Shown piece after piece: positions 1 to 64,000 of a stretch of 64,000 nt of DNA. The position numbers and the translations under genes were made by a program. The DNA is from Symbiodinium sp. CCMP2592 (Eukaryota; Sar; Dinophyceae; Suessiales; Symbiodiniaceae), in assembly GCA_905221615.1 (NCBI GenBank), contig CAJNDT010006127.1, forward strand, positions 40,001 to 104,000, written 5' to 3'. The first letter of the stretch is position 1, and every line of letters begins with the position of its first letter. The notes under the pieces were generated by a model. It did not search any database, was not told the DNA's origin, and saw only the letters and a list, made by a program, of their open reading frames with translations.

Positions 1-472
1 ACACTCCCTCTATCTGGCACAGCCCCGCCTTCCTCCCAGGCATCTGTGCACTATCACTGACAGCATGATGACTGAGTTGGCCATCCTCTTGATCTTATAA
101 GTTGCGTCGGTTGTGGCAGCCCAAGCCTGCTCGACGACTGGCAACAGAAACCGATGAACCGTACCCAAAAGGCAAAACCTACTAAGTCAAGCCAGATCGC
201 CACATCCAGAAGGGTTCTGGAAGAAGTTCCTCTAGCTTCTCCCAAAAACGGACGCACCAGCAGGACCCTCCGCACGTCTGGGCGGATTTCATATCGCGCA
301 ACACGAAGATCTGCTTCGTAGTCATTGCTGCTTGCAACAGCCCAAGCCTCGAACTCAGGAATGCTGGCTAGCCACTGCGACGTGTTCGTTCCAAGCTGTC
401 GCCTTCGCTGTCTCAAGATGGCAGTAATGTGCTTTGGCTCAATCAAGCGTTTCAGCTGGGCCGCCACATTGG
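1..472 (-). pseudogene. Decayed transposase-like repeat, C-terminal side of the interrupted copy
   Basis: Codons on the minus strand from about 472 down to 54 match residue for residue, with scattered changes, the second half of a longer paralogous reading frame at 23176-24051. Shared blocks include TNVAAQLKRLIEPKHI and EFEAWAVASSNDYEADLR. Position 1 already lies inside the repeat, since 1-70 equals 22985-23054 apart from a few substitutions, so the unit continues to the left of the window. The frame is cut at 473-474 by the large transposon and resumes at 12423. It probably belongs to the N-terminal, DNA-binding part of a MULE-like transposase, judged from the related pieces at 21324-24051. 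That family call is an inference. Confidence 0.45.
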
Positions 473-474
473 TA

Positions 475-502
475 CTTGAAGGGGCGGGGTGTTTAGTAAT
501 CG
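475..502 (+). repeat. Left terminal inverted repeat of the large transposon
   Basis: It starts CTTGAAGGGGCGGGGTGTTT and continues AGTAAT. It pairs with the right end (12393-12420, inverted) over the first 15 bases perfectly, then with one extra G on the right and one extra T on the left. It is preceded by the TA duplication at 473-474. Confidence 0.85.
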
Positions 503-790
503 AATACATGGTTTAGGAGATTTAGACAATCAGGTTAAGTTGAGTTACAAGTTCGTTAACATGAGTTATAAGTGCTGTATATATACTATGTTGTATGGAC
601 AACTTAGCAAGTCCGAGGCTTGAATTAAGAAGTGGAGCAAGCAGTTGAGTCACTTAGCCAAAAGCAGGGTGGAACTTATAAGTAAGATAGAACAAGTCTT
701 TTAAGCAACTTGCCAAACTTAGATAACTTTGTGGAACTGATTTAGGTAAGTGGTGTAAGTTGTTTATTTGAAGTTGTTTTCCTGGCATTT
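503..790. repeat. Left subterminal region with TTAG/TAAGT words
   Basis: There is no coding frame here. The stretch is dense in short related words such as AACTTAG, CACTTAG, TAAGTT and GTAAGT on both strands, for example near 601, 648 and 716. The right subterminal region (12230-12392) has the same words, including ACTTAGATCACTTAGC. In CACTA elements such arrays are transposase-binding sites; here that role is inferred. Confidence 0.5.
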
Positions 791-1018
791 GCAAAGCTTC
801 AAACGGAAGCTTGCATGGAGATCTCCTGCCGCATGTATTCAGGATGCAATTGAAAATTGCATGGAAAGCTGCTGCATTGCATGTGTTGAGGACATGCTCG
901 CATGCTTGCCTTCTGTGTATTGTGCATGACTCCATGCATTGCAGCCATCTATCGCCATTGCAGGGCCCTTGGCTCGCAGGCAGATTTTCAGCTCCGTCCT
1001 CCATCTCGCTTGCCCATC

Positions 1019-3196
1019 ATGCCTTTGCAGTCGGATGTGCGAGAGCGGCTGCAGGCTTTCCTTCGAGAAGCCTCGGATGGCGACGGCCTTGTCCGAATCG
1101 TGGAGAACTGCTTGAACTACTTGAAGTCCAAGCATCTCTTGACCTCCATGAAGTTGGAGGCGAGCCTTGTGGGGATCCATCCCTGCAACCGGGATGGGTA
1201 CGGAGTGAATCCACAAGACGTTCGTGATCTTGTGGACTCGATTGTCGATGTGGGCTATGTCCCCACACGTGTGCATGCGGTCGGTGTCGAAGTCGAAGGA
1301 GACTGGGTCCGGCAGTGGAACAAGAAGCTGTTCGAGTCAGCCCACGGTCTTCTCGGAAGCCTTGAGCCGGAAGCGATCAAGATCACTTCGATCTGCGGAT
1401 CACATACCAATTGCGCTTTGCGACTTTTTCAACAAGGTGCAAGCCACGGCAACGAGGTCGTGAGTGTGGGTGGAAAGCTCAGCATGGAGCTTCTTCGTGC
1501 TCGGGATGCTTCGTTCCACGAAGCAGCTGATCAAGGCCTGACGTGGGACGTGATCTCCTCCTCCGTGGCGGAAGAGTTCCCAGAGCTGATCAGCTTGATA
1601 TCCCGGTCAGGCAACACATCGCTTCAACGAGGAGAACATGAGCTACAAGTACTCCGTCGCATCCATTCCACGTACTACCGCTTGCAGACTCAGACTGGCC
1701 AAGCACCGGCTTTTGCATCTCTGAAGAAGTTGATATTGGCCAGCAAACCAAGCTGCCATGCCTCCGTACCCCACATGTTTACGTTTTGTCTGAAGGCTTC
1801 CGGGGGTGCCGATGCGAGCTTCCTTCAGGAGACGGAGTCCTTTGTGCGGGCTTACTGCCCTTCTTCTCGGCAATTGGGGCCTGTCCTGTGGGAGGCTTTC
1901 GGGCAAGATTGCCGAGGGCACCAGTCAGATCCCGTTGCAGCATTTCGCCATGCACTCATGAAGCAGGCATACTTGAGGCAGAATGTGACCATTGCTGATG
2001 TGAAGAAGATGACTTCTAAAGAACTCTTCCCCAAGGTCAAGGAAGCTGACAACATGATCCTCACGGTCAGGGGCATCTTAAGGGATGGAGCTCGCGATTT
2101 CATGACGGATTCGCGGGTCGTGCAAGCTCTGGCCACTATGGATATGACGATAGCATCGCACGTCCTCGGCATCAAGGTGCCGGACGAGAAAAAGTACAAA
2201 ACAGTCCAAGCGATTGGGCACGATTTTTTGCTCGTGGCAAGAAACCTGACCGGTGTTGCACTCCCTTTGCCATGGGAGTCGGTGTCTGAGCAAAGTGAAC
2301 CAGCTGCAACTGCAGCGACTGCTTCCCAGCCTTCTGCTGCAGGTGTGATGCTTGAGCTTGCTGAAGACGGCAGTATCAAGGAACCTGAGAAGATATTGGC
2401 CTCCAAGGGTTTCGCTATGGGTGCACACATCCGTCGCAAGGTTGACAAAATCGAGGGAGTTCTTTCAGAAGTGAAAGGTCAGATGGTCTTTGTGAAGATG
2501 GCTTCGGGAAAGACGGCCAAGGTGGATCTCAATGTTATCCTGGCTGGAGATTGGGTCGTGTTTGTTCCTCGTGTGCAGCCCACAATGCTAGACAGCTTGG
2601 ACCAGTACCAGCACCATGTGGATTTTGATGCCAGCATTCTTGCATCGAAGATTCAGCTTGAGCTCTACAAGCTTCACCAGTCCATGGAGTGTGGATCGGA
2701 GCACCTGAAATTGCAGCTGAAGCCTTCGAGGATGTTGCTTGCCAACTCGGACATCAAGAAACTCTGCATGGTGCCCATGACCAACAAGGTCGTGCAGAAA
2801 TCCCAGGGCCAAGGCAACACCATGTTTGAGGTGCAGACGGACTGGCAAGGAGACGACCGCAAGTTTTGGCTTTCCGGAGCCAACATTCTACCCAAAGATA
2901 ACGACGACGACACTTGCAAACATGTGGTAGTTCCCTTTTGGTTGGTGCAGCACAGCCATCAGGAAGAGGATTGCAATGTGAAGCTTGTTTGGATTGCGGG
3001 AACAGAGAAGAGCATCAAGATTCCGGTTTTTAAGAACACCAAGAAGATCCCGGAAGGCAGCCCCATTGTGGCTTTCAGATCTAAAACGGTGCAGGTGGCT
3101 CCCTTGGAGGAAGTGGAGGACGACCACAAGACTTCGGCGCAGAAAAGAGCATCGGCGAGCTCAGGTGGCTCCAGCAAGAAGGCTCAGAAGAAGTGA
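1019..3196 (+). CDS. Transposon-borne large protein 1, function unknown (725 aa)
   Basis: I chose the ATG at 1019 (MPLQSDVRERLQAFLREAS) because codons upstream, open to an ATG at 902, read as low-quality coding. Both starts are possible. The protein has no domain I can name. Recognisable spots are IHPCNRDGYGVNPQDVRDL in the N-terminal third, a SICGSHTNCALRLF block, and a GGKLSMELLRARDASF block. The second half looks like a mixed beta region, and the last 25 residues are lysine/serine rich, ending SSKKAQKK. The frame is intact over 2.2 kb with no intron. It is the first gene inside the left end of the 11.9-kb transposon and reads toward the transposase gene. It could be an accessory transposition protein or captured host cargo. 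Confidence 0.7.
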   Translation: MPLQSDVRERLQAFLREASDGDGLVRIVENCLNYLKSKHLLTSMKLEASLVGIHPCNRDGYGVNPQDVRDLVDSIVDVGYVPTRVHAVGVEVEGDWVRQWNKKLFESAHGLLGSLEPEAIKITSICGSHTNCALRLFQQGASHGNEVVSVGGKLSMELLRARDASFHEAADQGLTWDVISSSVAEEFPELISLISRSGNTSLQRGEHELQVLRRIHSTYYRLQTQTGQAPAFASLKKLILASKPSCHASVPHMFTFCLKASGGADASFLQETESFVRAYCPSSRQLGPVLWEAFGQDCRGHQSDPVAAFRHALMKQAYLRQNVTIADVKKMTSKELFPKVKEADNMILTVRGILRDGARDFMTDSRVVQALATMDMTIASHVLGIKVPDEKKYKTVQAIGHDFLLVARNLTGVALPLPWESVSEQSEPAATAATASQPSAAGVMLELAEDGSIKEPEKILASKGFAMGAHIRRKVDKIEGVLSEVKGQMVFVKMASGKTAKVDLNVILAGDWVVFVPRVQPTMLDSLDQYQHHVDFDASILASKIQLELYKLHQSMECGSEHLKLQLKPSRMLLANSDIKKLCMVPMTNKVVQKSQGQGNTMFEVQTDWQGDDRKFWLSGANILPKDNDDDTCKHVVVPFWLVQHSHQEEDCNVKLVWIAGTEKSIKIPVFKNTKKIPEGSPIVAFRSKTVQVAPLEEVEDDHKTSAQKRASASSGGSSKKAQKK

Positions 3197-3646
3197 TGTT
3201 TCGGCATCCGTATGCAGTCCAGTGTGCTGCTATACCAGCAGCAGCCATTGCTTGAGCTTGCAGTATCTGAAAGATTCCATTGTATGTATATGTGAGGTCT
3301 GTTTCTAATGCATTGCGGAGAAGGATATGTACAATTGTTGCAGGTTGCAAGCATCCGAGGGGCATGGTTTTTATAGAGCGACCATTCATAGAGTGTTCTG
3401 TGCAGCTGCATGGTGCGAGGATCCCTCAGGTGTGCGAGCTTGTGCTTTGCGGATGGAAATGCAGTGCAGCTTTTATGCTTCTGTATGCAAGTGCAGGATG
3501 CATCGCCCGTGATGAAGTGCAGGTGCATTGTTGAAGTTGCTGCTTGCATGGATGTGTCGTTTTCGCCTAGGCAGGGCATGTGTGCTCGCCGGCAGAAAAC
3601 AGCTCCAGCCTCGCATCAAACCATTTCCCCCGTGCATCGCATCATC

Positions 3647-4264
3647 ATGGCTTGCTTCGAGATTGTGACGAAACAGGTTGTCGTGCTGGGTGACCGAAGC
3701 TGGATGCCAACCCAAAAGAGCGTCGACGACCGGGTGTTCTGTGCTGTCTCGAAATGGTCCCCGCAGCTTGTGAAAATGATCACAGGCAAACGACTGGACT
3801 TGCGGTCCGGCCAAGGGGAATCATCGGGGTCGCTGAACATAAAGCTCTTTGACGATTTGATCGAGAAGAGGCAGGCTGCTTGCGACAAGCTGCTGGAAGA
3901 GGCCCTGAGGGACGATGAAGCCGACGACGAGCCCAAGAAGAAGAAAAGCAAGAAGGATAAGGTGAAGGCTTTGGCCAAGCACGTGCACCTGTTGCCGGCG
4001 ATCGTCGACATTACGATCGATGGCTTTCAGCTGTCGATCCTCAGCGAGGGCCTGTCTACCGGGAGCATCTTCGTGGAGATGCTCTCCGAAAATTTCAATT
4101 GGCTCATGGAGCAGGCGAATCAACAAATGCCTGTCGATCGGAAGAAAAGAAGGCACAGCTCCCGGGACAAGACCGATGCCAGCGAGGATTCCGACAAGGA
4201 GGCCAAGGTTCCAGCGGCGAAAGCCAAGGGCAAGGCCAAGGCAAAGCTAAGAGCCCGGCCCTGA
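3647..4264 (+). CDS. Transposon-borne basic protein 2, function unknown (205 aa)
   Basis: The start is the ATG in ATCATCATGGCTTGC (MACFEIVTKQVVVLGDRS). The frame is open further upstream but the sequence there reads as non-coding. The middle has an acidic-then-basic stretch, RDDEADDEPKKKKSKKDKVK, and the C-terminus is a KAKGKAKAK tail. A second frame open at 4099-4344 continues the lysine/proline theme (SPALKSILNGSPAKNPAPKG), so either a frameshift or a short intron near 4245 may give a longer tail with SPAK repeats like those of DNA-compacting proteins. It follows protein 1 by 450 bp in the same orientation. I recognise no family. Confidence 0.55.
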   Translation: MACFEIVTKQVVVLGDRSWMPTQKSVDDRVFCAVSKWSPQLVKMITGKRLDLRSGQGESSGSLNIKLFDDLIEKRQAACDKLLEEALRDDEADDEPKKKKSKKDKVKALAKHVHLLPAIVDITIDGFQLSILSEGLSTGSIFVEMLSENFNWLMEQANQQMPVDRKKRRHSSRDKTDASEDSDKEAKVPAAKAKGKAKAKLRARP

Positions 4265-4432
4265 AGAGCATCCTGAATGGCTCCCCGGCCAAGAACCCGG
4301 CCCCGAAGGGCATCGTTGGCTCCCCGGCCAAGGCCAAGAAGTGATTCTGCATGCAGTCTCGCATGTATCTTCCGTGCATCCATGCAATGTGTATACTTGA
4401 TGTATAGTATGTATCAACACACCGTGAAAAAA

Positions 4433-4468
4433 GATATATATATATATATATACATATGTATATATTAC
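4433..4468. repeat. TA microsatellite
   Basis: Runs of TATATATA occur between the end of protein 2 and the probable multi-exon gene. No gene signal is seen here. Confidence 0.8.
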
Positions 4469-4513
4469 TGTCAATGATGCAAACTCACAACGGCTCCACA
4501 CTTTGATTGCCCG

Positions 4514-6085
4514 ATGCTGTCTTTGGACAGACGACATCGACCGAAGCTCTCTGAACATTGGTGTCGTGTTTCTGCATGCACATTTGCCCTTGTTGCAGTG
4601 GGTGCCACGTCTGCGCCATGCTTGCTTTTTCAGCTCTTTTGGCTTGTGAAGCTGCCGTGGTTTTTGGGAGTGATGATGTCCTTTAGCTTCTTGTCGCGAA
4701 GCCTTCCCTCCGCTGTGGAGGTGGGGCCCCTGTACAACCACATGCACACACATGCCACCGCCCCAAAAATAACAGGCCGATGTGGTGGAGCGGCTGCAGC
4801 TCCACACGGACTTCTCGAAGTCCGGGAGGGGGAAATACAAGAATGATGAAGGCCGGTGCCCCCATGCAAGTGATATGGATATATAGCCTTTCATTTGGTT
4901 GCAATTGTTTTGCAGGCACCACGATTTCCTGGTCGGCCAAGATGGGGTGGAAGATCCTGTCTGTTGGAGGCTGCAGTTATATATAGTGTCTGCATGGAAT
5001 CAAGTGAATTGGCTCGTGCACTCGTGCAGGTGACATGTACTTCAAGCACCCAGACGTGCAGGCCATGAACGTGCCTGCCAGCCCTGGTCCTAGGTGTTTT
5101 CTTAATTTGGGTAGAAGAAAACCGTTGTCGCCTAAGGCGGGTGGCTCTACTGGAACGACGATGTGGGAGACTTTAAAGCTTCTGTGATATGCCTGGCAGG
5201 CCGGGTATTTGAAGCTCAAGGAGTCCATATGTATATATCCATGTAGTTGCAGCATGCAGGCCACGAGGATTCGGACACCGTGGAGGTGGACGTCGAGGAT
5301 CCACCGGCCGAGCCCAGCATGCCCGACATGTCATTGCAACTGCTTTTGCATGCTGCTCCATCGTACATATCTAGTGTGCCTGCTCGCCAGTTGTGCTGAA
5401 GCCGGCGAACAGCAAGAAGCAGCGCCCAGCGGAGCCGAAGGCGGAATTTCTTCGTAAGGCGATATAATGTACTTCCTGTTTGATTGCAGGAGCCGCCTCC
5501 GAAGAGGTACATGGACCCCGTGCCAAAGACCAAGGACAGCAAGCATATAGCTGTTCACTCTGTATATAATGCATGCTGCATCTGTGGCAGGCTTTGCCCG
5601 CGAACTGGGACGAAGGACTTCTTGTGGTTGTCTGGAGCCAGGCTTCTTTGCAAGTGTTTGTTGTCTGGATTGAGGAGATCTGATGCCGGACTCGAAGGGC
5701 AAAGGGCACTACGTGAAGCCCAAGGCTTTTTCTTTGGGTCTGGCATGCACGACTGCACTTGTCTCTATACTGATGCAGTCTTCTTGGGCAGGTCGCTTTC
5801 ATCGACGAGCACGGCCAGGCTTGCCTTGGTCTTTGTGATGGTGCTTCAGGTTTGCCTCTGCTTGCTGCTGGCCCCGTTGCAGGAGTGGGCGTCCGGGCCA
5901 TCCAGGCCCAAGGGGCACTCGAGGAATCGAGAAGCCACATGGAGGACCCTTGCTGCTTGCCAATCCACGAGAACAGCAAAGCTGAAGACACCGCGAGCCC
6001 CGACATGCAGGACTTGCGGGCCTCCCTCCACACCATGGGGGTCATGGCCGAGACGATAAACCTGCAAGAAAAGCGAGTCCGTTGA
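4514..6085 (+). CDS. Probable multi-exon gene with short charged exons
   Basis: No single long frame exists. Coding-looking blocks alternate with T-rich or TA-rich stretches and are bounded on the left by GCAG|G or CAG|G. Blocks I can read are about 4774-4850 (DVVERLQLHTDFSKSGRGK), 4919-4965, 5028-5090 (DMYFKHPDVQAMNVPASP), 5260-5335 (acidic, HEDSDTVEVDVEDPPAEP), 5400-5456 (basic, NSKKQRPAEPKAEFLR), 5491-5550 (EPPPKRYMDPVPKTKDSK), 5675-5728, 5790-5850 (VAFIDEHGQACLG) and a last exon ending in TGA at 6083-6085 (LRASLHTMGVMAETINLQEK). The ATG at 4514 is the earliest plausible start. Donors are not clear and may be non-canonical GC types, as in dinoflagellates. Exact joins and function are unknown. 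Confidence 0.4.
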
Positions 6086-6378
6086 GGCCTGTGCTGTGAC
6101 CGAGGAGCCTTTCTGTCCTGATGGTGTTGAAACTTATAATGCCTGGCAGGATCCCATGGTTCCTGCCTGGCACCCCTGGTTTGTGGCCTGGAGACCAGGG
6201 GAGCCGCTAATAGTTGGAAGCTCAGACCGCCTGTGTTGCTCTATATACGGCCTGGCCTGCTTGCTTGGATCCCAAGGTCCTGCATGCTGTGAGCAGCGAA
6301 GGACCTGAAATTGGGGGCATTTTCCGGCTCGCCGCTTCGGGCACAGAGGGTCAGGGCTACCAGTCCCGATGGCCGGGG

Positions 6379-6565
6379 TTTATGCATGCATAAAGCCCCT
6401 TAAGCAAAATAGACCGGAACTTTATGCATGCATATGGCTGGGTTCAGTTTCCTAGGGCGGGGCTTATGCATGCATAAACCTCGGCAGGGCCAAGGGCACA
6501 AACCTTTATGCATACATAAAGGTTTCGGGTTTTTGGGGTCAGGCCCCTTATGCATGCATAAAGGG
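6379..6565. repeat. Five ATGCATGCAT palindromes at exact 42-bp spacing
   Basis: The palindrome cores are centred at 6386/6387, 6428/6429, 6470/6471, 6512/6513 and 6554/6555, so every step is exactly 42 bp. The best copy is TTTATGCATGCATAAA. The fourth has one change (ATGCATACAT) but has extended complementary arms (AAACCTTT / AAAGGTTT). The 32-bp intervals are unrelated to each other. No sixth copy is present at 6344 or 6596. No gene overlaps the array. See findings. Confidence 0.85.
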
Positions 6566-6579
6566 TTGCTTTCCCAGTG

Positions 6580-7094
6580 CCCTCGTGGTTCCCTGTCCTC
6601 TGGCCTCTCTAGGCAATAAGTAGGGAAACTATATAGGTAAGAAATAGCTTTGGGCTGCAGAAGACGAATCGGCGAGGGGGCTATCTCCCCCTGTACAGCC
6701 GAGGCTTTGGGCTACCGGGGCCTCGTCCTGTGTCTGTTTCACGACCACAGACCATATGGGCCAGTTTGAAGAAAAACCGCCCATCCTCCGAGTGTGCACC
6801 GTTTGGTCAGGCCCATGAGGCACACAGACCCCCATGGCAACATGTGTGTGTGTGTGTGTGTGTTTGTGTCTGCGACAAAGAGCAACAAACGAGGAGAGGG
6901 AGAGAGGGAGACAGAGACAGAGAACGAGTGAGCGAGGGAAGGTACAAGGGGGTTGGAGGGAGGGGGGGTTGGCTGTGAAGGAAGAGACTGCTACATAGCA
7001 AAGTGGCTGCATGGATTTCACTGAAGTACATATACATACACAGTTTTACACACTCTGCATATATACCTATTACATGTGAGACGTGTATCTACCC

Positions 7095-7150
<56 letters not shown>

Positions 7151-7152
7151 CG

Positions 7153-7193
<41 letters not shown>

Positions 7194-7330
7194 CAGATAC
7201 CAAAACATATCGTTCATATATTCTTATATACACATATATATATACATACATATATGGGTATATATATTTATGTGTATATGAAATGGACTGAATCTCTGAA
7301 CTTACATACACATATATTACACACTTGCAT
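6580..7330. repeat. Non-coding stretch with TG and long TA microsatellites
   Basis: A GTGTGTGT run at about 6843-6864, a GAGAGGGAGA-rich stretch at 6890-6950, and a long TA/TATACA tract at 7098-7275 fill this interval between the palindrome array and protein 4. Open frames here are only translations of the simple repeats. Confidence 0.75.
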
Positions 7331-7633
7331 GCCTGCAGGTGTCGGTATACTGTAGTAACATGGCTGTGCTCTTGAGGGTGTCTACGGGTTCTGCTGGCGA
7401 GCTCAGAGCCCTGCCTGCGAAACCGAGACCCCTTTGGTGAAGAAGTCTTCCGGTCTGTGACTGCATGCAATGTGAAAGACGTCTCCAGTGGCAGGCTGCA
7501 TGCTTGTGTGTTGCAAAGCACATGCACTCCATCATCTGCCTGCTGCCCGCTGCTGCTCTATAGACAGGTGTTCGCAAGCAGGGCTACAGCAGCTCGCTTT
7601 GTGCAGAGCATCTGTGCTATATCCGGCCGTGCC

Positions 7634-8674
7634 ATGGCAGCTGCTTTCCTTCGACAGCTGAACCAGCTCCTCCAGACCCAGCAGCCCATCATGGGAGATC
7701 AATGGACTTCTCTCTTGGCTGCTCAGAGCGAGGTCGCCATCAGAACGATTCGTCAAAGCCACATCACAGTCGAGGAGGGTGCAGAGATCTGCAGCTTGGT
7801 GCAGCAGGGCCTTTGGTCACACGAGCAGAAGCAGGCCCTGGGTGCAGCCGTCTCCCAGACCTTGGCAGGCAGCACTCCAGCAAATGCCAAGGCCAAGAAG
7901 AAGAACCAGGAAATTCTCAACTTCTGGGGTTTCTTGGGCGCCGAGGACCGGAGAGTTTTGTCCAGCGACGACACTCTCGTCATGAGGCTGACTCACACTG
8001 CTCAGATAATGGCTCGACTGGAGATGTTCTGGCCATCAGAACAGTCTGTGGGACACATCATCAAGACCCTGCAGAGTTGCAACAATACTGGCTTGCAGAG
8101 CCCCGACGAGTTCCATTCGGCTGTCGTGTGCCTCAAGAAGAAGGTGAAGACCATGCTCAAAGATGCTTCCTGTGGCGAGTTCGTCGCCAAGTACACTCGG
8201 CCTGAGGATCTTCCACCACACACCCGAGATCGCTTCGCAGATGCCTTGGGAGGTGAGCTGCCTGGAACAATGGTGCTGGCCCGTGATGCTCTTCGTGGCA
8301 GTAACAAAAGCCTCTCTTTCCACAAGAGCAACACTGCCATGGTGCTGGGTGGTCCAGCAGCAGGCCCGGCAATGCACATGCCCCACACCATGCAGGGTAT
8401 GATGCAGTTCTGGGGCAGCATGGCAGCTAACATGTTCAACCAGCAGCAGCAATTGGCGAAGAAGAACGATGGATTGCCTGGGTTGAAAATCTTCGGCGAC
8501 CCAGCTGCTGCCGCCTCGTCTGGGACGATGGCCTCCTCGCCTGCTCAACAGCAGGCCTTGCAGCTTCCTGCAGTTACCAATGAACCGGCACAGGGCAGCG
8601 GAAACAAAGCAGGCCGAGCAACAGGGAGTGCTGGCCAGCAAGGATCCTGTCAGTGCTGCACAACATGCAGATGA
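7634..8674 (+). CDS. Transposon-borne protein 4, N-terminal frame, function unknown
   Basis: The ATG at 7634 (MAAAFLRQLNQLLQTQQP) starts a 346-residue frame. The open frame upstream of it has no ATG that gives convincing sequence. A basic KAKKKNQEILNFWGFLG block sits near residue 85 and an LPPHTRDRFADALGGELPGTM block near residue 200. A glutamine/alanine-rich stretch then leads to the stop at 8672-8674. The 8580-9065 frame overlaps the end and carries what looks like the natural C-terminus: a lysine-rich region and a cysteine motif. A frameshift or an unrecognised intron near 8580-8660 probably joins them. It is the third long gene in the transposon, same orientation as the others. I cannot name a family. 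Confidence 0.6.
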   Translation: MAAAFLRQLNQLLQTQQPIMGDQWTSLLAAQSEVAIRTIRQSHITVEEGAEICSLVQQGLWSHEQKQALGAAVSQTLAGSTPANAKAKKKNQEILNFWGFLGAEDRRVLSSDDTLVMRLTHTAQIMARLEMFWPSEQSVGHIIKTLQSCNNTGLQSPDEFHSAVVCLKKKVKTMLKDASCGEFVAKYTRPEDLPPHTRDRFADALGGELPGTMVLARDALRGSNKSLSFHKSNTAMVLGGPAAGPAMHMPHTMQGMMQFWGSMAANMFNQQQQLAKKNDGLPGLKIFGDPAAAASSGTMASSPAQQQALQLPAVTNEPAQGSGNKAGRATGSAGQQGSCQCCTTCR

Positions 8675-9065
8675 AATGCTTCAAGCTTGGAAGGGCGACA
8701 ACAAAGGGTTCGACAGCACCGTCGAGGCCGAGGCCAAGGAAAACGAGGCGAAGCACAAGGCAAATAAGAAGCCCAAGGCTGCAGCCAAGGCCAAGGGTAA
8801 AGCCAAGGCCAAGGCTAAGGCGAAGGCCAAGTGCACGGCCATGAAGTCCCAGCCCAAAGCAAAGTCGCAGCCCAAGGCGAAGGCCAAGGCTGCTTGCAAG
8901 GCGAAGGCGAAGTCGCAGCCGAAGAAGGTCCAGAAGGCTTTGCAGAAGTTCACTCGAGAAGAGGTCCGATGCATGACTTTGTCGGCTCGCATCAAGCTGC
9001 GACCCAATGGGTGTGCCAAGTGCCGGGAAAAGCCCGGCTGCACACCGTCGTGCTTTGGCCCGTGA
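8580..9065 (+). CDS. Lys/Ala-rich frame with a four-cysteine tail (likely C-terminus of protein 4)
   Basis: This frame is shifted relative to 7634-8674 and overlaps it by 95 bp. From about codon 25 it reads HADEMLQAWKGDNKGFDST, then a long run of KAKAKAKGKAK type, then QKFTREEVRCMTLSARIKLR, and ends GCAKCREKPGCTPSCFGP. The cysteines are spaced C-x2-C-x5-C-x3-C, which suggests a small zinc-binding tail. The KAK tract suggests binding to nucleic acid. A separate gene starting at the ATG at 8580 is possible, but a continuation of protein 4 through a frame change is more likely. Proteins 1 and 2 of this transposon also end in lysine-rich tails. Confidence 0.5.
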   Translation: MNRHRAAETKQAEQQGVLASKDPVSAAQHADEMLQAWKGDNKGFDSTVEAEAKENEAKHKANKKPKAAAKAKGKAKAKAKAKAKCTAMKSQPKAKSQPKAKAKAACKAKAKSQPKKVQKALQKFTREEVRCMTLSARIKLRPNGCAKCREKPGCTPSCFGP

Positions 9066-9129
9066 TTGCATCAACAGCTGCTGAAAGCATGCACAGCTGG
9101 AGTCCTATATAGGGTGAGAGTTTGGAGGC

Positions 9130-9532
9130 TACAGGCAGAGTGTATACATCTTAAGTCTATATGCATGTTGACGTGTTTTGGTGTCTTCCAGCATCAGCAA
9201 AGTTTTGTTCGCGAGCCTCCACGAAGCATGCACCTTATTATTCATCTTTCACAAAGGCTGTGTGTACATTAAAGGCATTGTACCTCGGGAGGTATAATGT
9301 TGGGAGCATCGCTTGCCACGGAGGGAAAGACCGAAGCGATCCTGGCAGGTGTCAAAAGCGGTGGTGCAGGATGCCTGCACGATCCGGGTTTTTGTTTCGT
9401 GGCATATTATATATGTGTTATATACATATATATATATATAGATATACTTTACATATGGGATGTATATATATATATATATATATAGGAGCCTATATATACT
9501 TTATATATATATATATGGGTTGAATATATATT

Positions 9533-9568
<36 letters not shown>

Positions 9569-10130
9569 TTATACAGGGGTGTCCTTTTAGGAGGGTGCGA
9601 ATGTGGACCCTTCTTCGAGAGCTATGTTGAAGCTTTCGAGTTGTACATGTATATATTATATATGGCTTTGCGATTTTTTAAGATGTGTCTCAGGATCACG
9701 TTTGGTGTTAGGTTAGGTTTGGTGTGGTATATACTATATATATAACTGTATATACATGTATATATATGTGTACAAATCAATACTCGGATGCTATATATCT
9801 ATAGCTTTCGGGTTTCTGTGTATACATATATATATATATCAAATATTTAGTTTCGGGTTTATGGTTAAAGGTTGTCTTGGCCTTGCACTGGAGTTTCCCG
9901 GACTGCTCGCAGTGGGGTTGCACCGTTGCAGCAATATGCTTGGAAACCTGCAGGAACAAAGAGCATGCATATATACATGTAAACAAAACATATCTCTGTA
10001 TATATATATATATAGATATATAAGGTACGTACACAGTGCCTGCATGCTCCCATCCACTTTTCCTATATATAGTATACCTTTTATACAGATATACATATAT
10101 ATATATGTATGAATCTGCAGTCAAAGTAGT
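9130..10130. repeat. Non-coding interval with several TA microsatellites
   Basis: TA-rich tracts lie at about 9405-9560, 9645-9790, 9825-9845, 9998-10025 and 10088-10112, between protein 4 and the transposase gene. A short stretch, GTTAGGTTAGGTTTGG, lies near 9709. I see no gene here. Confidence 0.7.
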
Positions 10131-10169
10131 GGGTCGCTCGGCAGGGCCAAGAGCTCGCCAGCAGACCCC

Positions 10170-12179
10170 ATGGCTTCCGCCGGGAGCTCCTCGCTCTCCT
10201 GCTTGGGAAGGAAATCATATGTATCCCAGCGAGGTCTCAGTCAGGTCTTGCAGGAACTCAAAGAGCTGCCCGAGTTGCCATCTGGGACGAGTCGCCGAAC
10301 ACTGAAGCGGGCCCGGGATGAGAAGACTCGGAGCTACCAAACTGCTTATGGCGAGATCCTATGCGACTTCAAGTGTGTTGCCGAAACTGGTGTGGAGTTT
10401 GAATTTCCTGTCTTGAACCCAGCTGCAATGCTTGCCTGGGCGACAGAGCGATGTCGACCATTTGGCGAGTTCCTGGAGAGGGCCATGGATGCCACACCCC
10501 CCAGCATTCTTCAACCATGGGGATTGGTGTGGTATTCCGACGAGCTGGCTCCGGGCAACCAACTCAAGCACTCCAACCGGAGAAAGGTCCAGGCTGTATA
10601 TTGGAGCCTGCTCCCTTTGGGACAGCATGCAATGGGTTGCGAAAATTGCTGGTTCACTCTCTGTGCCATTCGCAGCTCTCTGGTCGCAGATCTCGGCGGC
10701 ATGACTGTGCTCTTCAGGCAGCTAGCAGCCTTGTTCTTTGAGAGACCTGACTTCAGAAAAGGTCTTGTGTTGCAGTGCCCTGGACAAGCACGTATGCTCT
10801 TTGCCGACTTGAAGATCATCATATCCGACGAAGCTGCAATTAAGGCTACCCTTTTCAATAAAGGAGCCAGTGGGCTCATATTCTGTGTTCAATGCCAAAA
10901 CGCCGTGGACCACAAAAGCAGCATTGCTGAAAGGAGTCGGGGCAATATGGTGTCCGGCCTGGAAACCGACATGAGTTGCTTTCGGATGCACACACCCGAG
11001 TCTATACGAGACACCATGGACTTCTTGCGAAGGCAAGAGACGGTCCTCAACAAAGACAGATTCCTGCAACTCCAAACAGCAATGGGGTTCAATTTCAAAG
11101 AGGGTGGATTGCTGGCACATGCAGCATACGGGCCTCCGGTCATCGAGTGTGTGATGTTCGATTACTTCCATATCTATTTGGTCAATGGCATCTTCAATGT
11201 TCTGACGGGGTTTTTTCTTGGAGAGCTTCACAACCATGGCTGGAAGCACAATGACATTGATCGCTTCGCAAATGGTTTTACCTGGCCTTCTCGTTTGCGA
11301 GGTGCTGCTGCAAAGGATATCTTGCAGAAGCGAAAGCCAAGCGAAACCTTGAAGTGTGGAGCCAGCGAGGCTCTGAACTTTATGCAGCTGCTGCGACTCT
11401 ATGTGCTAGTCTTTGTGCTGCCAAATTGCAGCAGAGATATCCGGGACTCTTGCGAGGTTTGGTTGGCTTTGTGCAAGGTGATTGATGCTTTGCAAGCGAT
11501 CAATGCCAAACCTTCAGCATTTACCCCCCTGGAGTTGCAGCAGCTCATCAAAAGGCATCTCGATCTGGCGAAAAGTCGGTATGGAGATGAGTGGTGGGTG
11601 CCAAAGTGTCACTTGGCAGGCCATTTGGCGCTGCAACTGGCCAAGCATCAGGTCCTCCTCAGCTGCTTTGTGCACGAAAGAAAACATAAAATCATCAAAA
11701 AAATTTCGAATGAAATTTTGGATACAAGCAGAACCTTTGAGAGGAGCATCCTACAAGATGTACTCCATGGTCACATGGAAAGTCTGGCAGAGGGTGTATA
11801 CCTCCCAGGCCAAGGAGTTCGCTTGGTCGACCCTGTGAGACCAGCTCCTGCCAGATTGCAAACAGAGATACACAACACGATCCGGGTCCAGGGTGAAGTC
11901 TTCACAGCCAGGCAGGCAGTGCATGGAGGAAACTTCACCGTGGCTGCCGGCGACTTGGCCTTGATGGATCTGGATGGGGTCACTGCCGTAGGCAAAGTGG
12001 CTTATCATGTAATGTGCGAGAAAGTTGTATGGTCGCACATTACCTTCTGGACACATGTCCATGGCTGTATGTATGAAGTCTCCGACGATTGTGGCCTCGT
12101 GCAAACCCGACTGATCCGGGCCACATGCCCTTACAGCATTTCGGGCAATGCTGCCATTGTCGCAGTCCCGCAGGTGTAA
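10170..12179 (+). CDS. CACTA/Plavaka-like DDE transposase (669 aa)
   Basis: Probably catalyses excision and insertion of the 11.9-kb element in the nucleus. The frame runs unbroken from ATG (MASAGSSSLSCLGRKSYVSQ) to TAA, ending about 240 bp before the right inverted repeat. The layout fits an RNase H-fold transposase of the CACTA/Plavaka kind. There is a first acidic site in LVWYSDELAPGN (D124), followed by RRKVQAVYWSLLPLG. A second lies in LFADLKIIISDEAAIK (D213 or D220), followed by a C-x2-C pair (FCVQCQ, 239-242), and a conserved-looking FDYFHIYLVNGIFN is at about 330. The late glutamate is in FVHERKHKIIKK (E503). The family and catalytic assignments are my reading without an alignment. 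No frameshift is visible, so this copy could be active. Confidence 0.65.
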   Translation: MASAGSSSLSCLGRKSYVSQRGLSQVLQELKELPELPSGTSRRTLKRARDEKTRSYQTAYGEILCDFKCVAETGVEFEFPVLNPAAMLAWATERCRPFGEFLERAMDATPPSILQPWGLVWYSDELAPGNQLKHSNRRKVQAVYWSLLPLGQHAMGCENCWFTLCAIRSSLVADLGGMTVLFRQLAALFFERPDFRKGLVLQCPGQARMLFADLKIIISDEAAIKATLFNKGASGLIFCVQCQNAVDHKSSIAERSRGNMVSGLETDMSCFRMHTPESIRDTMDFLRRQETVLNKDRFLQLQTAMGFNFKEGGLLAHAAYGPPVIECVMFDYFHIYLVNGIFNVLTGFFLGELHNHGWKHNDIDRFANGFTWPSRLRGAAAKDILQKRKPSETLKCGASEALNFMQLLRLYVLVFVLPNCSRDIRDSCEVWLALCKVIDALQAINAKPSAFTPLELQQLIKRHLDLAKSRYGDEWWVPKCHLAGHLALQLAKHQVLLSCFVHERKHKIIKKISNEILDTSRTFERSILQDVLHGHMESLAEGVYLPGQGVRLVDPVRPAPARLQTEIHNTIRVQGEVFTARQAVHGGNFTVAAGDLALMDLDGVTAVGKVAYHVMCEKVVWSHITFWTHVHGCMYEVSDDCGLVQTRLIRATCPYSISGNAAIVAVPQV

Positions 12180-12229
12180 AAAAGAGAACTGCATGCGAGC
12201 TTTAAAGCCCTGCATTGCATCTCTGAGCA

Positions 12230-12392
12230 GCATGCTTCATGCAACTTAGATCACTTAGCTCACTTATCTTTTTCATATAAATACACTTAGCTAACCAAGT
12301 TAACTTCAACATAGCTAAGTTCAATAACTACACTTGCACATCTCATATAAGTCATTTGCTAACTGTGCCAAACAATTAACAACCTGCATATA
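12230..12392. repeat. Right subterminal region with CTTAGC/TAAGTT words
   Basis: Short words CACTTAGCT, ACTTAGATC, AAGTTAACTT and CATAAG recur here on both strands, matching the composition of 503-790 at the other end of the transposon. Confidence 0.5.
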
Positions 12393-12420
12393 CAATTACT
12401 AACACCCCCGCCCCTTCAAG
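12393..12420 (-). repeat. Right terminal inverted repeat of the large transposon
   Basis: Read inward on the minus strand it begins CTTGAAGGGGCGGGGGTGTT and continues AGTAAT, mirroring 475-502. It is followed by the TA duplication at 12421-12422 and then by host repeat sequence GGGGTGCAGGGCA, also present at the empty site. Confidence 0.85.
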
Positions 12421-12422
12421 TA

Positions 12423-12944
12423 GGGGTGCAGGGCAGGTTGCGTGCTAGCAAGTGGTCGGCAATCTGCAAAACATCCTCGCTGTCCTGGTGAGTCCGACCA
12501 GTAGTCCTCAAAACATCCAGGGTATCGTCTTCATCTGCTGCTGGCAACGGCAGAGGATATTCTTCCAAGAGCGTATACTGAAACCTCGGCCGTGTTTGAG
12601 ACGGCGGCTCAACAACCTCCATGCCTCGTAAACACAACGAACGCACAACATCACAACATTTGGCCACTGAGGCTCTCTCAAACTGTTTGTTGCTTGCCCT
12701 ATTGCCCTATTTGGTAAGTTTGACAACCCCCCCCGCCCTCTGAAGCAAACAGCAGCAAGCAAGGCATGCGAGTCACAAGCTGCGAGCGAAGAATGAAGCA
12801 GGCATCCATAAACATGGCGTCGCACCCGGGTCCAACTCGTCAAAAACTCAACACATGTCCTTTGAATGAAAAGCGCTCGCAGTATCTGCGACCCTTGTTT
12901 CAAATCCTACTGTCTATTCCCTTGAAAGTCTTGTAGAAGGAATT
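12423..12944 (-). pseudogene. Decayed transposase-like repeat, N-terminal side of the interrupted copy
   Basis: This is the other half of the repeat broken by the large transposon. On the minus strand it reads RPRFQYTLLEEYPLPLPAADEDD, then jumps directly from DVLRT to TGRTHQDSEDVL. In the uninterrupted paralog (23176-24051), 83 residues lie between those blocks. The join is near 12503, and the loss is 249 bp, in frame. The 5' end of the frame (near 12900) leads into the hairpin minisatellite, the same neighbour as in the paralog. Confidence 0.45.
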
Positions 12945-13530
12945 TAAATGACGGGCTGCAACAGGCGTCCTTTCCCCCCCAGCCCCCACCCAAAGGACAG
13001 CTGTTTTGCCCTTCAAGCCGTGTGTACCACCAAAACTGGCGTCCTTTGCTTCCTTTCCGTAAACCCCCCCTCCCCCACCAAAGGACAGCTGTTTGGCCCT
13101 TCAAACCGTGTGTGCCACCAAAACTGGCGTCCTTTGCTTCAATTCCGTAAACCCCGCCTCCCCGCACCAAAGGACAGCTGTTTGGCCCTTCAAGCCGTGT
13201 GTGCCACCAAAACTGGCGTCCTTTGCTTCCTTTCCGTAAACCCCCCCCTCCCCCCACCAAAGGACAGCTGTTTGGCCCGTCAAGCCGTGTGTGCCACAAA
13301 AACTGGCGTCCTTAATTTGCTTCCTTTCCGTAAACCCCCCCTCCCCCCACCAAAGGACAGCTGTTTGGCCCGTTAAGCCGTGTGTGCCACCAAAACTGGC
13401 GTCCTTTGCTTCCTTTCCGTAAACCCCCCCTGCCCCCACCAAAGGACAGCTGTTTGGCCCTTCAAGCCGTGTGTGCCACCAAAACTGGCGTCCTTTGCTT
13501 CCTTCTTTCCTAAAGCTGCCTAAACCAAAA
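12945..13530. repeat. Hairpin minisatellite: six units of 88-93 bp
   Basis: Each unit has a 58-bp inverted-repeat core, CAAAGGACAGCTGTTT to ACTGGCGTCCTTTG, plus a C-rich spacer with GCTTCCTTTCCGTAAACC. Cores start at 12991, 13079, 13168, 13258, 13351 and 13440. Core arms can pair over about 19 bp (CAAAGGACagcTGTTTTGG with CAAAGGACgccAGTTTTGG). The fourth core is broken near 13313. Long reading frames through the array on both strands are translations of the repeat. Confidence 0.85.
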
Positions 13531-13620
13531 ACCCCGCCTCCAGAGCAGCGGCGAAGCGGCTCTCTGCTGCTAGCGAAGGCCAGAGCCAAAACACTAGCAG
13601 CTAGTCGGACATGTGTCTGC

Positions 13621-13950
13621 CTATGTTGTTGATGGTTTTAGTTGTTGTTGTACTTTTGTCTTCGTTGTGTCTTGGTCAGTCCCTTTGACTGCTCTGTCGT
13701 CTGGCCACACGCGCCGGGTGACCGCAGTGCGCTGATTGAGCATATGCAAGTTTTCTGCTTTCTCGGACGGGTCAACTGGCTCCCCATCCATGTGGTAAAA
13801 CTCAACAATCTCTTGGGTATCATGGTGCATGTGAGGGACGTAGTCCCGGAAGACTTGGCGCAACTCTCCGTTGGCACGCGCGGCCCATGTCACGAATGTG
13901 CACGCAATGAACCGCAAAATGACCGGTCCAGTCAAGTCCACCACTTCCAT
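13621..13950 (-). CDS. Hypothetical 109-residue frame, unrecognised
   Basis: The minus-strand frame from an ATG at 13950 reads MEVVDLTGPVILRFIACTF, then ELRQVFRDYVPHMHHDTQEIVEFYHMDG, ending in a glutamine/lysine-rich stretch. The residue mix is more protein-like than its shadow frames, but there is no domain I know, and it may be one exon or a remnant. Downstream (13520-13620) is a purine-rich stretch with CAGAGCAGCGGCGAAGCGG and no gene. Confidence 0.25.
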   Translation of the reverse strand: MEVVDLTGPVILRFIACTFVTWAARANGELRQVFRDYVPHMHHDTQEIVEFYHMDGEPVDPSEKAENLHMLNQRTAVTRRVWPDDRAVKGTDQDTTKTKVQQQLKPSTT

Positions 13951-13959
13951 GGCTGTCGC

Positions 13960-14440
13960 ACTCTATGAAGCAGAACCTGAACCCAAGACCTCGCAAACCC
14001 TGGGTCTCAAACCTAGGTCCCAAACTTTTCACTCCACATGTGCAGCTAAACCTTCAACCTGGCCATCCCTGCTCCTTCTGCCTGTCGGGCCCCTGCCTCG
14101 GCATCACAACCTGGATCCACGTTAGGGGTTCTTGTAAGGATTCCTTCAAGGGTTTGGGTTCAGGGTTTATTTTGGGTAGCAGGGCCCCTTCTTGGGAGTG
14201 TGTTTTTTTATACTTCGGGGACCCCAAACTGGACCCTGCCTAAAGGAGAGCGCGTTGCAGCGCCAGCAAAAACACAAGGAGCAAGCCGTGACTGAAAATG
14301 CCTCCGGCGTCAACAGAAAACCCTCACTTCCGACTAAATGCAGCATGCAAGAATGCTGGAATGCTCTTTGTTTTCGCTCGCCACGCCCCAGCGTAGATCA
14401 CATCATCACTTCGGCTTGGCTGAAGCATAGGCATTTTTAT
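13960..14440. other. No gene seen
   Basis: Short words such as CTGGGTCTCAAACCTAGGTCCC and GGGTTTGGGTTCAGGGTTTATT recur loosely (14000-14200). I see no coding frame with conserved-looking content and no RNA gene. Confidence 0.5.
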
Positions 14441-14764
14441 CAAAGGACATCAATTCTGGAGATTATGAGGTCGCAGAGCCTAAAAGCGATGTCTTTTGCT
14501 GTTGCCAAGAGCAAGCTGTCAAGCCCAAACCAAAAGACATCAGTTTTGGAGCTCTTCAAGCCTTAGGGGACGAAAGCCACGTCCTTTGCTTTTGCTTGAA
14601 ACCTTCCCCCGACCCTCAAAGGACATCAATTCTGGAGATTATGAGGTCGCAGAGCCTTAAAGCGATGTCTTTTGCTTTTGCCAAGAGCAAGCTGTCAAGC
14701 CCAAACCAAAAGACATCAGTTTTGGAGCTCTTCAGGCCTTAGGCGACGAAAGCCACGTCCTTTG
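14441..14764. repeat. Four 58-bp hairpin elements in two alternating types
   Basis: Copies at 14441-14499 and 14617-14674 share the interior TTCTGGAGATTATGAGGTCG. Copies at 14531-14588 and 14707-14764 share the interior TTTTGGAGCTCTTCA. All have CAAA(G/A)GACATCA starts and GTC(C/T)TTTTG or GTCCTTTG ends. The pair of two types is itself tandemly duplicated with a period of 176 bp. They belong with the cores at 12991-13498, 22580 and 24291-24417. Confidence 0.75.
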
Positions 14765-15830
14765 CTTGAAACCCTCCCCCAACCCCCAAAGTTGTCCCAA
14801 AGAGCAAATGAGGTGTGCTTGGGGGCACAGGAAAAAATCGAGAACATCTCTCTGCAGCCGACTGGCTTCACTGCGAGACCCGCTGCCCCACTCACGCTCG
14901 GCGGAAGCGTAAACTTTCTCAGCCAGGCTATCGTTCTGTTCTGCCTAAGTGCTTCTGCCTCTTCCCGATTCCGCTGCAGCAGCCCAGACCTCAACCCCGT
15001 CACAAGCCGCAAGTCGGACAGGCCCACGCCAGTCCTGTTGGCATGGGTCGCAAAGGTCGAAGCATCTGTGAACAAGCACGAACCATACTCTTCGAATGCT
15101 GTGTGGAGGACTGCAATCGCGGACTTGCTCACATGCATCCGGGTTGGAGCACTGTCTTCGACATCTTTGAGCAGAACTGTCTTTCCGTCAGAGGCAAGAC
15201 CGCTGAAGTGTCTCTGGAACGCCTCCTCAAAGACCTCTTTGCACAAGCGCTCAAACGGCTGCTTCGGAACGCAGAGCTCCACGTTCTTCCAAGCCTTAGG
15301 AACGCTCCTGTCCTTCACGCTCACCTTGCTTTCACCCTTCTTCCTGGGCCCGCCCCGCTTGGGGGTTGGAAGGAGGTTTGCAAGGGCAACAGCCTTTTGG
15401 ACTGCCTTTTCGTGGGGGGCACTTGTGCTGTCCAGGCTTGTCACAGCCGCTGTTGCTTCAAGGTTGCTGGGGTGCGGAGGCTCAGCAATCTCTCTGGCTT
15501 GCGCACCGAGGACATCCTCACTCAGGACGTTGTCTGCGGCAGGCACCACGGACGCAGAAGCCCATGCAAGCCAACAAGGTTTCAAGAAAGACAGGCCTCC
15601 AAAAGACGTCGGACCAAAGTGGCCTTGTTTCCCGAGGTCCTCTTGCCAAGCTTGCTGAGGCGTTCCTTCAACTTCGCGACAGTGAGCTTGTCGAGCTCTG
15701 CCTGCCCACACGTGCTGGCTGGCCCCCAACAACTCACAACAGCCTGGGTATGTTTGTCCATGTCCACTTCTCTCTGCCAAAAAATCACCATAACTAAATC
15801 TATCTGTATCTGTGTGTGTGTCTTACTCAT
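14716..15830 (-). CDS. SAP domain plus divergent histone H3-fold protein
   Basis: The minus strand encodes a SAP-type helix-loop-helix (ELDKLTVAKLKERLSKLG, then GNKATLVRRLLEA) at about 15693-15590. A second frame has an H3 histone fold: PFERLCKEVFEEAF for helix 1, KSAIAVLHTAFEEYGSCLF for helix 2, and THANRTGVGLSDLRLVTGLR for the helix 2/3 end, at about 15280-14980. The two frames are out of phase. A 59-nt GT...AG stretch at 15592-15534 would join GAGGCCT to ACAACGTCC and restore one frame, so I annotate it as an intron. Loop 1 between helices 1 and 2 has roughly 20 extra residues. SAP domains bind AT-rich DNA, and H3 folds pair in nucleosome-like complexes. The 5' start (ATG at 15828-15830) lies in a TG-repeat and is doubtful. 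The 3' end overlaps a hairpin element at 14716-14764, so the C-terminus may be altered. Confidence 0.55.
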
Positions 15831-15924
15831 GTCACACGTATGTGCATTTGCATCTATATATCCACGTACTATGTCTATGGACTAGACCTCTGGGTTTGTG
15901 TTTATGCTTATATGTTCACATAGA

Positions 15925-16255
15925 ATCATACTGCCCTGAACAACAACCCCCCCGGCCCGCCAAGCACCGAAGAGGACTGTAGAGCCCCACAAGCAGAAAC
16001 CCACGAACTGCACAACCCAGTGGTCTGGAGCCTTCCAAATAACTGCGCGAAACATATTTGGGTATTATGCTACCTATGTGCTTGTCATTATGCTCAAGTG
16101 TCTACATGGAAACATACCGCCCTGAACAGCCCCCCCGGCCCGCCAAGCACCGAAGAGGACTCTAGAGCCCCACAAGTTGGAACCCACGAACTTCACAACC
16201 CAGTGGCCTGAAGACTTCCAAAGAACTACACAAAACATATTGGGGTATTATGCCT
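15925..16255. repeat. Two tandem copies of a ~183-bp repeat
   Basis: CCCCGGCCCGCCAAGCACCG, AGAGGACT and CCCACGAACT...CACAACCCAGTGG recur at about 15950-16070 and 16130-16252. There is no coding content. Confidence 0.7.
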
Positions 16256-16309
16256 GTAAATGTCCAAACATGCTTCACAGAAAGAAACCTTAGTCGGCTA
16301 CGGCTGTTG

Positions 16310-16550
16310 TTCCGCAAGCAAGCACAATCCAGCCAGAAGAGGAATTTCCAGCACTAAAGTCGTACAACAAGCAAGCACACAATCCGGTGGGAGCCGAAAC
16401 GAAGCATTTTTAGCACTAAAGTTGTAGTACAAGCAAACACACAATGCAGCGGGAGCCCAGCCAGGTGGCAGGTGGTGGCAGGTGGCAGCAGGTGGTGGCA
16501 GGTGGTGGCAGGTGGTGGCAGGTGGTGGCAGGGTGGCAAGTGCAGTCCGT
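16310..16550. repeat. 62-bp dispersed repeat and GGTGGCA minisatellite
   Basis: Two units of the AGCACTAAAGTxGTA...CAAGCAxxCACAAT repeat lie at 16318-16450, also found at 17565-17740 and 18085-18255. A GGTGGCA run follows at 16464-16536. Confidence 0.75.
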
Positions 16551-16554
16551 GTTT

Positions 16555-16795
16555 GAACGGACTTAGTGTGTATTTTGCACGGATTTAGCGTGCATTTGGG
16601 TATTCATAATGCGTAATTGAAAGGGTTTAGTGTGTATTTGCACAGATTTGGTGTGTATTTTGTGTGTGTGCGCGGATTAAATGTGTATTTGCACGGATTT
16701 AGTGTACGGTTTGCATGGATTCCGTGTGTATTTGCACGGACCTAGTCTGCGTTTGCGCGGATTTAGCACGTATTTGCAAGGATGCAGTGTAGTGT
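16555..16795. repeat. GCACGGATTTAGTGTGTATTT minisatellite
   Basis: About eight degenerate units of 25-32 bp built on CGGATTTAGTGTGTATTTGCA. No gene is seen. Confidence 0.7.
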
Positions 16796-16983
16796 TCGGG
16801 CATATGGCAATGGGAAAGTGGGGATGGTTGGGAGGTTTTGCTTGTGCTTTTGGCGGTTTTTGGTCGTTTCAAAATTTCGATTCCGGTTGGGGAAAAGGGC
16901 CAAATGACCCCGCCGGAGATTGAGCCCGCGACCCTGCCCAATGCATGGATGAAGGCGGCCACCCGCAAAATCAACGAGCCGAA

Positions 16984-17057
16984 CCATAGCTCAGTGGTTA
17001 AGCAAATGGTTTACAGCACCTCCCAGCGCATATCAGCGGTCTCGGACTCCGGGGCCG
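16984..17057 (+). other. tRNA-like sequence, possibly a SINE head
   Basis: ATAGCTCAGTGGTTAAGC at 16987-17004 resembles a tRNA D-arm/A-box. CGGTCTCGGACTCCGG at about 17037-17052 resembles a T-arm/B-box at the right distance. Acceptor-stem pairing is not convincing, so I do not call a functional tRNA. A tRNA-derived SINE is the likeliest reading. Confidence 0.35.
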
Positions 17058-17119
17058 TTATTTGGGCTCTTGGACTAACCAAATTCGAGATTTTGGGTGG
17101 CTAAAAGCTTTGCAAAGAC

Positions 17120-17490
17120 CAGGTGTGGCAGGTGGCAGGGCAGATGGCAGGCAAGTGGCAGAGCGGGCCCACTGCTGCCGCTGGTGCTGCGACTACTGAC
17201 ATCAAAGGCAACTAGTGGCAAATGTGTGTGGCAGTGGTAAACTGGTGGCATTGGCAATTGGTGGTGGCAGTGGTAACTGCTGGCAGTGGCAACTAGTGGC
17301 AGTGGCAACTTAGCAGTCGGGAACTGGTGTGGTAATTGGCAGGCACGTGGCATGTGGCAGGTAGGTGGCAGGCAGGTGGCAGATGGCACACAGGTGGCAG
17401 ATGGCAGGCAAGTGACAGGTAGCAGACAAGCAGGCAAATGGCAAGTGGCAGGCGACAGGCAGGTGGCAGGTGGCAGGTGGCTGGTAGGTG
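17120..17490. repeat. GGTGGCAGG-type minisatellite
   Basis: Variable GTGGCAGGTGGCAG and AGTGGTAACTGGTGGCA units fill the stretch. Reading frames here (for example the Pro/Ala/Cys-rich frame on the minus strand) are translations of the repeat. Confidence 0.75.
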
Positions 17491-17494
17491 GCAG

Positions 17495-18610
17495 CAGGGG
17501 CCGCAACGAGGGATTTCCAGCACGGAAAGCCGAGCGGTGCATTTCCAGTCCGAAAGTTGTTCTACAAGAAAACACACAATTCAGCCAAGAGTCGAAACGA
17601 GGCATTTCCAGTACTAAAGTTGTACTACAAGCAAGCACAATCCAGCCAGGAGCCGAAACGAGGCATATCCAGTACTAAAGTTGTACCACAAGCAAGCACA
17701 ATCCAGCCAGGAGCCGAAGCGAGGCGCTTTCCAGTACTAAAGTTGGGATCGATAGATAGATAGATAAATAGAAAGATAGACAGATAGAGAAATAGATAAA
17801 TAAATGCTTGTGCTTGCCTGCGGGAGTGCTGAGGCGAGCTTCTCGTCAGCTGGTGCCTGCGCGAAAAGGCACGAGCAACCAACGGGTTCAGCGGTTCAGG
17901 CATACAAACATGACCGATGTTCACATCCTGAGAGAATCACTACTGACACCAGGAAAAGCACCATGCAGAGCAGGAGACCTGCAGCGGCACAACCGGATCG
18001 GGATCGCTGAAAAGGCCGGCATCTTCCTGGCAGGTGTGTGTGCGTCGCTAACAATAGCATCGAAGCTTGGATCCGTCCGAAGTTGTTCTACAAGAAAACA
18101 CACAATTCAGCCAAGAGTCGAAACGAGGCATTTCCAGTACTACATTTGCACTACAAGCAAGCACAATCCAGCCAGGAGCCGAAACGAGGCATATCCAGTA
18201 CTAAAGTTGTACCACAAGCAAGCACAATCCAGCCAGGAGCCGAAGCGAGGCATTACTAAAGTTGGGATCGATAGATAGATAGATAAATAAAAAGATAGAC
18301 ACATAGATAAATAGATAAATAAATGCTTGTGCTTGCCTGCGGGAGTGCTGAGGCGAGCTTCTCGTCAGCTGCTGCCTGCGCGAAAAGGCACGAGCAACCA
18401 ACGGGTTCAGCGGTTCAGGCGTGCAAACATCGGGCCTCTTTCTCGTCAGTGTCAGCTACTGCCTTCACACATGCCCACATGTAGTGGCATTCCACATCAC
18501 AAACTGAGTAAGCTGCGTGCTTGCCTCGGGGAGTGCTACGGCGAGCTTCTCGGAGTCAGCTGCAGCCTGCGCGAAAAAGCGCGAGCAACCAACGGGTTAA
18601 GGCATCCAGA
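17495..18610. repeat. ~520-bp tandem duplication with GATA microsatellites
   Basis: The block at about 17555-17910 (GTTGTTCTACAAGAAAACAC, 62-bp repeat units, a GATAGATAGATAAATA tract, then GTGCTTGCCTGCGGGAGTGC to CAACGGGTTCAGCGGTTCAGG) recurs at about 18078-18420. A third partial copy of its end is at 18512-18600. No intact gene is seen. Confidence 0.75.
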
Positions 18611-19850
18611 CATGAGGCCTCTTTCTTGTCAGTGTGACATGCTGCCTGCACACATGCCCAAACATGCTGGCATTCCACATCACAAGTTTTGCGCTTGCAA
18701 GTGAGCCGAAGCAAAGAAACCAAGGACACCGCGGCACGAGGTAGTGGTCGGCCGGCGAGCGGGGACTTGAACCGTGCACGTTTGGACGCAGGGCGAAGCT
18801 CCTGTTTTGCAGCCGAATCAAAATCAAGAGACTGCATGGTGTTTTGAAGCTTTGGGGGCGGTGCTTTTGGGGGTGCTGAGGCTTACAAGAAATCTGGAAG
18901 AGGTTCAGAGCTGTAATGGGCTCCTTGAAGAGCTCTTCTGCGACCGGCTGGCGCTTATCCAAGTTAATGATTCCTGGCATGGGTTAAAATAAGCATCATT
19001 GTAGGCGAAATGCGACATGCTGAAAGAGCTGACAGTACCGGAGTACCGCGGAAACGCTGAGAACACATTACTTTTGCAGCTTCGTCCGTCGCTTCAAGAA
19101 GAAAAGATGACATTCTGCGTCGGGCGGCCGAACCACCTAGGCCCTGTAAACCCTACGACCCCAAGGCTTAACTAACCCCCAAACCCCGGCCCCGAACCCT
19201 AGACCAGCACCAAAAGTCTGAAGCACTCAGGCCAGACGTCGTCTGCGAGCTGGCGGCTCAGCGTCCTCCTCGGAATCGTTGTCCACCCGAGGGCCTGGTC
19301 TCACAGCCAGCGCGGGCTGGCACAAGACCAACTGCGGATTTGCAGGATTTCCAAAGCTGCGAAGCAATGCACACAAGCTCCTCGCCAAGCGAAAAGCCAA
19401 CAGGTACAGTGAGGTTGACGAGGCTCTGCATGTGGAATGGCCACCAAGCAAAATCTGTTCCAGACCTCTAAACGGCAGCAAGGCAATCCGATGTGGAGAT
19501 TGGAGCTTTGTATCCTACGGCCTAGCCTTGTGATAAGAAATTTAATAAACCAGAAATGAAACACTGGCCGGCCTAGAAATAAACCACCCGCAAAATCTCA
19601 AACACCTGGTTGGGGAATTTGAAAGCATTCGACAGACCACTGCACTGTGCCCGACTTGCCTGCAGTTAAAGTTGGGAAGTCAAACGATAAAAATAGAACA
19701 ATAGATTGCTGTTGGGATGCCTTCCCATCCATCCATCCACCCACCCAAATCCCCTCAGAGCCCGCATGGGTTCAACAAGGCTCCACGGTGTTTTGGATGC
19801 AAACCCCAAACCCCAAAAGGGACAGGTTGCTAAAGAAGGGATTGGTGAGT
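18610..19850. other. No gene seen
   Basis: The first 100 bp repeat the GCCTCTTTCTxGTCAGTGTxA / CATTCCACATCACAA words of 18435-18500. The rest (18700-19850) contains only short open frames without recognisable content. Confidence 0.5.
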
Positions 19851-19854
19851 ATCA

Positions 19855-20994
19855 GCGGGAATGGATATGGTCTGATCTGGACGTTATCATGGTTGGCACA
19901 TGGATGCTCTGCGGAAATGGATATGGTCTGATCTAGACATGGTTGGCGCCTGGATGCTCTGCGGGAATGGATATGGTCTGATCTAGACATGGTTGGCGCC
20001 TGGATGCTCTGCGGGAGTGGATATGGTCTGATCTGGACGTTATCATGGTTGGCACATGGATGCTCTGCGGGAATGGATATGGTCTGATCTGGACGTTATC
20101 ATGGTTGGCACATGGATGATCTGCGGGAATGGATATGGTCTGATCTGGACGTTATCATGGTTGGCACATGGATGCTCTGGGGGAATGGATATGGTCTGAT
20201 CTGGACGGGTTGGCACATGGATGCTCTGCGGGAATGGATATGGTCTGATCTAGACATGGTTGGCGCCTGGATGCTCTTCGGGAATGGATATGGTCTGATC
20301 TAGACATGGTTGGCGCCTGGATGCTCTTCGGGAATGGATATGGTCTGATCTGGACGTTATCATGGTTGGCACATGGATGCTCTGCGGGAATGGATATGGT
20401 CTGATCTAGACATGGTTGGCGCCTGGATGCTCTGCGGGAATGGATATGGTCTGATCTGGACGTTATCATGGTTGGCACATGGATGCTCTGGGGGAATGGA
20501 TATGGTCTGATCTGGACATTATCATGGTTGGCACATGGATGCTCTGCGGGAATGGATATGGTCTGATCTAGACATGGTTGGCGCCTGGATGCTCTGCGGG
20601 AATGGATATGGTCTGATCTGGACGTTATCATGGTTGGCACGTGGATGCTCTGCGGGAATGGATATGGTCTGATCTAGACATGGTTGGCGCCTGGATGCTC
20701 TGCGGGAATGGATATGGTCTGATCTGGACGTTATCATGGTTGGCACATGGATGCTCTGCGGGAATGGATATGGTCTGATCTGGACGTTATCATGGTTGGC
20801 ACATGGATGCTCTGCGGGAATGGATATGGTCTGATCTAGACGTTATCATGGTTGGCACATGGATGCTCTGCGGGAATGGATATGGTCTGATCTAGACATG
20901 GTTGGTGCCTGGATGCTCTGCGGGCATGGATATGGTCTGATGCGGACGTTTTCATGGTTGGCACATGGATGCTCTGCGGGCATGGATATGGTCC
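19855..20994. repeat. Satellite-like array of alternating 56- and 50-bp units
   Basis: About 21 head-to-tail units begin GCGGGAATGGATATGGTCTG. Long units (56 bp) contain CTGGACGTTATCATGGTTGGCA. Short units (50 bp) lack GTTATC and read CTAGACATGGTTGGCGCC. The order is roughly L S S L L L s S S L S L L S L S L L L S L. Single substitutions are few. Frames through the array, such as the repeated WSDLD peptide, are repeat translations. Confidence 0.9.
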
Positions 20995-20999
20995 AATGG

Positions 21000-21320
21000 A
21001 AAGGTTGCCCAAATTTGTACTTGGATTCGAAGAGTGATACATTCCATTCAGCTGGGATGAGTATTTCTCATCTGAGCAAGTTGATCCGATGCAGTTAACT
21101 GTGATAGGCACATCTGACGAAGTTGATTCAGCAAAGTATGTAGCAAAGTATATGTTGAAACAAGGCTGATACCAAGAAAGTTAAACAAAGTACGTTATTA
21201 TCCCCCCCCGCTTCGCCCTCTCCCCCCCCTTTCCCCAGCAATGGCACTACCAAGCCAAAACGTAGGCGCAGTTATCCCCCCATGTGCATAAAGTTCGACC
21301 GTAGAACACAACACAAAAAG
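21000..21320. other. No gene seen
   Basis: A stretch after the array with C-runs (CCCCCCCC at 21203 and 21222) and no coding frame that I can support. Confidence 0.5.
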
Positions 21321-21323
21321 GCT

Positions 21324-22658
21324 TCATTTCAGAAGGGACACCTGGCGCAGGGCTTGGAGACTCATGCGGGGGGGCTCGCCCGCGGCCTCCAAAACAAAGC
21401 CCTCGGCCTGCCACTTTTGCAACAGCTGCGCCTCAGTCTCTTGACCCAGGAGGTCATACAACTTGCGCGGATGAGGCACTGCCACTGGCTTGCCCACCGC
21501 CATGCACAAAAACGTCTTGTTGGCCATGTCCAAACGCTGAATTGAAATGCCTTGACGGACACTTTGCTGTTGGCAACAATGGTGTGAATGCTGGGAAAGT
21601 AGGTCTGCAACCCTCCCGGGCGTCGAATCGTTTGACCGTCAGCCAACATCCAAGGGTCCGGCGTCTGTGGTCGTTGCAAATGAAGCCCGCCACGAGTTGC
21701 CATCAAAGTCCTAATAGAAACTAGGGGCATGAGTTCTTTGACAACAGTCACCCGGAAGCGGCGCTAACCAAATTTTGGGCCCCGGTCCTCACACCCTTGT
21801 CGCACTTGGCAAGCTCCGCCGTCAGTGGCTGGGACCAAATCCGCAAAGTTCGCCTGAGCGCCTGGATGAGGTCCATGTGGGTGCGGACTTCCCGAGGTGC
21901 CAAAAGGCAGCGCCAGGCTTGCTCCGCCGTCTGTTGCGACGCAGGAAGTCCTGGCAAGGATCTCCCTGCCACACCGCAATGCCACGATGCTGTGTACAGC
22001 GGCTGTTCCTGGAACAGCTCCTCCTTGATGTAGCGTTGAAAGAAGTAATTCGCAAACTGCGGGTCTGGCCAGTGCTCCATTCTCCTTCGCGTGACCTTCC
22101 AAAAGAGGTGAAAGGAGAGCATGGTCGGTACAAACATGCTCTCGGAGACAATGCGGAGGAAAACGCCAATGGGGCGCGAAGTCAGGTGAGGCGGAATGGC
22201 ACGTTCTGGGCCCTGCTCAATGGGGAGCGGCTGCTCAGCCGCCACACCACGCCGTCGCCCGCCGCCCCCTTGTCCACGTCCCCGAGCAGCCCTGCTTCGC
22301 CGTCTCCGTTGCACACCGCGAGCCTGCGCAGTGCCGCTGTTGTGGTTGCGCCTTATGGCACGTCTGGCATGCTCAATATCCCTTGCCGCAGTCGGCAGCC
22401 TGGTAGGCTGGCTCGAACGATTGCGGGAAAGCCTGGAAACCAATCTGTGTGCAGCTGCTTCGGTGGCGCCATGCCACGTCTGTGAAGCTCTTCACGAAAA
22501 ACGTCCACGACCTCCTGGCACGCCTGCAAGTGCTGCAGAAACAAAAAGCCGTCCGCCAGATTCGAGCTCCGAAACCCGCCAAAGGACATCAGTTTTTCGA
22601 GCTTAGCAGGTCTCAAAGCACTCAAGCGATGTCCTTTGCTTTTTGCTTCCGCCCGCAA
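21324..22658 (-). pseudogene. MULE-like transposase remnant, C-terminal part
   Basis: Four minus-strand frame pieces follow one another with frameshifts. From 22658 there is GFLFLQHLQACQEVVDVFRE and PKQLHTDWFPGFPAIVRASLP. From 22443 there is HARRAIRRNHNSGTA, a basic RRRRSRAARGRGQGGGGRRR stretch, FHLFWKVTRRRMEHWPDPQF and LYTASWHCGVAGRSLPGLPAS. Then come SIRTLMATRGG (to 21680) and FLCMAVGKPVAVPHPRKLYDLLGQ, ending at 21324. The HTDW aspartate followed by an SQQTAEQAW block is the spacing I would expect of a MULE-type D...E catalytic core. That family call is tentative. The region probably continues the N-terminal frame at 23176-24051, with decayed sequence between. Confidence 0.45.
22580..22638. 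repeat. Solitary 59-bp hairpin element
   Basis: Perfect 11-bp ends CAAAGGACATC and GATGTCCTTTG, with interior AGTTTTTCGAGC to AAGCACTCAAGC. It is the cleanest single copy of the hairpin family and sits inside the transposase remnant. Confidence 0.8.
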
Positions 22659-22804
22659 ACCCCCTCCTTAACCCCATAAACCTTGCATTTGCGGCAAAAC
22701 GCTTGGCTTGTGAACATGGGCAACCTGCTTGGAAACGGATCGCTGCCTCGTTGTCTTCGTTGCCCGGCCACATGGCCAGGATAAGTGGCCAGAAAGACCT
22801 TCGC

Positions 22805-22965
22805 CACCTGCGGTTATGAATCTGACACCTAGTCCATTAGGGCACAGGGCTTGTATACGAGGAACTACAAGATGCCCAGGCAGGTATAAGGGTATTGAGA
22901 ATTGAAACTGCGACCGGTGGCTTTTGAAGTTGACGGCTTATCCATGAGGCCACAATGACTTGGAG
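22805..22965 (-). other. Two tRNA-like modules in tandem (SINE-like)
   Basis: On the minus strand GTGGCCTCATGGATAAG (22953-22937) resembles the D-arm of an arginine tRNA, and GGTCGCAGTTTCAATTCTC (22915-22897) resembles its B-box. About 100 bp on, GTGCCCTAATGGACTAGG (22845-22828) repeats the D-arm motif. Acceptor and T stems do not pair well, so these are not functional tRNA genes. Confidence 0.4.
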
Positions 22966-22984
22966 CTCAGACTTACAAAAGAAT

Positions 22985-23175
22985 ACACTCCCTCTATCTT
23001 GCACAGCCCCGCCTTCCTCCCAGGCATCTGCGCACTATCACTGACAGCATGATGACATGGTTGGCCATCCTCTTGATCTTATAAGTTGCGTCGGTTGTGG
23101 CAGCCCAAGCCTGCTACGACTGGCAACTGGCAACAGAAACCGATGAACCGTACCCAAAAGCCAAAACCTACCAAG
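22985..23175 (-). pseudogene. Linker part of the transposase-like repeat
   Basis: This segment equals 1-190 at the left edge of the window. It holds frameshifted codons such as WLDLVGFGFWVRFIGF and joins the N-terminal frame to the downstream remnant. Confidence 0.35.
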
Positions 23176-24051
23176 TCAAGCCAGGTCGCCACATCCAGCA
23201 GGGGTTCTGGAAGAAGTTCCTCTAGCTTCTCCCAAAAACGGACGCACCAGCAGGACCCACCGCACCTCTGGGCGGATTTCATATCGCGCAACACGAAGAT
23301 CAGCTTCGTAGTCATTGCTGCTTGCAACAGCCCAAGCCTCGAACTCAGGAATGTTGGCTTGCCACTCCGACGTGTTCGCCCCAAACTGTCGCCTTCGCTG
23401 TCTCAAGATGGCAGCGATGTGCTTTGGCTCAATCAAGCGTTTCAGCTGGGCCGCCACGTTGGTAGGGGTGCAGGGCACGTTGCGTGCTAGCAACTGGTCG
23501 GCAATCTGCAGAACATCCTCGCGGTCCTGGTGAGTCGGACCAGTACCACAAGCCACTGTTGGACGTAGCACACGCTCTTCTCCCGAGCATCTGCCACTGG
23601 TCCAAACCGAAAGAATGTAGGTTCGCAGATTCTCTGCATGGCCACCATGGAACTTAAAGTGACGGCCCTTGCCTGCATGGCAATCGGTGTGCTTTACACA
23701 CTTCCCAACCAAGACATAGCCTTTGGACGTCCATTGGGGCGATCGGAAATCGCCAAGTTTTCGACCCCTGTCTTTGGCCCAACGGAAGACGCTAGTCCTC
23801 AAAACATCCAGGGGATCGTCTTCATCTGCTGCTGGCAACGGCAGAGGATATTCTTCCAAGAGTGTGTACTGAAACCTCGGCCGTGTGATAGACGGCGGCT
23901 CAACAACGTCCATGGCTCGTAAACACAACGAACGCACAACATCACAACTTTTGGCCACTGAAGCTCTCTCAAACTGTTTGTTGCTTGCCCTATTGCCCAT
24001 TTTGGTAAGTTTGACATCCCCCCCCCCTCTGCAGCAAACAGCAGCAAGCAA
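23176..24051 (-). pseudogene. MULE-like transposase N-terminal frame, uninterrupted paralog
   Basis: A 291-residue frame reads VKLTKMGNRASNKQFERAS, RFQYTLLEEYPLPLPAADED, then a cysteine/histidine block (KCVKHTDCHAGKGRHFKFHGGH) that could be a FLYWCH/GCM1-like zinc-binding fold. It continues TNVAAQLKRLIEPKHIAAIL and EFEAWAVASSNDYEADLRVAR. The true protein probably continued past 23176 in another frame. This copy shows the empty target site of the 11.9-kb transposon at about 23463 (TTGGTAGGGG). It also keeps the 249 bp missing at 12503. Domain naming is tentative. Confidence 0.45.
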
Positions 24052-24239
24052 GGCATGCCTGTCTCAAGCTGCGAGCGAAGAATGAAGCAGGCATCCATAA
24101 ACATGGCGTCGCACCCGGGTCGAACTCGTCAAAAACTGAAGACATGTCCTTTGAATGAAAAGCGCTCGCAGTATCTGACGAACCTCGTTTCAAATCCTAC
24201 TGTCTATTCTCTTGAAGGTCTTGTAGAGGGAATTTAAAT

Positions 24240-24496
24240 GACAAGCTGCAACAGGCGTCCTCCCCCCCCCTCCCCCCCCCCAAAGCACAGCTGTTTTGGC
24301 CTTCAAGCCCTGTGTGCTACCAAAACTGGCGTCCTTTGCTTCCTTTCCCCTCCCCCCCCCAAAGGACAGCTGTTTTGGCCTTCAAGCCCTGTGTGCTACC
24401 AAAACTGGCGTCCTTTGCCCCCCACCCCCTCCCCCCCCAAAGGACAGCTTTTGTCCTTCAAGCCCTGTGCCAAAACTGGCCCCCCCCCTCCCCCGT
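24240..24496. repeat. Hairpin minisatellite next to retroelement A
   Basis: Cores lie at 24291-24338 (shortened), 24360-24417 (58 bp) and a degenerate third at about 24438-24480, separated by C-rich runs. The same family occupies 12945-13530 in the equivalent position upstream of the other transposase copy. The LTR of element A starts at 24497, directly after a CCCCCCCCTCCCCCGT run. Confidence 0.8.
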
Positions 24497-24680
24497 TGAG
24501 ATGTAACCTGGACGTGTATCCCCTCGCTAGGCGTACAGGAACACAGGCACTCAGGTGTCTCTTTTGCTACAGGCGCACAGCTGTAGTCCACTGCACTAGA
24601 ACCTTGAGCAACAGGCATGGATACATGCAAGTGATACGTGAAACAGACAGGCACCTGGATGTGTAACATTCAGTGTTTCA
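24497..24680 (-). repeat. 3' LTR of element A (184 bp)
   Basis: Starts TGAAACACTGAATGTT and ends ATCTCA on the minus strand, so it has TG...CA ends. By eye it is identical to the LTR at 59230-59413 and to the visible part of the one at 47077. Confidence 0.9.
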
Positions 24681-25408
24681 ACCAGGCACAAATTTAAAAC
24701 ACGTAGAGCTGCATGGCCGTGGAGTCGGCATTCAACTAGCCTGTTATTGCTCTCGGTCGAATTAGCGGAGTATTGAGCTACATCTGCGACTTGAAGAGAA
24801 TCTATACATCTCTCACCTGAAGACAGCTTCAATGAAAAGAGCAGAACACGCACGAAAACGCAAACGGATCTTCAACTGAAAACTTTTGCTTGAAAGTTGC
24901 CCACTTGTGTTCAGTTTCCTCTCCAGGCGGAAAGCTTACTGTCACATAAAAGATTGTAGAGCTTAGCTCCACTTGATGCCAGCATGACATCTTGCGACAC
25001 GGCAAATATATAAGGGCATGAGAAGTATCTTATCCTGAGATAAGTATCTTCTTTCTGACAAGGTCTTTAAGGAAGTACCTCTTCATGAGAAAAGCATCTT
25101 CCTATGAAATGGCGAATGCTCAAACTGGATACCTTCTTATGAAAGAAGCATTCCGTGAAACACTCACTCCACTTCTTCCATCGGACCTTGGTTCATCACC
25201 CTCTGGTTGTACTGCTCCACCCTACGACGAGTACGAGGACTGTCATCAGGATGAGGCAAATGGTGGTGAGGGTAGTACCATCTCTCCAAATGCCAGTGAA
25301 AAAGCTGCAGGCGAAATGGGAACCACGGTCTATCACCAAAGGATGCTGGGCCAGGACCAACGTCTTCGTCAGGAACGTCAACGTCTGCGTCCTCGCCCTC
25401 ATCTGAAC
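24681..25408 (-). other. 3' UTR and C-terminal extension region of element A
   Basis: Contains perfect 6-4-6 hairpins at 25029-25044 and 25133-25148. CAGGCACAAATTTAAAA lies next to the LTR (24683-24699). The TGA-CTA-G context is preserved (TGA on 25415-25413), followed by the same open extension as in element B. However, the third ORF of this copy reaches it in another frame because of a deletion in its lysine-rich tail. No clear polypurine tract precedes the LTR. Confidence 0.6.
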
Positions 25409-28400
25409 CTAGTCAGTTTTTGCCCTTGGCCTTGCCTTTGGACTTGTCCTTGGTCTTGCCCTTGGACTTGCCCTTGTCGGCGTCCTTGCCTTTTCCTTTG
25501 GAGGGCCTTCCTTGCCACCAGGAGGTTGTGCGGGTTCTTGAGGACGTTGAGAACCAGAAGCTTTAGCACCAGAAGCTGCCTCTTCCTGAGAAGAGCTTGC
25601 TCCCTGTGGTGCGGCTGCAGGACCAGTAGAACCAGAACCACGCGCCTTGTTCAGCTTCTGTCTCTCTTTTCTTCTGTCCGCGGCTTCCTTCATGGTGTCG
25701 GGATTGCGGTTGAGCGCTCTCATCCTGCCTCCAGAGTACTGGTTCGCGTGAACCTCGATGAGGAGCGGAGTGTGAGCGTCATAGTCCCGATCGTTGAGAA
25801 GGTACGCGGCGCTGGTGGAGTTTAACAGCCACTCAGAGACATGGATGTCGAACTCAGTCTTTGAAGACGGAAACTCCGCCCATTGATCGTCCGACATGCT
25901 GTGTCCCCATTCCATGACTGTAGCCATAACAGGATCCAAACCAGGAAAAGTATTCCAGTCTGGTTGCTTAGCTTCCTTGTATGGCATTCCCAGCGTGTCC
26001 TCATACTGCTTCAGAAGCCACATGGCGTTTGCTGACACATGTCTCGCACGAGGCGAACAGAAGTGTGGGCACTTTGGGCTTTCTGACCAGGCCTCCAAGA
26101 AGTAGTCGAGAAGGCTTTGGTACATCCCGCCACGAATATCCATCGACTCCTGCTTTCTGCCGGTGGCCCGGTAGAGGGCCATGTTGGCGTCGCCACCGAT
26201 GAGGTCGACTTGGTAGTGCAAGCAGTCGATGAACATGTTGCCCAACACTTCATGAGCCAACGCCACCTTGTCTGCCGCCGCGTCGTTGTGGAGGTGGAAG
26301 ACACAAACTCTGAGCCGGTCGGATCCAGCTCGCTCCAAGACCTTGGTCAGTGACTCATCTGGAACATCACCACGACTGCCCTGGAGACCGGTCGGTAACG
26401 TCATGCCATACACGATTTCCGCGACCATATAGGTTATTGGAAGGGACTCGTGGGCATATCCACTGAGAGTGGAGCCGGCAAGACGGGTGATCGAAGATCC
26501 GACACCATTTGTACGACTTCCCACCATCAGGTCCTTGGACTCGTTACGCAGGAATTGCCACCCGCGTGACTTGAGGAAGGCTTCCTCGGAGTCATCGATT
26601 GTAGTCGCTTCGCAGAGCATAAACAAATGCGTCTTCGACTGTGCAATCGATTTTATCAAGGCTCCTTTATTAGCGTCGTCCCAGTCAATGTGATTAGCAA
26701 CGGAGCTAGGAGCGGAACGCTTTCTTCCCCTGCTCATGTTGCCGAGATTGAGGATGAGCGCGGCGTACTTGGTCTTGCTGGTGAAGATAGGGACATTGGA
26801 GTCCTCTGCCAGACCAAAACGATGTATATAAGGATTCGGCATCTTCTCAAGAGAGAGGTCCCCGATCTCCTCTTCATCGACTCCGGTGCTCAAGAAGTAG
26901 TGAAGCATAGCATTCAAGAGTTCTTCTCGAGTTGCCGGATTGCCGCTTGCATCCAAGGACTTCAGCTTATCAAGAAGTGCTTCCATAACCTCCAATGCTG
27001 ATTCTCGGATGTCAGAGGCCTTGCCCATGAGCTTGTCGTCCAAGGTGCTACGAACGTCCCCAGAACGAAAAACAACGTCCTTTTTGTCGGGACGGCGCTC
27101 ATAGATGGGATCCATCTTGTTGAGTTGGTTGAATAGATCCACCATAGAAAGAGAGTATTTCTGTCCCTTGTGGTTCGGAACATTTACCCTCCAACTCATA
27201 TGCTGCACCTTGTAGGCGAGAACGGGCTCGTAATCAGGATCACGAAGTCCTGTATGATACAAGCCTGAATAGCCATATCCATGCAACTGCTTGCAGAGCA
27301 GCCGCATAGGGCTTTGTCGTTCGATTTCGGTGAGCTGCTTAAGGAAATGTTTGAACTCTTCGAGATCAACGAGCTCGATCTTTTCCTTTGCCTTGCCCAT
27401 CTTGTCGAACGCGTTCTCATTCTGGTCCTCTGCATCCTTCGCGGCCTGGTAGTACTCAGGATCCGGAACAGTCTTACATTTCCCCCAGATGCCTTGATCG
27501 TGAAGTTCACTTTCATCATCCTTCTCGGGAGAAATGTCTGGCATGGATTCCTCACCCTGTGGTGAGCCTTCCTCAGCCATTTCGATGTTCTCGGACTTAC
27601 CTCCTTCCTGACCCATGTGCTCATCAGATTCGACCTTTACCTCGGATCCCTCTCCATGTGGAGAGCCTTCCTCAGCTTCGGTCTTCTGCTGTGTGACATC
27701 AGCCCCAGATACCTCCCCCTGTGGAGAGCCTTCCGGAACGTCTGTCTCCATTGGCTCGACTGTAGCCTCAGGTACCTCTCCCTGTGGAGAGCTTCCTGGA
27801 GCATCAGTCTCCATTGGCACATCGGTCGGCTCGGTCTTAACCGGATCAACCTTCTTGCCCTGTGGCAAGTCCGTGGATCCAGACGACGGTTCGGAGGTAT
27901 CCATCTGAGTAGCCGCGGGAGGCTCCTCGATCTCCTCGATCTGTGGACATGGGAGTCGCTCGATGAACTCCTCGATCATAATGTCGTCATATGGTCGGGT
28001 GAGGAGCTCATTCAGCTCAGACTCCTTCTTCGCCTTCAAGTCTTCGTACGCCACCAAGTCAGCTTTTGCCTTGCGGGCGAAAGCTGATTTGAAATCGCGC
28101 TGGTCAGACTCAGCGAAGACTTTCTCCAGAACCGCCAGGAGGTAGCTGCCGTTGAACGGCTGCTTCAGGGTACTGTCGTAGAGACAATAGCCCTCAGGGG
28201 TTCGCACCGTGTATTTACGGCGAACCTCCAGATCACCGGCGTGGCGCTGGATGTAGGAGAAGAAGTCCACTCCATAAGCCTCATTGATGACGCGGACGAG
28301 CATCTGGAAATCCTCTCGCACATAGCCAACCTCTTCATACACATACCTTTCCCTGAGGAAAGCCTTGTGTGCGGCGAGCTTGCGAGAGTAGTCGGGATCC

Positions 28401-30481
28401 TCTGTCCTTGGCATCTTTGCACGAGAGTCATTGTCCCGAGGGCGATCGAATCCAATGTTACCCACGTTGGGCCTGAATTCGTTCGACGCGGCAACGGAGA
28501 CATCGTCCAGCATCTGGGCAAGACCGCCAGGATGACGCTTAAAGTTCATCCAAGGTGACGTGTAACCGTTGGAGTAAACCTTCGGTTTCTTGTCCAGCTC
28601 CACGAGGTAGTTCCCCTGCAACTTCCCCATCTCGAAGGCCTTGAGGAAGAAGTGCAGGGAGTACCCCGAAAGAGGATGCTGCAACCACGATGCCCAATCG
28701 TATTCACCACCCAAAGACTCTCTCATAGAAGTAGTCAAAGTGTGCCAGGGGGTGACCTGAACGAGGGCATCGCCATAGGTGCTAAGCATCGGCTGGCCAG
28801 AGGAGTCCACCATGTGCAACTTGCCGTGGGCGAAGAGATGCCATGGATTCGTCCTGGCCTTGCGGAGAACCTCGTTGAGCTCCTCCTGCTGCTGGGACTT
28901 ATGCGCATCAATCTTGCCGTGGACGGTGTCCCCAGACTGATACGCATACTTGGTGTCTCCTTCGGAGGCTGTGGCTTGCCGCTCCCGCTCTGCCTTAAGC
29001 TCATTGTCACGAATAAGCTTCTGGAGAGCTGCCGCGTCCAATGTGGGTACCTTCTCCTGAGAGAAGCTTCCCGGTGACGCTTGGCCTGCATCCTGAGATG
29101 TCTTTGGCCGCTTCTTGGGAGCTGGCTTCGAAGGCATTGGATCCGAGCTGCTACCCGGTACCCCTCCCTGTGGAGGGCCTCCGGAAGCAGATGCGGAAGC
29201 AGACGCTGAGGTTCCCTCTTCCTGAGAAGAGCCTACCCCTGCGCTTTGCTGCTTCCTCTCGTGGCGAATGCCACCCGGATCTTGCTCGTGAGGAGGACGG
29301 TAGTGATGTGTGAGATACATCGCCGGAATGTCCTTGTACGAGAGCACCACGCCGTTGTCTGTAAGAAACAGATCGTGGCCGTGACTCATGTAGCACTCGT
29401 AATCGAGCTTGGCGTAGAAGACGTAGGTACCGTACTTAATGACGGTCCCAGGCCCAGGAGAAATCACTCCACCCGCATAAACGAGGTGGATGGCCTTCCT
29501 GTGCCGCTGCCACGCCGCCTTCGTCGCCTCCAGCTTTAAGCCGTTTTCCCGGATGCTCTCGTAGTTGGAGTTATCCGAGGCGTGGAAAATCGTTCCAAGC
29601 TGGCGGCATCGCTCCAAGGTGAGCCTTTCCCCGAGAGCAACATCAGAGATCCGCTCGGGCATCCGTGAGTGACCCTGGACGGCGGAGACCCCGACATAGA
29701 AGTCGAAGTCAAAGAACCGCTCGAACTGCAGAGCCACCGGGGCCACCCAGATGTTGAAGCGACCCTTCGAGTTCGCCATCAAGAAGGCGAAGAACTTCTT
29801 GGGCTCCCACTCGAAAGGCCTGATGGGGTGCTGCATCATCGTCTCCAACGGGATCTCCATGTATCGACCCGGCGTGACCCTTGTGTCGTGCCTGGTCAAT
29901 GATGAAAGCTGCTTGGATGTCTTCACCGCCCATCCACCGTGATTGTGGCGCATCTGGTGAATGTTGAAGATTTCACGATCGAGCCCGGTGAGCTCGTCGC
30001 CGGTCAGACATCCAAGAAAGCACCGGAGGAAGTCGAACTTCCACGTGAGGTGCCGCTGCAACACATGGGTCCCAGGGTGAGTTTCCTCGTACAGCAGGAC
30101 GTGTGACAGAAAGGCCAACTGTCCTTCCAGAATGTTCACCGCGGCCATCTCCCCCTGAGGGAAGTACGCCGTGGTGTCCTGCTGACGGAAAAACCGTGGA
30201 ACACCTTCTGGGATGATCCTGAGGGAGGCCACCGGAGCACTCGCAGGATAGGCTCGACGATCCCTTGTAGGATAGCTGGCATTACCGTCGCCATCTCCAA
30301 CTGTTCGGAGTACACGACGGTTTGCCCAGGACGCGCTCTGTTGGTACAAGGACAGGTCGGGGACACCAGTGCGGACGTCAATCTTGAAGTTGCATCCCGT
30401 TGTCGGTGTCCAGTAGACCTGGAATGGTGCCTCCTCATGAGAGGAGCGTCCAGTGTCCATCGAGGGTCCTGCCGCAGCCAT
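25409..30481 (-). CDS. Third ORF of the copia element: Tpt1/KptA-like plus EEP-like protein (1690 aa)
   Basis: The single frame starts at ATG 30481 (MAAAGPSMDTGRSSHEEAPF). Residues about 186-395 follow the whole RNA 2'-phosphotransferase pattern: SKQLSSLTRHD (R197, H198), FLMANSKGRFNI, AVQGHSRM (Q269-S272), IFHASDN...IRENGLKLE, AIHLVYAGG (H332) and LFLTDNGVVLSY. The middle is acidic with SPQGE-type repeats near 880-960. Residues about 1238-1575 resemble an endonuclease/exonuclease/phosphatase fold: LILNLGNM, LFMLCEA, VCVFHLHND, DLIGGDANMAL and YDAHTPLLIEV (DAH where SDH is usual). The tail is lysine/proline rich and frameshifted here compared with element B. Known Tpt1 enzymes remove a splice-junction 2'-phosphate using NAD+, and some ADP-ribosylate nucleic-acid ends. 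Any such activity here is inferred. Confidence 0.85.
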   Translation of the reverse strand: MAAAGPSMDTGRSSHEEAPFQVYWTPTTGCNFKIDVRTGVPDLSLYQQSASWANRRVLRTVGDGDGNASYPTRDRRAYPASAPVASLRIIPEGVPRFFRQQDTTAYFPQGEMAAVNILEGQLAFLSHVLLYEETHPGTHVLQRHLTWKFDFLRCFLGCLTGDELTGLDREIFNIHQMRHNHGGWAVKTSKQLSSLTRHDTRVTPGRYMEIPLETMMQHPIRPFEWEPKKFFAFLMANSKGRFNIWVAPVALQFERFFDFDFYVGVSAVQGHSRMPERISDVALGERLTLERCRQLGTIFHASDNSNYESIRENGLKLEATKAAWQRHRKAIHLVYAGGVISPGPGTVIKYGTYVFYAKLDYECYMSHGHDLFLTDNGVVLSYKDIPAMYLTHHYRPPHEQDPGGIRHERKQQSAGVGSSQEEGTSASASASASGGPPQGGVPGSSSDPMPSKPAPKKRPKTSQDAGQASPGSFSQEKVPTLDAAALQKLIRDNELKAERERQATASEGDTKYAYQSGDTVHGKIDAHKSQQQEELNEVLRKARTNPWHLFAHGKLHMVDSSGQPMLSTYGDALVQVTPWHTLTTSMRESLGGEYDWASWLQHPLSGYSLHFFLKAFEMGKLQGNYLVELDKKPKVYSNGYTSPWMNFKRHPGGLAQMLDDVSVAASNEFRPNVGNIGFDRPRDNDSRAKMPRTEDPDYSRKLAAHKAFLRERYVYEEVGYVREDFQMLVRVINEAYGVDFFSYIQRHAGDLEVRRKYTVRTPEGYCLYDSTLKQPFNGSYLLAVLEKVFAESDQRDFKSAFARKAKADLVAYEDLKAKKESELNELLTRPYDDIMIEEFIERLPCPQIEEIEEPPAATQMDTSEPSSGSTDLPQGKKVDPVKTEPTDVPMETDAPGSSPQGEVPEATVEPMETDVPEGSPQGEVSGADVTQQKTEAEEGSPHGEGSEVKVESDEHMGQEGGKSENIEMAEEGSPQGEESMPDISPEKDDESELHDQGIWGKCKTVPDPEYYQAAKDAEDQNENAFDKMGKAKEKIELVDLEEFKHFLKQLTEIERQSPMRLLCKQLHGYGYSGLYHTGLRDPDYEPVLAYKVQHMSWRVNVPNHKGQKYSLSMVDLFNQLNKMDPIYERRPDKKDVVFRSGDVRSTLDDKLMGKASDIRESALEVMEALLDKLKSLDASGNPATREELLNAMLHYFLSTGVDEEEIGDLSLEKMPNPYIHRFGLAEDSNVPIFTSKTKYAALILNLGNMSRGRKRSAPSSVANHIDWDDANKGALIKSIAQSKTHLFMLCEATTIDDSEEAFLKSRGWQFLRNESKDLMVGSRTNGVGSSITRLAGSTLSGYAHESLPITYMVAEIVYGMTLPTGLQGSRGDVPDESLTKVLERAGSDRLRVCVFHLHNDAAADKVALAHEVLGNMFIDCLHYQVDLIGGDANMALYRATGRKQESMDIRGGMYQSLLDYFLEAWSESPKCPHFCSPRARHVSANAMWLLKQYEDTLGMPYKEAKQPDWNTFPGLDPVMATVMEWGHSMSDDQWAEFPSSKTEFDIHVSEWLLNSTSAAYLLNDRDYDAHTPLLIEVHANQYSGGRMRALNRNPDTMKEAADRRKERQKLNKARGSGSTGPAAAPQGASSSQEEAASGAKASGSQRPQEPAQPPGGKEGPPKEKARTPTRASPRARPRTSPKARPRAKTD

Positions 30482-30734
30482 GCTGGTAACAGAAGAAGAG
30501 GAAGTTGTGGGCTACTTTCTCACTTGAGTTTTGAACCAGCTGATTTGAGCAATGCAGGCACAAATTTAAAAAGAGACCAACAACTCTTCATGAAGCACAT
30601 GCATTGAATTGCTCCGACAGCTCACACATGAAGCAGACATGACTCACAAACGCTCCTGCATGAACATGACATGTTGCACTGCACTCAAAACCGCGTACTC
30701 CTTACGGAGCCAGGCGTTCAAGAAGGCCTTGTGC
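30482..30734 (-). promoter_or_regulatory. Spacer before the third ORF with acceptor-like tract
   Basis: Directly before the ATG the minus strand reads CTTCCTCTTCTTCTGTTACCAG then C-ATG, a pyrimidine tract plus AG ending 1 base before the start (30503-30483). It is conserved in elements B and C. The spacer also has CAGGCACAAATTTAAA (30555-30570 on the plus strand), matching the sequence next to the 3' LTR. Confidence 0.55.
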
Positions 30735-33700
30735 TCAATCATGGAACGAAAAAGGAGGATGTGAATCAATTTCCTTCAACCACCCAGTTTGAACAGAACT
30801 CAGGAGGTTTCTAGGATTAGCGCTTCGTTTCGTGAGACAGTCAGAAAGACAGTGTTCGGTTCGAACGTGAGAAAGATCAGCAATAGCACCTGAACACGCT
30901 TCCTTTCTCAGCATTTGAATCATGTGAATGGTTTCCTGTTGTTCGGGTGAGTGAGTAGTAGAAGCGGTAGACACGAGATTGTTAGCATCGGTGCGAATGT
31001 GAATCTCGGCATCCAGACCACTAATGTCCTTCCACAAACCACGAAGCATTTGACAGGTACCAAAACACTTCATCAAGGCGTAAAGCTCAGCGACAGTGGT
31101 ACTGAGGGTCGTTCTCTTAATCTTGGTTGATTCGAAGAAGACCAATGAGCCTCGGGTGTCTCTTCGATTCTTGACCCTTTCATCTGCGATGAAGATAGTC
31201 ATCGCCCTCTGTGAGGACTTGTCGCTGTTGTTACGGAAAGCTGCGTCAGGAATTCCAAGAATCCTCGGTGATCCCTTCACTGGCCACACCCGCAACTCAA
31301 CTTCCTCACTGCGTATCTGTCGACACAACTTGTTCAACTCCTTGCAGTGACCAATAGTCGGAGCAGCGGATGCTGATGCCAGACGAGAGAACTGGTAACA
31401 TGCCTGAAATTGCGTCCTCGACTGAAGCCAGTTGATGCTACCAAGCAAAGAGCGATAGGAAGTGTGAAGAGATTTATCACACGCATCTGCATCCTTAAGA
31501 TGCTTTGGTATGACGATCTCCTCAAGCTCTGAAACACACAGCTTTTGATCGATCGAGATATACTTCTTCTTCCCTTGTGCATCAAGAACCCAACGAACAC
31601 GCTGTCCCGTGAACGTAAGGTCATTCTTGTCCTCATGGCCGACAGTGAAGTGTTCCTTGATCTTCTTTAGGAACCAAGTGAGGAACTCAGGGGTTCCACT
31701 TATGATGAGATCATCAACATGAAGACTCATCACTCCAACTGTCCTGCGACCTTTGCTGGGACTTCCATGCACAGGGTCAACAAAGTGTTCAAGAAGCTGA
31801 TCAACCAACTCGGGGGAGAGCTCTGATAAGCTCTCGACCTTGTATGAAGCCTTCTCTGGAAGGAACAAGGAGACTAGGACCTCAGCTTCTTCTTCAAGGA
31901 AGCAGGTCTTATCGCCCTTGTCCAACCTCAGGTCATGGGCCCTTTCGACAATCCACCATGTTCCTTTACGGAGGATCATGGAAACTCGATAAGGGTAGTC
32001 CTTGACCTGATAGACAGGTGCAGGAGTACGAAGAGCCTTGGCCCTGTGAGAAACGAGAGCATGCCCGTTCTCATAAGGGAACCAACCTCTTTTCTTACAA
32101 GCAACACTGCCCAAGAATCCGAGAAGCTTATCATCAGTCACAGGCCTCCAAGCATAGTCAACCATCTTCTTGGTATCGGTGTTAAAGCACTGAGCGATAT
32201 CGGGACATGAAAGATAGGATCTCTCCTCCGCACGGTCGGAGGAAGAACGGTTTCCTTCATCGTATGCGTAGCATGTCATGGCATGAAGGGCAACCTCCTT
32301 GAGGTAGGCAGGTTCCACCTCAAGAGAGGTGCTTCCTGCTTCAGGTTCCTCCTCCTGAGAGGAGCTTCCTGCCGCAAGGTGGCTCTTGCCCTTCTTGCCT
32401 TCTATGCCGTCGTATGCGACATAAGTGCATCGGTCAGCTCTGGTCGGTTCCATGCCTACAGACCTGAGGAATTTGTCCAAACGATTCCACCATCTTCTCG
32501 GTGCATCGTTCAGACCATAGACTGGTCTGAGACAAAGGCCAACCATCCAGGTAGGCAAACCGATGTCAGGAGGCAACTGAACCACAACCATGCGAGATGA
32601 CAGATTGTAGTGTTCCCCCTGAAGGAAAGCGGTCTTAAGATCCAAATGAAAAAGATCCCAATAGTGATTGGCAGCGCACTGCGCAACCAAACGGAAACCA
32701 TACCGAGTAGCCGTAGGGCTGTCCGTTTGTTGATCCCAGGCAAACTTGTCCTGAAACCCACGACAAACCCATCGGGCTTTGAACTTGGAAAAGTAACCGT
32801 TCTTGTCAACCTTCACAGTAAGGACCCAACGTCCGGTAAGAAAATTGACATCGTTTTTAAGCTTGCGACGGTCCGTCAGCCGAATTGCATCATTGTCCAA
32901 GTAACTCTTGAACTCCTCAAGTTTAGCCTTCCGAATTTCGGCGGCATACTTGCGCTGCATCTCCGGCGTGAGGGTACCTGCCTTGATTTTATCTTGTTTA
33001 GTCAACCACGACGCAAAACCATCACCATCCAACGGAACAAAGGACGGAACCTTGAAGGCCGACGGAAGGCGAATCAAAACGTCGTCGTCTCCAACAGCCA
33101 AAGCAAGCAAGCTTTCATCACGATAGTCAACCGTTGCATCCGAATCAGTATCCTCACCAGCTTCCGGCACCGGCGGTTCCGGGGTGGGTTCCGGGAGTGG
33201 GGTTTGCTGGATAGGAAATTCCCCCTCAGTCACCGGCAAACCAGGAACAGGAGCCGGATCAGAAGAAGAGGAAGCAGGCTCGTGAAAACCTGGAAAGTCA
33301 CCCGACGGATCGGGATCCTTCTTTCCCGCAGATTGCCCAGGCAACAGCACAACCGGGGGTCCCACGACAGTACGTGACTTTGCCTTTGACACATCGTCAG
33401 GATGTGCGCCTCGCGCACGTGTCTGTGACACATTGCGAGGTGATGGCGGTCGCATACTCTGTGGCACCGGAAAGTGAGGATGCGGCGGAATTGGAACAGG
33501 AACAATAGGTGAAGGTGGTGCCGGCCACGGCATCGGTGGACTAAGAACCTGATCCGGGTTCGCAAACTGAGGCGGAGCCCCAGGAGAATCGGGAGGACCT
33601 CCAGGAGGAGGCGACTCCTCGTGAAACTCCATCGGAAGAGGAGGCTCTTCCGGTGACGGACCATAACCAGGTCCCGGTCCCTGAGGACCGCCTCCTGGCG

Positions 33701-33917
33701 GTCCATCACCGTCCGGATCGTGATCCAGGTCGGAATCATCATCTCCCCCTGGTACCGGTACATGAGTACCGCCTCCAGGAGGTTGTGACGGAGGGTCACC
33801 ACCGACATGCAACTCAACAGGATTATCATCTAAATCCTGCTCTGGATGCTGTAGTGGCATTTCCTCATCGTCCACAGGCATATCACCGTGTGGATCATCA
33901 TATCCTGGATAGTCCAC
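30735..33917 (-). pseudogene. Element A reverse transcriptase and RNase H
   Basis: This frame covers the proline-rich linker after integrase, then the copia RT: WVCRGFQDKFAWDQQTDSPT, DLFHLDLKTAFLQGEHYN, RPVYGLNDAPRRWWNRLDKF and catalytic LHVDDLIISGTPEFL. RNase H follows with TTLSTTVAELYALMKCFG, IHIRTDANNLVSTAST and ADLSHVRTEHCLSDCLTKRS. The domain itself is open. At the 3' end one extra A in a run near 30750 changes the last residues to FSFHD and removes the usual ending (about 28 residues more in copy C). At the 5' end a lost G near 33938 separates it from the upstream pol frame. Confidence 0.85.
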
Positions 33918-35912
33918 ATCGTCGTCTGTGGCTGGCGGTTCGGTGCAACCGGGGCTGGCGCTGGCTGGTCCGTGAAGTCCAAGCCAACATCAGGCCCGCG
34001 TCTGGAACTGTTGTTCTGTGACTCGTTCCAGAACACTATCATGGACCAGTGCGTTGATTGCATATCCTTAAGGCAAGGAAGCAACTGTGCCATCGTCACG
34101 AAAAACACATGATCCATATCACCCTTCTGCCACAAAAGGACAACAGCATCAGGATGACGATGAACCAAAGGGAGTGTTTTCCCTTGAGTCCCCCTGTAGA
34201 CGTTACAGTACTCAAACTCCAGATACGGCAGAGTTAGCACGCGCACATTCTTAATCATCGGCCGCAAGGCGACCGCGTCAGACGATGTGGTCGTGTGAAC
34301 TTACAACTCAGTACCTGGAAGGAGACTGTCAACATATGACAGAGTCTGGACCAAAGACGATGTAACAAACCGCTGCGGCGCAACAAACCTCAGAGGTGTC
34401 GGAAGCTTACCTTTGTCATTGTTTGAGAGTAATGAGTACTCTGCTTCTGACGGAAGAACCGGTAAAGCCTCTGAATTGCGGTCTGATCGCAAACACAACG
34501 CACACAGTGTTCCATCATCAAAATCCTCAAAGATATGTTCGAACAAGTAACATTGTCGGAGATCTGATCGTTCATCACCCACAAGACACTGCGAAAGCAG
34601 CACAGCAAACCTTGGATCAAGTGCGTTAGCAGAGTCATAGCCTTCTTCCAACGACTCCAAACGGCCAAATGATACATCAGGCAGATTAGTGAGAAAAGAA
34701 AGCTCACCATGCTGACGCTTACCGTGGTCATCTCCCCCTGAAGGAAGTACACCACGGTTCTTGAAGGTGTGGAATGAAAGTCCTCTTCTCCACTTCAGCG
34801 AGCGACTACTCTGCGAAAGCCAAAAACCACAATGAGAAGGATACATGATGGTCACGAAGTATCCATCACCCTTGTCATCTTGCCAACGGCAGACTTCGGC
34901 ACAAAAGTGCCAGAAGGCATTGGTGGCCTTCCTGGTCCAACCATCAGGAATGACAGGATGAATAAAAATGTGATTAGGCTCTGCCTTCAAGATCACTCGC
35001 CAAGCGGCCTCAATCGAAGATTGGATAGACTTGGCGTTACATTCACCAAACAACACAGGTTCACTCGCATCAAGTCCAGAATGGACTGTGCACGCAGTAA
35101 GCCCGGTGAGGCGAGGTGTGATCTCAACGAAATCGCTCTTGCCTGAAGTGAGAGTGTGGTAACAGATCTCATGCGCATAGCAGAACCCAGAACCGGCACG
35201 ATCAAGAATATCGTCGCCGATGCGGTCGAGTGCCTCTTCCTGAGAAGAGCGTCTCGGGACCTCATCTTTCTTCCGAGGAATGGCCACATCATGCCACGGA
35301 TCTCCATCACGCCTGACCTTCGACTGATTAACCCGAAGAACGGCACGATGAACTTCAACCAACACCATGGCACCTTCCTGTGACACAACTATGCCTCTGA
35401 CCCAGGTTCCTTCAGACTTCTTCTTCGACTCATCCTTATGCCAAAAAAACACGCGGTCACCCTTCGAGTAAGGACCATCAGACGGCATGACTCTTCGTGC
35501 AAGGTCCTTCCGAAGGTCAAGTGATTGTCTGGCCTCTTGATGAGCCCGCATGGCAATCCTCTGGAGTTCCAGAGTGGTTCGATCCTCCTCGGCAGGTTCA
35601 GCAGAGAGCTGTTCAGGAGAACTGTTCTCGACAGCAAACAAGTCTGGTGGCCGTCTTCCTGTAGCTATCTCCAAAGGAGAATAGCCTGAGACGGTAAGCT
35701 GGCAATTTCTTGCCCAAGCAACCTTCTTGACTGCTTGACGAACAGTCACCTTCTCTGCATAACCCTCATCAGCTAAGGCCTTGGCCATGATTGCCCAGGT
35801 GCGCTTGAAAAGACGCACTGCGGTCTCAGCTCGATTAGGCCAAGAAGTCCGTGGTCCACATGGATACGGAGTAATGCCATGGAACTTGTAGTAAGACATG
35901 AACTGTGGCGTG
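33918..35912 (-). pseudogene. Element A integrase C-terminal half and linker, broken
   Basis: Starts at the head-to-head junction with TPQFMSYYKFHGITPYPC, keeps the PNRAETAVRLFKRTW segment with the last integrase acidic residue, then the copia extension. It is cut by TAA (34301-34303) after LLPGTEL where the other copies read on. A further frame (to 33830) continues with IKNVRVLTLPYLEFEYCNVY and shifts near 33938. The first half of integrase, protease and Gag are absent. Confidence 0.8.
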
Positions 35913-35922
35913 GGTTCACGCC
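35907..35922. other. Centre of an 11-kb inverted repeat
   Basis: The sequence GGCGTG-GGTT-CACGCC has the arms of elements A and B on either side. In intact element C the same integrase site (about 55895) continues GCGTGAAAAATGC instead. The two arms then run outward for about 11.3-11.4 kb to their LTRs. Confidence 0.85.
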
Positions 35923-38900
35923 ACAGTTCATGTCTTACTACAAGTTCCATGGCATCACTCCGTATCCATGTGGACCACGGACTCCTTGGCCTAATCGAGC
36001 TGAGACCGCAGTGCGTCTTTTCAAGCGCACCTGGGCAATAATGGCCAAGGCCTTAGCTGATGAGGGTTATGCAGAGAAGGTGACTGTTCGTCAAGCAGTC
36101 AAGAAGGTGGCCTGGGCAAGAAATTGCCAGCTTACCGTCTCAGGCTATTCTCCTTTGGAGATAGCTACAGGAAGACGGCACCAGACTTGTTTGATGTCGA
36201 GAACAGTTCTCCTGAACAGCTCTCTGCTGAACCTGCCGAGGAGGATCGAACCACTCTGGAACTCCAGAGGATTGCCATGCGGGCTCATCAAGAGGCTAGA
36301 CAATCACTTGACCTTCGGAAGGACCTTGCACGGAGAGTCATGCCGTCTGATGGGCCTTACTCGAAGGGTGACCGCGTGTTTGTTTGGCATAAGGATGAGT
36401 CGAAGAAGAAGTCTGAAGGAACCTGGGTCAGAGGCATAGTTGTGTCACAGGAAGGTGCCATGGTGTTGGTTGAAGTTCATCGTGCCGTTCTTCGGGTTAA
36501 TCAGTCGAAGGTCAGGCGTGATGGAGATCCGTGGCATGATGTGGCCATTCCTCTGAAGAAAGATGAGGTCCCGAGACGCTCTTCTCAGGAAGAGGCACTC
36601 GACCGCATCGGCGACGATATTCTTGATCGTGCCGGTTCTGGGTTCTGCTATGAGCATGAGATCTGTTACCACACTCTCACTTCAGGCAAGAGCGATTTCG
36701 TTGAGATCACACCTCGCCTCACCGGGCTTACTGCGTGCACAGTCCATTCTGGACTTGATGCGAGTGAACCTGTGTTGTTTGGTGAATGGAGCGCCAAGTC
36801 TATCCAATCTTCGATTGAGGCCGCTTGGCGAGTGATCTTGAAGGCAGAGCCTAATCACATTTTTATTCATCCTGTCATCCCTGATGGTTGGACCAGGAAG
36901 GCCACCAATGCCTTCTGGCACTTTTGTGCCGAAGTCTGCCGTTGGCAAGATGACAAGGGTGATGGATACTTCGTGACCATCATGTATCCTTCTCATTGTG
37001 GGTTTTGGCTTTCGCAGAGTAGTCGCTCGCTGAAGTGGAGGAGAGGACTTTCATTCCACACCTTCAAGAACCGTGGTGTACTTCCTTCAGGGGGAGATGA
37101 CCACGGTAAGCGTCAGCATGGTGAGCTTTCTTTTCTCACTAATCTGCCTGATGGATCATTTGGCCGTTTGGAGTCGTTGGAAGAAGGCTATGACTCTGCT
37201 AACGCACTTGATCCAAGGTTTGCTGTGCTGCTTTCGCAGTGTCTTGTGGGTGATGAACGATCAGATCTCCGACAATGTTACTTGTTCGAAGATATCTTTG
37301 AGGATTTGATGATGGAACACTGTGTGCGTTGTGTTTGCGATCAGACCGCAATTCAGAGGCTTTACCGGTTCTTCCGTCAGAAGCAGAGTACTCATTACTC
37401 TCAAACAATGACAAAGGGAAGCTTCCGACCCCTCTGAGGTTTGTTGCGCCGCAGCGGTTTGTTACATCGTCTTTGGTCCAGACTCTGTCATATGTTGACA
37501 GTCTCCTTCCAGGTACTGAGTTGGAAGTTCACACGACCACATCGTCTGACGCGGTCGCCTTGCGGCCATGATTAAGAATGTGCGCGTGCTAACTCTGCCG
37601 TATCTGGAATTTGAGTACTGTAACGTCTACAGGGGGACTCAAGGGAAAACACTCCCTTTGGTTCATCGTCATCCTGATGCTGTTGTCATTTTGTGGCAGA
37701 AGGGTGATATGAACCATGTGTTTTTCGTGACGATGGCACAGTTGCTTCCTTGCCTTAAGGATATGCAATCAACGCACTGGTCCATGATAGTGTTCTGGAA
37801 TGAGTCACAGCACAACAATTCCAGACGCGGGCCTGATGTTGGCTTGGACTTCACGGACCAGCCAGCGCCGGCCCCGGTTGCACCGCAACCGCCAGCCACA
37901 GACGACGATGTGGACTATCCAGGATATGATGATCCACACGGTGATATGCCTGTGGACGATGAGGAAATGCCACAACAGCATCCAGAGCAAGATTTAGATG
38001 ATAATCCTGTTGAGTTGCATGTCGGTGGTGACCCTCCTTCACAACCTCCTGGAGGCGGTACTCATGTACCGGTACCCGGGGGAGATGATGATTCCGACCT
38101 GGATCACGATCCGGACGGTGATGGACATCCGCCAGGAGGCGGTCCTCAGGGACCGGGACCTGGTTATGGTCCGTCACCGGAAGAGCCTCCTCTTCCGATG
38201 GAGTTTCACTAGGAGTCGCCTCCTCCTGGAGGTCCTCCCGATTCTCCTGGGGCTCCGCCTCAGTTTGCGAACCCGGATCAGGTTCTTAGTCCACCGATGC
38301 CGTGGCCGGCACCACCTTCACCTATTGTTCCGGTTCCAATTCCGCCGCATCCTCACTTTCCGGTGCCACAGAGTATGCGACCGCCGTCGCCTCGCAATGT
38401 GTCTCAGACACGTGCCAGAGGCACACATCCTGAAGATGTGTCTAAGGCCAAGTCACGTACTGTTGTGGGACCTCCGGTTGTGTTGTTGCCTGGGCAGTCT
38501 GCGGGAAAGAAGGATCCCGATCCGTCGGGTGCCTTTCCAGGTTTTCACGAGCCTGCTTCCTCTTCTTCTGATCCGGCTCCTGTTCCTGGTTTGCCGGTGA
38601 CTGAGGGGGAATTTCCTATCCAGCAAACCCCACTCCCGGAACCCACCCCGGAACCGCCGGAGGATACTGATTCGGATGCCACGGTTGACTATCGTGATGA
38701 AAGCTTGCTTGCTTTGGCTGTTGGAGACGACGACGTTTTGATTCGCCTTCCGTCGGACTTCAAGGTTCCGTCCTTTGTTCCGTTGGATGGTGATGGTTTT
38801 GCGTCGTGGTTGACTAAACAAGATAAAATCAAGGCCGGTACCCTCACGCCGGAGATGCAGCGCAGTATGCCGCCGAAATTCGGAAGGCTAAACTTGAGGA

Positions 38901-38938
38901 GTTCAAGAGTTACTTGGACAATGATGCAATTCGGCTGA
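35917..38938 (+). pseudogene. Element B integrase half and linker, broken
   Basis: Starts with PQFMSYYKFHGITPYPCG, and the frame runs to about 36180, where one base is lost (GACGGCACCAGAC against GACGGCCACCAGAC in the other copies). It continues at 36124-37437 and shifts again near 37308 (GAGGATTTGATG with one T fewer than C). Further pieces are 37329-37571 and 37568-38212 (IKNVRVLTLPYLEFEYCNVY and the acidic/proline linker), ending at a TAG that replaces GAG. The last piece, 38217-38938, is the linker up to TPEMQRSM, with a lost base near 38865. Confidence 0.8.
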
Positions 38939-41169
38939 CGGACCGTCGCAAGCTTAAAAACGATGTCAATTTTCTTACCGGACGTTGGGTCCTTACTGTG
39001 AAGGTTGACAAGAACGGTTACTTTTCCAAGTTCAAAGCCCGATGGGTTTGTCGTGGGTTTCAGGACAAGTTTGCCTGGGATCAACAAACCGACAGCCCTA
39101 CGGCTACTCGGTATGGTTTCCGTTTGGTTGCGCAGTGCGCTGCCAATCACTATTGGGATCTTTTTCATTTGGATCTTAAGACCGCTTTCCTTCGGGGGGA
39201 ACACTACAATCTGTCATCTCGCATGGTTGTGGTTCAGTTGCCTCCTGACATCGGTTTGCCTACCTGGATGGTTGGCCTTTGTCTCAGACCAGTCTATGGT
39301 CTGAACGATGCACCGAGAAGATGGTGGAATCGTTTGGACAAATTCCTCAGGTCTGTAGGCATGGAACCGACCAGAGCGGACCGATGCACTTATGTCGCAT
39401 ACGACGGCATAGAAGGCAAGAAGGGCAAGAGCCACCTTGCGGCAGGAAGCTCCTCTCAGGAGGAGGAACCTGAAGCAGGTAGCACCTCTCTTGAGGTGGA
39501 ACCTGCCTACCTCAAGGAGGTTGCCCTTCATGCCATGACATGCTACGCATACGATGAAGGAAACCGTTCTTCCTCCGACCGTGCGGAGGAGAGATCCTAT
39601 CTTTCATGTCCCGATATCGCTCAATGCTTCAACACCGATACCAAGAAGATGGTTGACTATGCTTGGAGACCCGTGACCGATGATAAGCTTCTCGGATTCT
39701 TGGGCAGTGTTGCTTGTAAGAAAAGAGGTTGGTTCCCTTATGAAAACGGGCATGCTCTCGTTTCTCACCGGGCCAAGGCTCTCCGTACTCCTGCACCTGT
39801 CTATCAGGTCAAGGACTACCCTTATCGAGTTTCCATGATTCTCCGTAAAGGAACATGGTGGATTGTCGAAAGGGCCCATGACCTGAGGTTGGACAAGGGC
39901 GATAAGACCTGCTTCCTTGAAGAAGAAGCTGAGGTCCTCGTCTCTTTGTTCCTTCCAGAGAAGGCTTCATACAAGGTCGGGAGCTTATCTGAGCTCTCCC
40001 CCGAGTTGGTTGATCAGCTTCTTGAACACTTTGTTGACCCTGTGCATGGAAGTCCCAGCAAAGGTCGCGGGACAGTTGGAGTGATGAGTCTTCATGTTGA
40101 TGATCTCATCATAAGTGGAACCCCTGAGTTCCTCACTTGGTTCCTCAAGAAAATCAAGGAACATTTCACTGTCGGCCATGAGGACAGGAATGACCTTACG
40201 TTCACGGGACAGCGTGTTCGTTGGGTTCTTGATGCACAAGGGAAGAAGAAGTATATCACGATCGATCAAAAGCTGTGTGTTTCAGAGCTTGAGGAGATTG
40301 TCATACCAAAGCATCTTAAGGATGCAGATGCGTGTGATAAATCTCTTCACACTTCCTATCGCTCTTTGCTTGGTAGAATCAACTGGCTTCAGTCGAGGAC
40401 GCAATTTCAGGCATGTTACCAGTTCTCTCGTCTGGCATCAGCATCCGCTGCTCCGACTATTGGTCACTGCAAGGAGTTGAACAAGTTGTGTCGACAGATA
40501 CGCAGTGAGGAAGTAGAGTTGCGGGTGTGGCCAGTGAAGGGATCACCGAGGATTCTTGGAATTCCTGACGCAGCTTTCCGTAACAACAGCGACAAGTCCT
40601 GACAGAGGGCGATGACTATCTTCATCGCAGATGAAAGGGTCAAGAATCGAAGAGACACCCGAGGCTCATTGGTCTTCTTCGAATCAACCAAGATTAAGAG
40701 AACGACCCTCAGTACCACTGTCGCTGAGCTTTACGCCTTGATGAAGTGTTTTGGTAACTGTCAAATGCTTCGTGGTTTGTGGAAGGACATTAGTGGTCTG
40801 GATGCCGAGATTCACATTCGCACCGATGCTAACAATCTCGTGTCTACCGCTTCTACTACTCACTCACCCGAACAACAGGAAACCATTCACATGATTCAAA
40901 TGCTGAGAAAGGAAGCGTGTTCAGGTTCTATTGCTGATCTTTCTCACGTTCGAACCGAACACTGTCTTTCTGACTGTCTCACGAAACGAAGCGCTAATCC
41001 TAGAAACCTCCTGAGTTCTGTTCAAAATGGGTGGTTGAAGGAAATTGATTCACATCCTCCTTTTCGTTCCATGATTGAGCACAAGGCCTTCTTGAACGCC
41101 TGGCTCCGTAAGGAGTACGCGGTTTTGATTGCAGTGCAACATGTCATGTTCATGCAGGAGCGTTTGTGA
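38914..41169 (+). pseudogene. Element B reverse transcriptase and RNase H, one internal stop
   Basis: 38914-40602 encodes copia RT (FLTGRWVLTVKVDKNG, HLDLKTAFLRGEHYN, LHVDDLIISGTPEF) and the start of RNase H, ending at TGA in FRNNSDKS where A and C read TCA. The frame resumes unchanged at 40603-41169 with FIADERVKNRRDTRGS, TTLSTTVAELYALMK and ADLSHVRTEHCLSDC, and ends HVMFMQERL then TGA. The native pol end is visible here and in C. Confidence 0.85.
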
Positions 41170-41303
41170 GTCATGTCTGCTTCATGTGTGAGCTGTCGGA
41201 GCAATTCAATGCATGTGCTTCATGAAGAGTTGTTGGTCTCTTTTTAAATTTGTGCCTGCATTGCTCAAATCAGCTGGTTCAAAACTCAAGAAAGTAGCCC
41301 ACA

Positions 41304-41330
41304 ACTTCCTCTTCTTCTGTTACCAGCATG
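41304..41330 (+). promoter_or_regulatory. Acceptor-like tract before third ORF of element B
   Basis: CTTCCTCTTCTTCTGTTACCAG ends in AG at 41325-41326, and the ATG of the third ORF is at 41328. The pol stop is at 41167-41169, so the third ORF is 158 bp downstream and in another frame. It needs its own mRNA or re-initiation. A spliced-leader or cis-splice acceptor is the simplest reading. Confidence 0.5.
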
Positions 41331-44300
41331 GCTGCGGCAGGACCCTCGATGGACACTGGACGCTCCTCTCATGAGGAGGCACCATTCCAGGTCTACTGGA
41401 CACCGACAACGGGATGCAACTTCAAGATTGACGTCCGCACTGGTGTCCCCGACCTGTCCTTGTACCAACCAGAGCGCGTCCTGGGCAAACCGTCGTGTAC
41501 TCCGAACAGTTGGAGATGGCGACGGTAATGCCAGCTATCCTACAAGGGATCGTCGAGCCTATCCTGCGAGTGCTCCGGTGGCCTCCCTCAGGATCATCCC
41601 AGAAGGTGTTCCACGGTTTTTTTTTTTTTTTTACACCACGGCGTACTTCCCTCAGGGGGAGATGGCCGCGGTGAACATTCTGGAAGGACAGTTGGCCTTT
41701 CTGTCACACGTCCTGCTGTACGAGGAAACTCACCCTGGGACCCATGTGTTGCAGCGGCACCTCACGTGGAAGTTCGACTTCCTCCGGTGCTTTCTTGGAT
41801 GTCTGACCGGCGACGAGCTCACCGGGCTCGATCGTGAAATCTTCAACATTCACCAGATGCGCCACAATCACGGTGGATGGGCGGTGAAGTCATCCAAACA
41901 GCTGTCATCATTGACCAGGCACGACACAAGGGTCACGCCGGGTCGATACATGGAGATCCCGTTGGAGACGATGATGAAGCACCCCATCAGGCCTTTCGAG
42001 TGGGAGCCCAAGAAGTTCTTCGCCTTCTTGATGGCAAACTCGAAGGGTCGCTTCAACATCTGGGTGGCCCCGGTGGCTCTGCAGTTCGAGCGGTTCTTTG
42101 ACTTCGACTTCTATGTCGGGGTCTCCGCCGTCCAGGGTCACTCACGGATACCCGAGCGGGTCTCTGATGTTGCTCTCGGGGAAAGGCTCACCTTGGAGCG
42201 ATGCCGCCAGCTTGGAACGATTTTCCACGCCTCGGATAACAGCAACTACGAGAGCATCCGGGAAAACGGCTTAAAGCTGGAGGCGACGAAGGCGGCGTGG
42301 CAGCGGCACAGGAAGGCCATCCACCTCGTTTATGCGGGTGGAGTGGTTTCTCCTGGCCTGGGACCGTCATTAAGTACGGTACCTACGTCTTCTACGCCAA
42401 GCTCGATTACGAGTGCTACCTGAGTCACGGCCACAATCTGTTTCTTACAGACAATGGCGTGGTGCTCTCGTACCAGGACATTCCGGCGATGTATCTCACA
42501 CATCACTACCGTCCGCCTCACGAGCAAGATCCGGGTGGCATTCGCCACGAGAGGAAGCAGCAAAGCGCAGGGGTAGGCTCTTCTCAGGAAGAGGGAACCT
42601 CAGCGTCTGCTTCCGCATCTGCTTCCGGAGGCCCTCCACAGGGAGGGGTACCGGGTAGCAGCTCGGATCCAATGCCTTCGAAGCCAGCTCCCAAGAAGCG
42701 GCCAAAGACATCTCAGGATGCAGGCCAAGCGTCACCGGGAAAGCTTCTCTCAGGAGAAGGTACCCACATTGGACGCGGCAGCTCTCCAGAAGCTTATTCG
42801 TGACAATGAGCTTAAGGCAGAGCGGGAGCGGCAAGCCACAGCCTCCGAAGGAGACACCAAGTATGCGTATCAGTCTGGGTACACCGTCCACGGCAAGATT
42901 GATGCGCATAAGTCCCAGCAGCAGGAGGAGCTCAACGAGGTTCTCCGCAAGGCCAGGACGAATCCATGGCATCTCTTCGCCCACGGCAAGTTGCACATGG
43001 TGGACTCCTCTGGCCAGCCGATGCTTAGCACCTATGGCGATGCCCTCGTTCAGGTCACCCCCGGGCACACTTTGACTACTTCTATGAGAGAGTCTTTGGG
43101 TGGTGAATACGATTGGGCATCGTGGTTGCAGCATCCTCTTTCGGGGTACTCCCTGCACTTCTTCCTCAAGGCCTTCGAGATGGGGAAGTTGCAGGGGAAC
43201 TACCTCGTGGAGCTTGACAAGAAACCGAAGGTTTACTCCAACGGTTACACGTCACCTTGGATGAACTTTAAGCGTCATCCTGGCGGTCTTGCCCAGATGC
43301 TGGACGATGTCTCCGTTGCCGCCTCGAACGAATTCAGGCCCAACTTGGGTAACATTGGATTCGATCGCCCTCGGGACAATGACTCTCGTGCAAAGATGCC
43401 AAGGACAGAGGATCCCGACTACTCTCGCAAGCTCTCCGCACACAAGGCTTTCCTCAGGGAAAGGTATGTGTATGAAGAGGTTGGCTATGTGCGAGAGGAT
43501 TTCCAGATGCTCGTCCGCGTCATCAATGAGGCTTATGGAGTGGACTTCTTCTCCTACATCCAGCGCCACGCCGGTGATCTGGAGGTTCGCCGTAAATACA
43601 CGGTGCGAACCCCTGAGGGCTATTGTCTCTATGACAGTACCCTGAAGCAGCTGTTCAACGGCAGCTACCTCCTGGCGGTTCTGGAGAAAGTCTTCGCTGA
43701 GTCTGACCAGCGCGATTTCAAGTCGGCTTTCGCCCGCAAGGCAAAAGCTGATTTAGTGGCGTACGAAGACTTGAAGGCGAAGAAGGAGTCTGAGCTGAAT
43801 GAGCTCCTCACCCGACCATATGACGACATTATGATTGAGGAGTTCATCGAGCGACTCCCATGTCCACAGATCGAGGGGATCGAAGAGCCTCCCGCGGCTA
43901 CTCAGATGGATACCTCCGAACCGTCGTCTGGATCCACGGACTTGCCACAGGGCAAGAAGGTTGATCCGGTTAAGACCGAGCCGACCGATGTGCCAATGGA
44001 GACTGATGCTCCAGGAAGCTCTCCACAGGGAGAGGTACCTGGGGCTACTGTCGAGTCAATGGAGACCGAAGCCACGGAAAGCTCTCCACAGGGAGAGGTA
44101 TCCGAGGTGAAGGTCGAACCTGATGTGCACATGGGTCAGGAAGGAGGTAAGTCCGAGAACATTGAAATGGCTGAGGAAGGCTCACCACAGGGTGAGGAAT
44201 CCATGCCAGACATTTCTCCCGAGAAGGATGATGAAAGTGAACTTCACGATCAAGGCATCTGGGGGAAATGCAAGACTGTTCCGGATCCTGAGTACTACCA

Positions 44301-46344
44301 GGCCGCGAAGGATGCAGAGGGCCAGAATGAGAACGCGTTCGACAAAATGGGCAAGGCAAAGGAAAAGATCGAGCTCGTTGATCTCGAAGAGTTCAAACAT
44401 TTCCTTAATCAGCTCACCGAAATCGAACGACAAAGCCCTATGCGGATGCTCTGCAAGCAGCTGCATGGATATGGCTATTCAGGCTTGTATCATACAGTAC
44501 TTCGTGATCCTGATTACGAGCCCGTTCTCGCCTACAAGGTGCAGCATATGAGTTGGAGGGTAAATGTTCCGAACCACAAGGGACAGAAATACTCTCTCTC
44601 TATGGTGGATCTATTCGACCAACTCAACAAGATGGATCCCATCTATGAGCGTCGTCCCGACAAAAAGGACGTTGTTTTTCGTTCTGGGGACGTTCGTAGC
44701 ACCTTGGACGACAAGCTCATGGGCACGGCCTCTGACATCCGAGAATCAGCACTGGATGTTATGGAAGCACTTCTTGATAAGCTGAAGTCCCTGGATGCAA
44801 GCGGCAATCCGGCAACTCGAGAAGAACTTTTGAATGCTATGCTTCACTACTTCTTAAGCACCGGAGTCGATGAAGAGGAGATCGGGGACCTCTCTCTTGA
44901 GAAGACGCCGAATCCTTATATTCATCGTTTTGGTCTGGCAGAGGACTCCAATGTCCCTATCTTCACCAGCAAGACCAAGTATGCAGCGCTCATCCTCAAT
45001 CTCGGCAACATGAGCAGGGGAAGAAAGCGTTCCGCTCCTAGCTCCGTTGCTAATCACATTGACTGGGACGATGCTACACCATCTAAAGGAGCCTTGATAA
45101 ACTCGATTGCACAGTCGAAGACGCATTTGTTCATGCTCTGCGAAGCGGCTAAGATCGATGACTCCGAAGAGGCCTTCCTCAAGTCACGCGGTTGGCAATT
45201 CCTTCGTAACGAGTCCAAGGACCGGATGGTGGGAAGTCGTACAAATGGTGTCGGATCTTCGATCACCCGTCTTGCCGGCTCCACTCTCAGTGGATATGCC
45301 CACGAGTCCCTTCCAATAACCTATATGGTCGCGGAAATCGTGTATGGCATGACGTTACCGACCGGTCTCCAGGGCAGTCGTGGTGATGTTCCAGATGAGT
45401 CACTGACCAAGGTCTTGGGGCGAGCTGGATCCGACCGGCTCAGAGTTTGTGTCTTCCACCTCCACAATGACGCGGCGGCAGACAAGGTGGCGTTGGCTCA
45501 TGAAGTGTTGGGCAACATGTTCATCGACTGCTTGCGCTACCAAGTCGACCTCATCGGTGGCGACGCCAACATGGCCCTCTACCGGGCCACCGGCAGAAAG
45601 CAGGAGTCGATGGATATTCGTGGCGGGATGTACCAGAGCCTTCTCGATTACTTCTTGGAGGCATGGTCAGAAAGCCCAAAGTGCCCACACCTCTGTTCGC
45701 CTCGTGCGAGACATGTGTCAGCAAACGCCATGTGGCTTCTGAAACAGTATGAGGACACGCTGGGAATGCCATACAAGGAAGCTAAGCAACCAGACTGGAA
45801 TACTTTTTCTGGTTTGGATCCTGTTATGGCTACAGTCATGGAATGGGGACACAGCATGTCGGACGATCAATGGGCGGAGTTTCCGTCTTCAAAGACTGAG
45901 TTCGACATCCATGTCTCTGAGTGGCTGTTAAACTCCACCAGCGCCGCGTACCTTCTCAACGATCGTGACTATGACGCTCACACTCCGCTCCTCATCGAGG
46001 TTCACGCGAACCAGTACTCTGGAGGCAGGATGAGAGCGCTCAACCGCAATCCCGACACCGTGAAGGAAGCCGCGGACAGAAGAAAAGAGAGACAGAAGCT
46101 GAACAAGGCGCGTGGTTCTGGTTCTACTGGTCCTGCAGCCGCACCACAGGAAGCAAGCTCTTCTCAGGAAGAGGCAGCTTCTGGTGCTAAAGCTTCTGGT
46201 TCTCAACGTCCTCAAGAACCCGCACAACCTCCTGGTGGCAAAGAAGGCGGCAAAGGAGGCAAGTCCTCCAAAGGAAAAGGCAAGGACGCCGACAAGGGCA
46301 AGACCAAGGACAAGTCCAAAGGCAAGGCCAAGGGCAAAAACTGA
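41328..46344 (+). pseudogene. Element B third ORF (Tpt1/KptA-like plus EEP-like), frameshifted at the front
   Basis: The ATG at 41328 starts the same protein as in A. The frame slips near 41470 (SLYQPERVLG) and continues in another frame (41371-42423) through the Tpt1-like core (SKQLSSLTRHD, AVQGHSRIPER, IRENGLKLE). It slips again near 42355 (GGVVSPGLGP), continues 42297-42803, then runs intact at 42718-46344 (1208 codons). That last part contains the acidic repeats and the EEP-like part (LNLGNM, VDLIGGDANMAL, YDAHTPLLIEV). The C-terminus is the undamaged lysine tail, KGKDADKGKTKDKSKGKAKG, then AAC-TGA-CTA-G. Sixteen T at 41617-41632 replace mixed bases of equal length. Confidence 0.8.
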
Positions 46345-46593
46345 CTAGGTTCAGATGAGGGCGAGGACGCAGACGTTGACGTTCCTGACGAAGACGTTGG
46401 TCCTGGCCCAGCATCCTTTGGTGATCGACCGTGGTTCCCATTTCGCCTGCAGCTTTTTCACTGGCATTTGGAGAGATGGTACTACCCTCACCACCATTTG
46501 CCTCATCCTGATGACAGTCCTCGTACTCGTCGTAGGGTGGAGCAGTACAACCAGAGGGTGATGAACCAAGGTCCGATGGAAGAAGTGGAGTGA
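46342..46593 (+). CDS. TGA-CTA-G stop followed by an 82-codon in-frame extension
   Basis: The third-ORF stop TGA (46342-46344) is followed by CTAGG, the known strong readthrough context. The same frame then stays open for 82 codons to TGA at 46591-46593. It reads LGSDEGEDADVDVPDEDVGP, then tryptophan-rich RLQLFHWHLERWYYPHHH and RRRVEQYNQR. Element D has the same stop context with an 81-codon extension of mostly different sequence. Readthrough is inferred, not shown. Confidence 0.55.
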
Positions 46594-47076
46594 GTGTTTC
46601 ACGGAATGCTTCTTTCATAAGAAGGTATCCAGTTTGAGCATTCGCCATTTCATAGGAAGATGCTTTTCTCATGAAGAGGTACTTCCTGAAAGACCTTGTC
46701 AGAAAGAAGATACTTATCTCAGGATAAGATACTTCTCATGCCCTTATATATTTGCCGTGTCGCAAGATGTCATGCTGACATCAAGTGGAGCTAAGCTCTA
46801 CAATCTTTTATGTGACAGTAAGCTTTCCGCCTGGAGAGGAAACTGAACACAAGTGGGCAACTTTCAAGCAAAAGTTTTCAGTTGAAGATCCGTTTGTGTT
46901 TTCGTGCGTGTTCTGCTCTTTTCATTGAAGCTGTCTTCAGGTGAGAGATGTATAGATTCTCTTCAAGTCGCAGATGTAGCTCAATACTCCGCTAATTCGA
47001 CCAAGAGCAATAACAGGCTAGTTGAATGCCGACTCCACGGCCATGCAGCTCTACGTGTTTTAGATTTGTGCCTGGT
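46594..47076 (+). other. 3' UTR of element B
   Basis: Non-coding, with 6-4-6 hairpins (for example CTTCTT-TCAT-AAGAAG near 46610 and CTTATC-TCAG-GATAAG near 46715). It ends with GATTTGTGCCTGGT immediately before the LTR. Confidence 0.6.
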
Positions 47077-47218
47077 TGAAACACTGAATGTTACACATCC
47101 AGGTGCCTGTCTGTTTCACGTATCACTTGCATGTATCCATGCCTGTTGCTCAAGGTTCTAGTGCAGTGGACTACAGCTGTGCGCCTGTAGCAAAAGAGAC
47201 ACCTGAGTGCCTGTGTTC
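47077..47218 (+). repeat. 3' LTR of element B, cut by the gap
   Basis: The first 142 of an expected 184 bp, TGAAACACTGAATG to GTGCCTGTGTTC. By eye it is identical to the corresponding part of the LTRs at 24497 and 59230. Confidence 0.9.
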
Positions 47219-47318
47219 NNNNNNNNNNNNNNNNNNNNNNNNNNNNNNNNNNNNNNNNNNNNNNNNNNNNNNNNNNNNNNNNNNNNNNNNNNNNNNNNNN
47301 NNNNNNNNNNNNNNNNNN
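47219..47318. other. Scaffold gap of 100 N
   Basis: Exactly 100 N, so the true size is probably unknown. Left is the LTR of element B on the plus strand. Right is the middle of the third ORF of element C on the minus strand. Frames crossing it are meaningless. Confidence 0.99.
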
Positions 47319-50300
47319 TGTCGTTCGATTTCGGTGAGCTGCGAAAGGAAATGTTTGAACTCTTCGATATCAACGAGCTCGATCTTTTCCTTTGCCTTGC
47401 CCATCTTGTCGAACGCGGTCTCATTCTGGTCCTCTGCATCCTTCGCGGCCTGGTAGTACTCAGGGTCCGGAACAGTCTTGCATTTCCCCCAGATGCCTTG
47501 ATCGTGAAGTTCACTTTCATCATCCTTCTCGGGAGAAATGTCTGGCATGGATTCCTCACCCTGTGGTGAGCCTTCCTCAGCCATTTCGATGTTCTCGGAC
47601 TTACATCCTTCCTGACCCATGTGCTCATCAGATTCGACCTTTACCTCGAGGAATCCCTCTCTGTGGGGAGCCTTCCTCGCTCGGTCTTCTGTTGTGGAAC
47701 ATCCACCCCAGATGCCTCCCCGTGTGGAGAGCTTTCCGGAGCGTCCGTATCCATTGGCTCGACAGTAGCCCCAGATGCCTCTCCCTGTGGAGAGCTTTCT
47801 GGAGCTTCAGTCTCCATTGGCACATCGGTCGGCTCGGTCTTAACCGGATCAACCTTCTTGCCCTGTGGCAAGTCCGTGGATCCAGACGACGGTTCGGAGG
47901 TATCCATCTGAGTAGCCGCGGGAGGCTCCTCGATCTCCTCGATCTGTGGACATGGGAGGCGCTCGATGAACTCCTCGATCATAATGTCGTCATATGGTCG
48001 GGTGAGGAGCTCATTCAGCTCAGACTCCTTCTTCGCCTTCAAGTCTTCGTACGCCACTAAATCAGCTTTTGCCTTGCGGGCGAAAGCCGACTTGAAATCG
48101 CGCTGGTCAGACTCAGCAGAACCGCCAGGAGGTAGCTGCCGTTGAACGGCTGCTTCAGGGTACTGTCATAGAGACAATAGCCCTCAGGGGTTCGCACCGT
48201 GTATTTACGGCGAACCTCCAGATCACCGGCGTGGCGCTGGATGTAGGAGAAGAAGTCCACTCCAGAAGCCTCATTGATGACGCGGACGAGCATCTGGAAA
48301 TCCTCTCGCACATAGCCAACCTCTTCATACACATACCTTTCCCTGAGGAAAGCCTTGTGTGCGGCGAGCTTGCGAGAGTAGTCGGGATCCTCTGTCCTTG
48401 GCATCTTTGCACGAGAGTCATTGTCCCGAGGGCGATCGAATCCAATGTTACCCAAGTTTGGCCTGAATTCGTTCGACGCGGCAACGGAGACATCGTCCAG
48501 CATCTGGGCAAGACCGCCAGGATGACGCTTAAAGTTCATCCAGGGTGACGTGTAACCGTTGGAGTAAACCTTCGGTTTCTTGTCCAGCTCCACGAGGTAG
48601 TTCCCCTGCAACTTCCCCATCTCGAAGGCCTTGAGGAAGAAGTGCAGGGAGTACCCCGAAATAGGATGCTGCAACCACGATGCCCAATCGTATTCACCAC
48701 CCAAAGACTCTCTCATAGAAGTAGTCAAAGTGTGCCAGGGGGTGACCTGAACGAGGGCATCGCCATAGGTGCTAAGCATCGGCTGGCCAGAGGAGTCCAC
48801 CATGTGCAACTTGCCGCGCGCGAAGAGATGCCATGGATTCGTCCTGGCCTTGCGGAGAACCTCGTTGAGCTCCTCCTGCTGCTGGGACTTATGCGCATCA
48901 ATCTTGCCGTGGACGGTGTCCCCAGACTGATACGCATACTTGGTGTCTCCTTCGGAGGCTGTGGCTTGCCGCTCCCGCTCTTCCTTAAGCTCATTGTCAC
49001 GAATAAGCTTCTGGAGAGCTGCCGCGTCCAATGTGGGTACCTTCTCCTGAGAGAAGCTTCCCGGTGACGCTTGGCCTGCATCCTGAGATGTCTTTGGCCG
49101 CTTCTTGGGAGCTGGCTTCGAAGGCATTGGATCCGAGCTGCTCCCCGGTACCCCTCCCTGTGGAGGGCCTCCGGAAGCAGATGCGGAAGCAGACGCTGAG
49201 GTTCCCTCTTCCTGAGAAGAGCCTACCCCTGCGCTTTGCTGCTTCCTCTCGTGGCGAATGCCACCCGGATCTTGCTCGTGAGGAGGACGGTAGTGATGTG
49301 TGAGATACATCGCCGGAATGTCCTGGTACGAGAGCACCACGCCGTTGTCTGTAAGAAACAGATTGTGTCCGTGACTCAGGTAGCACTCGTAATCGAGCTT
49401 GGCGTAGAAGACGTAGGTACCGTACTTAATGACGGTCCCAGCCCCAGGAGAAACCACTCCACCCGCATAAACGAGGTGGATGGCCTTCCTGTGCTGCTGC
49501 CACGCCGCCTTCGTCGCCTCCAGCTTTAAGCCGTTTTCCCGGATGCTCTCATAGTTGGAGTTATCCGAGGCGTGGAAAATCGTTCCAAGCTGGCGGCATC
49601 GCTCCAAGGTGAGCCTTTCCCCGAGAGCAACATCAGAGACCCGCTCGGGCATCCGTGAGTGACCCTGGACGGCGGAGACCCCGACATAGAAGTCGAAGTC
49701 AAGGAACCGCTCGAACTGCACAGCCACCGGGGCCACCCAGATGTTGAAGCGACCCTTCGAGTTCGCCATCAAGAAGGCGAAGAACTTCTTGGGCTCCCAC
49801 TCGAAAGGCCTGATGGGGTGCTTCATCATCGTCTCCAACGGGATCTCCATGTATCGACCCGGCGTGACCCTCGTGTCGTGCCTGGTCAATGATGACAGCT
49901 GTTTGGATGACTTCACCGCCCATCCACCGTGCTTGTGGCGCATCTGGTGAATGTTGAAGATTTCACGATCGAGCTCGGTGAGCTCGTCGCCGGTAAGACA
50001 TCCAAGAAAGCACCGTAGGAAGTCGAACTTCCACGTGAGGTGCCGCTGCAACACATGGGTCCCAGGGTGAGCTTCCTCGTACAGCAGGACGTGTGACAGA
50101 AAGGCCAACTGTCCTTCCAGAATGTTCACCGCGGCCATCTCCCCCTGAGGGAAGTACGCCGTGGTGTCCTGCTGACGGAAAAACCGTGGAACACCTTCTG
50201 GGATGATCCTGAGGGAGGCAACCGGAGCACTCGCAGGATAGGCTCGACGATCCCTTGTAGGATAGCTGGCATTACCGTCGCCATCTCCAACTGTTCGGAG

Positions 50301-50471
50301 TACACGACGGTTTGCCCAGGACGCGCTCTGTTGGTACAAGGACAGGTCGGGGACACCAGGGCGGACGTCAATCTTGAAGTTGCATCCCGTTGTCGGTGTC
50401 CAGTAGACCTGGAATGGTGCCTCCTCATGAGAGGAGCGTCCAGTGTCCATCGAGGGTCCTGCCGCAGCCAT
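47319..50471 (-). pseudogene. Element C third ORF, partial
   Basis: Starts at ATG 50471. The first 804 codons (to 48057) include the complete Tpt1/KptA-like domain (SKQLSSLTRHD, AVQGHSRMPER, GLKLE, AIHLVYAGG, FLTDNGVVLSY). About 16 bp are missing near 48117 (GACTCAGCAGAACCG), which shifts the frame. The following pieces (48057-47641 and 47620-47319) keep the acidic METEAPESSPQGEASG-type repeats and SENIEMAEEGSPQGEE before the gap. The EEP-like part is not present in the window. Confidence 0.8.
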
Positions 50472-50633
50472 GCTGGTAACAGAAGAAGAGGAAGTTGTGG
50501 GCTACTTTCTCACTTGAGTTTTGAACCAGCTGATTTGAACAATGCAGGCACAAATTTAAAAAGAGACCAACAACTCTTCATGAAGCACATGCATTGAATT
50601 GCTCCGACAGCTCACACATGAAGCAGACATGAC

Positions 50634-53600
50634 TCACAAACGCTCCTGCATGAACATGACATGTTGCACTGCACTCAAAACCGCGTACTCCTTACGGAGC
50701 CAGGCGTTCAAGAAGGCCTTGTGCTCAATCATGGAGCGAAAAGGAGGATGTGAATCAATTTCCTTCAACCACCCAGTTTGAACAGAACTCAGGAGGTTTC
50801 TAGGATTAGCGCTTCGTTTCGTGAGACAGTCAGAAAGACAATGTTCGGTTCGAACGTGAGAAAGATCAGCAATAGCACCTGAACAAGCTTCCTTTCTCAG
50901 CAGTTGAATCATGTGAATGGTTTCCTGTTGTTCGGGTGAGTGAGTAGTAGAAGCGGTAGACACGAGATTGTTAGCATCGGTGCGAATGTGAATCTCGGCA
51001 TCCAGACCACTAATGTCCTTCCACAAACCACGAAGCATTTGACAGGTACCAAAACACTTCATCAATGCGTAAAGCTCAGCGACAGTGGTACTGAGGGTCG
51101 TTCTCTTAATCTTGGTTGATTCGAAGAAGACCAATGAGCCTCGGGTGTCTCTTCGATTCTTGACCCTTTCATCTGCGATGAAGATAGTCATCGCCCTCTG
51201 TGAAGACTTGTCGCTGTTGTTACGGAAAGCTGCGTCAGGAATTCCAAGAATCCTCGGTGATCCCTTCACTGGCCACACCCGCAACTCAACTTCTTCACTG
51301 CGTATCTGTCGACACAACTTGTTCAACTCCTTGCAGTGACCAATAGTCGGAGCAGCGGATGCTGATGCCAGACGAGAGAACTGGTAACATGCCTGAAATT
51401 GCGTCCTCGACTGAAGCCAGTTGATGCTACCAAGCAAAGAGAGATAGGAAGTGTGAAGAGATTTATCACACGCATCTGCATCCTTAAGATGCTTTGGTAT
51501 GACAATCTCCTCAAGCTCTGAAACACACAGCTTTTGATCGATCGAGATATACTTCTTCTCCCCTTGTGCATCAAGAACCCAACGAACACGCTGTCCCGTG
51601 AACGTAAGGTCATTCTTGTCCTCATGGCCGACAGTGAAGTGTTCCTTGATCTTCTTTAGGAACCAAGTGAGGAACTCAGGGATTCCACTTATGATGAGAT
51701 CATCAACATGAAGACTCATCACTTCAACTGTCCTGCGACCTTTGCTGGGACTTCCATGCACAGGGTCAACAAAGTGTTCAAGAAGCTGATCAACCAACTC
51801 GGGGGAGAGCTCTGATAAGCTCTCCACCTTGTATGAAGCCTTCTCTGGAAGGAACAAAGAGACTAGGACCTCAGCTTCTTCTTCAAGGAAGCAGGTCTTG
51901 TCACCCTTGTCCAACCTCAGGTCATGAGCCCTTTCGCCAATCCACCATGTCCCTTTACGAAGGATCATGGAAACTCGATAAGGGTAGTCCTTGACCTGAT
52001 AGACAGGTGCAGGAGTACGAAGAGCCTTGGCCCTGTGAGACACGAGAGCATGCCCGTTCTCATAAGGGAACCAACCTCTCTTCTTACAAGCAACACTGCC
52101 CAAGAATCCGAGAAGCTTGTCATCAGTCACAGGTCTCCAAGCATAGTCAACCATCTTCTTGGTATCGGTGTTAAAGCACTGAGCGATATCGGGACATGAA
52201 AGATAGGATCTCTCCTCCGCACGGTCGGAGGAAGAACGGTTTCTTTCATCGTATGCGTAGCATGTCATGGCATGAAAGGCAACCTCCTTGAGGTAGGCAG
52301 GTTCCACCTCAAGAGAGGTGCTTCCTGCTTCAGGTTCCTCCTCCTGAGAGGAGCTTCCTGCCGCCAGGTGGCTCTTGCCCTTCTTGCCTTCTATGCCGTC
52401 GTATGCGACATAAGTGCATCGGTCAGCTCTGGTCGGTTCCATGCCTACAGACCTGAGGAATTTGTCCAAACGATTCCATCATCTTCTCGGTGCATCGTTC
52501 AGACCGTAGACTGGTCTGAGACAAAGGCCAACCATCCAGGTAGGCAAACCGATGTCAGGAGGCAACTGAACCACAACCATGCGAGATGACAGATTGTAGT
52601 GTTCCCCCTGAAGGAAAGCGGTCTTAAGATCCAAATGAAAAAGATCCCCATAGTGATTGGCAGCGCACTGCGCAACCAAACGGAAACCATACCGAGTAGC
52701 CGTAGGGCTGTCCGTTTGTTGATCCCAGGCAAACTTGTCCTGAAACCCACGACAAACCCATCAGGCTTTGAACTTGGAAAAGTAACCGTTCTTGTCAACC
52801 TTCACAGTAAGGACCCAACGTCCGGTAAGAAAATTGACATCGTTTTTAAGCTTGCGACGGTCCGTCAGCCGAATTGCATCATTGTCCAAGTAACTCTTGA
52901 ACTCCTCAAGTTTAGCCTTCCGAATGTCGGCGGCATACTTGCGCTGCATCTCCGGCGTGAGGGTACCTGCCTTGATTTTATCTTGTTTAGTCAACCACGA
53001 CGCAAAACCATCACCATCCAACGGAACAAAGGACGGAACCTTGAAGTCCGACTGAAGGCGAATCAAAACGTCGTCGTCTCCAACAGCCAAAGCAAGCAAG
53101 CTTTCATCACGATAGTCAACCGTGGCATCCGAATCAGTATCCTCACCAGCTTCCTGCACCGGCGGTTCCGGGGTGGGTTCCGGGAGTGGGGTTTGCTGGA
53201 TAGGAAATTCCCCCTCAGTCACCGGCAAACCAGGAACAGGAGCCGGATAAGAAGAAGAGGAAGCAGGCTCGTGAAAACCTGGAAAGTCACCCGACGGATC
53301 GGGATCCTTCTTTCCCGCAGACTGCCCAGGCAACAACACAACCGGAGGTCCCACAACAGTACGTGACTTGGCCTTAGACACATCTTCAGGATGTGTGCCT
53401 CTGTCACGTGTCTGAGACACATTGCGAGGCGACGGCGGTCGCATACTCTGTGGCACCGGAAAGTGAGGATGCGGCGGAATTGGAACAGGAACAATAGGTG
53501 AAGGTGGTGCCGGACACGGCATCGGTGGACTAAGAACCTGATCCGGGTTCGCAAACTGAGGCGGAGCCCCAGGAGAATCGGGAGGACCTCCAGGAGGAGG

Positions 53601-53975
53601 CGACTCCTCGTGAACCTCCATCGGAAGAGGAGGCTCTTCCGGTGACGGACCATAACCAGGTCCCGGTCCCTGAGGACCGCCTCCTGGCGGATGTCCATCA
53701 CCGTCCGGATCGTGATCCAGGTCGGAATCATCATCTCCCCCGGGTACCGGTACATGAGTACCGCCTCCAGGAGGTTGTGAAGGAGGGTCACCACCGACAT
53801 GCAACTCAACATGATTATCATCTAAATCCTGCTCTGGATGCTGTAGTGGCATTTCCTCATCGTCCACAGGCATATCACCGTGTGGATCATCATATCCTGG
53901 ATAGTCCACATCGTCGTCTGTGGCTGGCGGTTGCGGTGCAACCGGGGCCGGCGCTGGCTGGTCCGTGAAGTCCAA
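50634..53975 (-). pseudogene. Element C linker, reverse transcriptase and RNase H with two stops
   Basis: The frame continues directly from the gag-pol frame after its TAG. It reads VGLDFTDQPAPAPVAPQPPA and the proline/acidic linker, then RT. CGA to TGA at 52761-52763 interrupts FSKFKA|WVCRGF, and TGG to TGA at 52479-52481 interrupts DAPRR|WNRLDKF. After that the frame is open (52478-50634) through LHVDDLIISGIPEF and RNase H (TTLSTTVAELYALMK, ADLSHVRTEHCLSDC) to the native end HVMFMQERL. Confidence 0.85.
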
Positions 53976-54008
53976 GCCAACATCAGGCCCGCGTCTGGAA
54001 TTGTTGTT

Positions 54009-57000
54009 CTATGACTCATTCCAGAACACTATCATGGACCAGTGCGTTGATTGCATATCCTTAAGGCAAGGAAGCAACTGTGCCATCGTCACGAAAAACA
54101 CATGGTTCATATCACCCTTCTGCCACAAAATGACAACAGCATCAGGATGACGATTAACCAAAGGGAGTGTTTTCCCTTGAGTCCCCCTGTAAACGTTACA
54201 GTACTCAAACTCCAGATACGGCAGAGTTAGCACGCGCACATTCTTAATCATTGGCCGCAAGGCGACCGCGTCAGACGATGTGGTCGTGTGAACTTCCAAC
54301 TCAGTACCTGGAAGGCGACTGTCAACATATGACAGAGTCTGGACCAAAGACGATGTAACAAACCGCTGCGGCGCAACAAACCTCAGAGGTGTCGGAAGCT
54401 TCCCTTTGTCATTGTTTGAGAGTAATGAGTACTCTGCTTCTGACGGAAGAACCGGTAAAGCCTCTGAATTGCGGTCTGATCGCAAACACAACGCACACAG
54501 TGTTCCTTCATCAAAATCCTCAAAGATATCTTCGAACAAGTAACATTGTCGGAGATCTGATCGTTCATCACCCACAAGACACTGCGAAAGCAGCACAGCA
54601 AACCTTGGATCAAGTGCGTTAGCAGAGTCATAGCCTTCTTCCAACGACTCCAAACGGCAAAATGATCCATCAGGCAGATTAGTGAGAAAAGAAAGCTCAC
54701 CATGCTGACGCTTACCGTGGTCATCTCCCCCTGAAGGAAGTACACCACGGTTCTTGAAAGTGTGGAATGAAAGTCCTCTCCTCCACTTCAGCGAGCGACT
54801 ACTCTGCGAAAGCCAAAACCCACAATGAGAAGGATACATGATGGTCACGAAGTATCCATCACCCTTGTCATCTTGCCAACGGCAGACTTCGGCACAAAAG
54901 TGCCAGAAGGCATTGGTGGCCTTCCTGGTCCAACCATCAGGGATGACAGGATGAATAAAAATGTGATTAGGCTCTGCCTTCAAGATCACTCGCCAAGCGG
55001 CCTCAATCGAAGATTGGATAGACTTGGCGTTCCATTCACCAAACAACACAGGTTCACTCGCATCAAGTCCAGAATGGACTGTGCACGCAGTAAGCCCGGT
55101 GAGGCGAGGTGTGATCTCAACGAAATCGCTCTTGCCTGAAGTGAGAGTGTGGTAACAGATCTCATGCTCATAGCAGAACCCAGAACCGGCACGATCAAGA
55201 ATATCGTCGCCGATGCGGTCGAGTGCCTCTTCCTGAGAAGAGCGTCTCGGGACCTCATCTTTCTTCAGAGGAATGGCCACATCATGCCACGGATCTCCAT
55301 CACGCCTGACCTTCGACTGATTAACCCGAAGAACGGCACGATGAACTTCAACCAACACCATGGCACCTTCCTGTGACACAACTATGCCTCTGACCCAGGT
55401 TCCTTCAGACTTCTTCTTCGACTCATCCTTATGCCAAACAAACACGCGGTCACCCTTCGAGTAAGGACCATCAGACGGCATGACTCTCCGTGCAAGGTCC
55501 TTCCGAAGGTCAAGTGATTGTCTAGCCTCTTGATGAGCCCGCATGGCAATCCTCTGGAGTTCCAGAGTGGTTCGATCCTCCTCGGCAGGTTCAGCAGAGA
55601 GCTGTTCAGGAGAACTGTTCTCGACATCAAACAAGTCTGGTGGCCGTCTTCCTGTAGCTATCTCCAAAGGAGAATAGCCTGAGACGGTAAGCTGGCAATT
55701 TCTTGCCCAAGCCACCTTCTTGACTGCTTGACGAACAGTCACCTTCTCTGCATAACCCTCATCAGCTAAGGCCTTGGCCATGATTGCCCAGGTGCGCTTG
55801 AAAAGACGCACTGCGGTCTCAGCTCGATTAGGCCAAGGAGTCCGTGGTCCACATGGATACGGAGTAATGCCATGGAACTTGTAGTAAGACATGAACTGTG
55901 GCGTGAAAAATGCTTGATCTCCTACGATTCCCTTAGGAACGCAGTTGTTCTCCTCTGTCCATTGTCTAAAAGCTCCCAGAGTCTCTGGCGCTTCCAGGCT
56001 TGTAAGAGCCGTAGCCCACAGAAGATTTGAAGCACCATCAATGATGACCAAAGCCAAGTAGGCTTTAGTACCGAACTTGATTTCTTCATGATCAACAAAA
56101 ATGAGATCACCGAAGGATGATGCTCTTAACCCTGCGATTCTGGCTCGCGGAGGCGTAGGCACCGAGGTGCTGCAAACACGACAGCCTTTGACAATGCGGT
56201 CGTACTTGTCATAGATCTCTCCTGGCAGACCAAGCATGCTGGTCCTGCGTCGAAACTGAGCAGGACTCATGTGGTAATGCTTCACATGCAACTTGTAAAG
56301 CTCAACATCATTGTTCAGCTTTTCCAACATGCGCTGATACTGCGGAGAAGCCCTTGAGACCTCGTGGCCTGGCAACGGAAGCGCGATCCTCCTAGGTTCT
56401 AGCGACTGTGGCTCTGGGGCCTTCGGAGGACTCGGAGGAAGCAAATCTGCATCCCCCGGTTCGGAAGGTTCGTACTCTTGAAGATCCGGATCATCCTCAG
56501 GAGCAAGAGGAGGAGGAGCCGGTTCCTCGGGTGCCTTTCCCTGTGGAAAGCTTCCCTTGGCTCGAATCCTTCTCTTTGCCGGTGCCTTTCCCTGAGGAAA
56601 GCTTCCGGATGCTCCTGTGTTCTTCGAGCTGTCTTCAGGCTTACCTGCGCTAACCATGTCCTCTGGAGATCCTACCTTTCCACGGGTTGGATCCTTGGAC
56701 TTAGCTGGCACCGAGGTTCTACTCTCGATGCCACCAGGCAGAATCTTGAAAATGGTCTTGCCTTTCCAAGAGTCAGTAGTTCTTGTTGAAGAAAGCTCAG
56801 AAGAACGCCAGTCATCTTCTTGAGTAACGCTCTTTCCCTTGGAGAACTCCATGATCGTCTTGCGCTTGGTGTCCAGATACTCCAACGGAATTGGCACATA
56901 ACCCGCCTTGGGTTCGTACTTGACTCTTCTCATCTTCTTGTGGATGCGAATCATTTCCATGTCGGCTTCGTTGATCACCCATTCATCATCAGTCGCCAAC

Positions 57001-59027
57001 ACGAGATTGTCAGGTACCTGTTCATGAGAACAGCATCCCTCGGTCTTCTGATGGAAGCCGTACTCGTAGTGGGAGAAGTAGGTGAGGAAGCTCGACTTCT
57101 TATGCTTGCTGAAACGCACATTCCACATCAGCTGACTGAGTTCAAGAAGATCAAGTACCAAGTGTGAGCTGGGTGCAACCTTCAGCCTCACATCCTTGAT
57201 TCCCAGCACAGGGCTGCTGAGCAAGGCCTTTTCCGGATGGAGCTCGAACTGGAAACGAAGATTGCGCATCTGAGGTAAGGACATGAGAATGGGAACATGC
57301 CCTTGTTCCACAATGTCGAACTCTGTGGATTGAACTGCAAAGTCCCGGTCGTACATGCAAATGACCAACTTCTGGTTGCATTTGGTAGACTCGGAATTGG
57401 CAAAGGTGAACTGAGAAGTGGTCTCAGCAATGGTGTACCATATGCCACAGTTCTGGTTCTTGTCACAGAACTCCATGAGGTCCTGTGCGGCCACTCTCGA
57501 AGCCATTGCTCTCGTGCATCCCAGGTCCAACACCATCGCGGTCGGCGTCAAGGGCTGAGAGATGAAGGCTTCCTCGATCTCATTGATCTTCTCTTCGGTG
57601 GCCATGAAAGAAAAGTTCGGAGTGTTGAGATGTTCAACGAAGAAGGTTGTGGCGGCTGTGGTGCCGCTCGGGGCAGCATCAGCAAGCTGGCTCTGTCCGT
57701 CCTTTCCGGACTTTCCATCTTTTCCATCCTTGCCAAACTTGCTCTTTCCTTTGCCCTTCTTTCCTTTCTTTCCTTTTCCTTTGGCTGCATAGGATTCCTC
57801 AGACTCATACCAGGACCAGTCATCCCAGGACTGATCGCTCCACTGGTAATCTTGCCATTGTCCTTCTGCTTGCCATGCTTCTGATTCTTCGGCAAGATGT
57901 GACCTGCCTTTCTTCCTTTTGAAGAAGCGCCTTCCTTTGGATCCTTTGCCACCTTTTCCTTTGCCTTTACGGTGGCCCTTGAATCCGCGCCTCATCTTGC
58001 GGCCTTGGAAGCGCCGCTGGAACCATGAATAGTTCTCGTCGTCGTAGACCCAGAAGGCGTCCTCATCCGCTTCGAGGAAACCTTCGGTGCCATCTTCCTC
58101 GTCCTCGACCCAGTAGCCTTCATGATCGTTCAAATATCCTTCATCGATCACAAGGAAGGTCTTGCGGCCACCGTGGCCGGAAGGAGCGAGGAGTGGATTG
58201 TCGACGGTAGTCTTGGTCGTACAGAAGATCTCCAGGTAGACTTCGCGAAGCTCGGCCGTGTTGTAGTCAGCCAGGACTCGGTTCCGATGCGCCATCAGTG
58301 ATGTCAACACCTGACGCTGATCCTGTGTCAGATCAGACAGGGACACAAAGATCAAAGCGACCAGGTTGGGCGTGATCGGAATGGTCCGAGCATGTTGCTC
58401 TCTGAGCCGTTCGTTGGCTCTCTCCATTGCCTGAGCTGGCGTAAGGTTTTCTTGTTCTTCTGGAGGAAGTCCTACTATGAAAGCTCTGACCTCTGCATTG
58501 TTCGGGTCCTCGATCGGCAGATAGGTATCGTTCCACGCTTCTTGCATTCTCTGAACAGAGAGTTGAAACCTGGTAATCCAACGAAGCATGTCTCCGTTCC
58601 CACGGTGCATGTTCATGAACTGCTGGAAGCGATAGAGAAAAACATTCGCTGCTCCCTTCACGAAAAGCGGCCGCAGGAAACTCTTGAAGTACTTCACTCC
58701 GTTGTTCGGGTCCTTCAGGCGATCTCTGTCGAGAAGTCTCTTGTGGATTGCTGCTTCACCTTCTAGCCGATTTCTCAAAGCTGGTCCACGCTTATCATTG
58801 TCTAGCTCAGTAATGTCACACCAGTCATCGATCGCATCTTCATAGGCAAACCAACTGCTTCTACCATCATAAGATGGAGGTACTTTGGTGGTCACCTGCT
58901 GGAAAGCTGAAAGACGGTGTAATTCATTGAGATGACGATGATTAGTCGCGAAAGATTCATTTCCGTGGAGGAGGTAGTCATCATCTCCTCCTTCATGCTC
59001 AAAGATAGTCGCAGAGTGGCTAGCCAT
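54009..59027 (-). CDS. Element C Gag, protease and integrase (1672 codons)
   Basis: The ATG at 59027 begins MASHSATIFEHEGGDDDYLL. Residues 60-200 are a copia-type Gag helical region (SSWFAYEDAIDDWCDITEL, FQQFMNMHRGNGDMLRWITR). About 340-440 is Gly/Lys-rich and tryptophan-rich, with no clear zinc knuckle. Protease has VLDLGCTRAMAS near 500. Integrase has its zinc site with HVKHYHMSPAQF near 912 and CRVC near 947. The core has DLIFVDHEE near 976, GDQAFFTPQF near 1036 and PNRAETAVR near 1068. The rest is the GKR-like C-terminal region and a unique extension. The frame ends at TAG (54009-54011), where A and B read CAG and continue into the linker and RT, so the native product was one Gag-Pol polyprotein. 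Confidence 0.9.
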   Translation of the reverse strand: MASHSATIFEHEGGDDDYLLHGNESFATNHRHLNELHRLSAFQQVTTKVPPSYDGRSSWFAYEDAIDDWCDITELDNDKRGPALRNRLEGEAAIHKRLLDRDRLKDPNNGVKYFKSFLRPLFVKGAANVFLYRFQQFMNMHRGNGDMLRWITRFQLSVQRMQEAWNDTYLPIEDPNNAEVRAFIVGLPPEEQENLTPAQAMERANERLREQHARTIPITPNLVALIFVSLSDLTQDQRQVLTSLMAHRNRVLADYNTAELREVYLEIFCTTKTTVDNPLLAPSGHGGRKTFLVIDEGYLNDHEGYWVEDEEDGTEGFLEADEDAFWVYDDENYSWFQRRFQGRKMRRGFKGHRKGKGKGGKGSKGRRFFKRKKGRSHLAEESEAWQAEGQWQDYQWSDQSWDDWSWYESEESYAAKGKGKKGKKGKGKSKFGKDGKDGKSGKDGQSQLADAAPSGTTAATTFFVEHLNTPNFSFMATEEKINEIEEAFISQPLTPTAMVLDLGCTRAMASRVAAQDLMEFCDKNQNCGIWYTIAETTSQFTFANSESTKCNQKLVICMYDRDFAVQSTEFDIVEQGHVPILMSLPQMRNLRFQFELHPEKALLSSPVLGIKDVRLKVAPSSHLVLDLLELSQLMWNVRFSKHKKSSFLTYFSHYEYGFHQKTEGCCSHEQVPDNLVLATDDEWVINEADMEMIRIHKKMRRVKYEPKAGYVPIPLEYLDTKRKTIMEFSKGKSVTQEDDWRSSELSSTRTTDSWKGKTIFKILPGGIESRTSVPAKSKDPTRGKVGSPEDMVSAGKPEDSSKNTGASGSFPQGKAPAKRRIRAKGSFPQGKAPEEPAPPPLAPEDDPDLQEYEPSEPGDADLLPPSPPKAPEPQSLEPRRIALPLPGHEVSRASPQYQRMLEKLNNDVELYKLHVKHYHMSPAQFRRRTSMLGLPGEIYDKYDRIVKGCRVCSTSVPTPPRARIAGLRASSFGDLIFVDHEEIKFGTKAYLALVIIDGASNLLWATALTSLEAPETLGAFRQWTEENNCVPKGIVGDQAFFTPQFMSYYKFHGITPYPCGPRTPWPNRAETAVRLFKRTWAIMAKALADEGYAEKVTVRQAVKKVAWARNCQLTVSGYSPLEIATGRRPPDLFDVENSSPEQLSAEPAEEDRTTLELQRIAMRAHQEARQSLDLRKDLARRVMPSDGPYSKGDRVFVWHKDESKKKSEGTWVRGIVVSQEGAMVLVEVHRAVLRVNQSKVRRDGDPWHDVAIPLKKDEVPRRSSQEEALDRIGDDILDRAGSGFCYEHEICYHTLTSGKSDFVEITPRLTGLTACTVHSGLDASEPVLFGEWNAKSIQSSIEAAWRVILKAEPNHIFIHPVIPDGWTRKATNAFWHFCAEVCRWQDDKGDGYFVTIMYPSHCGFWLSQSSRSLKWRRGLSFHTFKNRGVLPSGGDDHGKRQHGELSFLTNLPDGSFCRLESLEEGYDSANALDPRFAVLLSQCLVGDERSDLRQCYLFEDIFEDFDEGTLCALCLRSDRNSEALPVLPSEAEYSLLSNNDKGKLPTPLRFVAPQRFVTSSLVQTLSYVDSRLPGTELEVHTTTSSDAVALRPMIKNVRVLTLPYLEFEYCNVYRGTQGKTLPLVNRHPDAVVILWQKGDMNHVFFVTMAQLLPCLKDMQSTHWSMIVFWNES

Positions 59028-59229
59028 TGCGCTGTTCTTGGATCGAGCCCCGGGAGAAACCTCTTCCGGTTATCTTCACCTGAGTGAAGTGTGCCGGAGA
59101 GACTCCGGTCACCTTCACCTGAGTGAAGCACACCGGGTATTCCGGTTGCCTCCACCTGTGTAGAGAGTACCGAACGGGTACCTCCACAAGTGTGAAGCTT
59201 CCCGTTTCCCGGGAGCTCCGCTACCACGT
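59028..59229 (-). promoter_or_regulatory. 5' leader of element C with hairpins and primer-binding site
   Basis: Between the LTR and the gag ATG. At 59226-59215 (minus) TGGTAGCGGAGC follows the LTR after ACG. It resembles the primer-binding site for initiator methionine tRNA (TGGTAGCAGAGG), with a mismatch. Hairpins lie at 59074-59089 and 59113-59128 (CTTCAC-CTGA-GTGAAG) and 59094-59108 (CCGGAG-AGA-CTCCGG), with two imperfect ones near 59150-59165 and 59181-59197. Confidence 0.7.
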
Positions 59230-59413
59230 TGAGATGTAACCTGGACGTGTATCCCCTCGCTAGGCGTACAGGAACACAGGCACTCAGGTGTCTCTTTTGC
59301 TACAGGCGCACAGCTGTAGTCCACTGCACTAGAACCTTGAGCAACAGGCATGGATACATGCAAGTGATACGTGAAACAGACAGGCACCTGGATGTGTAAC
59401 ATTCAGTGTTTCA
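59230..59413 (-). repeat. 5' LTR of element C (184 bp)
   Basis: TGAAACACTG to ATCTCA on the minus strand. Same length and, by eye, same sequence as 24497-24680. It is short for a copia LTR. A promoter is presumably inside but no TATA box is evident. Confidence 0.9.
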
Positions 59414-59484
59414 CCCCCCCCCCAAAGCACAGCTGTTTTGGCCTTCAAGCCTGTGTGACTGGCGTCCTTCCCCCCCCCTCCCCC
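59414..59484. repeat. Hairpin-repeat remnant between elements C and D
   Basis: 71 bp: a C-run, CAAAGCACAGCTGTTTTGGC, a shortened right part GACTGGCGTCCTTCC, and CCCCCCCCTCCCC. It is one damaged unit of the hairpin minisatellite and separates two LTRs of the same orientation. Confidence 0.8.
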
Positions 59485-59668
59485 TGAGATGTAACCTGGA
59501 CGTGTATCCCCTCGCTAGGCATACAGGAACACAGGCACTCAGGTGTCTCTTTTCTTACAGGCACACAGCTGTAGTCCACTGCACTAGAACCTTGAGCAAC
59601 AGGCATGGATACATGCAAGTGAGACTTGAAACAGACAGGCACCTGGATGTGTAACATTCAGTGTTTCA
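59485..59668 (-). repeat. 3' LTR of element D (184 bp)
   Basis: Same length and ends as the other LTRs, with about five differences (for example GCATACAGG for GCGTACAGG, CTTACAGGCAC for GCTACAGGCGC, and GAGACTTG for GATACGTG), so it is from a slightly different lineage. Confidence 0.9.
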
Positions 59669-60160
59669 ACCAGGCACAAATTTAAAACACGTAGAGCTGC
59701 GTGGCCGTGGAGTCGGCATTCAACTAGCCTGTTATTGCTCTCGGTCGAATTCGCGGAGTATTGAGCTACATCTGCGACTTGAAGAGAATCTATACATCTC
59801 TCACCTGAAGACAGCTTCAATGAAAAGAGCAGAACACGCACGAAAACGCAAACGGATCTTCAACTGAAAACTTTTGCTTGGAAGTTGCCCACTTGTGTTC
59901 AGTTTCCTCTCCAGGCGGAAAGCTTACTGTCACATAAAAGATTGTAGAGCTTAGCTCCACTTGATGCCAGCATGACATCTTGCGACACGGCAAATATATA
60001 AGGGCAATAGAAGTATCTTATCCTGAGATAAGTATCTTCTTTTGAAGAAGAGTTCTTTAGGAAGTACCCTTTCCTGAGAAAAGCATCTCCCTATGAAATG
60101 ACGAATGCTCAAGTGGATACCTTCTTCTGAAAGAAGCATTCCGTGAAACACTCTGCCAGT
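59669..60160 (-). other. 3' UTR of element D
   Basis: Similar to the 3' UTR of A and B up to about 60150, including CAGGCACAAATTTAAAA next to the LTR and hairpin CTTATC-CTGA-GATAAG near 60017. No coding frame is seen. Confidence 0.6.
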
Positions 60161-60409
60161 TCAGTCGATGAACTCTATGTCGCGATCCCAGGTTCTATCA
60201 CGCCAATGTTCAGTACCATGCCAGCGGTAAATGTCAACCGTGTGGATTGGCGTCACCGGAGCATGGCGAACAGGGTCGTAACCGCGGGGATCAGCAGGGG
60301 ATCTAGGTAACGAAATCTGTGGATCCGGAGCAACGGCATCATCTTGTTCCAAAGGAACCTCGTCGAGACCATTGTCCATTTCCACATCCGAAGAATCGGA
60401 ACCTAGTCA
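60161..60409 (-). CDS. TGA-CTA-G stop and 81-codon in-frame extension, D type
   Basis: TGA (60409-60407) is followed by CTAGG, and the frame stays open for 81 codons to TGA at 60163-60161. It begins LGSDSSDVEMDNGLDEVPLE and ends VDIYRWHGTEHWRDRTWDRD. The first residues (LGSD) and a tryptophan-histidine segment recall the B-type extension, but the rest is unrelated, as if this module had been exchanged. Expression by readthrough is inferred. Confidence 0.5.
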
Positions 60410-63400
60410 GTTTTTCCCCTTGCTCTTGCCCTTGGACTTGTCCTTGGATTTGCCTTTGGACTTGCCCTTGTCGGCGTCCTTGCCTTTTCCCTTGGAGGAC
60501 TTGCCTCCTTTGCCACCTTCTTTGCCACCAGGAGGTTGTGCGGGTTCTTGAGGACGTTGAGAACCAGAAGCTTTAGCACCAGAAGCTGCCTCTTCCTGAG
60601 AAGAGCTTGCTCCCTGTGGTGCGGCTGCAGGACCAGTAGAACCAGAACCACGCGCCTTGTTCAGCTTCTGTCTCTCTTTTCTTCTGTCCGCGGCTTCCTT
60701 CACGGTGTCGGGATTGCGGTTGAGCGCTCTCATCCTGCCTCCAGAGTACTGGTTCGCGTGAACCTCGATGAGGAGCGGAGTGTGAGCGTCATAGTCCCGA
60801 TCGTTGAGAAGGTACGCGGCGCTGGTGGAGTTTAACAGCCACTCAGAGACATGGATGTCGAACTCGGTCTTTGAAGACGGAAACTCCGCCCATTGATCGT
60901 CCGACATGCTGTGTCCCCATTCCATGACTGTACTGTAGCCATAACAGGATCCAAACCAGGAAAAGTATTCCAGTCTGGTTGCTTAGCTTCCTTGTATGGC
61001 ATTCCCAGCGTGTCCTCATACTGCTTCAGAAGCCACATGGCGTTTGCTGACACATGTCTCGCACGAGGCGAACAGAAGTGTGGGCACTTTGGGCTTTCTG
61101 ACCATGCCTCCAAGAAGTAGTCGAGAAGGCTTTGGTACATCCCGCCACGAATATCCATCGACTCCTGCTTTCTGCCGGTGGCCCGGTAGAGGGCCATGTT
61201 GGCGTCGCCACCGATGAGGTCGACTTGGTAGTGCAAGCAGTCGATGAACATGTTGCCCAACACTTCATGAGCCAACGCCACCTTGTCTGCCGCCGCGTCG
61301 TTGTGGAGGTGGAAGACACAAACTCTGAGCCGGTCGGATCCAGCCCGCTCCAAGACCTTGGTCAGTGACTCATCTGGAACATCACCACGACTGCCCTGGA
61401 GACCGGTCGGTAACGTCATGCCATACACGATTTCCGCGACCATATAGGTTATTGGAAGGGACTCGTGGGCATATCCACTGAGAGTGGAGCCGGCAAGACG
61501 GGTGATCGAAGATCCGACACCATTTGTACGACTTCCCACCATCAGGTCCTTGGACTCGTTACGAAGGAATTGCCACCCGCGTGACTTGAGGAAGGCCTCT
61601 TCGGAGTCATCGATCTTAGCCGCTTCGCAGAGCATAAACAAATGCGTCTTCGACTGTGCAATCGATTTTATCAAGGCTCCTTTAGATGGTGTAGCATCGT
61701 CCCAGTCAATGTGATTAGCAACGGAGCTAGGAGCGGAACGCTTTCTTCCCCTGCTCATGTTGCCGAGATTGAGGATGAGCGCGGCGTACTTGGTCTTGCT
61801 GGTGAAGATAGGGACATTGGAGTCCTCGGCCAGACCAAAACGATGAATATAAGGATTCGGCGTCTTCTCAAGAGAGAGGTCCCCGATCTCCTCTTCATCG
61901 ACTCCGGTGCTCAAGAAGTAGTGAAGCATAGCATTCAAAAGTTCTTCTCGAGTTGCCGGATTGCCGCTTGCATCCAAGGACTTCAGCTTATCAAGAAGTG
62001 CTTCCATAACCTCCAATGCTGATTCTCGGATGTCAGAGGCCTTGCCCATGAGCTTGTCGTCCAAGGTGCTGCGAACGTCCCCAGAACGAAAGACAACGTC
62101 CTTTTTGTCGGGACGACGCTCATAGATGGGATCCATCTTGTTGAGTTGGTCGAATAGATCCACCATAGAGAGAGAGTATTTCTGTCCCTTGTGGTTCGGA
62201 ACATTTACCCTCCAACTCATATGCTGCACCTTGTAGGCGAGAACGGGCTCGTAATCAGGATCACGAAGTCCTGTATGATACAAGCCTGAATAGCCATATC
62301 CACGCAACTGCTTGCAGAGCAGCCGCATAGGGCTTTGTCGTTCGATTTCGGTGAGCTGCGTAAGGAAATGTTTGAACTCTTCGAGATCAACGAGCTCGAT
62401 CTTTTCCTTTGCCTTGCCCATCTTGTCGAACGCCTTCTCATTCTGGTCCTCTGCATCCTTCGCGGCCTGGTAGTACTCAGGATCCGGAACAGTCTTGCAT
62501 TTCCCCCAGATGCCTTGATCGTGAAGTTCACTTTCATCATCCTTCTCGGGAGAAATGTCTGGCATGGATTCCTCACCCTGTGGTGAGCCTTCCTCAGCCA
62601 TTTCGATGTTCTCGGACTTACCTCCTTCCTGACCCATGTGCACATCAGGTTCGACCTTCACCTCGGATGCCTCTCCCTGTGGAGAGCTTTCCGTGGCTTC
62701 GGTCTTCTGTTGTGGAACATCCACCCCAGATGCCTCCCCCTGTGGAGAGCTTTCCGGAGCGTCCGTCTCCATTGGCTCGACAGTAGCCCCAGATGCCTCT
62801 CCCTGTGGAGAGCTTTCTGGAGCTTCAGTCTCCATTGGCACATCGGTCGGCTCGGTCTTAACCGGATCAACCTTCTTGCCCTGTGGCAAGTCCGTGGATC
62901 CAGACGACGGTTCGGAGGTATCCATCTGAGTAGCCGCGGGAGGCTCCTCGATTTCCTCGATCTGTGGACATGGGAGTCGCTCGATGAACTCCTCGATCAT
63001 AATGTCTTCATATGGTCGAGTGAGGAGCTCATTCAGCTCGGACTCCTTCTTCGCCTTCAAGTCCTCGTAAGCCACCAAGTCCGCTTTTGCCTTGCGTGCG
63101 AAAGCCGATTTGAAATCTCGGTGCTCAGATTCTGCGAAGACTTTCTCCAGAACGGCCAGGATGTAGCTGCCGCTGAACGGCTGCTTGAGGGTACTGTCAT
63201 AGAGATTGTAGCCCTCAGGGGTTCGCACCGTGTATTTACGGCGAACCTCCAGATCACTGGCGTGGCGCTGGATGTAGGAGAAGAAGTCCACTCCGTATGC
63301 CTCATTGATGACGCGAACGAGCATCTGAAAGTCCTCTCGCACCTTGAAGACCTCTTCGTACACATACCTTTCCCTGAGGAAAGCATTGTGTCCGGCGAGC

Positions 63401-63620
63401 TTGCGAGAGTAATCAGGATCCTCCGTCTTTGGCATCTTTGCACGAGGATCAGAGTCTCGAGGGCGATCGAATCCGATGTTACCCACGTTGGGCCGGAATT
63501 CGTTCTGTGAGGCGAGGGTGACGTCCTCCAGCATCTTGGCAAGACCTCCCGGATGACGATTCATGTTCATCCAAGGTGACGAGTAACCGTTGGAGTAAAC
63601 CTTCGGTTTCTTGTCCAGCT
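60410..63620 (-). pseudogene. Element D third ORF, front half deleted
   Basis: Begins at the deletion junction with ELDKKPKVYSNGYSSPWMNM, so the Tpt1-like domain is gone. The acidic SSPQGEASG repeats and the EEP-like part (LNLGNM, LFMLCEA, VFHLHND, DLIGGDANMAL) remain. A 5-bp duplication (ACTGT) near 60930 shifts the frame. The tail resumes at 60925-60407 with YDAHTPLLIEV and KGKSKDKSKGKSKGKN. Confidence 0.8.
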
Positions 63621-64000
63621 CCCTCTGTGAGGACTTATCGCTGTTGTTACGGAAAGCTGCGTCAGGAATTCCGAGAATCCTCGGAGATCCCTTCACTGGC
63701 CACACCCGCAGCTCAACCTCTTCACTGCGTATCTGTCGACACAACTTGTTCAACTCCTTGCAGTGACCGACGGTCGGAGCAGCAGATGCTGATGCCAAAC
63801 GAGAGAACTGGTAACATGCCTGAAATTGCGTCCTTGACTGAAGCCAGTTGATGCTACCAAGCAAAGAGCGATAAGAGGTGTGTAAAGACTTGTCACACGC
63901 GTCTGCATCCTTAAGATGCTTAGGTATGACAATCTCCTCGAGCTCTGAAACGCACAGCTTTTGATCGATCGATATGTATTTCTTCTTCCCTTGTGCATCA
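63621..64000 (-). pseudogene. Element D RT/RNase H fragment fused to the third ORF
   Basis: From the window edge the frame reads the end of RT and the RNase H entry: LGSINWLQSRTQFQACYQF, CRQIRSEEVELRVWPVKG and GIPDAAFRNNSDKSSQR. It joins in frame to ELDKKPKVY. The RNase H catalytic part, the spacer and about 620 residues of the third ORF are missing. Upstream continues beyond 64000. Confidence 0.8.

Follow-up and report, generated by a model that had tools for sequence, protein, structure and literature searches.

Tpt1 is the last enzyme of fungal tRNA splicing. Ty1/copia retrotransposons may bear an extra 3' ORF, as exemplified by the env-like ORFs of Sireviruses. The closest precedents for the locus described here come from Symbiodinium LINE and DIRS elements, which bear DNA methyltransferases (PMC5890265), and from viral proteins with KptA domains (PMC9503650). 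In yeast, Tpt1 acts on ligated HAC1 mRNA and removes the 2'-phosphates left by ligation (PMC6456296), and TRPT1 ADP-ribosylates 5'-phosphorylated RNA and DNA, on RNA via the same Arg-His-Arg-Arg tetrad (PMC6582358). The tetrad and the roles of its residues have been described (PMC6333775), and alanine at any of its positions abolishes the activity of human TRPT1 (PMC6582358). Here, we analysed a 64-kb stretch of Symbiodinium DNA (hereafter the window) in which a Tpt1/KptA domain lies within the third ORF of copia-type retrotransposons.

Structure of the copia-type elements in the window

The window contains four related copies (A, B, C and D; Table 1), which represent a copia-type LTR retrotransposon family with an extra ORF (ORF3) that follows the RT/RNase H ORF and precedes the 3' LTR. 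In copy A, ORF3 lies 253 bases downstream of the RVT_2 ORF and ~0.7 kb upstream of the LTR. The sequence-only reading had described a third ORF at this position, and its frame of 1690 aa is uninterrupted on the minus strand; its last residues (GPPKEKARTP...) are in a reading frame unlike that of copy B. Copies A (minus strand) and B (plus strand) meet head-to-head near position 35913. A fold-back sequencing artefact was considered as the origin of this palindrome and rejected: an alignment of the two arms shows 134 mismatches with 12 gap openings in 8.2 kb, then 81 mismatches with 12 gap openings in the adjoining 3.2 kb, and A and B therefore do not resemble a single molecule read twice.

Table 1 Features of the four element copies in the window. 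Positions are those of the window; residues are those of ORF3 of copy A.
Feature	Position	Strand	Remarks
ORF3 of copy A, third ORF of copia-type LTR retrotransposon	25409..30481	-	1690 aa, frame uninterrupted
Tpt1/KptA domain of copy A, residues 186-381	29339..29926	-	Pfam, hhalign, active-site alignment
ORF3 C-terminal region, residues ~1238-1576, EEP-like motif order	25754..26770	-	column conservation; without Pfam or hhalign support
ORF2 of copy A, copia reverse transcriptase RVT_2	30735..33917	-	PF07727 E=1.7e-16; RNase H by motif only
gag-pol ORF remnant of copy A, cut at inverted junction	34301..35912	-	listed ORF extends to 35950
3' LTR of copy A	24498..24680	-	183 bp, identical to copy C 5' LTR
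Copy B, inverted relative to A	35915..47218	+	ORF3 split: 41371-42423 + 42718-46344
Tpt1 domain of copy C, open frame, inside ORF 48057-50471	49329..49916	-	coordinates transferred from residues 186-381
gag-pol ORF of copy C, 1672 aa	54009..59027	-	gag, protease, integrase by eye only
5' LTR of copy C	59231..59413	-	TGAAACAC...TTACATCTC, next base A
Candidate primer-binding site TGGTAGCGGAGC	59215..59226	-	4 bases past the 183-bp LTR match of copy C
3' LTR of copy D	59486..59668	-	partner 5' LTR beyond window, contig C5265:111661-111843
ORF of copy D, RNase H remnant fused to ORF3 residue 628	60832..63999	-	join near 63621

Copy D has LTRs at both ends (identical at 178/183 positions) and is therefore LTR-bounded over 12,358 bp. 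The ends of these two LTRs, which surround the coding region, read TG...CA when the next base A is included, and G-runs on both flanks are indistinguishable from a 5-bp target duplication. The gag-pol ORF of copy C had no Pfam or NCBIfam match, and a D..D..E-like integrase pattern was seen in it by eye only; Rfam and tRNA scans of the window gave no match either.

ORF3 had been described as present in all four copies. ORF3 sequence does occur in each of them, but it is not whole in B, C and D, and the Tpt1 part is absent from D, from which a deletion of ~2.6 kb removed it entirely. In copy B, a frameshift ends the Tpt1 half in the first ORF3 piece, and the 3' LTR is truncated by an assembly gap (47219-47318, 100 N). 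Copy C has an intact Tpt1 domain; its ORF3 frame stops after 804 aa. Because of the deletion in D and the frameshift in B, Tpt1 sequence is found in three of the four copies (A, B, C) and is intact in two (A, C). None of the four window copies combines both LTRs with an intact Tpt1 half.

The sequence-only reading had also suggested a search for ORF3 in other dinoflagellate copia elements, and Symbiodinium relatives were found. A search with residues 120-420 yielded 13 proteins among 603 candidates, 12 of which are 933-1687 aa long and share 58-68% identity with the window over these residues; PF01885 was precomputed for 11 of the 13. With a profile, 102 proteins came up at E values of 1 or less, of which 18 have PF01885, and all organism-named rows were Symbiodinium except the last, a Chrysothrix record (E 0.94). 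Three of the 102 carry the name GIP, which is used for the copia polyprotein. One foreign gene model (P0014) unites copia RT (79% identity over 452 positions) with subsequent ORF3 sequence (48% over 170). It is hardly conceivable that ORF3 does not belong to the element and represents an adjacent gene of the host or a random insertion, for which no support was found: it occupies the same place after the RT in copies A, B and C, its second half lies within the LTR-bounded copy D, the 12 long relatives occur elsewhere and P0014 joins it to the RT in one gene model.

The Tpt1/KptA domain and the C-terminal region of ORF3

PF01885 is the sole Pfam family in ORF3 at E up to 1. The match to the whole ORF (E=1.8e-5, 25.3 bits) is slightly below the family cut-off of 26 and links residues 186-381 to positions 4-175 of the 177 profile positions. 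With the domain slice of the window, the same profile positions are covered at E=2.1e-7 and 31.6 bits, a significant match, whose absence had been named as a refutation, and the profile recognises nine of nine family slices (best E 2.2e-12). In hhalign, 26 copia-type rows (alignment A4 minus its two outside rows) matched ten Tpt1 proteins with 99.2% probability (E 9.1e-20, 173 columns), compared to 0.1% for reversed Tpt1, 0.1% for EEP and 0.3% for reversed EEP. Three of the ten templates (P0115, P0116 and an Erwinia phage protein) came from searches with the family itself; with the seven independently found Tpt1s, the probability was 98.3% (E 1.7e-14, 157 columns; reversed 0.1%), and it was 97.6% (E 3.4e-12) when three divergent query rows were dropped as well.

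Other searches count against a Tpt1 assignment. HMMER searches of solved structures (PDB) with the window slice or its profile gave unrelated rows only and no Tpt1 chain, NCBIfam had no match to ORF3, and the search of proteins recovered Tpt1s from outside the family with no better than E 0.6-0.9. No related locus was found in the viral contigs searched. A tblastn search of phages gave eight weak matches (E 0.2-0.8), all from Erwinia phages, of which three are named RNA 2'-phosphotransferase and five hypothetical protein. Judged by its sequence, the region comprising residues 186-381 is a genuine but divergent Tpt1/KptA domain. The sequence-only reading had assigned it to this family from motif words, which are present in ORF3, and this half of its proposal is borne out by the Pfam matches to all nine slices, the hhalign comparison with reversed controls and the active-site alignment.

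Of the tetrad, the window retains R197, H198 and R241, with K349 in place of the fourth Arg. Across the copia-type alignment, the first Arg and the His are each kept in 18 of 19 spanning rows and the third residue, Arg, in 25 of 26 rows, and the fourth position is R in 13, K in 10, L in one, C in one and a gap in one of the 26. QGH is kept in 24, 26 and 26 of the 26 rows, respectively. The HGT motif reads HAS in the window; its His is present in 25 of 26 rows and its third position is Thr in 12, Ser in 7 and Ala in 7. HAT also occurs in one plasmid record of the same alignment that is annotated as RNA 2'-phosphotransferase.

These substitutions could indicate that the domain of the copia branch is an RNA-binding module, with a winged-helix RNA lobe and devoid of catalysis. 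The change from HGT to HA(S/A/T) in nearly all rows, the Lys at the fourth tetrad position in 10 of 26 and the long copia branch in the tree (2.71 changes per column) are in line with this, but almost every row retains Arg-His-Arg, QGH and the first His of HGT, and the LINE domains sampled from the same genome (see below) are canonical. We consider such a module unlikely.

The C-terminal third had been read as an endonuclease/exonuclease/phosphatase (EEP)-like nuclease. The motif words are present in the order N, E, H, D-x-N, H, albeit as motifs chosen post hoc, and the corresponding residues rank among the most conserved columns of this part: N1245 in 35/35, E1291 in 38/38, H1396 in 39/40, D1431 in 38/40, N1433 in 38/40 and H1570 in 29/38 rows (8 gaps). 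The final motif is DSH in most rows (S in 27 and A in 2 of 38) and DAH in the window, not SDH. The C-terminal part showed dN/dS values of 0.09-0.17 in three pairs, and a search with it returned 101 proteins, of which the organism-named ones were Symbiodinium (8000 candidates scored). PF03372, the profile proposed for verification, matched none of 6 and none of 32 family members at E up to 10, in searches whose HMMER filters drop weak matches. In hhalign, the probability was 0.5% against ExoIII-type EEPs and 0.9% against three LINE EEPs from the same genome, which themselves matched the ExoIII set at 98.3% as a positive control. Thus, Pfam, PDB profile searches and hhalign with ExoIII-type and LINE EEPs gave the EEP identity no support past the motifs. 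Owing to the absent profile support, we name the C-terminal part EEP-like by motif and not EEP.

Tpt1 in LINE-type families of the same genome

The genome (1,098,105,373 bases, 5383 contigs) was searched with PF01885, and 150 of 1550 candidates were scored. This revealed at least 152 matches (best E 8.6e-50). Among the matches listed, 150 rows are all above the family cut-off, two of them with an internal stop (hand count); 132 rows score 92-139 bits, and in 130 of these the match begins at profile position 4 or 5 and reaches position 176, for the most part within an open frame of ~665 aa. None of the copies in the window is among the matches listed. LINE families were read from sampled regions, of which eight were fetched and then eleven more, part of these being analysed.

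In family F2 (five loci, L025-L028 and L030), a 665-aa ORF carries Tpt1 (E 1.4e-39) and a weak PARP match under the cut-off (E 2.6e-4). At L027, L028 and L030, it lies on the same strand downstream of another ORF's end; this upstream ORF is complete on contig C890 (1576 aa) and contains RVT_1 (4.8e-22), UCH (3.5e-8) and a weak EEP match (E 0.005). Units of ~10.1 kb stand in tandem on C890. Family F3 has a 757-aa ORF with Tpt1 (1.7e-39), followed by EEP (1.2e-5) and RVT_1 (1.3e-18); its two contigs resemble duplicates. The ORFs of family F4 (1501 and 1535 aa) combine Tpt1 (about 1e-44) with EEP (1.3e-10 and 1.6e-8), and RVT_1 (1.2e-9) follows at C2857, whereas the adjoining RVT_1 ORF at C4579 is on the opposite strand. 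The Tpt1 domain of F4 matches TRPT1 structures at 5.6e-27. In the alignment, HGT and the complete tetrad are present in the F2 and F3 rows and in the seven F4 rows. The sampled regions, which lie outside the window, thus contain at least three RVT_1 (LINE-type) families whose Tpt1 has a canonical active site. With the copia family included, Tpt1 is found in two classes of retrotransposon and in no fewer than four families. A further locus, on C4512, resembles a cellular Tpt1 gene: the LRH motif lies in one frame upstream and the remainder in a 242-aa frame.

One could also imagine that the domain targets host molecules, for instance host tRNA, or counters host defence via RNA phosphates or ADP-ribose. 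KptA in viral polyproteins has been proposed to process viral RNA or RNA attacked by host RNases (PMC9503650), and the weak PARP match in one LINE ORF and the UCH protease domain in its RT ORF may point in this direction, but sequence evidence for a host target is absent here, and we regard this explanation as distinctly improbable.

A Tpt1 tree built from 30 rows groups the nine copia rows together (100/100), likewise those of F2 (99/96) and those of F4 (99/98). A less well supported branch (81/96) unites F3, F4, the C4512 gene and the rows P0115 and P0116; of the 27 inner branches, 13 are open, and long branches lead to several rows. Separate captures of Tpt1 would fit this tree, which is compatible with them and does not prove them.

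The Tpt1 domain of F4 is under purifying selection, with dN/dS of 0.119-0.123 between L017 and four other loci (dS 0.92-0.98) and of 0.04-0.19 in six closer pairs. For the Tpt1 domain of F2, selection is likely (ORFs, dN/dS 0.17-0.40 in six pairs). The whole ORF of the window family gave values of 0.26-0.52 (six pairs) and its Tpt1 part 0.41-0.73, the latter in three pairs with 4-5 synonymous and 7-11 other changes. As these changes are few, selection on the Tpt1 part of the window family is unproven from DNA; the protein conservation of 58-68% would favour it.

Possible roles and comparison with known systems

The presence of further Tpt1-bearing families in the same genome suggests that the elements repair or mark their own RNA. 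We tentatively favour, at somewhat less than an even chance, an NAD+-dependent action of the element Tpt1 on phosphates in RNA of the element itself, a substrate that we infer. In this scheme, a metal-independent nuclease would cut element RNA and a putative plant/fungal-type RNA ligase would rejoin it, which would leave a 2'-phosphate at the junction. Such a phosphate should impede reverse transcription until Tpt1 removes it. The reactions of Tpt1 on HAC1 mRNA and of TRPT1 on 5'-phosphorylated ends cited above are precedents for this chemistry. Several observations count against this explanation: the window branch has Lys at the fourth tetrad position and HAS for HGT, the HMMER searches of solved structures gave no Tpt1 chain and NCBIfam no match to ORF3, the dN/dS values of the window Tpt1 part come from few changes, and copy D retains both LTRs despite its Tpt1 loss.

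In the copia branch, with its HA(S/A/T) and a fourth Arg that is often Lys, the reaction may halt at the ADP-ribosylated intermediate or target 5'-phosphate ends. The domain might even be an ADP-ribosyltransferase that marks the 5'-phosphate ends of element RNA or cDNA in a cap-like, anti-nuclease manner, and not a remover of 2'-phosphates. Human and Streptomyces Tpt1 homologues ADP-ribosylate 5'-phosphorylated RNA (PMC6582358), the Runella mutants R137A and H138A accumulate the ADP-ribosylated intermediate (PMC6333775), and in 24 of 26 rows of the copia branch Leu stands at or close to this Runella site. However, among the ten Tpt1 rows of bacterial, archaeal, phage and fungal-like origin, seven likewise have neither Arg nor Lys there. 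The two reactions thus cannot be told apart by this position, and we consider end marking in place of 2'-phosphate removal rather unlikely. The domain may, as inferred in the sequence-only reading, have a role in capping or repair of the ends of element RNA or cDNA.

It is also possible, if somewhat doubtful, that within one dinoflagellate lineage the copia LTR elements and several LINE families each captured Tpt1 independently, and that it was kept because retrotransposition passes through broken and ligated RNA, for which it would provide a built-in RNA-repair or ADP-ribosylation step. The role of Tpt1 in organisms without the fungal-type pathway has been called unclear (PMC6333775, PMC6582358). 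Retrotransposons carry it repeatedly as an accessory domain, which is canonical in the sampled LINEs and subject to purifying selection in one of their families; this offers a setting in which to search for its substrate, i.e. element RNA.

Among the open-licence PMC papers listed, as covered by titles and abstract openings, no report of Tpt1 in retrotransposons was found. The literature compared includes the available parts of PMC5890265, PMC9503650, PMC11453091 and PMC4053983; the words Tpt1 and phosphotransferase are absent from the available text of PMC11453091, a review of dinoflagellate genomics. With the Tpt1/KptA/TRPT1 family (PF01885), the domain described here shares the full-length profile match, Arg-His-Arg, QGH and the His of HGT, whereas it differs in its location within a 1690-aa retrotransposon ORF, in HA(S/A/T) for HGT and in a fourth Arg that is often Lys. 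Sirevirus-type copia elements likewise have an extra ORF between RNase H and the 3' LTR, but here this ORF has an enzyme-like domain. The viral KptA domains of a Beihai picorna-like virus, a Botrylloides leachii nidovirus and Bodo saltans virus also lie within a protein of a selfish element; in contrast, these carriers are RNA or large DNA viruses, and the available text uses neither the word retrotransposon nor retroelement (PMC9503650). The Symbiodinium LINE and DIRS elements have likewise captured a nucleic-acid-modifying enzyme and are present in many copies, but their enzyme is a DNA methyltransferase, stated to be absent from the copia superfamily, and the word phosphotransferase is missing in the available main text (PMC5890265). 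Tpt1 in copia-type and LINE-type elements would therefore add RNA-end chemistry, beside DNA methylation, to the functions that dinoflagellate retrotransposons took from cells.

Junction and surroundings of the copia copies

The inverted copia-type copies A and B meet in a near-perfect palindrome (window 35890–35940). They differ from each other by about 2–3% and end at the identical gag-pol position. The LTRs are embedded in G runs, which lie inside a repeat of ~80–90 bp (window 24200–24497 and 59413–59485; also 12965–13504) that is present again elsewhere in the window, as if the G runs within this repeat were preferred targets.

Tpt1 domains outside the copia family, and the gene model P0014

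In F2, one of the LINE-type families of the same genome with a Tpt1 domain of its own, this domain occurs together with a weak PARP-like match in a 665-aa ORF, and a UCH (deubiquitinase) domain forms the end of the RT ORF. On contig C890, F2 units are arranged in tandem with a spacing of about 10.1 kb. A further locus, on contig C4512, is probably a cellular Tpt1 gene. Its LRH motif and the remainder of Tpt1, a 242-aa frame, lie in different frames, which suggests an intron.

In the foreign eukprot protein P0014, copia RT, part of ORF3 (the Tpt1/KptA-bearing ORF of copy A), a protein kinase and EF hands are fused in a single gene model, probably through a prediction error or readthrough.

Locations, and other ORFs of the window

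Loci and ORFs discussed in this part
Feature	Location	Strand	Remarks
F2 loci	L025–L028, L030, L034 (G000 contigs C890, C5107, C1724, C190)		Tpt1 and weak PARP-like match
Tpt1 gene candidate	L033 (G000:C4512:150500-160000), 5009–5901	minus	
354-aa ORF	window 14716–15780	minus	PF00125 (core-histone fold) matched over two stretches, E=1.3e-7
161-aa ORF	window 20155–20640	minus	repeated peptide DQTISIPAEHP/SRSDHIHSRRAS

The 161-aa ORF is a translated repeat. The ORF with the core-histone match is noteworthy for a dinoflagellate.
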